Of a DNA stretch of 49,350 bases, positions 1 through 49,350 are shown piece by piece. Positions within the stretch are counted from its first letter, which is position 1. Every line of letters starts with the position of its first letter. Below the pieces are notes generated by a model that saw only the letters and a list, made by a program, of their open reading frames with translations, was not told where the DNA came from and searched no databases. Source of the stretch: Jannaschia faecimaris (GTDB taxonomy: Bacteria > Pseudomonadota > Alphaproteobacteria > Rhodobacterales > Rhodobacteraceae); assembly GCF_900107415.1 (NCBI RefSeq), contig NZ_FNPX01000022.1:1-49350 (forward strand), in the 5' to 3' direction. The position numbers were made by a program, and so were the translations under genes.

Positions 1-247
1 ATATGGCTACCGTCGGGTTGCTGCCCTGCTGAGAGACGCAGGCTGGCAGGTGAATGACAAACGTGTCGAAAGGCTATGGCGACGTGAGGGGCTTAAAGTG
101 CTGATGAAACAACCCAGGAAGGGCACTCTGACGGACTGGCAGAAGGCGCGTCTAGCCGGGCTACATAAGTTCGCCACGGATGTCCCCTACGGTCGGGTCG
201 AGGGTATTGGCATCGATAGCTCAGATGCCGGTTTCAATCTGGCGTAG
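1..247 (+). mobile_element. IS3-family transposase OrfB fragment (5' part only)
   Basis: The frame opening at base 2 reads YGYRRVAALLRDAGW followed by VERLWRREGLKV, the HTH_21-type region near the start of IS3-family OrfB transposases. After the residues KQPRKG (about base 122) the translation stops resembling an IS3 transposase, where a run such as GRLWLNDGSC and the DDE integrase core would be expected, and the frame ends at 247. This is a fragment cut by the window on the left and by an unknown junction on the right, not a functional gene. Bases 122-293 hold nothing else I recognise. Confidence 0.75.
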
Positions 248-293
248 GGTGCATCTCAGTGCAGCTGGAGAACGTTGGTGCCCCCTGCAGGGA

Positions 294-917
294 TCATCCT
301 TCTATCGCCGGCAGCATCGCGTCGCCGACTAGCCGCAAAAGCGCAGTCTCCTCGATCTTGGACATCTCGCCCGGAAGCTTGGAGTCGAGACATAGAAAGC
401 TGTGCCCGTGGACGAAGCACCATAGCGCGTAGGCGCGAAGCTTGACCTGCGGATCGCCTTGGCGGGCGTCCAAGTGCTCGGCGACGACGCGCTCAACCAA
501 GACGGTGGTGTCGTCGCCGGCCCGGGCGAGATCTGGGTCTCTGGCATGGCCTTCTGTCAGACCGAACATCATGCGGAAAATGCCGGGCTCCGCACGGGCG
601 AAGTCCACGTAGGACTGACCGAACGCGACGATGCGGCGAGGGTCCTTGGCGAGATAGGCATCGGCAGCGGCCTGCATGGTTTCACGCAGACGCGTCATCG
701 CCAGAAGCGCAACGCCGCGCAGGATGTCGTGACGATCCTTGAAGTGCTTGTAGGGCGCAGCGGTGCTTACCCCGGCCAGGCGACAGGCCTCGGCCATAGA
801 GAACGCGTCCGCCCCGTGAGCCTCGACAAGCTGGCGGACAGCCTCGAGGAGCTGCTCGCGCAGATGGCCGTGATGGTAGTTCTTCCGGTCCGCGCGTGGC
901 GTGGTGGCGGTCGTCAT
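294..917 (-). CDS. TetR/AcrR-family transcriptional repressor of the adjacent RND efflux pair
   Basis: 207-residue TetR-type regulator. The N-terminal helix-turn-helix lies at about residues 24-64 (SMAEACRLAGVSTAAPYKHF), and the C-terminal part resembles the WHG/TetR_C_33 ligand-binding domain (motif FVHGHSFLCLD). An upstream in-frame ATG at 977 exists, but the start MTTATT at 917 is preceded by GGAG and leaves a normal intergenic space; the longer version would run into the palindrome that I take to be its own operator. It is divergent from an RND adaptor-permease pair, the standard layout for local efflux repressors. The ligand cannot be read from the sequence. Confidence 0.85.
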   Translation of the reverse strand: MTTATTPRADRKNYHHGHLREQLLEAVRQLVEAHGADAFSMAEACRLAGVSTAAPYKHFKDRHDILRGVALLAMTRLRETMQAAADAYLAKDPRRIVAFGQSYVDFARAEPGIFRMMFGLTEGHARDPDLARAGDDTTVLVERVVAEHLDARQGDPQVKLRAYALWCFVHGHSFLCLDSKLPGEMSKIEETALLRLVGDAMLPAIEG

Positions 918-969
918 CGATCTCGGCTCCAACAAATTCTCCTTGCCTTGGTTAGCGGCGCTCACATAT

Positions 970-984
970 GTAAGCAATGCTAAC
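970..984. promoter_or_regulatory. Candidate TetR operator between the repressor and the efflux operon
   Basis: GTAAGCAATGCTAAC is a 15-bp inverted repeat with one mismatched pair around a central A. It is preceded by the small palindrome ACATATGT at 964-971. A possible promoter for the efflux genes (TTGCCT at 943-948, TATGTA at 967-972, 18-bp spacer) would put the repeat directly over the start of transcription. The ATG at 977 lies inside the repeat, which argues that translation of the adaptor begins at 1001 instead. Confidence 0.55.
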
Positions 985-1000
985 TTGGAGAGGAGCGATC

Positions 1001-2188
1001 ATGCCATTCCCCACGGGCAAGACGGTCCATCTGATCTGCCGCCGATTTGTCGCTACCACTGGACGGCTCGCACTAACTGCCGCGATCACGGTCTTCGCTG
1101 GCGGCATGGTCGTAGGCGGGCGCAGCATCCTTGCTGATCGGGCGCAATCCGCCCCGATCTCCATGCCCGCGCCTGCCAGCCCGGTAACGGTCGCACGTAT
1201 CGCGATGCAGGGTCATCACGTCGCGCAGCGCCGCTTCTCAGGGCAATTCGAGGCACGGCAGCGGATCGGCATGGCGTTCGAGCGGGCTGGAACACTCGAG
1301 GCAGTGCTGGTGCGCGAGGGTGACGTAGTGGCCGAGGGAGAGGTCGTCGCCCGCCTAGACATGCGGCTCCTTCGAGCGGAGCGCGCCCGGCTCGGGGCGG
1401 CCCGTGCTGGCATGATGGCGGAGGCGGAGCTGGCGCGACGGACCAATGCGCGTCAGGCAGAGCTGCGCGACCGGGGCTTCGCGACCGAGCAGAGGCTCGA
1501 CGATACCTCGCTCTCCCTGGCTCGGTTCGAGGCGGCGATCGCCGGGATCGACGCCGCTCGGGATGCCGTCGATATCGAGATGTCGAAGGCTGCTCTGATC
1601 GCGCCTTTCGCGGGCACCGTCGAGGACCGGGTTCTGGACGTCGGCGCGATCGCCGCCGCCGGATCGCCGGTCGTCGACCTGATTGAGGCCGCGCCGCCGC
1701 GTTTCCGGGTATCGCTCGACCCGCGCCTCGCCGAGGCGCTGCATGAAGACGTGGACGCGGTGATCGAGGTCGGCGGCCTGCGCCTGCCGGGCCGCCTGTC
1801 GCGTTTGGCACCGTCGCTTGATCCGGCCACGCGGGGGCGGACCGCTTGGTTCGATGTGGTGACCGACCTTACGCTGCCGGATCTCACCACCGGCGAGATC
1901 GCCTTCGCACAGTGGATTGAGGGTGCCGGGGCCTGGGTCCCCCTTTCTGCCCTGAGCGCGGGGCCGCAGGCGACGTGGACACTGCTGACGGTTGAGGACG
2001 GCGTTGTGGGCGTCGAGGCGGCCGAAGTCCTGTACATTGAGGGGGACCGCGCCTTCGTCCGCGGCACGTTTCGGGACGGGGACGCCTACCTTCCTAGCGG
2101 CACGCACCGCGTCGTTCCGGGCCAAACGGTCGACCCCGCGCCCGCCACGGTCGCCGACCAGCCGGAGACGATCGTATGGGAACGCTGA
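1001..2188 (+). CDS. RND efflux transporter periplasmic adaptor (membrane fusion protein)
   Basis: 395-residue HlyD/AcrA-type adaptor that would bridge the inner-membrane pump and an outer-membrane channel. A single N-terminal hydrophobic segment (about residues 21-40) anchors it. Then come the split lipoyl half (GTLEAVLVREGDVVAEGEVVAR), an alpha-helical hairpin with RGFATEQRLDD, the second lipoyl half (ALIAPFAGTVEDRVLDVGA) and beta-barrel/membrane-proximal regions. The start at 1001 follows GGAGAGGAG; an ATG at 977 lies in the operator. It overlaps the permease gene by 13 bp, so the two are co-translated. No TolC-like gene is present in the window, so the outer-membrane partner must be elsewhere. 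Confidence 0.88.
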   Translation: MPFPTGKTVHLICRRFVATTGRLALTAAITVFAGGMVVGGRSILADRAQSAPISMPAPASPVTVARIAMQGHHVAQRRFSGQFEARQRIGMAFERAGTLEAVLVREGDVVAEGEVVARLDMRLLRAERARLGAARAGMMAEAELARRTNARQAELRDRGFATEQRLDDTSLSLARFEAAIAGIDAARDAVDIEMSKAALIAPFAGTVEDRVLDVGAIAAAGSPVVDLIEAAPPRFRVSLDPRLAEALHEDVDAVIEVGGLRLPGRLSRLAPSLDPATRGRTAWFDVVTDLTLPDLTTGEIAFAQWIEGAGAWVPLSALSAGPQATWTLLTVEDGVVGVEAAEVLYIEGDRAFVRGTFRDGDAYLPSGTHRVVPGQTVDPAPATVADQPETIVWER

Positions 2189-5100
2189 CCTTCCGTCAGC
2201 CGCGGCTCGTCGCCCTCATACTCCTCGTGGTGATCGCAGCCGGGGCATCCGCCCTGCTTGCCATCGGCCGGCAGGAAGACCCGACGATCACCAGCACCTT
2301 CGCCTCCGTAACGACCGCTTATCCGGGGGCCGAACCTGCCCGCGTCGAGAGCCTCGTCACTGCGCGCGTCGAGGAGGCGCTTCGCGAAGTTCCCGAGGTG
2401 GACGTGCTGCAATCGGTCAGCGCGACCGGCATCTCCATCGTGCAGGTCGAACTGGACGAGACCATCAATCCTGCGCGGATTGAAGGTGTCTGGTCAGAGC
2501 TGCGCGACAAGCTCTCGGACGCCGAGGCCGCGTTCCCCGCCGGCGTTTCACCACCCGAGCTTGATGCCGCCGGGATCAACGCCTACGGCGCGATCGTGGC
2601 GCTTACGGCGGCGCACGACGGCGTACCGATGACGCTGGCCGCCCGCTATGGTGAAGCGTTGGCCGATCGGTTGCGCGGCGTGTCCGGCACCAAGCAGGTC
2701 GAGATCTTCGGCGCGCCCGACGAGGAGGTCACGGTTACGTTGGATGTCGCGCGCGTCGCTGGGCTGGGCCTGACGGCAGACGCCGTCGCTGCGGCCATCG
2801 CAGCCGCCGATGCCAAGGTGCGGGCAGGTCGGATCACCGGTGCGGGAGATGACCTCGTGCTTGAGGTGTCGGGAGAGATCGAGACGCTGGACCGACTGCG
2901 CGGCATCGTCCTGCGCGACGGGATGGGCGGCGCGATCCTGCGACTCGATGATGTGGCAAGCGTTGACCGTGGCCCGCGCCTGCCGGTGGCAGAGGCCGCG
3001 CTCTACGACGGTCGCCCCGCGGTCCTAGTCGCCGCCGCGCTGGAAGACGGGTTGCAGGTGGACGTCTGGGCGGCGTTCGTGCGCGAAGAGTTGGCCGATT
3101 TCGCGCCCGGCGTTCCGGGCGGCCTCGGCATGGAGCTGATCTTCGACCAGTCGACCTACTCCGCCGACCGGCTGGCCGAGGTGGGGGCGAACATGGCGAT
3201 CGGCGTCGGCCTCGTTCTGGTTGTGCTGCTGGTGACTCTCGGCCTGCGCGCGGCGCTGATCGTGGCGACGGTCCTGCCGTTGGTCTCATTGGCGACGCTG
3301 TTCACCATGAACGTCATTGGCCTGCCGATCCACCAGATGTCGGTGACTGGCCTGATCGTGGCGCTCGGCCTGCTGGTGGACGCGGGCATCGTGATGACCG
3401 ACGAGGTCGGTCGCCGGCTGCGCGCGGGGGGCGCGCGGATCGACGCCGTGGCGGCCTCCGTCTCGCGACTAGCAATGCCACTCTTCGCCTCGACCGCGAC
3501 CACTGCGCTCAGCTTCACGCCGATGATCCTGTTGCCGGGAGCGGCTGGCGACTTCGTGGGCTCCATCGCGCTGGCCGTTGTCATTATGCTGCTCTGGTCC
3601 TTCGCCGTGGCCGTCACTGTGACTCCCGCGCTGGCTGGCTGGATCATGCCCGCGCGTTCGGTCGGCGGTTGGCTGGCGAACGGCGTGCCGGCCGGGCCGC
3701 TCGGGCGTGCTTTCGCCGCGAGCCTGCGCCTGTCGGCGCTTAATCCGGTCCGCTCGGTTGCGCTGGCCCTCGTGTTGCCCGTCCTCGGGTTCCTGTCGCT
3801 ACCGCTGCTGACCGCGCAGTTCTTCCCCGGTGTCGACCGCGACCAGTTCCACGTCGAGGTCGACATGCCGCCGGGCACCGGCATCGACCGCACGACGGCG
3901 ACGGTCGCCAAGCTCGACGCGGCCCTACGTGGCACAGATGGAATCGAGTCGGTCGCCTGGACGATCGGCCGCTCTGCCCCGGCGTTCTACTACAACATCA
4001 CCGGCGGCCGGGACGCGGCCTCGGGCTACGCGCAGGCACTCGTCCGCACAGCCGCGGCCGACGCCACCGAGGCTGTCTTACCGGTGCTCCAGCGCGACCT
4101 TCCGGCCGTGGCACCCGAAGCGCAGGTGATGGTACGCGGCCTCGTACAAGGCCCGCCCGTCGGTGCGCCCGTCGAGCTGCGCCTCGTCGGCGACGATCTG
4201 GAGGTGTTGCGCACCACGGGGGAGGACCTGCGCCGCATCATAGACGCGGCTCCCATGGTCACGCTGACCCGCGCCTCCATCACGGCAGGCGCCCCCAAGC
4301 TCGGTGTGCGGGTGGACGAGGCCCGCGCGCGCCTCGTCGGCCTGAGCCCCGGCGACGTCGCGCGCCAGCTCGAAACGGCGCTGACCGGGGCCGTGGGCGG
4401 CAGCCTGATCGAGGGCGAGGAGGAACTCGCCGTTCGCGTCCGACTCGGAGATGCGCTTCGCGCCGATCCAGCCGCGATCCGGGACATGCCCCTAATCCTG
4501 TCCGGCATCGCGCCGGACGGTGTTCGGGCGACGCCGCTCTCGGCCGTGGCCGACCTCACGCTGGTTCCTGGGGAGGGCTCGATCACGCGGCGCAAAGGCG
4601 AACGGGCCAACACCGTGCAGGCCTTCGTGCAGCACGGCGTCCTGCCCGAGGAGGCGCTTATGGACGTTCGCGCCCGAATTGCCGCAGCCGGGTTCGCACT
4701 GCCCGAAGGCGTGCGGCTGGAGGTCGGCGGCGACGCCGATGCGCGCGCCTCGACGTTGAACAACCTGATCGCGTCGCTCGGCCTGATCGTGACGCTTTCC
4801 ATCGCCGTGATCGTACTAACGTTCCGCAGCTTCCGCCTCGCCGGTGTGGCCCTCGTCGTCTCGGGGCTGTCGGCGGGTTTGTCGATACTTGCGCTTGCGG
4901 TATTCGCCTACCCGTTCGGGATCAATGCGATCATCGGACTGATCGGATCGATCGGCGTCTCGGTCAATGCCTCCCTCGTCATCATGACCGCCTTGCAGGA
5001 GGACGAGGCGGCGGCTTGGGGCGACCCGGTCGCGACGACCGATGTGGTCATGGCCTCTTCGCGGCACATCGTCTCCACCACGGTTACCACGGTCGGTGGC

Positions 5101-5313
5101 TTCCTCCCGCTGATCCTCGCCGGCGGGGGGTTCTGGCCCCCATTCGCCATGGCCATCGCAGGCGGCGTGGCGTTCTCCACGATCGTCAGCTTCTATTTCG
5201 TCCCTCCCGCGTTCCGGCTGGTCTATGCCGGGCGGATGAGAGGACGGGCTGAGGCGTTGAAGGAGGATGGGACGCAGGCCAGCCTTCCGCGTCTCGCCAC
5301 GGCTGCAGAGTGA
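2176..5313 (+). CDS. RND efflux permease (AcrB/MMPL superfamily)
   Basis: 1045-residue proton-driven inner-membrane pump of the AcrB fold: TM1 near residues 10-30, a first large periplasmic loop, TM2-TM6 from about residue 335, TM7 near 525, a second periplasmic loop and TM8-TM12 from about 865. The length is normal for the family. By eye, TM4 reads GLLVDAGIVM where AcrB has a DD pair, so the second aspartate of the proton relay is alanine (A403 after D402), and TM10 has asparagine (N931) where AcrB has the relay lysine. This suggests a divergent subfamily. It is regulated, by position, by the divergent TetR gene. The substrate is unknown. Confidence 0.9.
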   Translation: MGTLTFRQPRLVALILLVVIAAGASALLAIGRQEDPTITSTFASVTTAYPGAEPARVESLVTARVEEALREVPEVDVLQSVSATGISIVQVELDETINPARIEGVWSELRDKLSDAEAAFPAGVSPPELDAAGINAYGAIVALTAAHDGVPMTLAARYGEALADRLRGVSGTKQVEIFGAPDEEVTVTLDVARVAGLGLTADAVAAAIAAADAKVRAGRITGAGDDLVLEVSGEIETLDRLRGIVLRDGMGGAILRLDDVASVDRGPRLPVAEAALYDGRPAVLVAAALEDGLQVDVWAAFVREELADFAPGVPGGLGMELIFDQSTYSADRLAEVGANMAIGVGLVLVVLLVTLGLRAALIVATVLPLVSLATLFTMNVIGLPIHQMSVTGLIVALGLLVDAGIVMTDEVGRRLRAGGARIDAVAASVSRLAMPLFASTATTALSFTPMILLPGAAGDFVGSIALAVVIMLLWSFAVAVTVTPALAGWIMPARSVGGWLANGVPAGPLGRAFAASLRLSALNPVRSVALALVLPVLGFLSLPLLTAQFFPGVDRDQFHVEVDMPPGTGIDRTTATVAKLDAALRGTDGIESVAWTIGRSAPAFYYNITGGRDAASGYAQALVRTAAADATEAVLPVLQRDLPAVAPEAQVMVRGLVQGPPVGAPVELRLVGDDLEVLRTTGEDLRRIIDAAPMVTLTRASITAGAPKLGVRVDEARARLVGLSPGDVARQLETALTGAVGGSLIEGEEELAVRVRLGDALRADPAAIRDMPLILSGIAPDGVRATPLSAVADLTLVPGEGSITRRKGERANTVQAFVQHGVLPEEALMDVRARIAAAGFALPEGVRLEVGGDADARASTLNNLIASLGLIVTLSIAVIVLTFRSFRLAGVALVVSGLSAGLSILALAVFAYPFGINAIIGLIGSIGVSVNASLVIMTALQEDEAAAWGDPVATTDVVMASSRHIVSTTVTTVGGFLPLILAGGGFWPPFAMAIAGGVAFSTIVSFYFVPPAFRLVYAGRMRGRAEALKEDGTQASLPRLATAAE

Positions 5314-5325
5314 CAGGAGATAAGT

Positions 5326-5355
5326 ATGGACGCCGCGCCGACGTCTGATCCGTGA
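5326..5355 (+). other. Ten-codon ORF with a good ribosome site; probable stub of a lost third operon gene
   Basis: AGGAGA at 5315-5320 is spaced 5 nt from ATG (5326), which opens only nine sense codons (MDAAPTSDP) before TGA. The position, 12 bp after the permease stop, and the good ribosome site suggest the beginning of a downstream operon gene whose remainder has been deleted or replaced by the more AT-rich segment that follows. It could equally be a leader peptide or chance. Bases 5356-5452 contain nothing else recognisable. Confidence 0.25.
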
Positions 5356-5452
5356 TGCACAGGTATCGGCGTTTCACTCAGAAACGGCGCTAGGCCAGCT
5401 CGGGATCGCCGATCATCTGTTTGTCCTTCGCCAAACATCAACTCGATCCTGA

Positions 5453-6279
5453 TCAGCTGGGTGTGCTGGTTTGAATTTGGTTCAGAATGGCTGCCACAAT
5501 CGCCTCGGGCCGATCTTCTTGGACCAGATGACCCGCGCACTGAATATGAGTGCAGGAAGTGTTCGAGATCAGCGCGGCCAATGCGTCACCCTTTGCGGCA
5601 GGAATCCAATTGTCTTCCTGGCCCCACAGCACACGAACCGGGCAATCCAAGGGACGATACAAAGGTTCGACTTCATCCGTGTACATTTGGTCCATCTGAG
5701 CGATTTGCCGATAGAATGCGGGCTGCCCCGTGGTGCCGAGCCAAGGCGCGCTGTAAATCTCAATCGTCTCCGGGATCATTGTGTTGTGAGCGGCAGTCTG
5801 GAGATACGCGGCCAAAAGGGCGCGGTGCATATAATCCGGCATGCCTGCGAATGCAGCCTCGTGTTGGCGGACATGTTGCACGAATGGCGACCCCACGGGG
5901 CGAGGGCCACAGCATCAAAGATGGTTAAAGATGCAAACCGTAACCTCTCCAGAAAGTAGGCGCGTAGTGCAGTTGCGCCGCCAAAGTCGTGCGCCACGAC
6001 ATCTGGCCGATCCAAGCGCCACTCTTTGAACAAAGCGGCGAGCAAACGGTTTTGGACGCCAAGCGATACGTCTTGCTCAACTCTCTTCTCGGACTCTCCA
6101 TAACCCAAAAGGTCGTAGAAATAGATGGACCGGTACTCTGTGAGGTGAGGCAAAACCCTGCGCCAGACCTGGGAGGGAAACGGCGTACCGTGAATGAGAA
6201 CAAGCGGTGGACCAGCCCCAAGCTGACCCCACTTGATAGCGTGTCCTTCGAAGTCGAACATGTTTGGCAGGTCAAGCAT
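5453..6279 (-). pseudogene. Alpha/beta hydrolase of the dehalogenase/epoxide-hydrolase type, interrupted by one frameshift
   Basis: Two minus-strand frames together make one complete hydrolase of about 275 residues. The first (from 6279, MLDLPNMFDFEG) carries the oxyanion motif HGTPFPSQVW and the nucleophile elbow AHDFGG; the second (to 5453) carries VLWGQEDNWIP with the acid and AGHLVQEDRPE with the catalytic histidine. The join lies at the C4 run 5891-5894, where one missing base converts APWG-SPFVQ into an early stop. The nucleophile is Asp, as in haloalkane dehalogenases, fluoroacetate dehalogenases and epoxide hydrolases. The start at 6279 is preferred over the TTG at 6291. It is divergent from an ArsR-type regulator. 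It may be a true frameshift or a sequencing error. Confidence 0.75.
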
Positions 6280-6327
6280 ATTGAGAATCAAATTGTCATT
6301 TAGCTATTTACCGATGTGATTGAAGGC

Positions 6328-6648
6328 ATGGAGAGACCAATACAAATATAGGCGTTGGCCAGTGAGGTTCGCATGCAAGTTCTCCGGCTTCTGGCCGAGC
6401 CGGAAAGGCACTTTGGTCATCAATGGTCTGCTGACGCCGTTGAATTTGGGGTGTGTATGACAATGATCACGGAAGAGCTTGGCGTCGCGCAACCAACCGC
6501 AAGCAAGCACTTGGATATTCTTAAGCAGGCTGGCTTCATCACCGTTCGAAGGCATCAGAAGCGGTCTTATTGCAAACGCGATGAACAAGCGATCACCAAC
6601 TATCTCAACTGGCTTCAACAAGAGCTTTCGCTTCAAAGCGAAAGTTGA
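6328..6648 (+). pseudogene. ArsR-family winged-helix regulator with an in-frame amber codon near its start
   Basis: From ATG 6328 the frame reads MERPIQI, then TAG at 6349-6351, then ALASEVRMQVLRLL, the usual beginning of ArsR-type regulators. The HTH follows (MITEELGVAQPTASKHLDILKQAGF), then the wing (ITVRRHQKRSYCKR). The family-like sequence continues across the stop, so the intact ancestor probably began at 6328. A TTG at 6355 immediately after the stop could still initiate, without a visible ribosome site, leaving a 97-residue protein with an intact DNA-binding region. No metal-binding cysteine motif such as CVCDL is present. It is divergent from the broken hydrolase, so the pair was probably a regulator and its target. 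Confidence 0.65.
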
Positions 6649-6760
6649 GCTGAAACTAAGAACACATATTGTACCGCCCGCAGCATCTGGAACGGTGGGC
6701 ACCAAGGTGTCGTTCGCTGCGGCACCCACCAACTTCCGCTGGGGCCGTTCACTGCAACCT

Positions 6761-6862
6761 AGGATCAGGCAGCACAGCCATACCCGACCACATCAGGCCC
6801 TCAACACGCGGCCACCGGTACTAAGACCTCTCATCAGAAATGGTACTGAAGTTACGGGCTAG
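6761..6862 (+). mobile_element. IS3-family transposase remnant (C-terminal tail)
   Basis: The frame ending at 6862 reads HTRPHQALNTRPPVLRPL and then a tail ending TEVTG, which is the C-terminal end of an rve/IS3-type transposase (the conserved RPH..L..RPP stretch). Nothing of the DDE core is visible upstream; 6649-6760 is unassigned. It has the same orientation as the IS3 N-terminal fragment at bases 1-122, so the efflux-hydrolase segment is bracketed by transposase debris. Whether both ends come from one element cannot be told by eye. Confidence 0.6.
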
Positions 6863-6982
6863 ACGCTGTCTCATGGCGGCACGGGGTACCGCCGCACCGG
6901 GAGGGAAGGCCGTCGCAGGACGCACGGCCCGCGAGGTTACGTCTAGGTGGCGTTTCGTGCGGCGATTTGAAATCATTCAAAG

Positions 6983-7558
6983 ATGGCAAACCTGATTTTC
7001 ATTACCCATCCGGAAGTCTCGGTGGTTCCGGGTACCGATGTCCGACAATGGCGGCTGACTCACGCAGGGATGGCGCGCATGGCCGTGTTTGCCAATCACC
7101 AGGTTGTCGCAGGAGTGACCTCGGTTTGGTCGAGCCGCGAGGTAAAGGCAATTGACGCCGCCGCGATTCTTACCGCTCGCCTTGTAGTGGGACATCAACA
7201 CGAAATCGATCTTGGCGAGAACGACCGAAGCGCGACGGGATATCTCCCTCCCGATGAATTCGAGAGGACGGCCGATCGCTTTTTTTCCGAGCCAGAGTGC
7301 AGCGTTCGTGGATGGGAGCGTGCAGTTGACGCGCAGCGGCGCGTTCGGGACGCAGTCGACCGGATTCTTGCCGACCATAAGGGCGGAGATGTCGCCATCG
7401 TGTCGCATGGTGCCGTGGGCAGTCTATTACTCTGTTGTTACTTGGAAAACCCGATCAGCAGGGCGGCTGATCAGCCGTTTCAGGGGCACTACTGGCAGGC
7501 ATCCCTGCCTGCCAAGAGGGTGCTGCATGGCTGGAGGTCGATTGCGCCGACCGGATAG
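6983..7558 (+). CDS. Histidine phosphatase (PGAM/SixA-like) family protein with an atypical catalytic motif
   Basis: 191-residue protein of the phosphoglycerate-mutase-like fold. The start LIFITHPEV places His9 where the RHG catalytic histidine normally sits, but Arg is replaced by Thr and Gly by Pro. The other family marks are present: WSSREVKAID (SSxxxRAxxTA position), an acidic residue near Glu79 and VAIVSHGAVG with the second catalytic His142. Because the arginine that normally binds phosphate next to the nucleophile is missing, activity on small phosphoesters is uncertain. It is encoded 5' of and in the same direction as the DeoR operon but is separated from it by that operon's own promoter. 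Confidence 0.75.
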   Translation: MANLIFITHPEVSVVPGTDVRQWRLTHAGMARMAVFANHQVVAGVTSVWSSREVKAIDAAAILTARLVVGHQHEIDLGENDRSATGYLPPDEFERTADRFFSEPECSVRGWERAVDAQRRVRDAVDRILADHKGGDVAIVSHGAVGSLLLCCYLENPISRAADQPFQGHYWQASLPAKRVLHGWRSIAPTG

Positions 7559-7630
7559 TGCAGAAATCACGTTGTCGGAAATTGTCCCTACCGTTTATGG
7601 CACCTAGTTGCCCCCGCTCACTCCGAGAAG

Positions 7631-7646
7631 CGATCATATAAGATCA
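7631..7646. promoter_or_regulatory. Upstream operator-like copy O1 for the DeoR-type repressor
   Basis: CGATCATATAAGATCA matches the perfect palindrome at 7665-7680 at 14 of 16 positions. The centres of the two sites are 34 bp apart, and O1 lies just upstream of the predicted -35. Paired, similarly oriented sites on both sides of a -35 are typical of repressors that bind cooperatively. Confidence 0.6.
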
Positions 7647-7649
7647 CAA

Positions 7650-7678
7650 TTGACCGGTTGTTGGTGATCATATATGAT
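7650..7678 (+). promoter_or_regulatory. Sigma-70-type promoter of the DeoR/Ugp-like operon
   Basis: TTGACC (7650-7655), a 17-bp spacer and TATGAT (7673-7678) form a near-consensus vegetative promoter, the best one seen in the window. The -10 is inside the 16-bp palindrome O2. Transcription would start near 7685, about 50 nt before the repressor ATG. Confidence 0.65.
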
Positions 7679-7680
7679 CA
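7665..7680. promoter_or_regulatory. Operator O2: perfect 16-bp palindrome over the -10
   Basis: TGATCATATATGATCA is a perfect palindrome that contains the whole predicted -10 hexamer. A repressor bound here would block RNA polymerase directly. The gene immediately downstream is a DeoR/GlpR-type repressor, so autoregulation of the operon is the simplest reading. Confidence 0.65.
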
Positions 7681-7735
7681 TTTTTGAGCGCAATGGGGAG
7701 ATTGTCGTTTTGACCGGGAAATTTCGATCAAATTC

Positions 7736-8530
7736 ATGCGGATACGATCAGTGAACGACAGCATTGATCTTGCTGGTGTCCGCCGGCGCAAGATCGCGAA
7801 GATCGTCGAGGACCGTGGCTCAATAGGTGTTCGGGACCTCTCCGAGGAATTCGGAGTGTCCGACGTCACCATTCGGCGCGATCTGAGGGAGCTGGGCAAG
7901 CTGGGTGTCGTCACGCGGACGCATGGCGGCGTAATGATCAATTCAAGCATCCTGTCCGACTTGTCCAACGAGGAGCGAAAGTCGGTCGGCTCCGAGGAAA
8001 AAAGCCGGATCGGACAGGTGGCCATCGAAATGCTGTCTGACGAGGAGGTCGTGTTCCTCGACGCAGGAACAACGGCGCTCGCCGTCGCATCCTACGCCCA
8101 TCGCAGGCCGCAATGTCACTACGTCACCACCTGCCTCGGCGTGGCCAGTCAGCTGATGGGGCAGGATATCAAGAGCTTCTATATCATCGGCGGGGCTTAT
8201 CGCGGAACAAATGACTCGTTCACCGGAACGCTGGCCGTCTCAGCGCTTCGATCGCTGTCTTTCGATGTCTCGTTCCTGTGCTGTTCAGCAATTGACATCG
8301 AGCGGCGATCGATCTCGATCAGCGACGAAATCTACAGCCAAGTGCAAAAAGAGGCGATCGCCTCGTCGCGCCGAAATATCGTCGTCGCCCACCATGATAA
8401 GGTCTCCACCAAAGGCTTCGTGCACACGGCGGGTTTCGATCAATTGGACCGTATCATCACCGATTCCGGTCTTGATGAGGAAAGCCGTGCCCAAATGCAG
8501 CGCGCAAATATCGAGGTAATTTTGGCATGA
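7736..8530 (+). CDS. DeoR/GlpR-family repressor of the phosphodiester operon
   Basis: 264 residues. The N-terminal winged HTH (about residues 18-68) contains SIGVRDLSEEFGVSDVTIRR and THGGVM, the family signature. The C-terminal sugar-phosphate-sensing DeoRC domain has VVFLDAGTTALAVA, FYIIGGAYR and ISISDEIYSQVQKEAIA followed by VVAHHDK. DeoR-family effectors are usually phosphorylated sugars or polyols, which fits the rest of the operon. The usual D-x-S-K end of the sensor domain is altered to HHDKVS. No clear ribosome site precedes the ATG. Its stop overlaps the ATPase gene start (ATGA), so repressor and transporter are one transcription unit. Confidence 0.88.
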   Translation: MRIRSVNDSIDLAGVRRRKIAKIVEDRGSIGVRDLSEEFGVSDVTIRRDLRELGKLGVVTRTHGGVMINSSILSDLSNEERKSVGSEEKSRIGQVAIEMLSDEEVVFLDAGTTALAVASYAHRRPQCHYVTTCLGVASQLMGQDIKSFYIIGGAYRGTNDSFTGTLAVSALRSLSFDVSFLCCSAIDIERRSISISDEIYSQVQKEAIASSRRNIVVAHHDKVSTKGFVHTAGFDQLDRIITDSGLDEESRAQMQRANIEVILA

Positions 8531-9591
8531 GCGAGAGCGGCGTATCAATCGAGGTCCAAGGCCTGCGCAAAAGCTGGGGCGCGGTCGAAGTCCTCAAGGC
8601 TGTCGATTTCGGCATCGAGGCTGGGGGTTTCCTGACGCTACTCGGTCCTTCGGGGTGTGGTAAAAGTACGCTTCTGCGGCTGATCTGCGGGTTGGATGAA
8701 GTGAGCGGCGGACAGATCCTGATCGATGGAAAGGACGTCACCGGAAAGGCCGCGGCCGAGCGAAACCTGGGGATGGTTTTTCAGAACTATGCGCTGTTTC
8801 CGCATATGACGATTGAAGAGAATATTTCCTACGGGCTGAAAATCCGCAAGGTTCCGGCGGCTGAGAAGAAGAAGCAACTCGACCGGGTGGCCGAGCTGAT
8901 GGCCCTTGGCTCCCTGCTGGACCGCAGGCCGGGACAGTTGTCCGGGGGGCAACAGCAGCGGGTCGCCCTTGCGCGGGTTCTGGTTTCGGGTCGTCCGCTG
9001 GTGCTGATGGATGAACCGCTGTCCAACCTCGACGCCAAGCTGCGGGTCGAGATCCGCAGCGAGATCAGGTCACTCAACAAGAAGCTCGGGATTACGATCG
9101 TCTATGTGACCCACGACCAGAGCGAAGCCTTGTCGATGTCCGATCGCGTGGTCCTGATGAGCGCCGGCGAGGTGGCTCAGGTTGGTACACCCAAAGAGCT
9201 ATACGAACATCCCGCCAACACGTTTTCAGCGACCTTTATCGGAACGCCACCGACGAACATCCTGGATTCGTCCGAGGTCGAATTTCCCGCGGATCTTGGG
9301 GTCGCGGGCGGGCACAAGGTGACAGACTGCCAATTCGGGATCCGCCCCGAGAACCTGGGCTTCCCGGCTGAGGATCATGAATTTCGGGTCAAGGCGCGGG
9401 TTCAGAGCGTTGAATACGAGGGCAAGGTGTTTCTGATCCACCTGGTGACCGCCGCCGGTACGACGATGGTGCTGTCCTATTCGGGCGCTTCGGTGCCGCA
9501 GGAAGGCGAGGAAATCACGGTCGGTTGGGGGCGGGAGCAAACGCATCTGTTCTTGAAAAAGGACGGCAACGCGATCGCGATCGAACGATGA
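8527..9591 (+). CDS. ABC transporter ATPase, UgpC/MalK type
   Basis: 354-residue nucleotide-binding subunit of a carbohydrate/phosphodiester importer. Walker A GPSGCGKST is at residues 40-48, the Q-loop at Gln86, the signature LSGGQQQ at 138-144, Walker B VLMDEP at 159-164 and the H-loop at His196. The C-terminal roughly 110 residues form the OB-fold (TOBE) regulatory domain typical of MalK/UgpC ATPases. It overlaps the repressor gene by 4 bp, which is unusual because the ATPase precedes the binding protein and permeases here. It would energise the permeases encoded at 11025-12709. Confidence 0.9.
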   Translation: MSESGVSIEVQGLRKSWGAVEVLKAVDFGIEAGGFLTLLGPSGCGKSTLLRLICGLDEVSGGQILIDGKDVTGKAAAERNLGMVFQNYALFPHMTIEENISYGLKIRKVPAAEKKKQLDRVAELMALGSLLDRRPGQLSGGQQQRVALARVLVSGRPLVLMDEPLSNLDAKLRVEIRSEIRSLNKKLGITIVYVTHDQSEALSMSDRVVLMSAGEVAQVGTPKELYEHPANTFSATFIGTPPTNILDSSEVEFPADLGVAGGHKVTDCQFGIRPENLGFPAEDHEFRVKARVQSVEYEGKVFLIHLVTAAGTTMVLSYSGASVPQEGEEITVGWGREQTHLFLKKDGNAIAIER

Positions 9592-9640
9592 CCCAACGGG
9601 ATCTGGAGGATCCCAAAAAGTTAACACGGAGGAGGAATAC

Positions 9641-10927
9641 ATGACTTACAAAATTAATTCGGCGATGCCCTTGGTGGCAGGGGCCCTTTTGGGTGCCAGC
9701 GCAACCGGTCTGCACGCTGCTGACCTGGAGTTCTATTTTCCGGTCGGCGTTAACGCACCTGCGGTAGCGACGATCGAGGAGCTAACCAGCGAATGGGCAG
9801 CACAGAACCCCCAGCACAACGTGGAGGCGGTGTACGCGGGCAACTACGAAGAGACGACGACCAAGGCGCTGACCGCGGCTCAGGCCGGGGATCCGCCACA
9901 AGTGGCGGTTCTTCTGTCCATCGATCTGTTCACCCTGGTCGAAGAGGACGTCATTCTTCCGATCTCGGACATTGCTACCTCGGCCGAAGATCAGGCCTGG
10001 ATGGATGGTTTCTATCCGGCTTTCATGTCGGATGCGAAATTCGAGGGCAAAACCTACAGCATTCCGTTCCAGCGCTCGACGCCGGTGCTGTATTATAACA
10101 AGGATGCCTTCCGCGCTGCCGGCCTTGATCCGGAAACGCCCCCCAAGACCTGGGACGAGATGATCGAGATGGGCAAACAGCTGGTTGTAAAGGATGACAA
10201 CGGCAATGTGACGCAATGGGGCACGCGAATTCCCACGCTTGGTCTTGGCGGTGCGTGGTTGTTCGGCGGTCTGGTCGTGTCCAAAGGCGACGTGCTGACG
10301 ACCGAAACGGGAACCGAAGCCAGGATGAATACGCCGGCCACGGTCGCGTCTCTCGAATTTCTTCAGCAGCTGTCCGACGAAGGTGTGATGCAGCCGGGCG
10401 GCATATCCTGGGGCGACACACCGAAAGCGTTCCTCGAGGGCCAGACGGCTTCGATGTGGACTTCGACCGGTAACCTTGCCTTTGTAAAGGATAACGCGGA
10501 ATTCGACTGGGGCGTCGGCTTCCTGCCCGGCGGCGACGGTCCCGGCGCTCCGCTTGGCGGCGGCAACTTCTATATCTTCAGCGAAACCACGGACGAAGAA
10601 CGCGCCGCAGCCTTGGACTTCATCAAGTTCATGACCGCGCCGGAAAACGCCGCACGCTGGAGCATCGCAACCGGCTATGTCGCGCCGCGTCCGGATGCTT
10701 GGGAAACGCCCGAGATGAAGGCCTACGCCGAAGAGCTCCCCCAGGCGCTCGTGGCGCTTGATCAGTTGCCATATGCCCACCGCGAATTCGCTACCTTCCA
10801 GCGGGCAAAAGTCACGCAATACCTGGTTGATGCGATCGAAAGTGTGGTGACAGGCAACAACACTGCCGAGGCAGCGCTCGCCGAAGCGCAGGAGCAGGCT
10901 GACGAAGTGCTGAGTGAATACAAGTAG
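9641..10927 (+). CDS. Extracellular solute-binding protein, UgpB-like (family 1)
   Basis: 428 residues with a signal peptide (cleavage expected after GLHA near residue 26). Residues 146-155 (STPVLYYNKD) followed by AFRAAGLDPETPPKTW closely resemble E. coli UgpB, which binds glycerol-3-phosphate and glycerophosphodiesters. The segment that carries the UgpB ligand-contacting tryptophans differs here (QWGTRIPTLGLGGAWLF), so the ligand is probably related but not identical. A strong ribosome site (GGAGGAGG) precedes the ATG, and a large stem-loop follows the gene, consistent with production in excess over the permeases. A 6-bp hairpin sits at 9598-9614 just upstream. Confidence 0.88.
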   Translation: MTYKINSAMPLVAGALLGASATGLHAADLEFYFPVGVNAPAVATIEELTSEWAAQNPQHNVEAVYAGNYEETTTKALTAAQAGDPPQVAVLLSIDLFTLVEEDVILPISDIATSAEDQAWMDGFYPAFMSDAKFEGKTYSIPFQRSTPVLYYNKDAFRAAGLDPETPPKTWDEMIEMGKQLVVKDDNGNVTQWGTRIPTLGLGGAWLFGGLVVSKGDVLTTETGTEARMNTPATVASLEFLQQLSDEGVMQPGGISWGDTPKAFLEGQTASMWTSTGNLAFVKDNAEFDWGVGFLPGGDGPGAPLGGGNFYIFSETTDEERAAALDFIKFMTAPENAARWSIATGYVAPRPDAWETPEMKAYAEELPQALVALDQLPYAHREFATFQRAKVTQYLVDAIESVVTGNNTAEAALAEAQEQADEVLSEYK

Positions 10928-10960
10928 GGTCGTACCCGTCTTGTGAAGACCTCTGCTGAG

Positions 10961-10992
10961 CTCCGCGCGCCAACCCATTCCGGCGCGCGGAG
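10961..10992 (+). other. Intercistronic stem-loop after the binding-protein gene
   Basis: CTCCGCGCGCC pairs perfectly with GGCGCGCGGAG, an 11-bp stem with a 10-nt loop, and is not followed by a U-run. Lying between the binding-protein and permease genes it most likely stabilises the 3' end of the binding-protein message or partly attenuates read-through, as known for other binding-protein operons. Confidence 0.7.
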
Positions 10993-11024
10993 AGAACACC
11001 ACCCGTGAAGAGGAACGGAAAGCC

Positions 11025-11900
11025 ATGAATAAGCGACTTCCCCTTGGCCTTGGGTTTGTTCTACTGGTCTTGCCGTGTTCGCTGCTCGTTGCGTTCACGC
11101 ATTATCCCGCAGTCCGCGCATTCATAAACTCGCTCTGGAACAATGCCAGCTCGCGCCGACCGTCCCGTTTCGTAGGGTTCGAAAATTACGAGGCGATGAT
11201 CGCAGACGACAAGCTGATGCAGGTCCTTACAAACAGCGGTCTTTACGCGCTTGGCACCATTCCGCTAGCCATCTTCCTGTCGATCAGCATGGCCTTGTTG
11301 GTGAACTCCAAGTTCCCGGCCACGGGCCTGATGCGCCTGTCCTTCTTCTTGCCGACGATGCTGCCGCTGGTGGCGGTCGCGAATATCTGGCTGTTCTTTT
11401 ATGCGCCGGGCATCGGTCTCGCATCCCAGATGATGAACGCCATCGGCCTTCCGACGGTCAACTTCCTCGGCAGCACCGAAACATCGCTCGTGTCGATGAT
11501 GGTGGTTGCGGTCTGGAAAGAGGCTGGGCTGTTCATGATCTTCTACCTTGCTGCCCTTCAGGCGGTTCCCGAGAACCTGAAGGATGCGGCGCGCCTTGAA
11601 GGGGCGGGGCCGGTACGAGTGTTCTTTGACGTGATCTTCCCGCTGTTGCGCCCGACGACAATATTCGTTGCGGTTAACGCGCTGATCAACGCGTTCCGTC
11701 TGGTCGACCACATCATCGTCATGACCAGAGGTGGCCCTGATAATTCCAGCGCGCTGCTGCTTTTCTATATCTACGAAGTCACCTTCCGACAGAGAGACTT
11801 TGCCTATGGCGCGACGCTCACTGTTCTGATGGTCGCGATCCTGGGGGTTCTTGCAGCCTTCCAGTTCTGGGTTCTGGACAGAAAGACGCATTACCAATGA
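11025..11900 (+). CDS. ABC transporter permease, UgpA/MalF type
   Basis: 291 residues with about six membrane segments. The binding-protein-dependent transport (BPD) signature loop appears as DAARLEGAGPVRVFFDVIFP, the EAA motif that docks on the ATPase. It is the first permease of the heterodimeric channel and overlaps the second permease gene by 4 bp (ATGA). The ATG at 11025 follows a GAAGAGGAACGGA stretch that can serve as ribosome site. Confidence 0.9.
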   Translation: MNKRLPLGLGFVLLVLPCSLLVAFTHYPAVRAFINSLWNNASSRRPSRFVGFENYEAMIADDKLMQVLTNSGLYALGTIPLAIFLSISMALLVNSKFPATGLMRLSFFLPTMLPLVAVANIWLFFYAPGIGLASQMMNAIGLPTVNFLGSTETSLVSMMVVAVWKEAGLFMIFYLAALQAVPENLKDAARLEGAGPVRVFFDVIFPLLRPTTIFVAVNALINAFRLVDHIIVMTRGGPDNSSALLLFYIYEVTFRQRDFAYGATLTVLMVAILGVLAAFQFWVLDRKTHYQ

Positions 11901-12709
11901 CCAAGGGCTTGAACAGAATATTGATGACCACCCTGGCCTTTGTTCTGGCCGGTCTGTGGGGGCTTCCCTTCCTCTATTCGGTGTGGACCGCGTTCCACGA
12001 GGAGAAATATTCCGCCAATTTCAAATGGAACGCTCCGTTGACGTTGGAGAATTTCGTCGAGGCCTGGAATGCCGCGCCTTTTGCGCTGTATTTCGTGAAC
12101 ACGTTCATCCTGATCACGATCGTGATCGTCGCGAATTTCATTTTGTGCACTTTGGTGGCATATGCCTTCGTGCGATATCGGTTCAGATGGGCGGGTTTTG
12201 CCTTCGCTCTGGTGATGGTGCAGCTTCTGATCTCGCCCGAAATCCTGATCGTCGAGAACTACCTGACGCTGTCAAGCATCGGCCTGACCGACACGATTAT
12301 CGGAATCGCGCTGCCATATCTGAATTCGGCCTTCGGAATCTTCCTATTGCGCCAAACCTTCATGAGTGTGCCCAAATCGCTTGACGAGGCGGCGCAGCTT
12401 GAAGGGGCCGGGGCGTGGCGGGTGTTGTGGAACGTATATGTTCCGCTCGCAAAGCCGGTCTATCTGGCCTACGGGCTGGTCTCGATCAGCTTCCACTGGA
12501 ACAACTTCCTGTGGCCCCTCATCGTCACCAATTCCCCCGAGGTGCGTCCTGTGACCGTCGGTCTGAGCGTTTTCGCCACTGTGGAAAGCGGGGTCGAATG
12601 GTCCCTCGTTAACGCGGCGACGCTGATGACGACTGCGCCGCTGATTATCGCCTTCCTTATCTTCCAACGCCAGTTCGTCGCGAACTTCATGCGGGCCGGG
12701 ATCAAGTAG
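11897..12709 (+). CDS. ABC transporter permease, UgpE/MalG type
   Basis: 270-residue second permease. Six hydrophobic segments are visible, and the EAA loop reads EAAQLEGAGAWRVLWNVYVP. It starts within the stop of the previous permease gene, so translation is coupled. With the ATPase at 8527 and the binding protein at 9641 it completes an importer of the CUT1 class. The C-terminal end (FVANFMRAGIK) is the usual MalG-type ending in GxxK. Confidence 0.9.
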   Translation: MTKGLNRILMTTLAFVLAGLWGLPFLYSVWTAFHEEKYSANFKWNAPLTLENFVEAWNAAPFALYFVNTFILITIVIVANFILCTLVAYAFVRYRFRWAGFAFALVMVQLLISPEILIVENYLTLSSIGLTDTIIGIALPYLNSAFGIFLLRQTFMSVPKSLDEAAQLEGAGAWRVLWNVYVPLAKPVYLAYGLVSISFHWNNFLWPLIVTNSPEVRPVTVGLSVFATVESGVEWSLVNAATLMTTAPLIIAFLIFQRQFVANFMRAGIK

Positions 12710-12754
12710 ACCAAAGTATTTGCGTCAGCCTCGCTGTCCGCAGTGGAGAAACCC

Positions 12755-13558
12755 ATGCGATTTGCCCATCTGAGCGACCTACATATCGGCCAGACCCCGG
12801 TTCCCGGGGTTTTGGACGACGCGGTCACAATCGTCGAGCAGATCGTGCGGGATGTCAGGCGGATCAGCGAAGTCCTGGATTTCATCGTGGTCTCGGGCGA
12901 CATGACGGAAGATGCTGAATTGGCTTCGTTCCGACAGTTTGAGGATCTGTTCGCGACGATTGGGTTGCCCGTCTACACAGTGCCCGGCAATCATGACGGT
13001 CCTGCCGGATACTACCGGTGCCTTGATCGATCCGAAACGCTGTCGAATTGGGACATCACTAGTCAGGTCGTCGAATTGCAGGATCTGCGGCTGATCGGGA
13101 TCGACACCTGTATCGAAGGTGAAACGACTGGCCGGGTTGACTCCAAGGCGATGACCCTGATCGAACGCCAGGTCGCGCGTCGCGACGCCCCGCCGCTGAT
13201 CATCGTGATGCACCATCCGCCGATCATGCCGGGCCTGCGGGATTTTGATGCCGTGGCGCGCCTCGATGGTGCGGCCGAGTTGCATGAAATCCTGCGGCGG
13301 GCGGGCACACCGCAGACAATCCTTTCGGGCCATGTGCATCGCCCCTATCAGGCCCGGAGCAATAATGCGGCCTGCTTCGTCGCAGGAAGTCCGACTAGCG
13401 CCTTTACCTCGGATCTGCCTTTCGGTGCGTCGCCGATCCGACTGAAAGGTCTTCAGGATTTCTACTTCGTTCACGAGGTTGACCAAGGCGGTCGCCACGT
13501 CGTCACGCCGCAACACTATTCTTATGGGAACGCGACGCAGGTCGGGGCCTCGTCATGA
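12755..13558 (+). CDS. Metallophosphoesterase, class III / GpdQ-like phosphodiesterase
   Basis: 267-residue calcineurin-like enzyme with a full set of metal-binding motifs: D-x-H (Asp8, His10), GDMTE (48-52), GNHD (78-81), HHPP (153-156) and GHVH (192-195). This is the arrangement of the cyclic-nucleotide/glycerophosphodiester phosphodiesterases CpdA and GpdQ, which cleave phosphodiesters to a monoester and an alcohol. There is no signal peptide, so it acts on imported substrate in the cytoplasm. The start at 12755 is preferred to the GTG at 12743 because GGAG lies 8 nt upstream and MRFAHLSDLH is the normal N-terminus. Its stop overlaps the next gene (ATGA). Confidence 0.88.
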   Translation: MRFAHLSDLHIGQTPVPGVLDDAVTIVEQIVRDVRRISEVLDFIVVSGDMTEDAELASFRQFEDLFATIGLPVYTVPGNHDGPAGYYRCLDRSETLSNWDITSQVVELQDLRLIGIDTCIEGETTGRVDSKAMTLIERQVARRDAPPLIIVMHHPPIMPGLRDFDAVARLDGAAELHEILRRAGTPQTILSGHVHRPYQARSNNAACFVAGSPTSAFTSDLPFGASPIRLKGLQDFYFVHEVDQGGRHVVTPQHYSYGNATQVGASS

Positions 13559-14385
13559 CGCTGACCACCCGGCAGACCGACGACCTGATCGAGGCCGTGC
13601 GCGACACCGGACGAAAAGAGATCATGCCGCATTTCCGGAACCTTGCCCCCTTGAGCGTCGGGACCAAGGCAGATGCGAAGGATCTGGTCACCGAAGCTGA
13701 CCGGGCGGCGGAGATTGCGATCGCGACCGCGGTGGCGAATATCCTGCCGCAGGCGTCGATCGTTGGGGAAGAAGCTGTGGCCGAGCATCCGGCGACCCTC
13801 GATGCGATTGGAACCTCCGGCACCTGCGTTGTCATTGACCCGATCGATGGCACCGGGAATTTTGTCGAGGGCCTTGCCGTGTTCGGAACGATCCTGGCGG
13901 TGGTCCATAATGGCGAGACGATATTTGGGCTGCTCTATGATCCGGTGCTTGATGACTGGATTTGCGCGACCCGTGGTGAAGGTGCGTTTTACGCCAATGA
14001 TACCAAGGCCCCGACCTCCGTTGCACCACGGCCCGCGCGACCGCTCGGAACCGCCAAGGGTTTTTTGTCGCTCGACAATTATCCGGCAACGGACCGGGCA
14101 GATATCCTGCGCAAGTTCGACCCTGTTTATCAGATTCGGGATATCCGGTGCTCCTGCCATGAATACCGGCTTGTTGCGTCGGGGCAGGCTGATTTCCTCA
14201 GGTCATGTTCATTGAATCCTTGGGATCACGCCGCAGGGCTCCTCATCCTACAGGAGGCCGGCGGATGGGCCAGAGTCGGGGGGGACCGGCGCTACGTGCC
14301 AACCCTGCGCGAAGGCCATGTTATCGCGGCAAGTTGTGAACAGGTTGCCAATGGGGTCAGGGAGCTGTCCGTTGGGTTGCCGTGA
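13555..14385 (+). CDS. Inositol-monophosphatase-family phosphatase
   Basis: 276 residues of the IMPase/FIG superfamily. Metal-site motifs are GEE (71-73), DPIDGT (95-100) and WDHAAG near residue 220. Members hydrolyse small phosphomonoesters such as inositol, sugar or histidinol phosphates, and one relative (AccG) dephosphorylates arabinose-2-phosphate in agrocinopine catabolism. Translationally coupled to the phosphodiesterase, it is well placed to remove phosphate from one product of diester cleavage. The actual substrate cannot be assigned from sequence. Confidence 0.88.
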   Translation: MTLTTRQTDDLIEAVRDTGRKEIMPHFRNLAPLSVGTKADAKDLVTEADRAAEIAIATAVANILPQASIVGEEAVAEHPATLDAIGTSGTCVVIDPIDGTGNFVEGLAVFGTILAVVHNGETIFGLLYDPVLDDWICATRGEGAFYANDTKAPTSVAPRPARPLGTAKGFLSLDNYPATDRADILRKFDPVYQIRDIRCSCHEYRLVASGQADFLRSCSLNPWDHAAGLLILQEAGGWARVGGDRRYVPTLREGHVIAASCEQVANGVRELSVGLP

Positions 14386-14492
14386 CGAAACACGGAAGGG
14401 TGCAAGTGCCTTCTCAGGTTAAGGTGAATTTTGCGCGACCTGGGCGAGCGAGGCGCTGTGTCAGGATTTCGCCGCCGCACATTGAGGACTGA

Positions 14493-16151
14493 ATGTTAGA
14501 AAACTCGCTCTACGTCCTGCTCAACCTGGCAAGTGCCGCGGCGCTGCTGATCTGGTCCGTCCGACTTGTGCGAACCGGATTCGAACGCGCGTTCGGGGGC
14601 CAGTTGCGCCATTGGCTGCGCTTGTCCACGTCCGGCCGCCTCAGCGCTGCGGGGTGCGGTGCCGGGGCGGCCATCCTGCTGCAAAGCTCGACTGCGGTGG
14701 CGGTTCTCATGGCGGGGTTCGTGTCGGCAGGCACGATCGGTGCCGTTGCAGGCCTTGCCATCCTGCTGGGGGCCGATCTTGGATCGGCTATCGTCACGCA
14801 GCTTTTGAATTCTTCGCTGTCGTTGGTTGCGCCGGTTCTGCTGTTGGGCGGTGTGGTGATTTTCCTGCGAAGCAGCAGTCGGCGACTGCGCCAGATCGGG
14901 CGCATCCTGATCGGGCTGGCACTTTTGTTCATGTCGCTGGACCTGATCCGCGCAGCAAGCCATCCACTGATCGAAAGCGCGCAGAGCCAGACAATCATCC
15001 TCTATCTCGCCGATGAAACGGCTGCGGCCTTCCTGGTGGCCGCGATCTTCGCATGGCTGGTGCATTCCAGCGTTGCTGCCGTCCTTCTGTTCGTGACGAT
15101 GGCGGGGCAGGGGATCATGCCGGTCGAGGCGACTTTCGCGATGGTGCTTGGTGCCAACCTGGGCGGCTCCTTCATCGCCTTGGTGCTGACGCTTAAATCG
15201 AATGTCATGGTTCGGCGGGCGGTCACGGCCAATCTTGTATTGCGCGGGGGCGGTGCAGCAGGCCTTCTATACGTCCTTTCGGTCTTTCCGAACCTGTCAT
15301 CCTTTCTGGGGTCGGAGCCGGCCCAGCAATCCTTGAACCTGCATCTTGCGTTCAACGGGCTGTTGCTGATCCTGTGTCTCCCGCTAATCGGACCAATTTT
15401 TCGCGTTGCCTCTTTCATTATTCGGGACAGTGAAACCGATACCGAGATCGGTGCGAAAAGCAGCGCCCTTGATCCTGCCGCTCTCTCGCAACCCAAGCGC
15501 GCGTTTTCCTGCGCGGTCAGGGAATTGGTGCATATCGGGGGGCGCGTGGAAGCCATGCACCGGAATGTTCTGCCGCTGTTTGAACACTTCGATGAAATGG
15601 CGGCGCGGACAATCCGGAGCGAAAACGAAGATGTTGCGCAGCGTTCGCTCAAGCTACGGATCTATCTGGCAAGCATTCGTGGCAAGAATGCCGAAGACGA
15701 GATCGGGACACGGGCCATCGAACTTGCCGGTATCGCGGCCAACCTGGAATCCGCAGCTGACATGATTTCCCGTAAGATGGTCATGCACGCCGAAACGATG
15801 AACCTCGAAAGCCTCAAGTTCTCGAAGGACGGCTGGGGGGATTTGACGATGTTCCATGACACCGTATACCGCAACGTTCAGCTGTCGATCTCGGTCCTGA
15901 TGGCCGAAGATCCATCGCTGGCACGCTCCTTGGTCGAGCAGAAAGAGACCGTGCGCGAAATCGCGCAACGGCTTGAAAAACAGCACCTCTACCGACTGAA
16001 GCAGGGCCTTTCCGAGTCGATCGAGACAAGCAGCATTCACCTGGACCTGCTGCGGGCACTCAAGTCCGTGAATACGAACTTCGCCATGATCGCGTATCCC
16101 CTCCTGCGCGACAGCGGGGAGTTGCTTGGTAGCAGGTTGGCGGTGAACTGA
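14493..16151 (+). CDS. Na/Pi cotransporter (NptA/YjbB type) with a PhoU-like C-terminal domain
   Basis: 552 residues. The membrane half (about 1-330) contains two inverted Na_Pi_cotrans repeats, with QSSTA at 64-68 and a weaker HSSVAAV near 192. The cytoplasmic C-terminal part (from about 350) is helical and PhoU-like. The E. coli relative YjbB has been reported to export phosphate when internal phosphate is high. In this operon, where a phosphodiesterase and a phosphatase liberate phosphate in the cytoplasm, export is the sensible direction. The 107-bp gap from the phosphatase gene shows no obvious terminator, so co-transcription is likely. Confidence 0.85.
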   Translation: MLENSLYVLLNLASAAALLIWSVRLVRTGFERAFGGQLRHWLRLSTSGRLSAAGCGAGAAILLQSSTAVAVLMAGFVSAGTIGAVAGLAILLGADLGSAIVTQLLNSSLSLVAPVLLLGGVVIFLRSSSRRLRQIGRILIGLALLFMSLDLIRAASHPLIESAQSQTIILYLADETAAAFLVAAIFAWLVHSSVAAVLLFVTMAGQGIMPVEATFAMVLGANLGGSFIALVLTLKSNVMVRRAVTANLVLRGGGAAGLLYVLSVFPNLSSFLGSEPAQQSLNLHLAFNGLLLILCLPLIGPIFRVASFIIRDSETDTEIGAKSSALDPAALSQPKRAFSCAVRELVHIGGRVEAMHRNVLPLFEHFDEMAARTIRSENEDVAQRSLKLRIYLASIRGKNAEDEIGTRAIELAGIAANLESAADMISRKMVMHAETMNLESLKFSKDGWGDLTMFHDTVYRNVQLSISVLMAEDPSLARSLVEQKETVREIAQRLEKQHLYRLKQGLSESIETSSIHLDLLRALKSVNTNFAMIAYPLLRDSGELLGSRLAVN

Positions 16152-16214
16152 GCGGTGCATTGAAATGGATGGAACCGACGACGGAAGACGACCGAAACAA
16201 AAGGGCCGCAGGAC

Positions 16215-17276
16215 ATGAACGACACCGCACTCGCGGATCAACCTCACCGCCGCTTCAACCCGCTGAAAGGTGAATGGGTTCTGGTATCGCCGCACCGCAG
16301 TAACAGGCCATGGCAGGGTCAGGCAGAAAGCCCGACATCCAAGGACAAGCCGGCGCATGATCCAAACTGCTACCTTTGCGCCGGCAACACGCGGGTGACG
16401 GGCGCGACGAACCCGGATTACGCGGGGCCATACGTGTTTCCCAACGATTATCCGGCTCTGCTTGTCGACACATCTTATGTCGATACGGGCAATGATGCCC
16501 TGTTCCGGGCCCAGACCGTGCGGGGCACTTCGCGCGTCATTTGTTTTTCGGAGCGCCATGATCTGACCCTGCCCGAACTGTCGGTGCCTGAAATTCGCCG
16601 CGTCGTCGATGTCTGGACTGCGCAGTTTGCCGAGCTTGGGAAAACATACGACTGGGTCGCCATCTTCGAGAACAAGGGGGCCGCGATGGGCTGTTCGAAC
16701 CCCCATCCTCACGGGCAGGTATGGGCGTCGGATTTCCTGCCAAACGAAGTTCAAAAAGAGGATGCGTGCCAAGCCGCGTTCCTGGCCGAGACCGGCGAAA
16801 ATCTACTCGTCGCCTATTCCCTACGTGAGGCGGACCTGAAAGAGCGGATCGTGGTCGAGAACAGTCACTGGATTGCCGTTGTTCCCTACTGGGCGACATG
16901 GCCTTTCGAGACGCTGCTGATGCCCAAACGGCATGTTCCGCAACTTACGGACCTGACGGGCGACGAACGCGATACCCTGGCCGACATCCTGAAGCGGCTC
17001 TGCACCCGCTACGACAACCTGTTTACGACCGAGTTTCCGTATTCGATGGGCTGGCACGGCGCGCCATCCAAAGGGGGGGAGAGGGCACATTGGCAGTTGC
17101 ATGCGCATTTCTATCCGCCCCTACTCCGATCGGCGACAATCCGGAAGTTCATGGTTGGCTATGAGATGCTGGCCGAAGCGCAGCGCGATCTTACGGCAGA
17201 AAAAGCAGCTTCCATCCTGCGCGATCAATTGGAAAATCACTGGGCCTGTTCGCGGAATGGGCAGAGCGACCATTGA
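16215..17276 (+). CDS. galT: Galactose-1-phosphate uridylyltransferase
   Basis: 353-residue GalT, very close in sequence to the E. coli enzyme throughout. The active-site motif SNPHPHGQ holds the nucleophile His166, and the metal-site residues Cys52, Cys55 (CYLC), His115 and His164 are all present at the E. coli numbering. It exchanges galactose-1-phosphate with UDP-glucose to give UDP-galactose and glucose-1-phosphate. Unusually it is the last gene of a Ugp-like operon, and no galK, galE or galM is in the window. This suggests that galactose-1-phosphate may arrive by phosphodiester cleavage and not by kinase action. Confidence 0.93.
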
Positions 17277-17626
17277 CGCACTGAGGGCTGACTTGTTGGC
17301 GTTTGATTTGGGTTCCTGTCCATGGACAGTCGCTGTTTCTGCTGCCCGATCAATGAGCCGGGTGCCGGGCGTTCAGAGCTTTCCAAACTCAAGGTCCGCG
17401 GCCAGAAGGTCAGATCGTGATCGCTGGATGGCGTTCCGCGCATAGCAAACAGCTAAGACCCGTTCGCCAAGGGGTCTCCGGGAAACAGGGGGATTTCGCT
17501 GAAGGTATCATTTCTTGTTTGACAGCCTCGGCCTGGCCGCTTGCTTAACGTTAGGGAAGGCGTCAAGCTATCAGGTGATTGCGGGCACCTCGTTGGTCAA
17601 ACCGCAACACCCAAGGGAGGAATAAT
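17277..17626. promoter_or_regulatory. 350-bp gap with a candidate promoter for the TRAP operon (17519-17547)
   Basis: The gap between galT and the TRAP binding protein contains no coding signal I can support and no clear terminator hairpin. TTGACA at 17519-17524, a 17-bp spacer and TGCTTA at 17542-17547 form a possible promoter about 80 bp before the dctP start. The -35 is perfect and the -10 weak. GGGAGGAAT just before 17627 is the ribosome site. Confidence 0.4.
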
Positions 17627-18607
17627 ATGAAAACCAGAAATATGTTTAAGCCCGTTATCTCGACCGCTGCCGTATTGGCGCTTTTGCCCGCCATGGCCGC
17701 GGCGGAAACCAAGCTGAAGTGGGCACATGTCTACGAGTCCAGCGAGCCGTACCATACCTGTGCGGTTGCCGCGAACGACCTGTTGATGGACGCGACGGAA
17801 GGTCGGTTCGGGATTGAGGTCTTCCCGGCCTCATCGCTCGGCAAGGAAGTTGATATCAACGAAGGCCTGGGCTTCGGCACGGTCGACATCATCTATACCG
17901 GGCAGCTGTTTGCCGGTCGATCGTACGGTCCCATCGCGATTGGCGGTGCACCCTTCATGTTCCGCGACTGGGACCATTGGGACAAGTTCCGCAATTCGGA
18001 TTTGTTCAACGAGATGTCTCAGGGCTATACCGATGCGACGGGCAATCACATCACTGCGATGACGTATTATGGTGCGCGCCATGTCACGTCCAACAAGCCG
18101 ATCCTGACGCCTGCCGATATGGACGGGCTGAAAATCCGTGTGCCGAACGCGCCGCTTTACATGATGTTCCCCGAGGCAACGGGGGCCAATCCCGCGCCCA
18201 TCGCCTTCGCCGAGGTCTATCTGGCGCTGCAGCAAGGCACCGTGGACGCGCAGGAAAACCCCCTGCCCACGATCCAGGCCAAAAAGTTCTACGAGGTTCA
18301 GACCAACATCAACCTGACCGGCCATATCACCGATGCCTTGCTTACCATCGTTGGCGGCCCGGCGTGGGACGCGATGGACGCCGCCGACCAGGCGGCGCTG
18401 ACCAAGGTGACCCAGGACACCGCTGTTTGCGCCACCGATGCGATCATCAAGGCCGAGGGTGAACTGGCCGAATGGTTCCGCGGAGAAGGCGTGCAGGTCA
18501 ACGAGGTGGACCGCGCGCCGTTCATCGAGGCGGTAAAGGCCATGCACAACGGTGAGATGGCGACTTGGGATCAGGCGACGTACGATCGCCTGCAAGCCAT
18601 CGAGTGA
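17627..18607 (+). CDS. TRAP transporter substrate-binding protein (DctP family)
   Basis: 326 residues with a signal peptide ending near AAAE (residues 24-27). Family marks include KLKWAHVYESSEPYH, SLGKEVDINEGLGFGTVDI and LKIRVPNAPLY, where the conserved arginine that binds the carboxylate of ligands lies in KIRVP. The start at 17627 follows GGGAGGAAT; an upstream in-frame ATG at 17579 lacks one. It feeds the DctQ/DctM membrane pair downstream. TRAP ligands are normally carboxylates or sulfonates; the associated 2-hydroxyacid dehydrogenase suggests a 2-hydroxy- or 2-oxoacid. Confidence 0.88.
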   Translation: MKTRNMFKPVISTAAVLALLPAMAAAETKLKWAHVYESSEPYHTCAVAANDLLMDATEGRFGIEVFPASSLGKEVDINEGLGFGTVDIIYTGQLFAGRSYGPIAIGGAPFMFRDWDHWDKFRNSDLFNEMSQGYTDATGNHITAMTYYGARHVTSNKPILTPADMDGLKIRVPNAPLYMMFPEATGANPAPIAFAEVYLALQQGTVDAQENPLPTIQAKKFYEVQTNINLTGHITDALLTIVGGPAWDAMDAADQAALTKVTQDTAVCATDAIIKAEGELAEWFRGEGVQVNEVDRAPFIEAVKAMHNGEMATWDQATYDRLQAIE

Positions 18608-18615
18608 ACCTGTCC

Positions 18616-18641
18616 GCAGGCGGGTTGCGATACCCGCCTGC
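18616..18641 (+). other. Intercistronic stem-loop after dctP
   Basis: GCAGGCGGGT and ACCCGCCTGC form a perfect 10-bp stem with a 6-nt loop in the gap between binding-protein and small-permease genes, without a U-run. It is the same arrangement as after the UgpB-like gene and probably keeps binding-protein message levels above those of the membrane subunits. Confidence 0.65.
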
Positions 18642-18666
18642 CCCCCAATGATCCAAAGGATCCGCC

Positions 18667-19236
18667 ATGAGCAGACCAGATTCGTCTGAACAGGACGTGA
18701 CGGCACCGATCATTCTTGAAGAAGAAAAGATTGACCTGTCAGATCAGCGCTGGAGCGACGGCGTGGTTTTGGTCCTTTTTTGGGTCCTGGCTTTCGTCGT
18801 CTTTCTTCAGTTCTTCACGCGATACGTTCTCAACGACTCGATCGCGTGGACGGAAGAAATTGCGCGCTTCTTGTTGATCGGCGTCACCTTTATCGGCTCG
18901 ATCATGGCGACCCGTAAGCAAAGCCACATCGCGGTCGAGTTTTTTTACCGTTGGATCCCTCGAGCGGGGCGACGGATTGCGCAAACGACGATTGACCTGC
19001 TGACCACTGGGTTCTTCATCATGCTGGCTGTGTTCAGCGGGCAAATTGCCGGTCGCACCAGGCAGATGATGGTCTCTCTCGATATACCGAAATCGACGAT
19101 CTACTGGATCGTCACGGCGGCTTTCGTGTGCATGGCACTTTATTCGGCGTGGAACACCTGGTGCCATTTGCGCAGCGGCACCAGCAAATTGATTGACCCC
19201 GAACTGCACGCGGACCAGATCCGCGCGATCGACTAG
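18667..19236 (+). CDS. TRAP transporter small permease (DctQ family)
   Basis: 189 residues with four predicted membrane segments (about 35-55, 70-90, 110-130 and 150-170 from the hydrophobic runs). The family motif ITWTEEIARFLLIG occurs as IAWTEEIARFLLIGVTF. It supports the large DctM subunit. An extended hydrophilic N-terminus of about 30 residues precedes TM1. ATG 18667 follows a GGATCCGCC stretch, a mediocre ribosome site. Confidence 0.85.
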   Translation: MSRPDSSEQDVTAPIILEEEKIDLSDQRWSDGVVLVLFWVLAFVVFLQFFTRYVLNDSIAWTEEIARFLLIGVTFIGSIMATRKQSHIAVEFFYRWIPRAGRRIAQTTIDLLTTGFFIMLAVFSGQIAGRTRQMMVSLDIPKSTIYWIVTAAFVCMALYSAWNTWCHLRSGTSKLIDPELHADQIRAID

Positions 19237-19246
19237 GAGCCCTTAG

Positions 19247-20527
19247 GTGGACATTATTTGGCTTTTCGTAATGCTGGCCGCATTGTTGATCTGCGGCATG
19301 CCCGTTGCGGTCGCCCTGGCGGGGTCTTCTGCGATTTTCATCATTTTCAATGGCTCGCCCCCGCCCATGGTCGTGGCGCATCGGATGATCAACGGCGTTG
19401 ACAGCTTTCCGTTGCTGGCGGTGCCGTTTTTCATCCTTGCCGGCAATCTGATGAACACAGCCGGTATCACTGAACGCATCTTCAACTTTGCCCTGGCGAT
19501 GGTCGGCTGGATGAGAGGCGGACTTGGCCATGTGAATGTGGGGGCCTCGGTCATCTTCGCGGGCATGTCTGGCGCTGCGGTGGCGGATGCCGGCGGCCTT
19601 GGCGCAATCGAGATCAAGGCGATGCGAGACGCAAAGTACGACGCCAAATTCGCGGTCGGGATCACCGCTGCATCGTCGACCATCGGTCCGATCATCCCGC
19701 CCTCCCTGCCGATGGTGATCTACGGTGTCGTCGCGGGTGCCAGTATCGGACAGCTCTTTGTCGCCGGGTTCATTCCCGGTTTGATGATGGCGGCCTCGCT
19801 GATGCTGATGATTGCGATCATGGCCCGGCGGAAGGGCTTCGGACGCGATCAGACGTTTTATTGGTCCGTCCTGTGGTCGACGTTTCAGAGGGCGTTCTTG
19901 TCGCTTCTGACCCCGGTCATCATCGTCGGGGGCATTCTGTCGGGTGCCTTCACCCCGACCGAGGCGGCTGTGGCGGCCTGTGCCTGGGCGTTGTTCCTGG
20001 GGCTGGTTGTTTATCGCACGCTGACGTTGCCCCGGTTTTTGCGCGTCAGCTTTGACACGATCGAAACGACGGCCGTGGTTCTGCTGGTTGTCGGATCGGC
20101 CGCGATCTTTGCCTGGATCCTGACATCTAATCGCGTGCCCGAACAATTCGCTGCCGGATTACTTGCCATTTCCGACCGGCCTTGGGTCATCCTGCTGCTG
20201 ATGAATCTAATCTTGCTGGCGGTCGGATGCTTCATGGAGACGGTGGCCGCGATCACCATCATGGTGCCTGTGCTGTTGCCGATTGCCGTGACCCTGGGAA
20301 TCGACCCGGTACATTTTGGCGTGATCATGGTGCTGAACCTGATGCTGGGGCTTTTGACGCCACCGGTGGGCATGGTGCTTTATGTATTGGCGCGGGTTGC
20401 GAAAATCCCTTTCGAGGATTGCGTCGTCGGCACCGCGCCGTTCCTGATCCCGCTGGTGATCGTGTTGTTGCTGGTCACCTTCATTCCCGGCATCACGATG
20501 TGGCTGCCCACCCTGATTTACCGCTGA
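19247..20527 (+). CDS. TRAP transporter large permease (DctM family)
   Basis: 426 residues, about 12 membrane segments, the sodium-coupled transport subunit. Family marks include PFFILAGNLMN, SGAAVADAGGLGAIEIKAM, ITAASSTIGPIIPPSLP and NLMLGLLTPPVGM. The likely start is GTG at 19247 (VDIIWLF), 10 bp after the dctQ stop with AGGAG just before it. Together with DctP and DctQ it makes a complete tripartite importer. Confidence 0.9.
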   Translation: MDIIWLFVMLAALLICGMPVAVALAGSSAIFIIFNGSPPPMVVAHRMINGVDSFPLLAVPFFILAGNLMNTAGITERIFNFALAMVGWMRGGLGHVNVGASVIFAGMSGAAVADAGGLGAIEIKAMRDAKYDAKFAVGITAASSTIGPIIPPSLPMVIYGVVAGASIGQLFVAGFIPGLMMAASLMLMIAIMARRKGFGRDQTFYWSVLWSTFQRAFLSLLTPVIIVGGILSGAFTPTEAAVAACAWALFLGLVVYRTLTLPRFLRVSFDTIETTAVVLLVVGSAAIFAWILTSNRVPEQFAAGLLAISDRPWVILLLMNLILLAVGCFMETVAAITIMVPVLLPIAVTLGIDPVHFGVIMVLNLMLGLLTPPVGMVLYVLARVAKIPFEDCVVGTAPFLIPLVIVLLLVTFIPGITMWLPTLIYR

Positions 20528-20551
20528 GCCCGATCTACAGTTAGGAACCCC

Positions 20552-21598
20552 ATGACCTCACCCGTTCAGGCCGATGATCTGGCGCAATTCTGCCGCACCG
20601 TTTTGACCGGTGTCGGCGCAGATCACGAAACGGCCCGCGATTGCACCGCGTCCATGATGCACGGGTCAATTCACGGTGTGGACAGTCACGGCGTGCGCTT
20701 GCTGGGCCACTACGCCAAGGCGTTGCAAGGCGGGCGGCTGAACAAGGCTCCGAAGGTGGAGTTCACCCGCACCCGGGCCGGATCGGGCATGGTGAACGGC
20801 GACAATGCCCAAGGCGCGCGGGCCACCTATGCGGCGATGGATCATGCCTGTGATCTGGCGGCCGAGGCAGGTGTGGGGGCCGTGGGCATCACGAACTCAT
20901 CGCATTTCGGGCCAGCCGGTGCCTATGCAATGCGTGCGGCCGAGCGGGGCATGCTGGCCCTTGTCACCTGCAACAGCGACAGTTTCGTCCGCCTGCATGA
21001 CGGCGCGGAGCGATTTCACGGAACCAATCCGCTCTCCATCACCTGTCCCGCCCCAGGCAACCCATGGCTTTTGGACATGGCCACCAGCGCGGTGCCCTAT
21101 AACCGGGTTGAGCTTTATCGCTCTACCGGCACGACCTTGCCGGAAGGCGTTGCCTCCGACAGCACGGGGGCCGACACGACAGACCCGCACGTGGCAGAGA
21201 TGCTGGCCCCCTTGGGGGGCATGTTCGGGTTCAAGGGCGCGGGGCTGGGGGGCGTTGCCGAGGTGTTGTCGGCCGTGCTCACCGGCATGAAACTCTCGCC
21301 GGACATCGCCCCCATGGGCGGCCCAGACTTCAGCACGCCCCGGGGAATGGGCGCGTTCGTCATGGCCCTTGACCCTGCCGCGTTTGCCGGTGCCGAGGTC
21401 GTGCAGGCAGGGGTTACGCGATATCTGGAACTCCTGCGCGCCTCTCCCGCCCAGCCTGGCAGGGAGGTAATGGCACCGGGCGACCGCGAATGGGCCGTCG
21501 CCCAAGGCCGCCGCGAAAACGGAATAACGCTCGACCCGGTAACAGCAGCCAGCTTCGCGGAATTGGCGCACGCTCTCGGGATTGATCCAGTCGGTTAG
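20552..21598 (+). CDS. Ldh_2-family NAD(P)-dependent 2-hydroxyacid (malate/lactate-type) dehydrogenase
   Basis: 348 residues of the family that contains malate, ureidoglycolate, sulfolactate (ComC) and 2,3-diketogulonate reductases. Conserved marks are HGVDSHGVRL (residues 41-50), ITNSSHFGPAGAYA, FHGTNPLS and the substrate-loop segment FSTPRGMGAFVMALDP. It lies 24 bp after dctM and is almost certainly co-transcribed. It probably oxidises the hydroxyacid brought in by the TRAP transporter, or reduces an oxoacid. Which of the family activities it has cannot be told by eye. Confidence 0.82.
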   Translation: MTSPVQADDLAQFCRTVLTGVGADHETARDCTASMMHGSIHGVDSHGVRLLGHYAKALQGGRLNKAPKVEFTRTRAGSGMVNGDNAQGARATYAAMDHACDLAAEAGVGAVGITNSSHFGPAGAYAMRAAERGMLALVTCNSDSFVRLHDGAERFHGTNPLSITCPAPGNPWLLDMATSAVPYNRVELYRSTGTTLPEGVASDSTGADTTDPHVAEMLAPLGGMFGFKGAGLGGVAEVLSAVLTGMKLSPDIAPMGGPDFSTPRGMGAFVMALDPAAFAGAEVVQAGVTRYLELLRASPAQPGREVMAPGDREWAVAQGRRENGITLDPVTAASFAELAHALGIDPVG

Positions 21599-21847
21599 GT
21601 GGCCCGCTTTAGATGCCGATGGTGTCGTTCTGATGAGGGTGGCATGGGTGAAATCGCTCAGTCAGGTGCGGGGGTACGGACTGGCGTTGCCCAGCCCCAA
21701 TCGAGACGGCTGCGCCTTGGCCACGTGCCTTGATCTTCGCGTTCCAGCCTAAAACGAAGCAGTACTCACACAATTACTGCAAGGTGTTGCGCGGTCGTAA
21801 GCGCTGGAGGGCGTCAAAGCCCCCTCTGTTGATTGCGAAATATCCAC

Positions 21848-22717
21848 CTAATCCTTGGCGTTCAAATTACCGAGCGCCTGGCCGATAAGGCCTGACAGGT
21901 CTTTCATGACGATCCGAATGCGATGCAGATTTCGCTGCTCGGGCAAACAGCTCATCGTCAGCCGGAAGGTATCCGGGCGGAGTCTACCGGGGCAGGGACT
22001 CAAACGCGGATCACAATGGCCTAGGAACTTTGGTAATATTCCAGAACCACCGCCTGCCAGGATCATATCGCGTGTGGCCAACACTCCATCGACGGCTGCG
22101 ATCGCGGTCTCGCTTGGGGTTGCACCTTCCATCATACTTGAAATGTCGGTCTGACCCGGCAGGGCGAGGAAGGACTGGGCTGCGTCGGTCTGATCGGCGC
22201 GCCGATACAATTCAAATGTGACCGCCCCTAGATCAATACTCTGTAGTTTCTCGGGAGGCGCTCTCGCGATGCGCAGGAGGATATCTGCTTCGTACTTGTA
22301 GAGGTCGACAAACCTATCGGAAGTCGTGAGTTCAAGAAATACTTGGGGATGATCGTTGATGAACTGAACCAACTGATGAGAGAACCCTGCAAGGACGTGT
22401 TCGGATAGCGAAATCCGGACTTTTCCGTATCCAAAACGATGGTCGCCCTGGTCCGCATTCAGCTGGCTCAGCTCTTGCTCGGCCCGTTCGACAGAGGACA
22501 TGATCTTGCGCCCGTCTTGCGACAGCTCGAGCTGTCCAGACTGCCGTTCGAACAGTTTCGTCCCAAACTGGGTCTCCAGTCGATCAAGTCTTCGCGCAAC
22601 TGTTGTTCGGTCCACGCCAAGCTCCGCCGCTGCCGCCGAAAATGACCTTCCGCGCGATAACGCAAGCAAGAAGGGGGCATCGGCCCAAGGCAGATCCGGC
22701 CGTGCGTTTTTGCCCAT
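21848..22717 (-). CDS. LysR-family transcriptional regulator
   Basis: 289 residues. The N-terminal HTH (about residues 10-65) reads FLLALSRGRSFSAAAAELGV and DRTTVARRLDRLE, followed by a substrate-binding domain. In-frame upstream starts to 22903 exist, but the start at 22717 gives the usual LysR length. It is divergent from the DUF1330 gene with 90 bp between starts, the classic LysR layout, so it probably controls that gene pair. The segment is visibly more AT-rich than the flanking TRAP genes. The 249 bp between the dehydrogenase and this gene hold nothing recognisable. Confidence 0.85.
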   Translation of the reverse strand: MGKNARPDLPWADAPFLLALSRGRSFSAAAAELGVDRTTVARRLDRLETQFGTKLFERQSGQLELSQDGRKIMSSVERAEQELSQLNADQGDHRFGYGKVRISLSEHVLAGFSHQLVQFINDHPQVFLELTTSDRFVDLYKYEADILLRIARAPPEKLQSIDLGAVTFELYRRADQTDAAQSFLALPGQTDISSMMEGATPSETAIAAVDGVLATRDMILAGGGSGILPKFLGHCDPRLSPCPGRLRPDTFRLTMSCLPEQRNLHRIRIVMKDLSGLIGQALGNLNAKD

Positions 22718-22807
22718 ATCCGTGCAAAACCTCGCATTGTTTGGCGTGACTGCATCATCTAGCTGACTTCTGAATGAATTGGAAAGACAAATCAGAAGGA
22801 ACAGCAG

Positions 22808-23191
22808 ATGGTATCTTTCATTACGAAAATTGCCGTGGCCGCAGTCGCCTTTGCGGTAACGGTCGCCCCTGCCGTTGCTGACCCTGTTTACATGATCGCT
22901 CAAGTCAAGATTGAAGACCAGGAGAGCTATTTCGACGATTATGGCACTGCAGTTTTTCCAATCGTCATGGGCACAGGTGCCAAGGTTCTTGTCGCGACCC
23001 CAACGGTCAAAAAGCTTGAGGGGGAGTGGGACGGCAATTGGACCGTCGTCATCGAATTCCCTTCTGAAAGCGCGGCCATGGATGACTGGTACAACTCCGC
23101 TGCTTACGAAAGTGTTCGCGAACTACGATTCGCGACGACGTCCCTCAATAATCTCGTCATTGCGCCAGGCTTCGTTCCCGTGGCCCAGTAG
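22808..23191 (+). CDS. Exported DUF1330-domain protein
   Basis: 127 residues with a signal peptide (hydrophobic run 8-20, cleavage near PAVAD) followed by a DUF1330 dimeric alpha/beta-barrel (YMIAQVKIEDQESYFDDY and NWTVVIEFPSESAAMDDWYNS). Most DUF1330 proteins are cytoplasmic, so secretion is less common. Function unknown. It is the first gene divergent from the LysR regulator and is followed by an SRPBCC protein, which suggests a joint role in handling a small hydrophobic molecule. Confidence 0.78.
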   Translation: MVSFITKIAVAAVAFAVTVAPAVADPVYMIAQVKIEDQESYFDDYGTAVFPIVMGTGAKVLVATPTVKKLEGEWDGNWTVVIEFPSESAAMDDWYNSAAYESVRELRFATTSLNNLVIAPGFVPVAQ

Positions 23192-23278
23192 ACGTCTGAA
23201 TTTCGGAACGACAACATCTCTGCAGCGATGTCGTTGATCTGGAAAAATGTACGTTCAATCATCTGAAAGGAGAGCAAT

Positions 23279-23746
23279 ATGCCTCAGGTCGTCGTCAAAG
23301 AAATCGTGAACGCATCAGTGTCCCAAGTCTGGGCGTCATGGGATGATTTCGGAAATATCGAGCAGTTTAACCCAAACCTTAAACGGTCGTTTCTGATCGC
23401 GCAGAGCGCCAGCACTGGCCTCGGTGCAACCCGTCAGTGTGACCTGTCAGATGGAAAGAACTACATTCGGGAGCGGATAATTGAATATATCCCCGGAAAG
23501 AAGATGGTAGTGGACATCTACGATGGAACCATCCCACTCAAGTCAGCACGGGCCGAGATCGAATTGCGTGAGGCGGGCAGGGGAAAATCGGAAGTTATCT
23601 TCACGATGAATTTCGTTCCGAAAATGGGGCTTCTTGGCCTGATAATGGTGCCGCTCATGAAGCCTGAGTTCCGCAAGCAGATTGGCAAGCTTCTGGATGG
23701 AAACCGGGCGTTTGTGGAGCGCAACGGGGTTCCGTTCGCAGCGTAG
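23279..23746 (+). CDS. SRPBCC-fold (polyketide cyclase/START-like) protein
   Basis: 155 residues matching the bacterial polyketide-cyclase/dehydratase type of SRPBCC proteins: VSQVWASWDDFGNIEQFNPNL at the N-terminus, a central GKKMVVDIYDG strand and a long C-terminal helix. The fold forms a hydrophobic cavity that binds or converts small lipophilic ligands. GGAGAGC precedes the ATG. It is 87 bp after the DUF1330 gene, probably the same unit. Confidence 0.75.
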   Translation: MPQVVVKEIVNASVSQVWASWDDFGNIEQFNPNLKRSFLIAQSASTGLGATRQCDLSDGKNYIRERIIEYIPGKKMVVDIYDGTIPLKSARAEIELREAGRGKSEVIFTMNFVPKMGLLGLIMVPLMKPEFRKQIGKLLDGNRAFVERNGVPFAA

Positions 23747-23811
23747 GCCCAACACCCTGTTCCACTTTGTGCGCCCGTGGTCGAATTATGGCGAGGCATC
23801 ACCGGGAAAGA

Positions 23812-23841
23812 GCCCCGAAACGATAAAGCGCCTTTCGGGGC
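23812..23841. terminator. Candidate bidirectional terminator between convergent genes
   Basis: GCCCCGAAA and TTTCGGGGC form a perfect 9-bp stem around a 12-nt loop. It sits between the convergent SRPBCC and LysE-type genes. A short T-rich tail (CTCTTTCCC) follows on the minus strand; none is evident on the plus strand. Confidence 0.5.
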
Positions 23842-23895
23842 ACCGGCCAGCGCGTGTGCGGCAAGCGGTCGTGCAAGTAGGGCGGGCGTAATTCT

Positions 23896-24537
23896 TCAGA
23901 TGAACCCCAGGTGCAAATTCGCGGCAATTGCAATGAGCGTCAGTCCCCCGAGCCAAGCGAGTGTTTCCCGGAGCTTTTGTTGATGATTGACAAACTTGGA
24001 CAGCGTGCCGCCCAGCCACGCTACAACCAGATCGCATGGTATCGCGGTAAGCGGAACGAGAATTCCAAGTATGAGAAGTTGGGTTTGAACACTTCCATTC
24101 GCGCCGGAATCGATAAAGGGCGGCAGAAACAACGCGAAAAATAATACGGTCTTTGGATTCAGAAGTTCTACCCAAATGCCTTGCCAAATGATCGAGAAGA
24201 AAGACCTGTGGCGAACATGACCAGCACGAATAAGTGTGTGGGATTCTGCACCTGCCTCTTGGATCAGGCCTACGCCAAGCCAGACCAGATATAGAGAACC
24301 GAAGATCCGCCACACGGGGACCAGCCAGTCAAAGGCGCTGAAAGCTGCGGCCAGGCCCAAGGCTGTGGCGACGGCAAGTGCTATGCCGCCGAAGGCAAGC
24401 CCCAACGCAGACGCAAGGCCAGCGCTGCGGCTTTGGCCAACACTTCGAGACAGTATATAAAGCATCGATGGTCCGGGTAGTATACTTAACAGAAACCCGG
24501 CGAGAGCGACGGCAAGAAGAGTATCAAGTTCAGGCAT
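23896..24537 (-). CDS. LysE/RhtB-family exporter
   Basis: 213 residues with about six membrane segments. The family start PGPSMLYILSRSVGQSRSAGL and the second half with ELLNPKTVLFFALFLPPF are both typical of RhtB-type amino-acid/metabolite exporters. It begins 4 bp after the stop of the oxygenase gene on the same strand, so the two are translationally close and probably functionally linked: the exporter may remove the product of the oxygenase. Confidence 0.85.
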   Translation of the reverse strand: MPELDTLLAVALAGFLLSILPGPSMLYILSRSVGQSRSAGLASALGLAFGGIALAVATALGLAAAFSAFDWLVPVWRIFGSLYLVWLGVGLIQEAGAESHTLIRAGHVRHRSFFSIIWQGIWVELLNPKTVLFFALFLPPFIDSGANGSVQTQLLILGILVPLTAIPCDLVVAWLGGTLSKFVNHQQKLRETLAWLGGLTLIAIAANLHLGFI

Positions 24538-24540
24538 TCT

Positions 24541-25575
24541 TTAGGGGCCAGTTTTTTTAATTCTGTTTTCAAATGGGTTTTGGGTTGGCGCACCAATCCC
24601 GGATGATGCTTTGGCTCGTAAGTACGGGAAATCCCGAACGAGCATTCGCTCCAGGTGATCGCCTGCCCTGAACGGGCTATAACGTGGTGCAGTGTCCGGC
24701 TCGACCAATTCGTCGAAGGGCCGGATGACAGTATCATGATTGGCAGCGACGAAATACGGCATCGAGTATCGCTCAGGGCTGAGATTCAGAACACGGTGGG
24801 GCGTTGACCGCAAAAATCCGTTGGACCAAGCTTCCAACATGTCGCCAATATTTACGACAAGAACGGCCGGGTCTGCGGGCACGTCTATCCAAACATCATC
24901 TTGACCCAGGACCTGCAAACCCGCGTTGCGCGTGTGCAACAAGGTAAGGCATTCATAATCCGTGTGTGCACCCATATTGACAGACTTGTGGTCGATGGTC
25001 TCGCTGCCTCGAACGTAATGCAACAGGCGCAATTGCGAGATAGGCTTGGTCATGTGCTGTGTCATCGCGCCCTGGCGAAGACCAAGGTACATTTCGAGAG
25101 CCGCGCATACCAGACGGCCAAGTTCGGCAACCTCGTTGTAATAGCTTGTCACGGTGCGACGGAATCCCGAAATTTTCGGCCAGACGTTGGGGCCGAGCAT
25201 TCGGTTGCCAGCAAGATAGTCACTGTCATCCGCAGGAAGGTCGAGGCCTAGATCGAAAGCTTCGTAGCTTCTGTGAATCTCGTCGGCATAATCGCCCTTC
25301 TCCGTGAATGGCACATAGCCGCGATGATTTGAGCTGTTTGCGATGTAGTATTGCTGTTTGGTTGCTTCGGGCTGTCGAAAGAAGTCACGCGCTGCGTCAT
25401 ACGTGGCTTCGATAAGATCAGGATGGATGCCGTGGTCGCAAATCCTGAAGAAACCGAAGTCTCTTGCAGCCTGTCCAATCGCGTATGCGACTTTTCGCTT
25501 CCTGACCGGGTCAGCCGATCTGAGGTCTGCCGCGCTTATCAACGGAAGGGACGGCCTGGATTTGCTTTTGTACAT
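24541..25575 (-). CDS. 2-oxoglutarate/Fe(II)-type oxygenase (isopenicillin-N-synthase-like)
   Basis: 344 residues with a DIOX_N region (residues 10-120, FFRICDHGI and NSSNHRGYVPF) and a 2OG-FeII_Oxy core. The iron ligands are His204 and Asp206 (AHTDYECLT) and His260 (STPHRVLN); Arg269-x-Ser271 (RYS) is the usual 2-oxoglutarate carboxylate contact. All catalytic residues are present. Substrate unknown; relatives hydroxylate, desaturate or cyclise amino acids and secondary metabolites. It lies between a GAF histidine kinase gene (63 bp upstream) and a LysE-type exporter. Confidence 0.85.
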   Translation of the reverse strand: MYKSKSRPSLPLISAADLRSADPVRKRKVAYAIGQAARDFGFFRICDHGIHPDLIEATYDAARDFFRQPEATKQQYYIANSSNHRGYVPFTEKGDYADEIHRSYEAFDLGLDLPADDSDYLAGNRMLGPNVWPKISGFRRTVTSYYNEVAELGRLVCAALEMYLGLRQGAMTQHMTKPISQLRLLHYVRGSETIDHKSVNMGAHTDYECLTLLHTRNAGLQVLGQDDVWIDVPADPAVLVVNIGDMLEAWSNGFLRSTPHRVLNLSPERYSMPYFVAANHDTVIRPFDELVEPDTAPRYSPFRAGDHLERMLVRDFPYLRAKASSGIGAPTQNPFENRIKKTGP

Positions 25576-25638
25576 CAGTATTGCCGAGGCTCTCTTTGCC
25601 GTTCAGATCTATCATCTCTCTGAGATAAACATAGTCAG

Positions 25639-26991
25639 TTAATTACCGACCAAGCCAGTCTCGTCGACCGTCGCGGGGAAATAGAGTTCAAATGTGGTGC
25701 CATGAGGGTTCTCGGTTTGCGCCACGACCGTCCCTTTCGACTGCTGCATGAACCCCATGACCATCGAAAGGCCCAAGCCGGTCCCTTCGCCAATAGGTTT
25801 CGTCGTATAGAACGGATCGTAGATGCGCGGCAGAACGTGCGATGCGATGCCGGTCCCTTCGTCGATCACGCGCAATCGAACGTATCGGCCCGGCGCGATC
25901 TCCTGCGACGGAGCTTTCGTGTCGCCGATGCCGTAGGTGACGTTGTCAGTCGTGATTCTAATGATTCCTCCGGAAGGCATGGCATCACGCGCATTCAAGA
26001 TCAGGTTTCCCAACGCAACTTCCGCTGCGATCGGATCGACGCTTACGTCCCAGAGGTCTTGCGCCAACTCCAGGTTGATTTCGTTCGATAGTCTGTGCCC
26101 ATTCCGATCTCTGGTCCGCGCGACCAGATCGTTCAGGGACAGGCGCTCAGGCACCAGATGCATTCGCTGCGAGAAGGCGAGCATGTCCTTGATGAGTTTG
26201 GCCCCTCGCGAGGCCGCGTCCTTGGCATCGCCAAAAAGTTCCTTCAGGACCGCTTCAGACTGCTCCTCCTCGGCAAGATCAAGGTTTCCGGAAATCACGG
26301 TTAGCAGGTTATTGAAACTATGCGCGAATCCGCCCGTCAGTCGCCCGATTGCTTCAAGTTTCCGGGCGTTTGCAAGTTCAGCTTCCAAGGACTTTCGATT
26401 ATTCGTTTCCTGGGTGAGTTGAGCATGCGACTGGACAAGGTCGGTGTATCGCCGGTGTGATCGCTCACTCTCGGCCAAAAGCTCCAGCTTCGCACTTGTC
26501 ATTGCCGCGACCGTAATCAGAACTTCGAGTTCTGCGGCTCCAAATGCCCCCGGTTCCGGGTGTTCGCTGTCTATTACCCCCACGATGCGATCATCGAAGA
26601 TCAGCGGGACGCAAATCTCGGAGCGCGCGGGCTGCGTATCGGCGATGTAATTCTTATCCCGAAGAAGATCCTCAATGACGACCGCTTCACGCGTCTGCGC
26701 AACCTGGCCGGTTATGCCATGGCCGAAAGGGATTTGCAGAGGGTTCAGGATTGTACGCCCGTAGGGGTTTTTTTCGCCGAGAGCCGCGACTTGAGTAAGC
26801 ATGGTCTGCTCGGGATTGGCCTGGTAAATGACGCAGTCGATGAATTTCAGCTGGCCCACGACGTTGCGAGCGACATACCAGAAAAGATCGTCAACATTCG
26901 GAATCGAAATCAGATCCACTGCGAATGCATTGAGCGTCCGAAGAGTGCTTGCCTCCTCGGGGGCAGCCGGCCTTAACGCTGATTGCATCAT
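25639..26991 (-). CDS. GAF-domain sensor histidine kinase (HWE-unlike, HisKA type)
   Basis: 450 residues: GAF sensor domain at about 20-172, a short coiled coil (175-210), dimerisation/phosphoacceptor region with His224 (GGFAHSFNNLLTVI) and a catalytic ATPase domain with N box NLILNARDAM (329-338), DEGTGI and GEGTGLGLSM. It has no membrane segment, so it senses a cytoplasmic cue. No receiver domain is attached and no response regulator is in the window. It is the first gene of a minus-strand cluster with an oxygenase and an exporter, an unusual partner set for a kinase. Confidence 0.85.
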   Translation of the reverse strand: MMQSALRPAAPEEASTLRTLNAFAVDLISIPNVDDLFWYVARNVVGQLKFIDCVIYQANPEQTMLTQVAALGEKNPYGRTILNPLQIPFGHGITGQVAQTREAVVIEDLLRDKNYIADTQPARSEICVPLIFDDRIVGVIDSEHPEPGAFGAAELEVLITVAAMTSAKLELLAESERSHRRYTDLVQSHAQLTQETNNRKSLEAELANARKLEAIGRLTGGFAHSFNNLLTVISGNLDLAEEEQSEAVLKELFGDAKDAASRGAKLIKDMLAFSQRMHLVPERLSLNDLVARTRDRNGHRLSNEINLELAQDLWDVSVDPIAAEVALGNLILNARDAMPSGGIIRITTDNVTYGIGDTKAPSQEIAPGRYVRLRVIDEGTGIASHVLPRIYDPFYTTKPIGEGTGLGLSMVMGFMQQSKGTVVAQTENPHGTTFELYFPATVDETGLVGN

Positions 26992-27378
26992 CGAACCTCT
27001 CCTTCCGGAGCGTTTATCTCATGGGGGCAGAAGAAAGTATTGCCAATTTTTTCGCGCGCAGCAAGGTGCTGAGGCCATTGAAAATAATCAATCCGCTTGT
27101 CCCGTAGGCACCACCCGCCTGCAGAATTCCGTCTATTCGTCGCTGGACCCCTATACGTGGCGCGCGCTCCTGCTTTGTCGAGTGTCATGCTCTGTGGCGG
27201 TCTGACGTGGCCAAACCGCGATTTCGCCACCGTTGACGGCGCATTCGTCATGGGCGGTTCGAAAGCCGATGGGTGTTCGAAAATGGCACGGGCTCGGTCA
27301 CGTTGCACAGGGTGACAATTACGTAACGTCATGAGGCCCGGAATCGTGTCGCATGCGTGGCGAAGACGGAATTTGGCA
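26992..27378. other. Gap between the kinase and TetR genes
   Basis: About 390 bp upstream of the histidine kinase gene and after the convergent end of the TetR gene. No frame with coding character or recognisable motif is seen. CTCCTTCCGGAG just before the kinase start on the minus strand is a short inverted repeat that overlaps its ribosome site (GGAG). Confidence 0.35.
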
Positions 27379-28011
27379 TCAACCGGCAGTCGGTTCCGCG
27401 TAGCGGGACGCCGCCGATCGGGCGATGCGTGTCAACTCGCTGGCGGTGGCACCGGCGCGTGCGCGTATCATCATACCGGACGCTACCGATACGAGAAGCA
27501 TCGCCTCGGTCTCGGGTGAGGTCGCGGGGTTAGACTCCCACTGGGCGGTGCGGATGCGCTCTGCCAGCGGCTCCTCCAATTGTGCGCACCGCTGCTCCAG
27601 CGAAGCGCGAAATACCGGATTGCTTCCCGCCGCATCAGCCAAGGCACATGTGATCAGGCAGCCTGTTGGCCCGTCTTCGCCCGTCGCAAGGCGGACGACA
27701 CCGTCAAAGAAACGTTCCAGATCGTCGTGCAACGTGCCCGTGGGTCCAAGCGCCGCGATCAGCGGGCCTATCCTTTGCGTGCCGTAGTGGTCGAGTGTCG
27801 CGAGGAACAGACCCTCTTTCGTGCCGAACTGTTGGTAAAGGCTGGCGCGCGGCATACGCATCGCCCGGCAAAGCCGGTCCACCGACGCGCCTTCGAAACC
27901 CTGCGCCCAGAACACGCGCATCGCCGCCTCCAGCGCTTCAATCTCGTCAAAGCCGCGGGGGCGCCCCCGCTTGCGCGCGGCGGTTTCCGTGTCACCAATT
28001 TTTGAACTCAT
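27379..28011 (-). CDS. TetR/AcrR-family repressor of the AhpD-like gene
   Basis: 210 residues. A basic N-terminal tail (RKRGRPRGFDE) is followed by the HTH (ASVDRLCRAMRMPRASLYQQFGTKEGL) and a TetR_C domain. The RGRPRGFD start is typical of the subfamily that includes NemR/AcuR-like and many reductase or peroxidase regulators. One or two cysteines (DRLC and GCLITC) could be redox-active. The predicted -10 on its strand (TATTTT, 28019-28024) lies so close to the ATG that the transcript may be almost leaderless. A palindromic operator lies in the 71-bp divergent gap. Confidence 0.85.
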   Translation of the reverse strand: MSSKIGDTETAARKRGRPRGFDEIEALEAAMRVFWAQGFEGASVDRLCRAMRMPRASLYQQFGTKEGLFLATLDHYGTQRIGPLIAALGPTGTLHDDLERFFDGVVRLATGEDGPTGCLITCALADAAGSNPVFRASLEQRCAQLEEPLAERIRTAQWESNPATSPETEAMLLVSVASGMMIRARAGATASELTRIARSAASRYAEPTAG

Positions 28012-28025
28012 CGTTCTTAAAATAC

Positions 28026-28065
28026 TTGAAGCTCACGTGGTCGTCAATTTATAGAACGATCGTTC
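28026..28065. promoter_or_regulatory. Divergent promoters and palindromic TetR operator
   Basis: For the plus-strand gene, TTGAAG (28026-28031) and TTATAG (28049-28054) are spaced by 17 bp. The perfect 12-bp palindrome GAACGATCGTTC follows at 28054-28065, over the transcription start. For the minus-strand regulator, TTGACG (complement of 28042-28047) and TATTTT (complement of 28019-28024) are also 17 bp apart. A related GAAC-N5-GTTC is at 28004-28016 over the regulator start codon. One repressor could shut both directions. Confidence 0.65.
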
Positions 28066-28082
28066 CAAATAAGGAGAACTCC

Positions 28083-28649
28083 ATGTCAAGGTCCGCCCTG
28101 ATTTCCATTGAGCCCGAAACCATCGAAAGCGCGGCACCGCGTGCGTCCGAACTCTTGCAAGCTACGCAGAAGAACTTCGGCTTCGTTCCCAACATGTATG
28201 GCTACATGGCAAAGCTGCCCGGCGTTCTGGCGGGCTACATGTCCACCTACAAAGACTTCCGGTCCGAGTCTGGGTTCACCCCGCCGGAGCAGGAGGTCGT
28301 GTTCCTGACGATCAGCCGCGTAAACGGCTGCACCTATTGCACGGCGGCGCATTCGATGGTCGCGGACAAAAGCTCCGGTGTGCCGGCCGATGTGCTCAAG
28401 GCGCTTCGCGACGGCGAAACGCTGCCTGATGAAAAACTTCAGGCGCTGTCGAGCTTTGCTGAAGAGATGGTCCTGTCGCGCGGCAATCCGGGCCAGGACG
28501 CGGTCGATGCCTTCCTTGCGGCAGGCTATACTGAACAAAACGTGCTTGGTGTCGTTCTCGGCATCGCCTGCAAGACGTTCTCGAATTACGTCAATGGCCT
28601 TGCAGGCACACCCGTCGATGATGCCTTCGCCGCCTACAAGGTGGACTGA
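28083..28649 (+). CDS. Carboxymuconolactone-decarboxylase/AhpD-like peroxidase-family protein
   Basis: 188 residues. The redox motif C-x-x-C-x-x-x-H is present as Cys83, Cys86 and His90 (NGCTYCTAAHS), and the surrounding sequence fits the uncharacterised peroxidase-related enzymes of the CMD family. AhpD-like proteins reduce peroxides or act as thiol-disulfide partners. AAGGAGAACTCC before the ATG is an excellent ribosome site. It is divergent from and probably repressed by the TetR gene, so induction by an oxidant or electrophile is plausible. Confidence 0.85.
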   Translation: MSRSALISIEPETIESAAPRASELLQATQKNFGFVPNMYGYMAKLPGVLAGYMSTYKDFRSESGFTPPEQEVVFLTISRVNGCTYCTAAHSMVADKSSGVPADVLKALRDGETLPDEKLQALSSFAEEMVLSRGNPGQDAVDAFLAAGYTEQNVLGVVLGIACKTFSNYVNGLAGTPVDDAFAAYKVD

Positions 28650-28671
28650 CCGATACATGGCATTGTAGAGT

Positions 28672-28696
28672 GCCGCGCCCCTTTGAGGGGCGCGGC
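28672..28696 (+). terminator. Stem-loop after the AhpD-like gene, likely terminator
   Basis: GCCGCGCCCC and GGGGCGCGGC form a perfect 10-bp GC-only stem with a 5-nt loop, 22 bp after the stop codon. There is no U-run, as often in this GC-rich sequence. Confidence 0.55.
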
Positions 28697-29076
28697 AAGA
28701 CGTCTCAACGCAAGTATGGCTGGCACCGCCGGATGTTGATCGCCCGAAGTCGCGTTGGGGCTGATACGCATGACCGGTGATCGCACTGTGCTGGAAGTTA
28801 TATGCCGAATGAGGCTGCACGGCCCGGATTGGCACAACGACCTCAAGACATTTGCGCCCGCCGGAGCGCGGAGCAGTGTCGTAGCAACCGCAATGGCGCA
28901 TGACGTCCAGACCCATGCGGTTGGCCCACCTCCGTAGACAAGTCAGCCCGACATCTTGATCCCGACCTATGTTGCGAAATGCTTTGGCGAAAAGATCAAC
29001 CATGTGAAAAGCATCAGGAACGCCCAGACCCTGTCGAGGTCGACCCTTTCTTCGTCTAAATGCAGTACAAGCGTCA
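28697..29076. other. Gap before the MFS pseudogene
   Basis: About 380 bp with no recognisable gene. Several short frames exist on both strands, and a long antisense frame runs over the AhpD-like gene, but none shows family motifs. It may be decayed sequence belonging to the disrupted MFS region. Confidence 0.35.
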
Positions 29077-30227
29077 ATGACTCGCTGGCACATTCTGGCG
29101 ATGCTCTTCATGGCGCGGATCGGGTTAGCGTTGCAGTTTCAAACGCTCGGCTCCGTCGGCGATGACCTGATCGTCGCTTTCGGACTCGACTATGCAGGCA
29201 TCGGTCTTCTCATTGGCCTATTCATGGTGCCGGGGCTTTTTCGGGCACGGCCGGTCGGGTTTGCGGGCCGCTTTGCCTCGGATCGCGTTCTGGCGGCATC
29301 AGGGCTGTGCGTGCTGGCTATTGGGGGTCTCATTTCAGGTGCCGGGGCGGAAAGCTGGACAATCGATCTGGGTCGGGTTCTGGCCGGGTGCGCATCAATT
29401 TTCAATTCACCAAGGTGGTTGCTGACTGGTTCGGCGAACGCGATGAGCATCCTTGTGATGAGTTGGCCCTTCGGGATCGCGATGGGCCAGGGTGGCCATG
29501 CATGGCTTGCGGAAGCCTATGGCTGGTGGGTGCCGTTTCAGGTGGTGCCGCCCTACTGCATCCCGGCGGCCGTCGGCCTTTTCCTTTTTCCACCCACCGG
29601 AAGGTTCAGGCTCTTCCGGTTCCGCTAAGGCGACGCGTCTGACGGCGAGAGAATGGCAACTGATCCTCCGCGCCGATGCCGCCTGGGGTTTGTTCAATGC
29701 AGGCCATGTCGCGTATCTGTCCTTCGGTCCCACGGTCTTGGAAGCGCGGGACTGCAGCGCCTTGAATGCCGCGTGGATCATCAGCGTCGCAGGCTGGGTC
29801 ATGATCTTGCCGGGTGCGCTCTGCGGGCAGGTCGCGGACCGGTTTGGCCGGCGGGACACGATCCTTACGGTATGCATGGCCTCTTCCGTGGCGGCCTTGC
29901 TGTTGCTTGGCCTGCGGCGCGCCGGTCTTGGGGTAAGCTTGCTGTTCGGCCTCGTCGGTATGGCACCTGCCGGAGTCATAATGGCCTTGGCAGGAGAAGC
30001 GCTGCGAGCCGGGCAACGCGCCTTTGGCATGGGTGTCTTCTTCACCGTCTACTACGCGATCATGATCACCAGTCCGTCAAATTGGCGGGGCAATTTTCGG
30101 TGCAACGGGAGATTCGACCGGACCCATTCTCTTCGGTATGATCCTTTTCGCAGCCGTCGTGCCTGCCGCGCTCGTCTTTCGTAGGGTCAAATCAGATCAG
30201 GCAGCCGCGGCGGTAAGGGGGCTTTGA
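29077..30227 (+). pseudogene. MFS transporter, decayed by several frameshifts
   Basis: Pieces of one major-facilitator protein are spread over three frames. MTRWHILAMLFMARIGLALQ begins it. Around 29395-29440 the expected family stretch FQFTKVVADWFGERD is in another frame, then SILVMSWPFGIAMGQGGHAW returns to the first frame. The frame changes again near 29628 (LTAREWQLILRADAAWGLFNAGH and later GQVADRFGRRDTIL). It changes once more near 30080, where the C-terminal end GAIFGATGDSTGPILFGMIL runs to TGA at 30227. At least four indels are needed, so this is genuine decay and not one sequencing error. The original substrate is unknown. Confidence 0.8.
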
Positions 30228-30335
30228 AATGAGCGGTCAGAAACTGTTCTGACGCTAATGTTTGCCATGTTGGACGAGATGGGACGGCCCCGCGTCTTGG
30301 GCTTGACGGACGCTCCCCCCGACCCGATCCGACGC

Positions 30336-31124
30336 TCAGCCGCGTAGTCGCGCAACCTGCCCTACCAGGAACCCTGCGGTCGCCACGCAAACGATGGTCG
30401 GTCCTGCCGGCGTGTCCAGGTGTCGCGCGGCAACAACACCAAGACCGGCCGCGCCTGCGCCGAGACATGCGGCCAGAACTGCCATCCGTTCCGGCGTTCG
30501 CGTAAAGGTGCGGGCGGTCGCGGCCGGGATCAACAGCAACGCCCCCACCAGTAACGCGCCCAGAACTTTCAATCCACAGGCGACGACGATCGCCAGGGCC
30601 ACCGTCAGGATCAGCTGTTCCCGTCGAGGGTTGACGCCTGACGCAAACGCCAAGTCCGGTCCCATCGTCGATATGAGAAGCCGCGACCACCGCCACGCGA
30701 GCAGTCCTGCGACAATGATCGCGCCTATCCAGATAAGAACTACGTCCCACCGCGTCACCGTCAGGATGTCGCCGAAAAGATAACCGAACAGGTCGAGACG
30801 AACGCCCGGCATCATCGAAACGGCCACCAGGCCGATGGCCAGCGCGGAATAGGACAAAACACCGAGCGTCGTATCTGTCGTTCCGCCTCGTTCTGTCAGG
30901 GTGGTCACGGCGAGCGCCATCAGGAAAGCGATGGCAAGCGCACCGCCGAAAATCGGCGCATCGAAGGCCAGTGCCAGCGCCACGCCGAGGATCGACGCAT
31001 GCGCCGTCGCATCCGAAAAATACGCCATGCGCCGCCAGATGATAAAACATCCCAGGGGGCCGGCGGCCATCGCGATCCCGATCCCCGCCAATGCTGCCCG
31101 CACCAGAAAGCTGTCGAGCAGCAT
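30336..31124 (-). CDS. znuB: Zinc ABC transporter permease ZnuB
   Basis: 262 residues of the ABC-3 permease family with about eight hydrophobic segments. RRMAYFSDATAHASILGVAL is the family-typical N-terminal motif, and LKVLGALLVGALLLIPAATA is the C-terminal one. The start overlaps the znuC stop (TGATG), so the two are translationally coupled. Zinc specificity is inferred from the Zur box, zur and znuA next door. Confidence 0.88.
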   Translation of the reverse strand: MLLDSFLVRAALAGIGIAMAAGPLGCFIIWRRMAYFSDATAHASILGVALALAFDAPIFGGALAIAFLMALAVTTLTERGGTTDTTLGVLSYSALAIGLVAVSMMPGVRLDLFGYLFGDILTVTRWDVVLIWIGAIIVAGLLAWRWSRLLISTMGPDLAFASGVNPRREQLILTVALAIVVACGLKVLGALLVGALLLIPAATARTFTRTPERMAVLAACLGAGAAGLGVVAARHLDTPAGPTIVCVATAGFLVGQVARLRG

Positions 31125-31858
31125 CAGGCGCTCTCTCCATGGTCGTGGTGGTGATGGCTATGTTCGTGCCGGTAAAGCGCCAGCGCGCCCCCGGTGCCCG
31201 TTCCGAACAAGGCGCGGTATTCCGGGGCGGAGGCCACATGCTCGGGGTGACCTTCGCAGCAGACGTGACCATTGAGGCAGATCACCCTGTCCGACGCGGC
31301 CATGACAACGTGCAATTCGTGACTGACCATGAGGACTGCGCAACCGGTGTCGGCGCGAATGGCCTCGATCTGCCGATAGAAGGCTGCGGAGCCGGCCTGG
31401 TCCAAGCCTTGCGTCGGTTCGTCCAGCACCAGGATATGCGGATCATTCAGAAGGGCACGCGCCAGAAGTATGCGCTGTCGCTGTCCGCCCGAAAGGCTGC
31501 TCAGTTGTGCCTGTCCCGCGTGCGGCAGGCCCGCGCGGGACAGGGCGGCATCCGCGGCGGCGTCATCGACCGGGCGAGGTAGGCTCAGAAACCGACGGAC
31601 CGTCATCGGCAGATGGGGGTCGACGGGCAATGTCTGCGGGACGTACCCGATCCGCAGGCCGGGGGCTCGCCGAATGCCACCGCTGGCAGGACGGACCGCG
31701 CCGATCATCGCCCGGAGCAGGGTGGACTTGCCCGATCCGTTCGGCCCGACGATCGTGACGATCTCTCCGGGTGCAATGGCCAGGTCGATGCTGTGCAGAA
31801 CGCGCCGCCCGCCATAGGTCACGTCCAGGCGATCCGTGCGGATCAGGGGGGCGGTCAC
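31124..31858 (-). CDS. znuC: Zinc ABC transporter ATPase ZnuC
   Basis: About 244 residues. Walker A is VGPNGSGKST, the signature LSGGQRQR, Walker B ILVLDEPTQGLD and the switch His lies in MVSHELHV. I prefer the GTG at 31858 as start because it forms a GTGA overlap with the zur stop and gives the normal N-terminus (TAPLIRTDRLDV); an ATG at 31885 inside zur is possible. The C-terminus ends in a histidine-rich tail (HEHSHHHHDHGESA), a plausible metal-buffering extension. It powers ZnuB with ZnuA. Confidence 0.88.
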   Translation of the reverse strand: MTAPLIRTDRLDVTYGGRRVLHSIDLAIAPGEIVTIVGPNGSGKSTLLRAMIGAVRPASGGIRRAPGLRIGYVPQTLPVDPHLPMTVRRFLSLPRPVDDAAADAALSRAGLPHAGQAQLSSLSGGQRQRILLARALLNDPHILVLDEPTQGLDQAGSAAFYRQIEAIRADTGCAVLMVSHELHVVMAASDRVICLNGHVCCEGHPEHVASAPEYRALFGTGTGGALALYRHEHSHHHHDHGESA

Positions 31859-32331
31859 GCTAGGATGCCCTGACAAGTGGGGCAAAGGCCCTCGGCTTCC
31901 ATGACCGCCCGCTCGACGGCAAAATTTGCGCCGCTGGCGGCCTGACCCAGGGCCGCGGCGCTGTCGGCCTGTGTTTCCGCGACGGCTTGGCAGTTGCGAC
32001 AGATCAGAAGGACCGGCGCATGGCTTTGTCCGGGCGCGGTACAGGCAACGAACGCATTGAGGCGTTCCACGCGATGCGCAAACCCGTATTTCACGAGGAA
32101 ATCCAAGGCACGGTAGGCGACAGGTGGTTGGGCATTCATCCCGTCCGCGCGCAGGACATCCAGGATTTCATAGGCCCCCAAGGCGCGATGATGCGCCAAC
32201 AGGATCGCCAGGACACGATGGCGGATGGGCGTCAGTTGCAGCCCTTCGTCAGCGCAATGCGCTTCGGCCGCCGCAAGGGCGCTGTCGATGCAATCCGAAT
32301 GATCGTGTATCTCGAAGCCGATGGGTGTCAT
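31855..32331 (-). CDS. zur: Fur-family zinc uptake regulator Zur
   Basis: 158 residues with the Fur fold: winged helix around LTPIRHRVLAILLAHHRALGAYEILDVL and the dimer/metal domain. Structural-zinc cysteines occur as CRNC (LLICRNCQAV) and CPTC near the C-terminus. The start at 32331 (MTPIGFEIHDHSD) sits next to the Zur box; longer upstream reading is not needed. It is the first gene of zur-znuC-znuB, divergent from znuA, so it autoregulates the whole zinc locus. Confidence 0.9.
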   Translation of the reverse strand: MTPIGFEIHDHSDCIDSALAAAEAHCADEGLQLTPIRHRVLAILLAHHRALGAYEILDVLRADGMNAQPPVAYRALDFLVKYGFAHRVERLNAFVACTAPGQSHAPVLLICRNCQAVAETQADSAAALGQAASGANFAVERAVMEAEGLCPTCQGILA

Positions 32332-32342
32332 ATCGGGTTGAT

Positions 32343-32354
32343 ATGTTATAACAT
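32343..32354. promoter_or_regulatory. Zur box between zur and znuA
   Basis: ATGTTATAACAT is a perfect 12-bp palindrome, the core of the Zur sites known in alphaproteobacteria. It lies 11 bp from the zur start and about 35 bp from the znuA start, in position to block both divergent transcription units when zinc is sufficient. Confidence 0.85.
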
Positions 32355-32389
32355 CGCCTCTAACAAGCGTGTGCCAACCGGAGTACGCC

Positions 32390-33382
32390 ATGATCGGTCG
32401 CCTTGCGCCATTTTTCGCCTGTCTCGCTTTGCCTGCATTGGCCGAGGTGCCAGTTGTCGTTGCCGATATCGGGCCGGTGCATTCCATGGTGGCGCGCGTG
32501 ATGGACGGCGTCGGGACACCTGTTCTGATGATTCCCGCGGGGGTGTCGCCACATGGACATGCGATGCGCCCGTCCGAGGCCGCCGCCCTGACGCGTGCGG
32601 ATCTGGTGGTTTGGGTCGGTGCGGCCCTTGCCCCCTGGATGGAGCGTGTGGTCGAGACGCTTGCGGAGGACGCGCGGTCGCTGGAGTTGCTGGAGGATGT
32701 TGGCGTGGCACCTTCGCCCAAGGCATTGCAGGCGGAAAATATGGAGGCAGAACCTGGCGATCATCCGGGGGATGACCACGGACACGCCGAGCATGAAGAA
32801 CATGCGGAAGCTGATCATTCAGGCGAAGACCATGGACATGCAGACGATCATGGCCATGATCACGGAGGTATCGATCCGCATGCTTGGCTCGACCCGGCCA
32901 CGGGCAAGCTCTGGCTGGACCGGATCGCGGAAGTCCTGACAGAACTCGATCCGGAAAACGAGATCATCTACGCGGCGAACGCAGACGCCGGGAAGGCGGA
33001 ACTGGACAGTCTCATGATGGAGATCCGCGCGCGGATGGTGCCTTTGCAGGGACGCGGGTACATCACGTTTCATGACGCTTACAGCGGGTTCGAGGAGCGG
33101 TTCGACATACCGTCTCTGGGGGCGATCTCGGTCAGCGATGCCGCCCCCGCCTCGGCCGGGCAAGTGGCTTCCCTGCGGGAGGTTGTCGTTGCGTCACAGG
33201 CCGTCTGCGTCTTTGCCGAGCCGCAGTTCGACCCGGGTCTGGTCAAGACCTTGACCGAGGGGACATCTGCGCGATCCGGTGTTCTGGATCCGCTGGGTGC
33301 CACGTTGCAGCCGGGGATCGACCTTTACCCGACATTGCTGCGCAACCTGTCAATTTCTTTGGAAGATTGCCTGACGCCGTGA
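32390..33382 (+). CDS. znuA: Zinc ABC transporter substrate-binding protein ZnuA
   Basis: 330 residues with a signal peptide (cleavage near LPALAE). It is a cluster A-I metal-binding protein with the zinc ligands at HSMVARVMDG, SPHGHAMRP and the later HDAYSGFEERF. Between the two lobes is a loop rich in His, Asp and Glu (about residues 122-165) typical of ZnuA and absent from manganese relatives; it probably collects zinc. The start at 32390 is preferred to the GTG at 32369 because it gives a clean signal peptide. Confidence 0.9.
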   Translation: MIGRLAPFFACLALPALAEVPVVVADIGPVHSMVARVMDGVGTPVLMIPAGVSPHGHAMRPSEAAALTRADLVVWVGAALAPWMERVVETLAEDARSLELLEDVGVAPSPKALQAENMEAEPGDHPGDDHGHAEHEEHAEADHSGEDHGHADDHGHDHGGIDPHAWLDPATGKLWLDRIAEVLTELDPENEIIYAANADAGKAELDSLMMEIRARMVPLQGRGYITFHDAYSGFEERFDIPSLGAISVSDAAPASAGQVASLREVVVASQAVCVFAEPQFDPGLVKTLTEGTSARSGVLDPLGATLQPGIDLYPTLLRNLSISLEDCLTP

Positions 33383-33433
33383 TTCCGGCCCGAAGGAGGC
33401 AGGAGGGGACTCGACAAATGTGATTCAAAAAGA

Positions 33434-33448
33434 GAACATAACATGAAC
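33434..33448. promoter_or_regulatory. LexA box upstream of imuA
   Basis: GAACATAACATGAAC fits exactly the alphaproteobacterial SOS box GAAC-N7-GAAC. It lies 27 bp upstream of the imuA start, so the mutagenesis cassette is expected to be induced by DNA damage. Confidence 0.85.
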
Positions 33449-33474
33449 ATTAATCGATTCTCTGGTGGCCTTCG

Positions 33475-34164
33475 ATGACTGATCCCACGCCGGATTCCGC
33501 TTTGCCCGCATTTACAGAGGCCTTCTCGAACACGCGGGATGGTGCGGGGACGGGCCTGGTTCTGGCGCAGATCGACGCCGCCTTGTCGGCGGCGCAGCGG
33601 GCAAGGGGGCCTATTTTATGGGTTCAGGATGCCCGCGCTGTGCAGGAAGGGGGCGTGCCCTGCCAACGGGGAATCGCGGAACTTGGGTTGAAAATGCCCA
33701 TCCTGCGCATCGCGGCACGGTCCGCCGCCGATGCGCTCTGGACGATGGAGGAGGGTTTGGAATGCGCCGCATTGTCCGCTGTCGTGGGCGAGGTCTGGGG
33801 GAACCCGAAGGCCTTGGATTTCACGGCGACCAAACGCTTGGCGATGCGGTCGCGCCGGTCGGGCGTGCCGGTCTGGCTGATGCGGCCGGATGGTGTGGCG
33901 GACCTGTCGGTCGCGCCCGACCGCTGGCGTGTCGACCCGGCTCCCTCACTCGACAACCCGTGGGACGCGCGTGCGCCGGGGCGGGCGCGGTGGTTGGCCG
34001 ATTTGTTTCGCACACGACGCGGAGCCCCGACCCGTTGGGTGGCCGAACATGATCCGGCGGCGCATCGTCTCGATCTGGTTGCCGCGTTTTCCGATCGCCC
34101 GTTGGGAGAGAGCGCAGGCGATGCAGCCCGCCCAGCCTTCCGTTCCGTGGGAGGAGGTGGCTGA
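33475..34164 (+). CDS. imuA: ImuA-like protein of the SOS mutagenesis cassette
   Basis: 229 residues, related to RecA/SulA-like ImuA proteins. ILWVQDARAVQEGGVPCQRG and ALWTMEEGLECAALSAVVGEV are typical. No complete Walker A is visible, as usual in ImuA. The C-terminal quarter is proline- and arginine-rich and overlaps the beginning of imuB by 116 bp in a different frame. ImuA is thought to link ImuB and the DnaE2 polymerase to RecA. Confidence 0.82.
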   Translation: MTDPTPDSALPAFTEAFSNTRDGAGTGLVLAQIDAALSAAQRARGPILWVQDARAVQEGGVPCQRGIAELGLKMPILRIAARSAADALWTMEEGLECAALSAVVGEVWGNPKALDFTATKRLAMRSRRSGVPVWLMRPDGVADLSVAPDRWRVDPAPSLDNPWDARAPGRARWLADLFRTRRGAPTRWVAEHDPAAHRLDLVAAFSDRPLGESAGDAARPAFRSVGGGG

Positions 34165-35644
34165 CGGCCTCGATCCCGATGCCCCTCTGGTGCTGGCGGC
34201 GCAGGGCCCCCATGGCCCGGTTGTCCACGCCGCCAATCCGTCCGCGCAGGCCGAAGGGGCCGCGCGCGGCATGCGTATCACTGATGTTCGCGCGCTGACG
34301 CCGATGGTGCAGGTCGTGCCGGCCGATCTGTCCGGCGATGCGGAGGCGCTGCGCCGCCTGATGCTATGGTCCCGGCGCTGGTGTCCCTGGTCGGCGAGCG
34401 ACGGGGCGGATGGTATCGTGCTGGACACGACCGGGTCCGATCACCTCTGGGGGGGCGAGGCGGCGATGCTGTCGGACATGCAGGCCCGCCTGCGCGATCT
34501 GGGACAGGAAGCGCGGCTGGCGGTCGCGCCCACCCACGGCGCGGCCTGGGCCTTGGCCCGTTACGGCGCTGCGCGTGAAATCTGCGGTCCGTCCGCACTC
34601 AAGGCCCGGCTGGCGATGCTGCCGGTCGCGGCGCTGCGGCTGGATGGTGCGACGTTGCTGACCCTGCGGCGGCTGGGGCTGAAACATATCGGCGATCTGA
34701 TGCTGATCCCCCGCGCGACGCTGGAGCGCCGGTTCGGTCGCGACGGTCGCGCGCTGATGACACCGCTCAGACGGTTGGACCAGATGACCGGCGACCTGCC
34801 CGAACCCATCGTCAGCCCGCCCCCGCCGCAGCGCTTCCGCGTCGTGCATCGCCTTGCCGAGCCGGTGATGGACCCGCAGCCGCTGTTACCCGAACCGATG
34901 CAGATGCTTTGTGCCGAACTGGCCGCCGCGGGGCAGGGACTGCGCGGGCTGCGTCTTGAGTTGTATCGCACCGATGGCACCACCAGCCGGTTCGAAGCGG
35001 GCTGTGCCCAGGCCAGCCGAGATCCGGCGCATCTGCAGAACCTGCTGACCTGCCACTTCGAAAGCCTGGACGCGGGCTTTGGCTTCGACACGCTCAGCCT
35101 GGAAGCACTGCGCCCGGAACCGCTCGCGGCGGCGCAAGTCCGGCTTGATGGCGGGGTGCAGGCCGATGTGGCCCTGGCCACTTTGGTTGACCGGCTGACC
35201 GTGCGGCTGGGGCCTGATGCGGTGCAGCTACCCGACCCGGTTGAAAGTCACTTGCCAGAATGTGCCGACCGCTGGTCGCCCGCGGTGCGCCGCGCTGGTC
35301 TTCTGGCTCCCGGTGGCCTGGGCGGCGGCGGCCTGGTCGCGCCGTCGCGGGACCGCCCCGTGCGCCTGTTGCGCTCACCCGAGCGGATCGAAGTGCTCTA
35401 CGCCGTGCCCGAAGGCCCGCCCGTACGGTTCAAATGGCGGCGCAAGCCCTACCTGATCCGCCGTCATCAGGGGCCTGAACGTATCGCCCCCGAATGGTGG
35501 CGCGCGCGTCCCGGCACCCGCCTGCGCGATTACTACAAGGTCGAGGTGGAGGCGGGCGAACGCTACTGGCTCTTCCGGGAGGGGATCATGGGGGACGGGC
35601 GCGGCGGCGAACCCGACTGGTTCCTTCATGGCCTTTTCGCCTGA
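34049..35644 (+). CDS. imuB: ImuB, catalytically defective Y-family polymerase homologue
   Basis: 531 residues. The beginning RIVSIWLPRFPIARW is the Y-family first strand, but the acidic catalytic residues (DxDxFFA) are absent, as expected of ImuB, which acts as adaptor to the beta clamp and DnaE2. Helix-hairpin-helix thumb (LRRLGLKHIGDLMLIPRATLERRFG) and the ImuB C-terminus (YYKVEVEAGERYWLFREG and WFLHGLFA) are present. The ATG at 34049 lies inside imuA, and an open frame runs further upstream, but this start gives the family N-terminus. Confidence 0.88.
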   Translation: MIRRRIVSIWLPRFPIARWERAQAMQPAQPSVPWEEVADGLDPDAPLVLAAQGPHGPVVHAANPSAQAEGAARGMRITDVRALTPMVQVVPADLSGDAEALRRLMLWSRRWCPWSASDGADGIVLDTTGSDHLWGGEAAMLSDMQARLRDLGQEARLAVAPTHGAAWALARYGAAREICGPSALKARLAMLPVAALRLDGATLLTLRRLGLKHIGDLMLIPRATLERRFGRDGRALMTPLRRLDQMTGDLPEPIVSPPPPQRFRVVHRLAEPVMDPQPLLPEPMQMLCAELAAAGQGLRGLRLELYRTDGTTSRFEAGCAQASRDPAHLQNLLTCHFESLDAGFGFDTLSLEALRPEPLAAAQVRLDGGVQADVALATLVDRLTVRLGPDAVQLPDPVESHLPECADRWSPAVRRAGLLAPGGLGGGGLVAPSRDRPVRLLRSPERIEVLYAVPEGPPVRFKWRRKPYLIRRHQGPERIAPEWWRARPGTRLRDYYKVEVEAGERYWLFREGIMGDGRGGEPDWFLHGLFA

Positions 35645-35691
35645 TCCCAAATGTTCACTGCCCTTTCTCTGCTTTGGAAATACTCCGGGGT

Positions 35692-35708
35692 CTGGGGCAG
35701 AGCCCCAG
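35692..35708. other. Stem-loop directly before dnaE2
   Basis: CTGGGGC-AGA-GCCCCAG is a perfect 7-bp stem with a 3-nt loop, ending 9 bp before the dnaE2 ATG and occupying the place of the ribosome site. The preceding TACTCCGGGGT makes the whole block resemble GC-rich intergenic hairpins common in this bacterial group. It may lower DnaE2 translation relative to ImuAB. Confidence 0.5.
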
Positions 35709-35717
35709 CCGTGACCC

Positions 35718-38700
35718 ATGCCTGATCAGCCCCCCACCCCCGACAAACGTACTCTCGACCCGGATCAGACGTTCCGGAAAAACCCCCGCGCGCCCTTTGT
35801 GGAGCTGGGCCTGACGACCTGCTTTTCGTTCCTGTACGGCGCATCCGAACCTGTGGATTTGGTGACGACGGCCCATGCCCTCGGCTATCACGCGCTTGGC
35901 GTGGCGGATCGCAATTCCATGGCTGGCGTGGTCCGCCTGCATGTCGAGGCGAATACGACGAAAATCAAACCCCTGATCGGGACGCGTATCGTGTTGACCG
36001 ATGGTACCGCAGTCTTGGCCTTTCCCCGTGACCGGGAGGCTTACGGCCGGCTCTGCGCCCTTATCTCCAAGGGGCGGATGTCGGGGTTGAACGGAGAATG
36101 GCAGGCCAAGGGACAATGCGACCTGAGCCTCAATGACCTGGCCGACCATCAGGCAGGCAGCCTGCTGATCGCGCTGCCGCCCGACGACCTGACCGCCTTC
36201 GAGGCGCAACTTCCCAGTCTGGTGCGCCGGTTGCCGTCGCTGTCGCATGTCGCGGTGGCGCATCTCTACCGGGGCGACGATCACGCCCGGATCGAACGGC
36301 TGGACCGGTTGGCACGCTTTCACGGTCTGCGGATCGTGGCGACGAACGACGTTCATTATCACTCGGCCGCGCGCCGTCCTCTGCAGGACGTGCTGACCTG
36401 CATCCGGGAAAAGGTCAGGCTGGCCGAAGCTGGATACCATCTGCACGCCAACAGCGAACGTCATCTGAAATCACCCGAGGAGATGATCCGCCTGTTCGCC
36501 CGCTGGCCCCATGCCATCCGTGAAAGCCTGACGATTGCCGATCAGCTTGACTTCAGCCTGACGGAATTGCGCTACGAATACCCCGAGGACGACATCCCGG
36601 CTGGCCGCACGCCGGATGAGCATCTGCGTATTCTGACCGAGGCTGGGGCGGCCCGCCGTTATCCGGAGGGCGTCCCGCAGAAGGTCCGCGATGCGATCGA
36701 GATGGAGTTGCCCTTCATCCGCCGCAAGCAACTGGCCCGCTACTTCATCACCATTCAGGAGATCGTCGGCCATGCCCGCAGTCAGGGCATCCTGTGCCAA
36801 GGGCGCGGCTCGGCTGCCAATTCGGTGGTCTGTTATTGTCTCTGGATCACGTCGGTTGACCCGGCGCAGCACGATGTCCTGTTCGAACGCTTCCTGTCCG
36901 ACGAACGCGACGAGCCGCCCGACATCGACGTTGATTTCGAGCATGAACGCCGCGAGGAGGTGATCCAGCATATCTATGCCCGCTATGGGCGCGAACATGC
37001 CGGGTTGGCGGCGACGGTTATCCACTACCGCCCCCGCATGGCGATCCGCGAGGTGGGCAAGGTGATGGGCCTGTCCGAAGACGTGACCGCCGCGCTGGCA
37101 AAGACCGTCTGGGGCAGTTGGGGCCAGTCCGTGGACGACATGCATCTGGAGGAATCCGGCGTGAACATGCGCGATCCTCTTATCCGGCAGGCGATCCGGC
37201 TGACCGACATGCTGATCGGGATGCCGCGCCACCTGGGACAGCACGTGGGTGGGTTCATCCTGACCCGTCACCGACTGACCCACACGGTGCCTATCGGTAA
37301 CGGGGCCATGCCCGACCGCAGTTTCATCGAATGGGACAAGGACGACATCGAGGCGCTTGGCATCTTCAAGGTGGATGTACTGGCGCTTGGGATGCTGACC
37401 TGTATTCGCAAATGCTTCGATCTGTTGCGTGATCACTATGCCACCAAGATGGAACTGGCTACGATCAAGGAGGGCGACGCACCGACCTATGACATGCTGT
37501 GCCGGGGCGACTCCCTGGGTGTGTTCCAGGTGGAGAGCCGGGCGCAGATGGCGATGTTGCCCAAGCTGAAGCCACGTGTCTTCTATGACCTGGTGATCCA
37601 GGTCGCCATCGTGCGGCCCGGCCCCATCCAGGGCGACATGGTGCATCCTTACCTGAAGCGTCGGCGCGGGGCCGAGGTTATATATTATCCCAAGCCGGGT
37701 CCGCAGCATGACCCGGACGAGTTGCGCAACATTCTGAGCCGCACGCTGGGCGTGCCCATCTTTCAGGAACAGGCCATGAAGATCGCCATCGTCGCCGCCG
37801 AATTTTCAGGGGGCGAGGCGAACCAGCTGCGCAAGGCCATGGCGACGTTCCGGGCCAAGGGCAAAGTGTCGGACCATAAGGCCCGCATGGTCGAGCGGAT
37901 GGTCGCGCGCGGGTACGAGCCTGACTTCGCCGCTCGCTGTTTCAGCCAGATCGAGGGGTTCGGCGAATACGGCTTTCCCGAAAGCCACGCCGCCAGTTTT
38001 GCCCACCTGGTGTACGTCTCCAGCTATCTGAAATGTCATCACCCTGACATCTTTGCCTGTGCGCTTCTTAATTCGCAGCCGATGGGGTTCTACGCGCCTG
38101 CGCAGATCGTCGACATGGCGCGCCGCGCGGGCGTGGAGGTGCGGGCCATCGACGTCAATTATTCCGCGTGGGACAATACACTGGAGCCGGTGTCGACGGG
38201 TGTCTTCGCGCTGCGGCTGGGCCTGCGGCAACTGTCGGGGTTCAAGGCCGACGATGCGGCGCGGCTGGTCGGTGCCCGTCACGTGCCTTTCACCGGGGTG
38301 GAGGATCTGCGCCGTCGCACCCGGATCAGCAAGCGCGGGATCGAGATCCTGGCCGCTGCCGATGCCTTCCGGTCCTGCGGGCAGGATCGGCGCGCCGCGC
38401 TCTGGGATGCCAAGGCTATCCGTTCGGGGCCGGAACTTCCGCTGTTCACCCACGGGGATGCGCCAGATGTGGGCGAAGATCCCGCGCATCTGCTGCCGGA
38501 TATGCTGATGCACGAACAGGTGGTCGCCGATTACCAGACCGCGCGCCTGTCGCTAAGGGGACATCCCCTGCGGTTCATGCGCCGCGCCATGGACAAGGGC
38601 GGCTATACCCGCGCCGCCGATCTGCACACGCGGCGGTTCAACGAGAAGGTTTCGGTCGCGGGGCTTGTCCTGATCCGGCAGAAACCCGGTAGTGCGAAGG

Positions 38701-39020
38701 GTGTCTGCTTCATCACGCTGGAGGACGAGACGGGGGTGGTGAACATTGTTGTCTGGCCGGATCTGTTCAAGACGTTCCGCAAGGCGATCATGGGGGCCCG
38801 GCTGATGGCGGTGCATGGGCACGTGCAATACGACGGCGCGGTGCTGCACGTCGTCGCCCACGAAATCGTCGATCGCAACGACGCGCTGGCCCGCCTGTCC
38901 GAGGATGAGCTGGGGCCGACCTTGGCGCGTGCCGACGAAGTGGCGCGCCCGGTACCCGAACACACCAGCCGCCATCCCCGCGATGTGCGCGTCATCCCGA
39001 AGTCGCGGGATTTCCACTAA
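35718..39020 (+). CDS. dnaE2: Error-prone DNA polymerase DnaE2
   Basis: 1100-residue C-family polymerase. The PHP domain is at about residues 27-250 (ALGYHALGVADRNSMAGVVR). The palm has PDIDVDF with catalytic Asp402 and Asp404, followed by tiny HhH and OB regions (VSVAGLVLIRQKPGSAKGV). The C-terminus ends early, as in DnaE2, and lacks the tau- and clamp-binding tail of DnaE1. With ImuA and ImuB it performs damage-induced translesion synthesis. No obvious Shine-Dalgarno precedes the ATG; a stem-loop is there instead. Confidence 0.92.
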   Translation: MPDQPPTPDKRTLDPDQTFRKNPRAPFVELGLTTCFSFLYGASEPVDLVTTAHALGYHALGVADRNSMAGVVRLHVEANTTKIKPLIGTRIVLTDGTAVLAFPRDREAYGRLCALISKGRMSGLNGEWQAKGQCDLSLNDLADHQAGSLLIALPPDDLTAFEAQLPSLVRRLPSLSHVAVAHLYRGDDHARIERLDRLARFHGLRIVATNDVHYHSAARRPLQDVLTCIREKVRLAEAGYHLHANSERHLKSPEEMIRLFARWPHAIRESLTIADQLDFSLTELRYEYPEDDIPAGRTPDEHLRILTEAGAARRYPEGVPQKVRDAIEMELPFIRRKQLARYFITIQEIVGHARSQGILCQGRGSAANSVVCYCLWITSVDPAQHDVLFERFLSDERDEPPDIDVDFEHERREEVIQHIYARYGREHAGLAATVIHYRPRMAIREVGKVMGLSEDVTAALAKTVWGSWGQSVDDMHLEESGVNMRDPLIRQAIRLTDMLIGMPRHLGQHVGGFILTRHRLTHTVPIGNGAMPDRSFIEWDKDDIEALGIFKVDVLALGMLTCIRKCFDLLRDHYATKMELATIKEGDAPTYDMLCRGDSLGVFQVESRAQMAMLPKLKPRVFYDLVIQVAIVRPGPIQGDMVHPYLKRRRGAEVIYYPKPGPQHDPDELRNILSRTLGVPIFQEQAMKIAIVAAEFSGGEANQLRKAMATFRAKGKVSDHKARMVERMVARGYEPDFAARCFSQIEGFGEYGFPESHAASFAHLVYVSSYLKCHHPDIFACALLNSQPMGFYAPAQIVDMARRAGVEVRAIDVNYSAWDNTLEPVSTGVFALRLGLRQLSGFKADDAARLVGARHVPFTGVEDLRRRTRISKRGIEILAAADAFRSCGQDRRAALWDAKAIRSGPELPLFTHGDAPDVGEDPAHLLPDMLMHEQVVADYQTARLSLRGHPLRFMRRAMDKGGYTRAADLHTRRFNEKVSVAGLVLIRQKPGSAKGVCFITLEDETGVVNIVVWPDLFKTFRKAIMGARLMAVHGHVQYDGAVLHVVAHEIVDRNDALARLSEDELGPTLARADEVARPVPEHTSRHPRDVRVIPKSRDFH

Positions 39021-39327
39021 GGGGACGGTGCCGGTCCGCGCGCCCGATCCTGGCTACGTGCTGGATGATGATGCCGTGCGTCAGAGGTCGGCGGCCTCAT
39101 GGTGGTGATTGCCGACATCGCGATCAGGCCCCATGCCTCACGTCAATGGTGAGGCGGGAAGGTCCTGACCTTTCCGGCGCGGGGCCTCAGGCGTTCCAAC
39201 CATCCTCTGGACCATCCGAAAACGGGACAATCACATATTAGTCGCTGCGCACTTCGGAGGAGCGTCTCGGGGTAACGACTGTTTCAGACAGGTTGGCGGT
39301 CAGGTGACCGCCTGTTGTCCAGCCGTA
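39021..39327. terminator. Convergent gap after dnaE2 and pncB, with two candidate hairpins
   Basis: No gene is supported here. An imperfect hairpin at 39151-39188 (GAGGC..GGAAGGTC-CT-GACCTTTCC..GCCTC) could end dnaE2 transcription. A perfect GGCGGTC/GACCGCC stem with a 4-nt loop at 39295-39312 could serve pncB on the minus strand. Neither has a U-run. Confidence 0.4.
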
Positions 39328-40620
39328 TCAAACAACAACCTCCATCGCATCCTGATCGCCGACATCGAAAACCCGCTTATATCGGGCGATCTCGGCCTTC
39401 GGTCCCATGGCCTTGCGCGGATTGTCCGAGAGTTTCACGGTGGGGCGACCGTCGGCCTCGACCGCCTTGCACACCAGCGAGAACGGGGCGAGGGCGTCGT
39501 CCGCCACCAGCCCCCGGAAGTCGTTGGTCAGCAGGGTGCCCCAACCGAAAGACACGCGGACGCGGCCCTGAAACTGGCGGTGGAGTTCTTCGATCTTGTC
39601 GACGTCCAACCCGTCGGAAAAGATGACGAGCTTCTCTGTCGGATTCTCCCCGCGTTCTTTCCACCAGCGGATTGCCGTCTCGGCCCCTGTCGCAGGATCG
39701 CCGGAATCGACGCGGATGCCCGTCCAGCCCGCCAGCCAGTCAGGGGCGTTCTCCAAGAAGCCTTCGGTCCCATAAGTGTCAGGCAGGATGATGCGCAGGT
39801 TGCCCTCGTGTTCCTCCTGCCAGTCGGCGAGCACGTCGTAGGGGGCCCGCGCCAGCGCCGCGTCGCCATCGGCCAGCGCGGCGTAGATCATGGGCAATTC
39901 GTGGGCGTTGGTACCGATCGCCTCAACATCGCGATTCTTGGCGATCAGGCAGTTGGAAGTGCCGGCGAAGTTGTCGCCCAGGCCTTCGCGAAGCGCCTGC
40001 ACGCACCAGTCCTGCCAGAGGAACGAATGGCGCCGCCGGGTACCGAAGTCGGCGAGGCGGAGGTCTTCGAGGGCGCGCAGCCGTTCCACCTTTTCCCAAA
40101 CGCGGGTCATCGCGCGGGCATAGAGTACCTGAAGTTCGAACCGCCCCATGTCGCGCAGCACCGCACGGGAGCGCAACTCCATCAAGATGGCGAGCGCCGG
40201 AATTTCCCAGAGCATGACCTCGGGCCAGGGCCCTTCAAAAGTAAGCTCGTATTGCTCGCCCACGCGTTCAAGGTGGTATTCGGGAAGGCGCAGGTTCTCG
40301 AACCATTCCATGAAATCGGGGCGGAACATCTGGCGTTTGCCATAGAAGGTATTGCCGCGCAGCCAGGTGGATTCGCCACGGGTAAGCGACAGCGTGCGCA
40401 CGTGGTCGAGCTGTTCGCGCAGTTCCCCCTCGTCGATCAGGTGGGCAAGCGGGACGTGGATGGAGCGGTTGATCAGGCTGAACCGGACCTGCGTCGTCGG
40501 ATGTTTGCGGAAGACGGACTGACACATGAGAAGCTTGTAGAAATCGGTGTCGATCAAGGATCGGACAATCGGATCGATCTTCCATTTGTGGTTCCAAACG
40601 CGCGTGGCGATGTCGTTCAT
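39328..40620 (-). CDS. pncB: Nicotinate phosphoribosyltransferase
   Basis: 430 residues, matching PncB along its length: DTDFYKLLMCQSV at the N-terminus, FGTRRRHSFLWQ (with the likely phosphorylated His), GTSNCLIAK, and the phosphate-loop area IRVDSGDP and FSDGLDVDKI. It converts nicotinate to nicotinate mononucleotide, driven by ATP, in NAD salvage. The start at 40620 (MNDIATRVW) is chosen because GAGG lies just before it; ATG at 40632 is possible. pncA, which makes its substrate, is 3 kb upstream on the same strand. Confidence 0.92.
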   Translation of the reverse strand: MNDIATRVWNHKWKIDPIVRSLIDTDFYKLLMCQSVFRKHPTTQVRFSLINRSIHVPLAHLIDEGELREQLDHVRTLSLTRGESTWLRGNTFYGKRQMFRPDFMEWFENLRLPEYHLERVGEQYELTFEGPWPEVMLWEIPALAILMELRSRAVLRDMGRFELQVLYARAMTRVWEKVERLRALEDLRLADFGTRRRHSFLWQDWCVQALREGLGDNFAGTSNCLIAKNRDVEAIGTNAHELPMIYAALADGDAALARAPYDVLADWQEEHEGNLRIILPDTYGTEGFLENAPDWLAGWTGIRVDSGDPATGAETAIRWWKERGENPTEKLVIFSDGLDVDKIEELHRQFQGRVRVSFGWGTLLTNDFRGLVADDALAPFSLVCKAVEADGRPTVKLSDNPRKAMGPKAEIARYKRVFDVGDQDAMEVVV

Positions 40621-40960
40621 TGCGGACCTCATGTGCGGGGCGCGGTGGATTCGGACGCAGGTTAACCCGGTCAGGACACTGAGAAATAGTCCTTGTCGGT
40701 CGATTGGATGACACGGGCATGTCGGGAGCGCCCGGCGGATTGGTGTTTGATCTGCAATCGGCCTCTTGGTTGCCCGGGCGTTTGTTCGGCACGTTACGTG
40801 TGCAAACGGCAGCAGACCCGCGTTTGGCGAACGTGTCGACGTGCCATTCCGGAAGCCAGAAAGCACGGCACAAAAAGTGTCCGACCGCCGAGCTTTGGCA
40901 CATTCAAGCGGCCAGTGGTCAAGCGGCCAGTGTTTGCCGCCGACTGTCAGGCGTCAGGTT
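40621..40960. repeat. 340-bp gap upstream of pncB with a short tandem duplication (40904-40932)
   Basis: TCAAGCGGCCAGTG occurs twice, at 40904-40917 and 40919-40932, separated by one base. The rest of the gap shows no coding sequence. GGAC..GTCC (40673-40698 region, around CACTGAGAAATA) is a small inverted repeat near the pncB promoter area. No NAD riboswitch was recognised. Confidence 0.5.
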
Positions 40961-41725
40961 TCAGTGGGCCCGGAAAATCCCACGAGACAGCCGCCGACGT
41001 TCCGTGTCGAGAGATCCGGGCGGGTGGCGGGAGGATTTGAGGGCGGATTCGACTTCGGCGAGCCCCAGGGCGGCAGTCGCGACTTTCTTGAGCGAATAGG
41101 TCGGGACCGTCGTGACCCCCTTGAGCGCCGCCCGGGCGAGCGATTGCACCGCGATATGGATGATTTGCGCCGGCAGCGTGCCAGTGCCGGGCTTGGCGTC
41201 GCCCTCGGCAATGGCTTCACATGCGGTCACATCGCGGCTGACGTAGGTTCGGCAAATCATCGGACGCGCGTCATACGCCCGGCAAAGGCGCGTTTCCGGG
41301 TCCAGCGCCGGGCAGGCGTGCGTATGCCAGGCGCGTCCGTCCGGCTGACCGGCGAGGGGCGTCAGCACTGCGTGTAGCGCGCGCGCCTCGGCCCCCGTGA
41401 TCGTGCCGCCGTCATCGCCGGGAAGAATGCAACAGAAGGCACAGCCCGCTTTACAGTCAAGGCCTTCGGGTGCGGGGCTTTGATCGACCATCGCTTGCCC
41501 GACCTGTCGCGCGGCGGACCCGGAGGCGAGGTCACGAACGATGCCGGTGAACGGTTCGGTGCGGACGGTGCCCAGCCAGGCCATCAGCAGACCCCGTGCC
41601 TGTTCGACGACTTGCGGTGGCGTGCCGGACAGGCGCGCGGAAGAGATGGCGGCGCGCAGGCTCTCGACATCGCGGGGCGGGCCGGAACGTGCGGCGCGGC
41701 GGGCGGTGCGGGGGGATTTCGACAT
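40961..41725 (-). CDS. YkgJ-family cysteine-cluster protein
   Basis: 254 residues. The cluster CKAGCAFCC, then CPALDPETRLCRAYDARPMICRTY, fits the CxxxCxxCC type of putative zinc/iron-chelating YkgJ proteins (UPF0153). The N-terminal basic stretch (MSKSPRTARRAARSG) and the helical C-terminus have no assigned role. The start at 41725 is chosen because the longer frame to 41866 would cross the BCCT terminator. Function is unknown; relatives may handle metal or act in Fe-S-linked modification. Confidence 0.75.
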   Translation of the reverse strand: MSKSPRTARRAARSGPPRDVESLRAAISSARLSGTPPQVVEQARGLLMAWLGTVRTEPFTGIVRDLASGSAARQVGQAMVDQSPAPEGLDCKAGCAFCCILPGDDGGTITGAEARALHAVLTPLAGQPDGRAWHTHACPALDPETRLCRAYDARPMICRTYVSRDVTACEAIAEGDAKPGTGTLPAQIIHIAVQSLARAALKGVTTVPTYSLKKVATAALGLAEVESALKSSRHPPGSLDTERRRLSRGIFRAH

Positions 41726-41784
41726 CTGGCGGCTCCGGGGCTGGGCCAGTGGGTTAAACCAAACCCGGCTCCGTGCTGCCAGCA

Positions 41785-41810
41785 GAAAGGGGGCCCGAAG
41801 GCCCCCTTTC
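41785..41810 (-). terminator. Rho-independent-type terminator of the BCCT gene
   Basis: On the minus strand GAAAGGGGGCC-TTCG-GGCCCCCTTTC forms an 11-bp perfect stem closed by the very stable UUCG tetraloop, 25 bp after the BCCT stop codon. The A-rich and T-rich ends of the stem supply the U-tract. The 16-bp palindrome TTTCAAGATCTTGAAA overlaps at 41807-41822. Confidence 0.8.
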
Positions 41811-41834
41811 AAGATCTTGAAAACGACGTTGGGC

Positions 41835-43544
41835 TTATTCCGCCGGAACGACTGGACCCGGAACATGCGGCTCGGACGCCCCCGGGATTTCGTCGAAGGT
41901 GGTCGGAACGCCTACCTTTTCGCGGCGACCGTCGTTGAAGATCGCCTTGATCAACGACAGCGCCATCAGCACCATAACCACCGAGAATGGCAACGCACCG
42001 ATCACCATGGCCGTCTGGATGGCAGATGTGCCGCCCGAGATCAGTAGGCCCGCAACCACCGTACCCAAGGCAACGCCCCAGAACAGGATGTGTGGGCGCG
42101 CTTTGGGGCCCTCGTCACCGGCCGCGTTGATCGTGTTCACGATCAACACCGCCGAGTCTGCCGAGGTGACCAGGAAGGTCATCAGCAGAACGACGATCAG
42201 CAACGACATCCCCCAAGACAGAACCGCGGAGATCGGCTCCAGCATGACCGTCGTCATGGCGAAGATCTTGTCCCCGTCGGAGGCACCAAAAATGGCACCA
42301 TTGGCCACGTTGTTGAGCTCCAGATCGATCGCGGTTCCTCCGGCCCAGGCGAACCAGACGAAGCACATAAGCGCCGGGACGATCATCGCGCCCAGCACGA
42401 ATTCGCGGATCGTCCGACCGCGCGAAATGCGCGCCAGGAACAGACCCACAAAGGGCGCGAAAGCGATCCACCAAGCCCAGTAGAACACCGTCCAGCTGCC
42501 CTGCCAGCCAGCGAGTTGCGACGCGACGGAGCCTTCGACGCCATCACCGCTCCAGACCGTACTCAGCATCGCGGGTGTCGCGATCAAGTAGTCCCAAAGC
42601 CCCACTGTCATGGCCTTGAAGCCGAAGAACGTCGCCCCGAAAAGCAGAAAGAATGTGAGCAGGAAGATAGACAGGCCCATGTTGATGTTGGACAGCCACT
42701 TGATGCCCTTGCCAACGCCGGACAGTGCCGAAAGCGTCGAGGCCCCCATGATCACCAGAAGTGCGATGATGACGCCTAACGTCGTGACGGCACCCTCTGC
42801 ATCTGTAAGACCGCCGATGCCGATGCGGGTCAGGCCGGCGGCGAATTGTTCAACGCCGAACCCCAGAGTCTGGGCGACACCAAGGATGGTGGCAATCACT
42901 GCGACCACGTCGATCACGTGACCCAGAACGCCCGAAAGGTGCTTGCCGAAAAGCGGGGTGAGCGCGGAGCGGATCGTCAGTGGCAGGCCACGACGGTAGC
43001 TGAAGAACGCAAGGCAGAGCCCGGCGATCGCGTAGCAGGCCCAAGCCCCCAAACCCCAATGCAGGTAAGACCACTTGTAGGCGTTCATGACATTGTCCGC
43101 CCCGCTTCCGGTGGCCAGCCCCTTGATGACGTCGGGGTTGTTCTGGAAGTGATAGACCGGTTCGGCCACCGCCCAGGTCAGCATGCCGACGCCGATGCCG
43201 GCCCCGAACATCATGGAGAACCAAGAGAAGTTCCCGAACTCGGGGCGTTCGTCGTCGAGGCCAAGGCGCATACGCCCGCCCGTGGGCCAGATCGCCAGCC
43301 CAAGGCAGACCACCACGAAAAGCGCCACGACCCAGATGTACCAAGCGGCGAAGTTCTGGAGAATGAAGCTGTTGAAGCCGTTGAGGACGGCCCCCGACTG
43401 AATCGGCCAGAAGATGGCCCATACGCAAAGAATGCTGATTATGATCTTGGCCGGAACTGCGACTGAAGTGGAGAAGCCATTGTAGAAGCCTCCCTCGGTT
43501 GTGCGGATCGGCAGGTCCGTAAGCGGTGGGTCGATATTCGACAT
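41835..43544 (-). CDS. BCCT-family betaine/choline/carnitine transporter
   Basis: 569 residues with 12 membrane segments. The aromatic substrate box and family signature are visible (GAGIGVGMLTWAVAEPVYH, WTVFYWAWWIAFAPFVGLFLARISRGRTIREF, FLVTSADSAVLIV). It imports quaternary-ammonium compounds using sodium or protons. It has short termini without the long osmosensory C-terminal tail of BetP. ATG 43544 (MSNIDPPLTDLP) is chosen over an upstream frame start that lies in a palindrome. It lies between ykgJ and pncA on the same strand but has its own terminator. Confidence 0.9.
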   Translation of the reverse strand: MSNIDPPLTDLPIRTTEGGFYNGFSTSVAVPAKIIISILCVWAIFWPIQSGAVLNGFNSFILQNFAAWYIWVVALFVVVCLGLAIWPTGGRMRLGLDDERPEFGNFSWFSMMFGAGIGVGMLTWAVAEPVYHFQNNPDVIKGLATGSGADNVMNAYKWSYLHWGLGAWACYAIAGLCLAFFSYRRGLPLTIRSALTPLFGKHLSGVLGHVIDVVAVIATILGVAQTLGFGVEQFAAGLTRIGIGGLTDAEGAVTTLGVIIALLVIMGASTLSALSGVGKGIKWLSNINMGLSIFLLTFFLLFGATFFGFKAMTVGLWDYLIATPAMLSTVWSGDGVEGSVASQLAGWQGSWTVFYWAWWIAFAPFVGLFLARISRGRTIREFVLGAMIVPALMCFVWFAWAGGTAIDLELNNVANGAIFGASDGDKIFAMTTVMLEPISAVLSWGMSLLIVVLLMTFLVTSADSAVLIVNTINAAGDEGPKARPHILFWGVALGTVVAGLLISGGTSAIQTAMVIGALPFSVVMVLMALSLIKAIFNDGRREKVGVPTTFDEIPGASEPHVPGPVVPAE

Positions 43545-43630
43545 TTTTTGGTCCCTGTTTACTTTTTTGCTGCGCCATTCTGCGCGTATCGATCCATGCG
43601 TTGTATGCGGAATCCTACAGAATTCTAGAG

Positions 43631-43654
43631 AAAACGACATAATGATGTCGTTTT
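43631..43654. promoter_or_regulatory. Perfect inverted repeat between pncA and the BCCT gene
   Basis: AAAACGACAT and ATGTCGTTTT are perfectly complementary 10-bp arms with a 4-nt spacer, about 90 bp upstream of the transporter start and 117 bp after the pncA stop. It could be an operator for the transporter or a terminator of pncA on the minus strand; the A/T-rich outer ends fit both. Confidence 0.5.
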
Positions 43655-43770
43655 AGGGCAACTGGGCGGAGGCTGGAGGCGGAATCATGCGCAATCGCGA
43701 GAACCGTGTGGCGGCGGAGCGGTAGCACTTGAGCGGCTTTATTCCGGCACTGCGGCGAGGAATTTGAAGG

Positions 43771-44367
43771 TCAGGCTAGCGTGACGCCGGCGCTTGTCAT
43801 CCCGACCCGTGCAGCCGCATGGCTGCCGTCAAGGTCGATTGCCCGACACAGCGCGGTATCCACCGTTACGACAAAGCCCAGTTGCGTGGCATCAACGGCA
43901 GAGAAGTTGACACAGAAGTCCGTGGCAAGGCCTACCATCGTCAGGTCGGTAACGCCCAGCGTGCGCAAAAGCCCCTCCAGCCCCGTGGGCGTCTCGTGGT
44001 CGTTTTCAAAAAATGCTGAGTAGCTGTCGATGGCGGGGTTCATGCCCTTGCGAATGATAGCGCGAGCCCGGTTGGTGTTGAGCCCCGGATGGAAGGCCGC
44101 GTCCTCGGTGCCCTGGATGCAATGATCAGGCCAGAGGACCTGCGCGCCGTACGCCATGTCGATCACATCATAGGGAGACTTGCCCGCGTGGCTGCTGGCA
44201 AAGCTGGAGTGACCAGCCGGATGCCAATCCTGCGTAAGGATCACATGGGGAAAGCCGGCCATGCGGGCGTTGATGCCGGCTACGATCTCGTCACCGCCAG
44301 GCACCGCCAAGTTGCCGCCGGGGCAGAACCCTTTCTGCACGTCGATCACAATCAGGGCTTTGGTCAT
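43771..44367 (-). CDS. pncA: Nicotinamidase (bifunctional nicotinamidase/pyrazinamidase type)
   Basis: 198 residues. Catalytic triad Asp9 (IDVQKGF), Lys in IIRKGMNP and Cys in ATDFCVNFSA; metal ligands in TQDWHPAGHSSF. It hydrolyses nicotinamide to nicotinate, the substrate of PncB. ATG 44367 has GGAGG upstream on the minus strand. It is separated from pncB by the BCCT and ykgJ genes. Confidence 0.92.
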   Translation of the reverse strand: MTKALIVIDVQKGFCPGGNLAVPGGDEIVAGINARMAGFPHVILTQDWHPAGHSSFASSHAGKSPYDVIDMAYGAQVLWPDHCIQGTEDAAFHPGLNTNRARAIIRKGMNPAIDSYSAFFENDHETPTGLEGLLRTLGVTDLTMVGLATDFCVNFSAVDATQLGFVVTVDTALCRAIDLDGSHAAARVGMTSAGVTLA

Positions 44368-44434
44368 GGCGGGCCTCCTTTCTCGTAATCCTAAAGCTTG
44401 AGGCGCGCGGGGCAAAGGCTTATGGCCGTGCCGC

Positions 44435-45334
44435 ATGATCACCGTTGCCGCGCTGTACCAATTCACGTCGTTCTCGGACCCTGCTGCCCTGCGCGGCCCG
44501 TTGCTAGACGTTTGCCTGGCGAACGGGGTGGCGGGCACGCTGCTGCTGGCCCCCGAAGGCATCAATGGCACCATCGCGGGGCCGCAGGCCGGGATAGACG
44601 CGGTCCTTGCTCACATCCGCTCCCTGCCGGGTTGCCGGGCGGTGAGACCGAAGTACGCGACAACACCAACGATGCCCTTCGGCAAGATGAAAGTCCGCGT
44701 GAAGCGCGAGATCGTGACGATGGGGCAACCCGATGTGGACCCGCGCGCGGGTACCGGACGCTATGTCACGCCGCAGGATTGGAACGCGGTGATCGCGGAT
44801 CCGGAGACCGTCGTCGTCGATACGCGCAACGACTACGAAGTGGCCATCGGTACGTTCAGGGGCGCGATTGACCCGCAAACGCAGGCTTTCGGCGACTTCC
44901 CCGACTGGTGGGCGGCAAACGCCGAGGCACTGGCGGGCAAGCGCATTGCGATGTTCTGCACAGGTGGTATCCGCTGCGAGAAATCAACTGCGTTTCTGCG
45001 TCAACAGGGTGTCGAAGACGTCGTGCATCTTCAGGGCGGAATCCTGAAATACCTTGAAGATGTGCCCGCGAGCGACAGTCTGTGGCAGGGCGCGTGCTTT
45101 GTCTTCGATGATCGGGTCAGCGTCGGGCACGGGTTGGCACCTGGCGGCCACGTCCTCTGTCATGCCTGTCGTCGCCCGCTGGAGGCTGAGGACACGGGCC
45201 GCCCTGAATACGAGGCGGGCGTGCAATGTCATCGCTGCGTGGATCAATTCGACGAAAACGACCGCGCGCGTTTCCGCGAACGGATGAAACAGATCCGGCT
45301 GGCCCGCGACCGGGGCCAAAGGCATCTGGGGTGA
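44435..45334 (+). CDS. trhO: tRNA uridine(34) hydroxylase TrhO (YceA-type rhodanese)
   Basis: 299 residues: an N-terminal ferredoxin-like UPF0176 domain (ALYQFTSFSD and APEGINGTIAG), then a rhodanese domain with catalytic Cys175 in FCTGGIRCEKS, then a C-terminal cysteine motif region (CHACRRP and CHRC) that could bind zinc. TrhO performs O2-dependent hydroxylation of U34 in tRNA. It lies divergent from pncA with 67 bp between starts, and is convergent with a small membrane-peptide gene immediately after its stop. Confidence 0.9.
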   Translation: MITVAALYQFTSFSDPAALRGPLLDVCLANGVAGTLLLAPEGINGTIAGPQAGIDAVLAHIRSLPGCRAVRPKYATTPTMPFGKMKVRVKREIVTMGQPDVDPRAGTGRYVTPQDWNAVIADPETVVVDTRNDYEVAIGTFRGAIDPQTQAFGDFPDWWAANAEALAGKRIAMFCTGGIRCEKSTAFLRQQGVEDVVHLQGGILKYLEDVPASDSLWQGACFVFDDRVSVGHGLAPGGHVLCHACRRPLEAEDTGRPEYEAGVQCHRCVDQFDENDRARFRERMKQIRLARDRGQRHLG

Positions 45335-45454
45335 TCAGGCATCCGTGTCAGGGTGTTCGTCGCTGTCTTCCAACCGGGCCCAGTGGTGCGTCAGAACGCG
45401 AAAGCCGACCACGGCCAGAAACACCCCGGCGGCGAGCATGAAGAAATCGGTCAT
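45335..45454 (-). CDS. Small single-span membrane protein (39 residues)
   Basis: MTDFFMLAAGVFLAVVGFRV opens a 39-residue protein with one hydrophobic segment (about residues 4-20), then LTHHWARL and an acidic tail EDSDEHPDTDA. GGGAGGAACGA precedes the ATG, one of the best ribosome sites in the window. Its stop abuts the trhO stop, tail to tail. This kind of small protein is usually missed by gene finders. Function unknown; it may be a stabilising subunit of a membrane complex. Confidence 0.6.
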   Translation of the reverse strand: MTDFFMLAAGVFLAVVGFRVLTHHWARLEDSDEHPDTDA

Positions 45455-45580
45455 TCGTTCCTCCCGAAACCGATAATGACTTTCGAATCGTAGCACAGGT
45501 CCGCGATGCTATAAATCCAGTCGTTGCGAAGCGTGCGCGGGGGCGTCACAATCCAAGCAAGGTTGCTTCCGGAGGACGCG

Positions 45581-46285
45581 ATGACCACACCCCTGCTGCT
45601 GCTTCCGGGCATGATGTGCGATGCGCGGCTTTTCGCCCCCCAGTTGGCCGCGATCCATGATCGCGCAATCATGGTCAGTCCTATCGCCGCCGCGGACACC
45701 ACTGCCGCGTTGGCCCGCATCGTTCTGGATGCAGCGCCGCCGCGCTTTGCGTTGGCGGGTCTGAGCATGGGCGCGATCGTCGCGATGGAGGTGATGGCGC
45801 AGGCCCCTGAACAAATCGCGGGTCTTTGCCTGATGGACAGCAACCCCAAGGCTGAACACCCTGAGGTCGCCGCCGCGCGCGAGCCGCAGATCCAGCGCGT
45901 GCGCGATGGGAGTTTGCGCGCGGTGATGCGTGACGAAATGCGGCCGGGCTATCTGGCGGACGGGCCAAACCAGGGTGCGATCCTGGACACCTGCATGGCG
46001 ATGGCTGAAACGATGGGACCGGTCACTTTTGTACGCCAGTCGCGGGCGCTGCAAACGCGGGCGGACCGGCGTGAGACCCTGTCAGGAGTCAAGGTACCCG
46101 CGCTGATCCTGTGCGGTCGGGAAGACATGCTCTGCCCCCCGCGGCGGCACGAGATGATGCACGAACTGATCGAAAACTCCGAACTTGTCGTTGTTGAGGG
46201 GGCGGGTCACCTGCCGACCCTGGAGCAGCCGCACGTGACCACACGCGCGATCTGCCATTGGCTGGAGAAGGTCGATCACCAATGA
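45581..46285 (+). CDS. Alpha/beta-fold hydrolase
   Basis: 234 residues. LLLLPGMMCDARLF is the oxyanion region, GLSMGAIVAM the nucleophile elbow with Ser, CGREDMLCPP the acid and GAGHLPTLEQP the histidine, so the triad is complete. The likely start at 45581 follows CCGGAGGACGCG; the frame extends to 45524 without support. It overlaps the following DMT-type gene (ATGA). Ser-type esterase activity is expected; the substrate is unknown. Confidence 0.82.
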   Translation: MTTPLLLLPGMMCDARLFAPQLAAIHDRAIMVSPIAAADTTAALARIVLDAAPPRFALAGLSMGAIVAMEVMAQAPEQIAGLCLMDSNPKAEHPEVAAAREPQIQRVRDGSLRAVMRDEMRPGYLADGPNQGAILDTCMAMAETMGPVTFVRQSRALQTRADRRETLSGVKVPALILCGREDMLCPPRRHEMMHELIENSELVVVEGAGHLPTLEQPHVTTRAICHWLEKVDHQ

Positions 46286-46724
46286 CGCCACACGCGGTGA
46301 TCATACTCGCGGCGGGGTTTATATCCCGGTTCTGTCAGCGTTGAACGCGCGTCCGGGGGCCAATATCAGCGGCTTGGCGGCGACAGCACGGGTTCTGTTC
46401 ACAGTGGCGCTGGCCTGCGCGGGGGGTGCCACGCTGATGAAGGGACCCCGCGCGCAGGCCCGCTTGTCCGGCCAACCGCTGCACCTGTTCGGGGCGGGGG
46501 TGCTCACTGCGTTTTACGTACTATCGGTAACCTGGATCGCGCCGGTCTTCGGGGTGGGCAACGCTGTATTCTTCGTTTTGATGGGTCAGCTTGGGTCAGC
46601 GGCACTCATTGATCAGTTTGGCCTGTTCGGGGCACGGCAACTGGCGCTTTCGCCTGTGCGTTTTGGCGGACTGGCCCTGATGGCCGCAGGCCTCGCAATG
46701 ACGCAGCTCGGCCCTCGGGAATGA
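46282..46724 (+). pseudogene. YdcZ/DUF606-type DMT membrane protein with one frameshift
   Basis: ATG 46282, overlapping the hydrolase stop, gives MTPHAVIILAAG and then runs out of frame. One base away the sequence continues as GGVYIPVLSALNARPGANIS, TARVLFTVALACAGGATL, LFGAGVLTAFYVLSVTWIAPVFGVGNAVFFVL and ends at 46724. The fit to the 140-150-residue DUF606 family is continuous if one base is changed in the G run at 46314-46317. It may be a recent frameshift or a sequence error. The tight overlap with the hydrolase gene argues that the intact gene was translated from 46282. Confidence 0.75.
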
Positions 46725-46730
46725 GGCGCA

Positions 46731-48137
46731 TCACGCGTCAGGGATGACCTTTCCCGGATTCATGCGGTTGTTCGGGTCCATCGCCTGTTTGATCGCACGC
46801 ATCACATCAAGGGCGACCGGATCTTTTCGGCGGGTCATCGTCCTGAGTTTGCTCAGCCCGATACCGTGCTCGGCGCTGATGGACCCACCGAGGTCGACGG
46901 TCACGCCCTCGATCATCTCACGGATCGCATCCAGATGCGCGGGGTCGTCGCGTGTGGGGTAGACGGTCAGATGGACGTTGCCGTCGCCCAGGTGCGCCAC
47001 GATCAGGTCATCGGCCCCTTCGTCAATCTTCTTCAAATGCGCCCGCATCCGGTCAATGAAGGGCCCCACCCCGTCCAGTGGCAGCGCCACATCGTTGTCC
47101 ACGATAGGCAGACGGGTGAAGGTGATTTCGGCGGCGGCCTCGCGCATTTCCCAGATGAAGGCGCGCTGCGCTTCGTTCTGCGCGATCATCGCGTCCAGCA
47201 CCTCGCCTGCCTCAACCGATTGTTCCAGAACGGTTTCCATCACGTCGTCCAGCGGGCGGGACAAACCACCCATGTCGATCATCACCGCGTGGTCGTGAAT
47301 GTCGAAGGGCTGGCGCAGATCGGGCCGATATTTGGCAAGCTCTCTCATGTAGTTGCGCGGCATGTACTCGAAAGCCTCAACCGCGCCATCGCTGGCCGTT
47401 TGCAGGCGGCGCAGCAGGACCAATGATGCCGGCAGGTCGCGCACGGCGACGAAGGCCGTGGCGTGATACCGGGGCTTTGGTGTCAGGCGCAGGACCGCAG
47501 CGGTGATAATACCCAGCGTGCCCTCCGCTCCGATGAAGAGGTCGCGCAGATCCAAGCCGGAGTTGTCCTTGCGCAGCTCGCTCATCAGGTCCAGCACGCG
47601 GCCATCCGCCAGCACCACTTCCAGCCCAAGCACCAGGCCCCGCGTCGGGCCGTGCCGGACAACGTTCGATCCGCCCGCATTCGTTGACAGAAAGCCGCCG
47701 ACGCGGGCCGATCCCCGGGCACCGAACGTCAGTGGAAAGATCATGTCGTGCCGTTCCACGGCGGTATGGATGTCGGATAGGATGGCCCCCGCCTCGACCA
47801 CGGCCAGGCCGGCTTGGGGCCTTACGTCACGGATCGCGGTCATCCGTTCCAGCGATACCATCAGCGCGCCTGTGTTTGCCGTGCCGCCTACCAGCCCGGT
47901 GTTGCCGCCCACCGGTACGACCGACAGGTCATGACGCGCGGCCAGCTTCACCACCTGAGAGACCTGGCCCGTGTCGGCAGGGCGCACCACAGCCATTGGG
48001 TCGGCACGCCATTTGCCCGTCCAGTCGCGGGCGAAGCGGTCTGTGTCAGCTCCGATAAGGACATGGGCGTCGCCCAGAAGCGCGCGCAAATCGGACAGGG
48101 CGGCGGCGTTTGCCGTGGGTTCGGACTGGGCAGTCAT
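46731..48137 (-). CDS. GlcD-like FAD-binding oxidoreductase (D-2-hydroxyacid dehydrogenase type)
   Basis: 468 residues. The FAD_binding_4 domain (about 45-225) has VVPVGGNTGLVGGT, TNAGGSNVVRHG and GAEGTLGIITAAVLRL. The FAD-oxidase_C domain has VAHLGDGNVHLTVYP and SISAEHGIGLSK near the C-terminus. This is the family of D-lactate, D-2-hydroxyglutarate and glycolate dehydrogenases, with electrons passed to quinone or a flavoprotein. No signal peptide. It is convergent with the YdcZ-type gene and divergent from the tRNA. Confidence 0.88.
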   Translation of the reverse strand: MTAQSEPTANAAALSDLRALLGDAHVLIGADTDRFARDWTGKWRADPMAVVRPADTGQVSQVVKLAARHDLSVVPVGGNTGLVGGTANTGALMVSLERMTAIRDVRPQAGLAVVEAGAILSDIHTAVERHDMIFPLTFGARGSARVGGFLSTNAGGSNVVRHGPTRGLVLGLEVVLADGRVLDLMSELRKDNSGLDLRDLFIGAEGTLGIITAAVLRLTPKPRYHATAFVAVRDLPASLVLLRRLQTASDGAVEAFEYMPRNYMRELAKYRPDLRQPFDIHDHAVMIDMGGLSRPLDDVMETVLEQSVEAGEVLDAMIAQNEAQRAFIWEMREAAAEITFTRLPIVDNDVALPLDGVGPFIDRMRAHLKKIDEGADDLIVAHLGDGNVHLTVYPTRDDPAHLDAIREMIEGVTVDLGGSISAEHGIGLSKLRTMTRRKDPVALDVMRAIKQAMDPNNRMNPGKVIPDA

Positions 48138-48200
48138 AGCGGCTCCTCCGACAGGGAAGGTGTCACGGGGCGGGTGCGAAGAAAAGGCAAGACGATGGTC

Positions 48201-48229
48201 TTGACGCCCCAGCGTCCGCGCCGTATCCC
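48201..48229 (+). promoter_or_regulatory. Promoter of tRNA-Met
   Basis: TTGACG (48201-48206), a 17-bp spacer and TATCCC (48224-48229) lie just upstream of the tRNA. The start of transcription would fall within a few bases of the mature 5' end at 48240, which is normal for single tRNA genes. Confidence 0.55.
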
Positions 48230-48239
48230 GCCCGACGTT

Positions 48240-48316
48240 GGCGGTGTAGCTCAGTTGGTTAGAGCAGCGGAATCATAATCCGCGTGTCCGGGGTTCAAGT
48301 CCCTGCACCGCCACCA
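48240..48316 (+). tRNA. tRNA-Met(CAU), elongator type
   Basis: 77 nt with CCA encoded. Acceptor arm GGCGGTG pairs with CACCGCC, then discriminator A and CCA. The D arm is AGCTCAGTTGGTTAGAGC, and the anticodon stem GCGGA/TCCGC encloses ATCATAA with anticodon CAU. The T arm contains GGTTCAAGTCC. The whole resembles alphaproteobacterial elongator tRNA-Met more than the lysidine-modified tRNA-Ile2 or the initiator. It is a common integration site, and an integrase remnant follows. Confidence 0.92.
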
Positions 48317-48772
48317 TCTCCAACCCCTTGCAAAGCAATGGGTTGTGACGCCAATATCCCGATATACACAAGATCAAAAGAGGGTCGAAAGATCCGCCAG
48401 TGTTCGTGTTTGACCGTCCGTATCCACCTCGTATGCGGAACGAACGAGGAATGTCGTGGTGAAGGGTGTCGCGAAACCCTAGTTCTAGCGGACGGAAGCG
48501 CTGCAACGCTCCGGCCAAGCCAGAGCTGAAGAAGTCGAAAGAAGATAGCCCTTATCAAGGCAGCAACCACACCAAAAGAACAAGCAGTCCAACACCTTCA
48601 AGCGGGGCTTGGTACGGGCGTCCGAGGCATCAAAAGCGAAGGCATCAAAGCCCTCCTCGCCTAATCTTCTGTCACCTTTGGACAGCCACGCACGGACCTC
48701 GAGTATCGCAAACTTGCCCACGGTGCCAAGTTGCGGTGTCCAGCGCACCCCGGCCTACCGTTGCGCCACTGA
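48317..48772. other. Gap between the tRNA and the integrase remnant
   Basis: About 450 bp without an intact gene. A frame near 48680-48770 (NLPTVPSCGVQRTP) may be a frameshifted piece of the integrase N-terminus. The rest has no recognisable motif and is probably decayed island sequence. A second copy of the tRNA 3' end (an att repeat) is not seen inside the window. Confidence 0.4.
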
Positions 48773-48979
48773 AAACGCACGGGCAGGGTCTGGATTTTCC
48801 AGTATCGGGACCAGACCACAGGGAAGGAACGCGAGCACCAGTTCGGGCACTATCCGGAGATGTCCCTGTCAGACGCTCGTGATAGGTGTGCGGAACTGCG
48901 AGCTCGGCACAAGGCCGCTCAGCCTTTGATAAATGAACCGCAAACCACGTTGACCATTGCGGATATCATAGACGCCTAG
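48773..48979 (+). pseudogene. Tyrosine integrase remnant (DUF4102/P4-type N-terminal domain)
   Basis: The frame from 48773 to TAG at 48977 reads VWIFQYRDQTTGKER, then EHQFGHYPEMSLSDARDRC and AELRARHKA, the SAM-like/DUF4102 N-terminal region of island and P4-type integrases (W.fRYR...GK....LG.YPe.SLaeAR). A stop (48770) cuts it off at the 5' side, and the whole catalytic domain with R-H-R-Y is missing. It lies about 460 bp after the 3' end of tRNA-Met in the normal orientation for a tRNA-integrated element. Confidence 0.75.
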
Positions 48980-49086
48980 CTAAGGAGACACCTGTTCTTT
49001 CAAAACCGATTGTGACCCCGGGAGCCAATGCATAAAAGCGTCCGGGATTTATGGAACGTGCATGTGATGGATGCACCTTCCATACG

Positions 49087-49350
49087 GGGGTCTCTGTTGC
49101 ACAAATTCTGTGAGGGGTTCATCTGGCGAAACCAAGGTGGTCGCTGGACGACATGAGCAGACCTACGCCCCCAACCTACAAGACCAGGAACTGGCCGGCC
49201 TACAATGAAGCGCTCAAGCGCCGTGGCCCGCTGAGAATCTAGTTTGACCCAGAGATGATCTGGGATGCTGCGCCGACCGGCAAACGCGGCCGACAGCAAA
49301 CCTACAGCGATACCGCCATCCAGACATGCCTGACGATGAAGGTGCTGTTC
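49087..49350 (+). mobile_element. IS5-family element, 5' end, with amber-interrupted transposase
   Basis: From ATG 49153 the frame reads MSRPTPPTYKTRNWPAYNEA, then LKRRGPLRI, a TAG at 49240-49242, and FDPEMIWDAAPTGKRGRQ, TYSDTAIQTCLTMKVLF to the window end. This is the N-terminus of a common IS5-family transposase in which the codon at the stop is normally Trp (WFDP), so TGG has become TAG. The sequence TCTCTGTTGCACAAATTCTG at 49091-49110 looks like the left terminal region of such elements. The 3' part lies outside the window. Confidence 0.75.

Follow-up and report, generated by a model that had tools for sequence, protein, structure and literature searches.

A candidate operon for the use of a hexose-1-phosphate diester, probably that of galactose, in Jannaschia faecimaris

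The window analysed here, a stretch of 49,350 nucleotides from Jannaschia faecimaris, contains an operon that we understand, with a probability of about 0.55, as a DeoR-controlled system for using a diester of hexose-1-phosphate, most likely of galactose, a ligand that we infer. A periplasmic protein of the UgpB type would bind the diester through its phosphate, and UgpAE together with UgpC would import it. A cytoplasmic metallophosphoesterase (MPE) would then cut it, presumably in the direction that yields galactose-1-phosphate and an alcohol such as glycerol, and GalT, with the chromosomal GalE, would convert galactose-1-phosphate directly into UDP-galactose and glucose-1-phosphate. As galactose-1-phosphate would be made from the diester, galactokinase would be unnecessary, and diester import would thus explain why GalT is present in a genome without a recognisable galactokinase. 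A phosphatase of the inositol monophosphatase family (IMP) may provide an alternative exit towards free sugar and phosphate, a Na/Pi transporter (NPT) may export surplus phosphate, and the DeoR repressor would presumably answer to an effector. If this is right, there exists a kinase-free route into galactose metabolism, and bacteria draw on dissolved sugar phosphodiesters as a pool that has gone unrecognised; a GalT gene lying next to an importer and a phosphodiesterase in a genome that lacks GalK would then be a testable genomic signature for tracing further cases.

Nine complete open reading frames, all on the + strand, occupy positions 7736-17276. Their families, assigned by Pfam and NCBIfam profile matches, and their order are those that the initial annotation had named:

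7632-7646 and 7666-7680, + strand: two operator-like GATCATATA(A/T)GATCA elements (repeat search; putative function)
7650..7678, + strand: sigma-70-like promoter TTGACC-17-TATGAT (pattern match, overlapping the repeated element)
7736..8530, + strand: DeoR-family repressor, HTH_DeoR and DeoRC (open reading frame, Pfam/NCBIfam domains)
8527..9591, + strand: UgpC-like ABC ATPase with TOBE_2 (Pfam/NCBIfam, best model UgpC)
9641..10927, + strand: UgpB-like periplasmic binding protein (Pfam/NCBIfam, best model UgpB; residue alignment)
11025..11900, + strand: UgpA-like permease (Pfam/NCBIfam)
11897..12709, + strand: UgpE-like permease (Pfam/NCBIfam)
12743..13558, + strand: MPE, calcineurin-like metallophosphoesterase, proposed phosphodiesterase (open reading frame, Pfam, solved relatives, motifs)
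13555..14385, + strand: IMP, inositol-monophosphatase-family phosphatase, proposed sugar phosphatase (Pfam/NCBIfam, motifs)
14493..16151, + strand: NPT, Na/Pi cotransporter with a C-terminal PhoU domain, proposed phosphate exporter (Pfam/NCBIfam)
16215..17276, + strand: GalT, galactose-1-phosphate uridylyltransferase (both NCBIfam cut-offs exceeded, motif)

ATGA overlaps, previously counted at four junctions, are present at three (DeoR/UgpC, UgpA/UgpE and MPE/IMP), and the other five intergenic gaps measure 49, 97, 33, 107 and 63 bp. The start of MPE as listed is a GTG, with an in-frame ATG at 12755. Since no terminator-like site is listed just after GalT, the 3′ end of the operon was judged from its relatives: each of the five further carriers with GalT has its next called gene on the opposite strand. 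An upstream histidine phosphatase gene (6983-7558) was considered as a member and discarded, with no match at E 1e-6 in nine carrier loci; a single 24-bit match, far from the operon, occurs in locus L169.

The start at 7631 chosen in the initial annotation is the edge of the repeated element, which has five matches at two mismatches or fewer, against a mean of 0.13 in shuffles, these five corresponding to two places upstream of DeoR, each read on both strands, and one at 26589. The second element covers the -10 region, and the GATC half-sites differ among carriers. The promoter pattern, composed after inspection of these same sequences, is found ahead of DeoR in 9 of the 11 carriers, where mononucleotide shuffles predict 0.04; promoter-like sites in general show no enrichment here, with 4 in the region and 3.6 expected. 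Phosphate-starvation control was also considered and set aside, for the operon holds none of the six Pho-box-like matches of the window. To judge from the sequence, this feature and the DeoR gene at the head of the operon would fit control by carbon rather than by phosphate starvation.

An importer of this type, with a UgpB at least 77% identical, is found in 9 of 394 genomes of the family, that of the window among them, and in two MAGs, giving 11 carriers; other UgpB proteins in the family sample are at most 56% identical. MPE follows UgpE in every carrier, full-length IMP is present in nine and GalT in six, and the complete set of nine genes in four (G000, G055, G279 and G320), while in G332 GalT comes straight after MPE with neither IMP nor NPT between them. 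The operon can do without GalT and NPT, and in one carrier without IMP. The conservation of the gene set, previously suggested as a check, thus holds for importer and MPE throughout and for the exact set in four carriers only. The idea that the operon also occurs on plasmids was rejected: the plasmid search gave four UgpB records at 51-57% identity (E up to 1e-100) and no MPE match at E 1e-30.

The best full-length NCBIfam models of the importer are UgpB, UgpA, UgpE and UgpC, all with scores below the curated cut-offs (170.9 vs 411, 118.2 vs 335, 125.1 vs 297 and 369.6 vs 432, respectively), so that the binding protein falls short of the UgpB equivalog NF008211. Alignment to UgpB reveals the two tyrosines and two serines that coordinate phosphate (Y69, S146, S275 and Y346), ligands kept in 99 of 99 relatives, with Ser or Thr at position 275. 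On the glycerol side, three of five residues are replaced (Glu88, Trp191 and Arg393), Gly303 and Trp188 being kept. The sites of Glu88, Gly303 and Arg393, which in UgpB serve the glycerol hydroxyls, are occupied by S93, G307 and T392, and the double Trp clamp (Trp188/Trp191) is incomplete in all 11 proteins of this group, clade A, with W193 retained and R196 as its second member. The 11 clade A proteins also share Thr at the Arg393 site, a column in the C-terminal part, where the alignment is weak and E. coli UgpB likewise has a non-Arg residue; outside clade A, Arg is found at 196 in 11 of 88 relatives and Thr at 392 in 19 of 88. The Glu88 site, Ser here and Ala in most carriers, is changed in all 88 other relatives as well and is not peculiar to clade A; D95 might stand in for Glu88. 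Such a protein would capture its ligand via the phosphate, as UgpB does, with a glycerol-side set that is not fully kept.

The catalytic motifs searched for in MPE, IMP and GalT are all present. Those of MPE (DxH, GD, GNHD, HH and GHxH at positions 12, 52, 82, 157 and 196) are the metal-ligand motifs of class III cyclic-nucleotide phosphodiesterases or GpdQ-type metallophosphoesterases, and its nearest solved relatives are Rv0805/Icc and a 'phosphohydrolase' (2dxl) that we take to be GpdQ. MPE scores far below the NCBIfam cut-offs (82.6 vs 400 for SpdA; 63.1 vs 225 for 3′,5′-cAMP phosphodiesterase). MPE and IMP of genome G193 are only 28-29% identical to the proteins of the window, which speaks against the reading favoured here. 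The presence of importer and MPE in 11 of 11 carriers, and UgpB phosphate ligands without the full glycerol set, support the phosphodiester substrate put forward initially. The phosphate of one molecule can go to GalT or to IMP but not to both, which also counts against our reading.

GalT exceeds both NCBIfam cut-offs (568.8 vs 448 and 541.5 vs 102.1), displays the GalT motif HPHGQ at 164, and is the sole GalT found in the genome, where galE is present. In the six GalT carriers it is the last gene of the run, with no second GalT in the genome, and TIGR00131, which found a galactokinase in the controls G007 and G074, detected none in any of the six; PF10509 also found none in the genome of the window, each search using one GalK model, which a divergent kinase may escape. 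Among eight GalT genomes devoid of the operon, galK is adjacent to GalT in seven, a contrast with a Fisher p of 0.005, kinship ignored. The six operon GalTs form three pairs and are therefore not six independent cases; their tree, largely unresolved, makes no independent origins visible, and was set aside as proof of repeated acquisition. The link to galactose proposed at the outset stands on this operon GalT with no detectable galactokinase in six of six. Five of the 11 carriers have no GalT anywhere in the genome, and we must therefore accept either that galactose-1-phosphate is not a necessary product of the substrate or that the IMP route suffices. DgoK was found in all 14 genomes tested, so that free galactose might be catabolised outside the Leloir pathway.

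In the eighth of the non-operon genomes, G271, GalT is part of a unit (locus L136) that reads ROK, ABC importer, GalT and 2H phosphoesterase, with an unrelated importer on one side of it and the phosphoesterase on the other; TIGR00131 found no galactokinase in this genome. The unit shares with the nine-gene operon a GalT that is grouped with an importer and a phosphodiesterase-type enzyme where no galactokinase is detected, but importer family, regulator and phosphoesterase fold are all different. In the seven genomes with an importer of this type, G271 included, a GDPD or 2H gene adjoins it in six, and an IMPase gene is nearby in three. We may tentatively extend the argument: galactose-1-phosphate diesters are possibly a nutrient class of Rhodobacteraceae-type bacteria, for which a galactokinase-free Leloir entry would have been assembled at least twice, with unrelated importers (UgpB-type and G271 type) and phosphodiesterases (metallophosphoesterase and 2H).

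A broad glycerophosphodiester system, importing headgroup diesters such as glycerophosphocholine or glycerophosphoinositol, with IMP acting on inositol-phosphate or glycerol-phosphate and GalT as a passenger for polysaccharide or UDP-sugar metabolism, is less likely. In its favour, UgpB operons with MPE and without GalT or IMP are common (in 92 UgpB loci scanned, MPE is nearby in 33 and NPT in 12), Rv0805 is the nearest solved relative of MPE, and five carriers lack GalT. However, in that scan IMP and GalT accompany clade A importers only (0 of 89 other UgpB loci, some of which are short contigs), the glycerol-side residues of the binding protein differ, no inositol catabolic gene is among the nine, and in G271 a GalT with no galactokinase detected recurs next to another importer and another phosphodiesterase-type enzyme. 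We deem improbable the uptake of a nucleotide sugar or cyclic sugar phosphate, where MPE would release galactose-1-phosphate for GalT from UDP-galactose or galactose 1,2-cyclic phosphate. The 2H fold of the G271 analogue includes cyclic phosphodiesterases, and the weak NCBIfam matches of MPE, far below cut-offs, are cyclic-nucleotide phosphodiesterases. A UgpB relative binds uridylyl-3′-5′-phosphoguanosine, according to PMC12718374. Against this, the nine-gene set lacks nucleotidase and nucleoside genes, and the GDPD beside the G271-type importer in four of seven genomes points to open-chain diesters. A plain glycerol-3-phosphate Ugp system that picked up unrelated genes would suit the best full-length models, yet is very improbable with four importer scores below curated cut-offs, the second clamp Trp, Glu88 and Arg393 replaced, and a second UgpB-MPE operon elsewhere in G055 and G320.

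Coming back to a hexose-1-phosphate diester, a full-text literature search with a few phrases turned up no publication that names a galactose-1-phosphodiester, which speaks against it. The titles and abstract openings listed showed no system with this gene set, in agreement with the original statement that no described one was known. We can understand the operon as follows: it is a new form of the known UgpB-phosphodiesterase operons. With the Ugp importer (UgpBAEC), including UgpB of Phaeobacter sp. MED193, which binds G1P/G3P (9lff; PMC12718374), it shares the same four parts and the phosphate-holding two Tyr and two Ser, Gly303 and Trp188; it departs from it by Ser for Glu88, Arg for Trp191 and Thr for Arg393, by scores below the curated cut-offs, and by linkage to MPE, IMP, NPT and GalT. 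The DeoR-UgpCBAE-MPE(-NPT) operons of other bacteria have the same regulator type and importer, many with MPE after UgpE and with NPT, but their UgpB is at most 56% identical (family sample), with IMP or GalT nearby in 0 of 89 loci. Unlike the Leloir gal operon (galT-galK), ours belongs to a genome where PF10509 and TIGR00131 detect no galactokinase. The acc operon of Agrobacterium, for agrocinopine, combines a DeoR-family repressor sensing the released sugar phosphate, a sugar-phosphodiester ABC importer, the phosphodiesterase AccF and a putative phosphatase, AccG, with no GalT or Na/Pi gene mentioned in the part of PMC4526662 available. The likeness claimed in the initial annotation stands at the family level, as a logic uniting regulator, importer, and phosphodiesterase-type and phosphatase-type enzymes in one unit, their activities here being putative. 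Finally, in the lacto-N-biose pathway of bifidobacteria, as outlined in PMC5144078, intracellular galactose-1-phosphate comes from a phosphorylase and not from galactokinase; there the reaction is phosphorolysis of a disaccharide, whereas here, as proposed, it would be cleavage of a phosphodiester.

The importer would take up a hexose-1-phosphate diester, most likely that of galactose, the calcineurin-like metallophosphoesterase (MPE) would cleave it, and the galactose-1-phosphate produced would pass to the uridylyltransferase GalT; we place the probability of this reading at about 0.55. A single phosphate can go either to GalT or to the inositol-monophosphatase-family phosphatase (IMP), not to both, so the two would most simply be alternative exits. 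This fits G332, a genome with GalT and without IMP, as well as G152 and G358, with IMP and without GalT; most GalT carriers have both. The Na/Pi cotransporter (NPT) would export phosphate, judging from work on YjbB-type proteins.

Profile searches confirmed all nine gene families named in the initial annotation, in a 3.81 Mb genome that is 99.95% complete, but of the four ATGA overlaps it had claimed three were counted (DeoR/UgpC, UgpA/UgpE and MPE/IMP).

7736-17276, + strand: nine complete genes (ORF calls and family profile searches)
Directly upstream of the nine genes: promoter-like TTGACC-17-TATGAT, of a class of sites un-enriched there (4 against 3.6 expected)

GATCATATA(A/T)GATCA elements overlap this promoter-like site, and their half-sites differ among carriers of the importer type. 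A pattern upstream of DeoR recurs in 9/11 carriers against 0.04 expected from mononucleotide shuffles, and is taken as supporting evidence only, because it was written after the sequences had been seen. The window scan lists no terminator-like site directly after GalT. By eye, three TRAP-transporter-like genes (binding protein, small and large membrane subunits) lie on the same strand 302 bp past GalT, at 17579-20527, and an alpha/beta-hydrolase-like protein is apparently split across two overlapping frames at 5453-6291.

UgpB relatives at E 1e-110 or better occur in 65 of 394 family genomes. Nine of the 394 cluster tightly, the window's among them; the other eight members are 77-90% identical, and the closest UgpB outside this group in these genomes stands at 56%. 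G310, catalogued under the same genus, has no match at E 1e-110. Among the best 80 loci of the matches listed, a scan of named genomes adds at least two MAG carriers, L039 (Silicimonas sp., genome G394) and L040 (G395), completeness figures being given for neither; by length and coordinates, L038 duplicates the contig of G193 and L041 that of G320. There are therefore at least 11 carriers.

Layouts in the carriers found
MPE-IMP-NPT-GalT: G000 (window), G055, G279, G320 (Maliponia aquimaris)
MPE-IMP-GalT: L039
MPE-GalT: G332
MPE-IMP-NPT: G358
MPE-IMP-NPT, NPT broken off at contig end: G193
MPE-IMP: G152
MPE-IMP, then contig end: L040
MPE and truncated IMP, then other ORFs: G014

Joint conservation of UgpB, MPE, IMP, NPT and GalT, which the initial annotation had put forward for checking, thus held for MPE (11/11 carriers found), while the complete set is present in only 4/11; IMP is full-length in 9/11, NPT complete in 5/11 and cut in a sixth, and GalT lies in the operon in 6/11. 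MPE and IMP of G193 are just 28-29% identical to the window's. At L023 (G014), about 1.7 kb of additional sequence (8215-9917) separates UgpB from UgpA, and unrelated ORFs follow the truncated IMP past 12687. Among 92 loci scanned around UgpB, three belong to the window-type clade (L039-L041). Of the remaining 89, which include some short contigs, 30 have MPE near UgpB and none has IMP or GalT there. G055 (L179, 6839-12447) and G320 (L180, 6828-12351) each carry, in addition, another UgpB-MPE operon of this common type, its UgpB 48-49% identical, which points to a different substrate for each system.

Binding residues were mapped by alignment to those of Phaeobacter UgpB named in PMC12718374, chain numbering being taken as paper numbering plus 20, an offset that yields the named residue types at 9/9 sites. 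The window's UgpB keeps the four phosphate ligands, Gly303 and Trp188, and replaces Trp191 by Arg196, Glu88 by Ser93 and, in a weakly aligned column, Arg393 by Thr392. A survey of 100 loci gave 99 relatives (11 window-type, 88 others), all with the phosphate ligands, one ligand site being either Ser or Thr. Every window-type protein (11/11) has Arg196 and Thr392; among the others, site 196 is Met in 59 and Arg in 11, and site 392 is Arg in 59 and Thr in 19. All 88 others likewise have Ser or Ala at the Glu88 site, so that this change is nothing special to the clade. R145 is common to all 99 and, in the pocket alignment, to the Mtb glycerophosphocholine-binding UgpB. The main rival, in which the operon handles glycerophosphodiesters in general and GalT is a passenger, seems to us rather unlikely.

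GalT is found in 10/295 family genomes and in 3/385 drawn from the class, two of these three being carriers. Galactokinase profile PF10509 matches 8/295 family genomes, six matches adjoining GalT and two weak. TIGR00131, searched in 14 genomes, matched in controls G007 and G074 only and in none of the six operon-GalT genomes (G000, G055, G279, G320, G332, G394), where no second GalT was found either. Among the neighbourhoods of the eight non-operon GalT genes from the family and class searches (G007, G074, G032, G185, G195, G253, G271, G420), galK adjoins GalT in all except G271 (0/6 versus 7/8, Fisher exact p 0.005, kinship ignored). The operon GalTs form three pairs in a tree otherwise largely without resolution. 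GalT is absent genome-wide from G358, G152, G014, G193 and G395, the last without a completeness figure. GalE is present in the window's genome, and DgoK in 14/14 genomes tested; free galactose therefore probably has a separate route, in keeping with an exit through IMP.

The exception G271 holds a unit of its own (L136, 8712-15740), in which GalT is flanked by an ABC importer from a different family on one side and a 2H phosphoesterase (PF08975) on the other, with a ROK-family regulator beside the unit; galactokinase was undetected in this genome. Its type of binding protein occurs in 7/275 family genomes, G271 counted, and G271 alone of the seven is positive in the family GalT search. The binding protein is adjoined by 2H in L136 and L198, by GDPD in L199, L201, L202 and L203, and by neither in L200. 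An IMPase gene lies near the importer in three loci, after 2H in L198 and beyond a divergent ROK gene in L202 (by tblastn only) and L203. In L203 (G099, 2268-13759), Na/Pi, IMPase, ROK, ABC importer, GDPD, FGGY kinase and xylose-isomerase-like genes (the last with PF01261 slightly below cut-off) lie together, a candidate pentose-phosphodiester cluster. That an importer and a phosphodiesterase recur together with IMPase or GalT supports reading the operon as a sugar-phosphodiester system, the roles themselves being read from gene context.

In the literature searched we found no description of the nine-gene set, nor a paper using any of six phrases for a galactose-1-phosphodiester. The closest described logic is that of the acc operon (PMC4526662). 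According to PMC5144078, galactose-1-phosphate in the bifidobacterial lacto-N-biose pathway comes from an enzyme other than galactokinase, a precedent for the galactokinase-free supply proposed for the operon.
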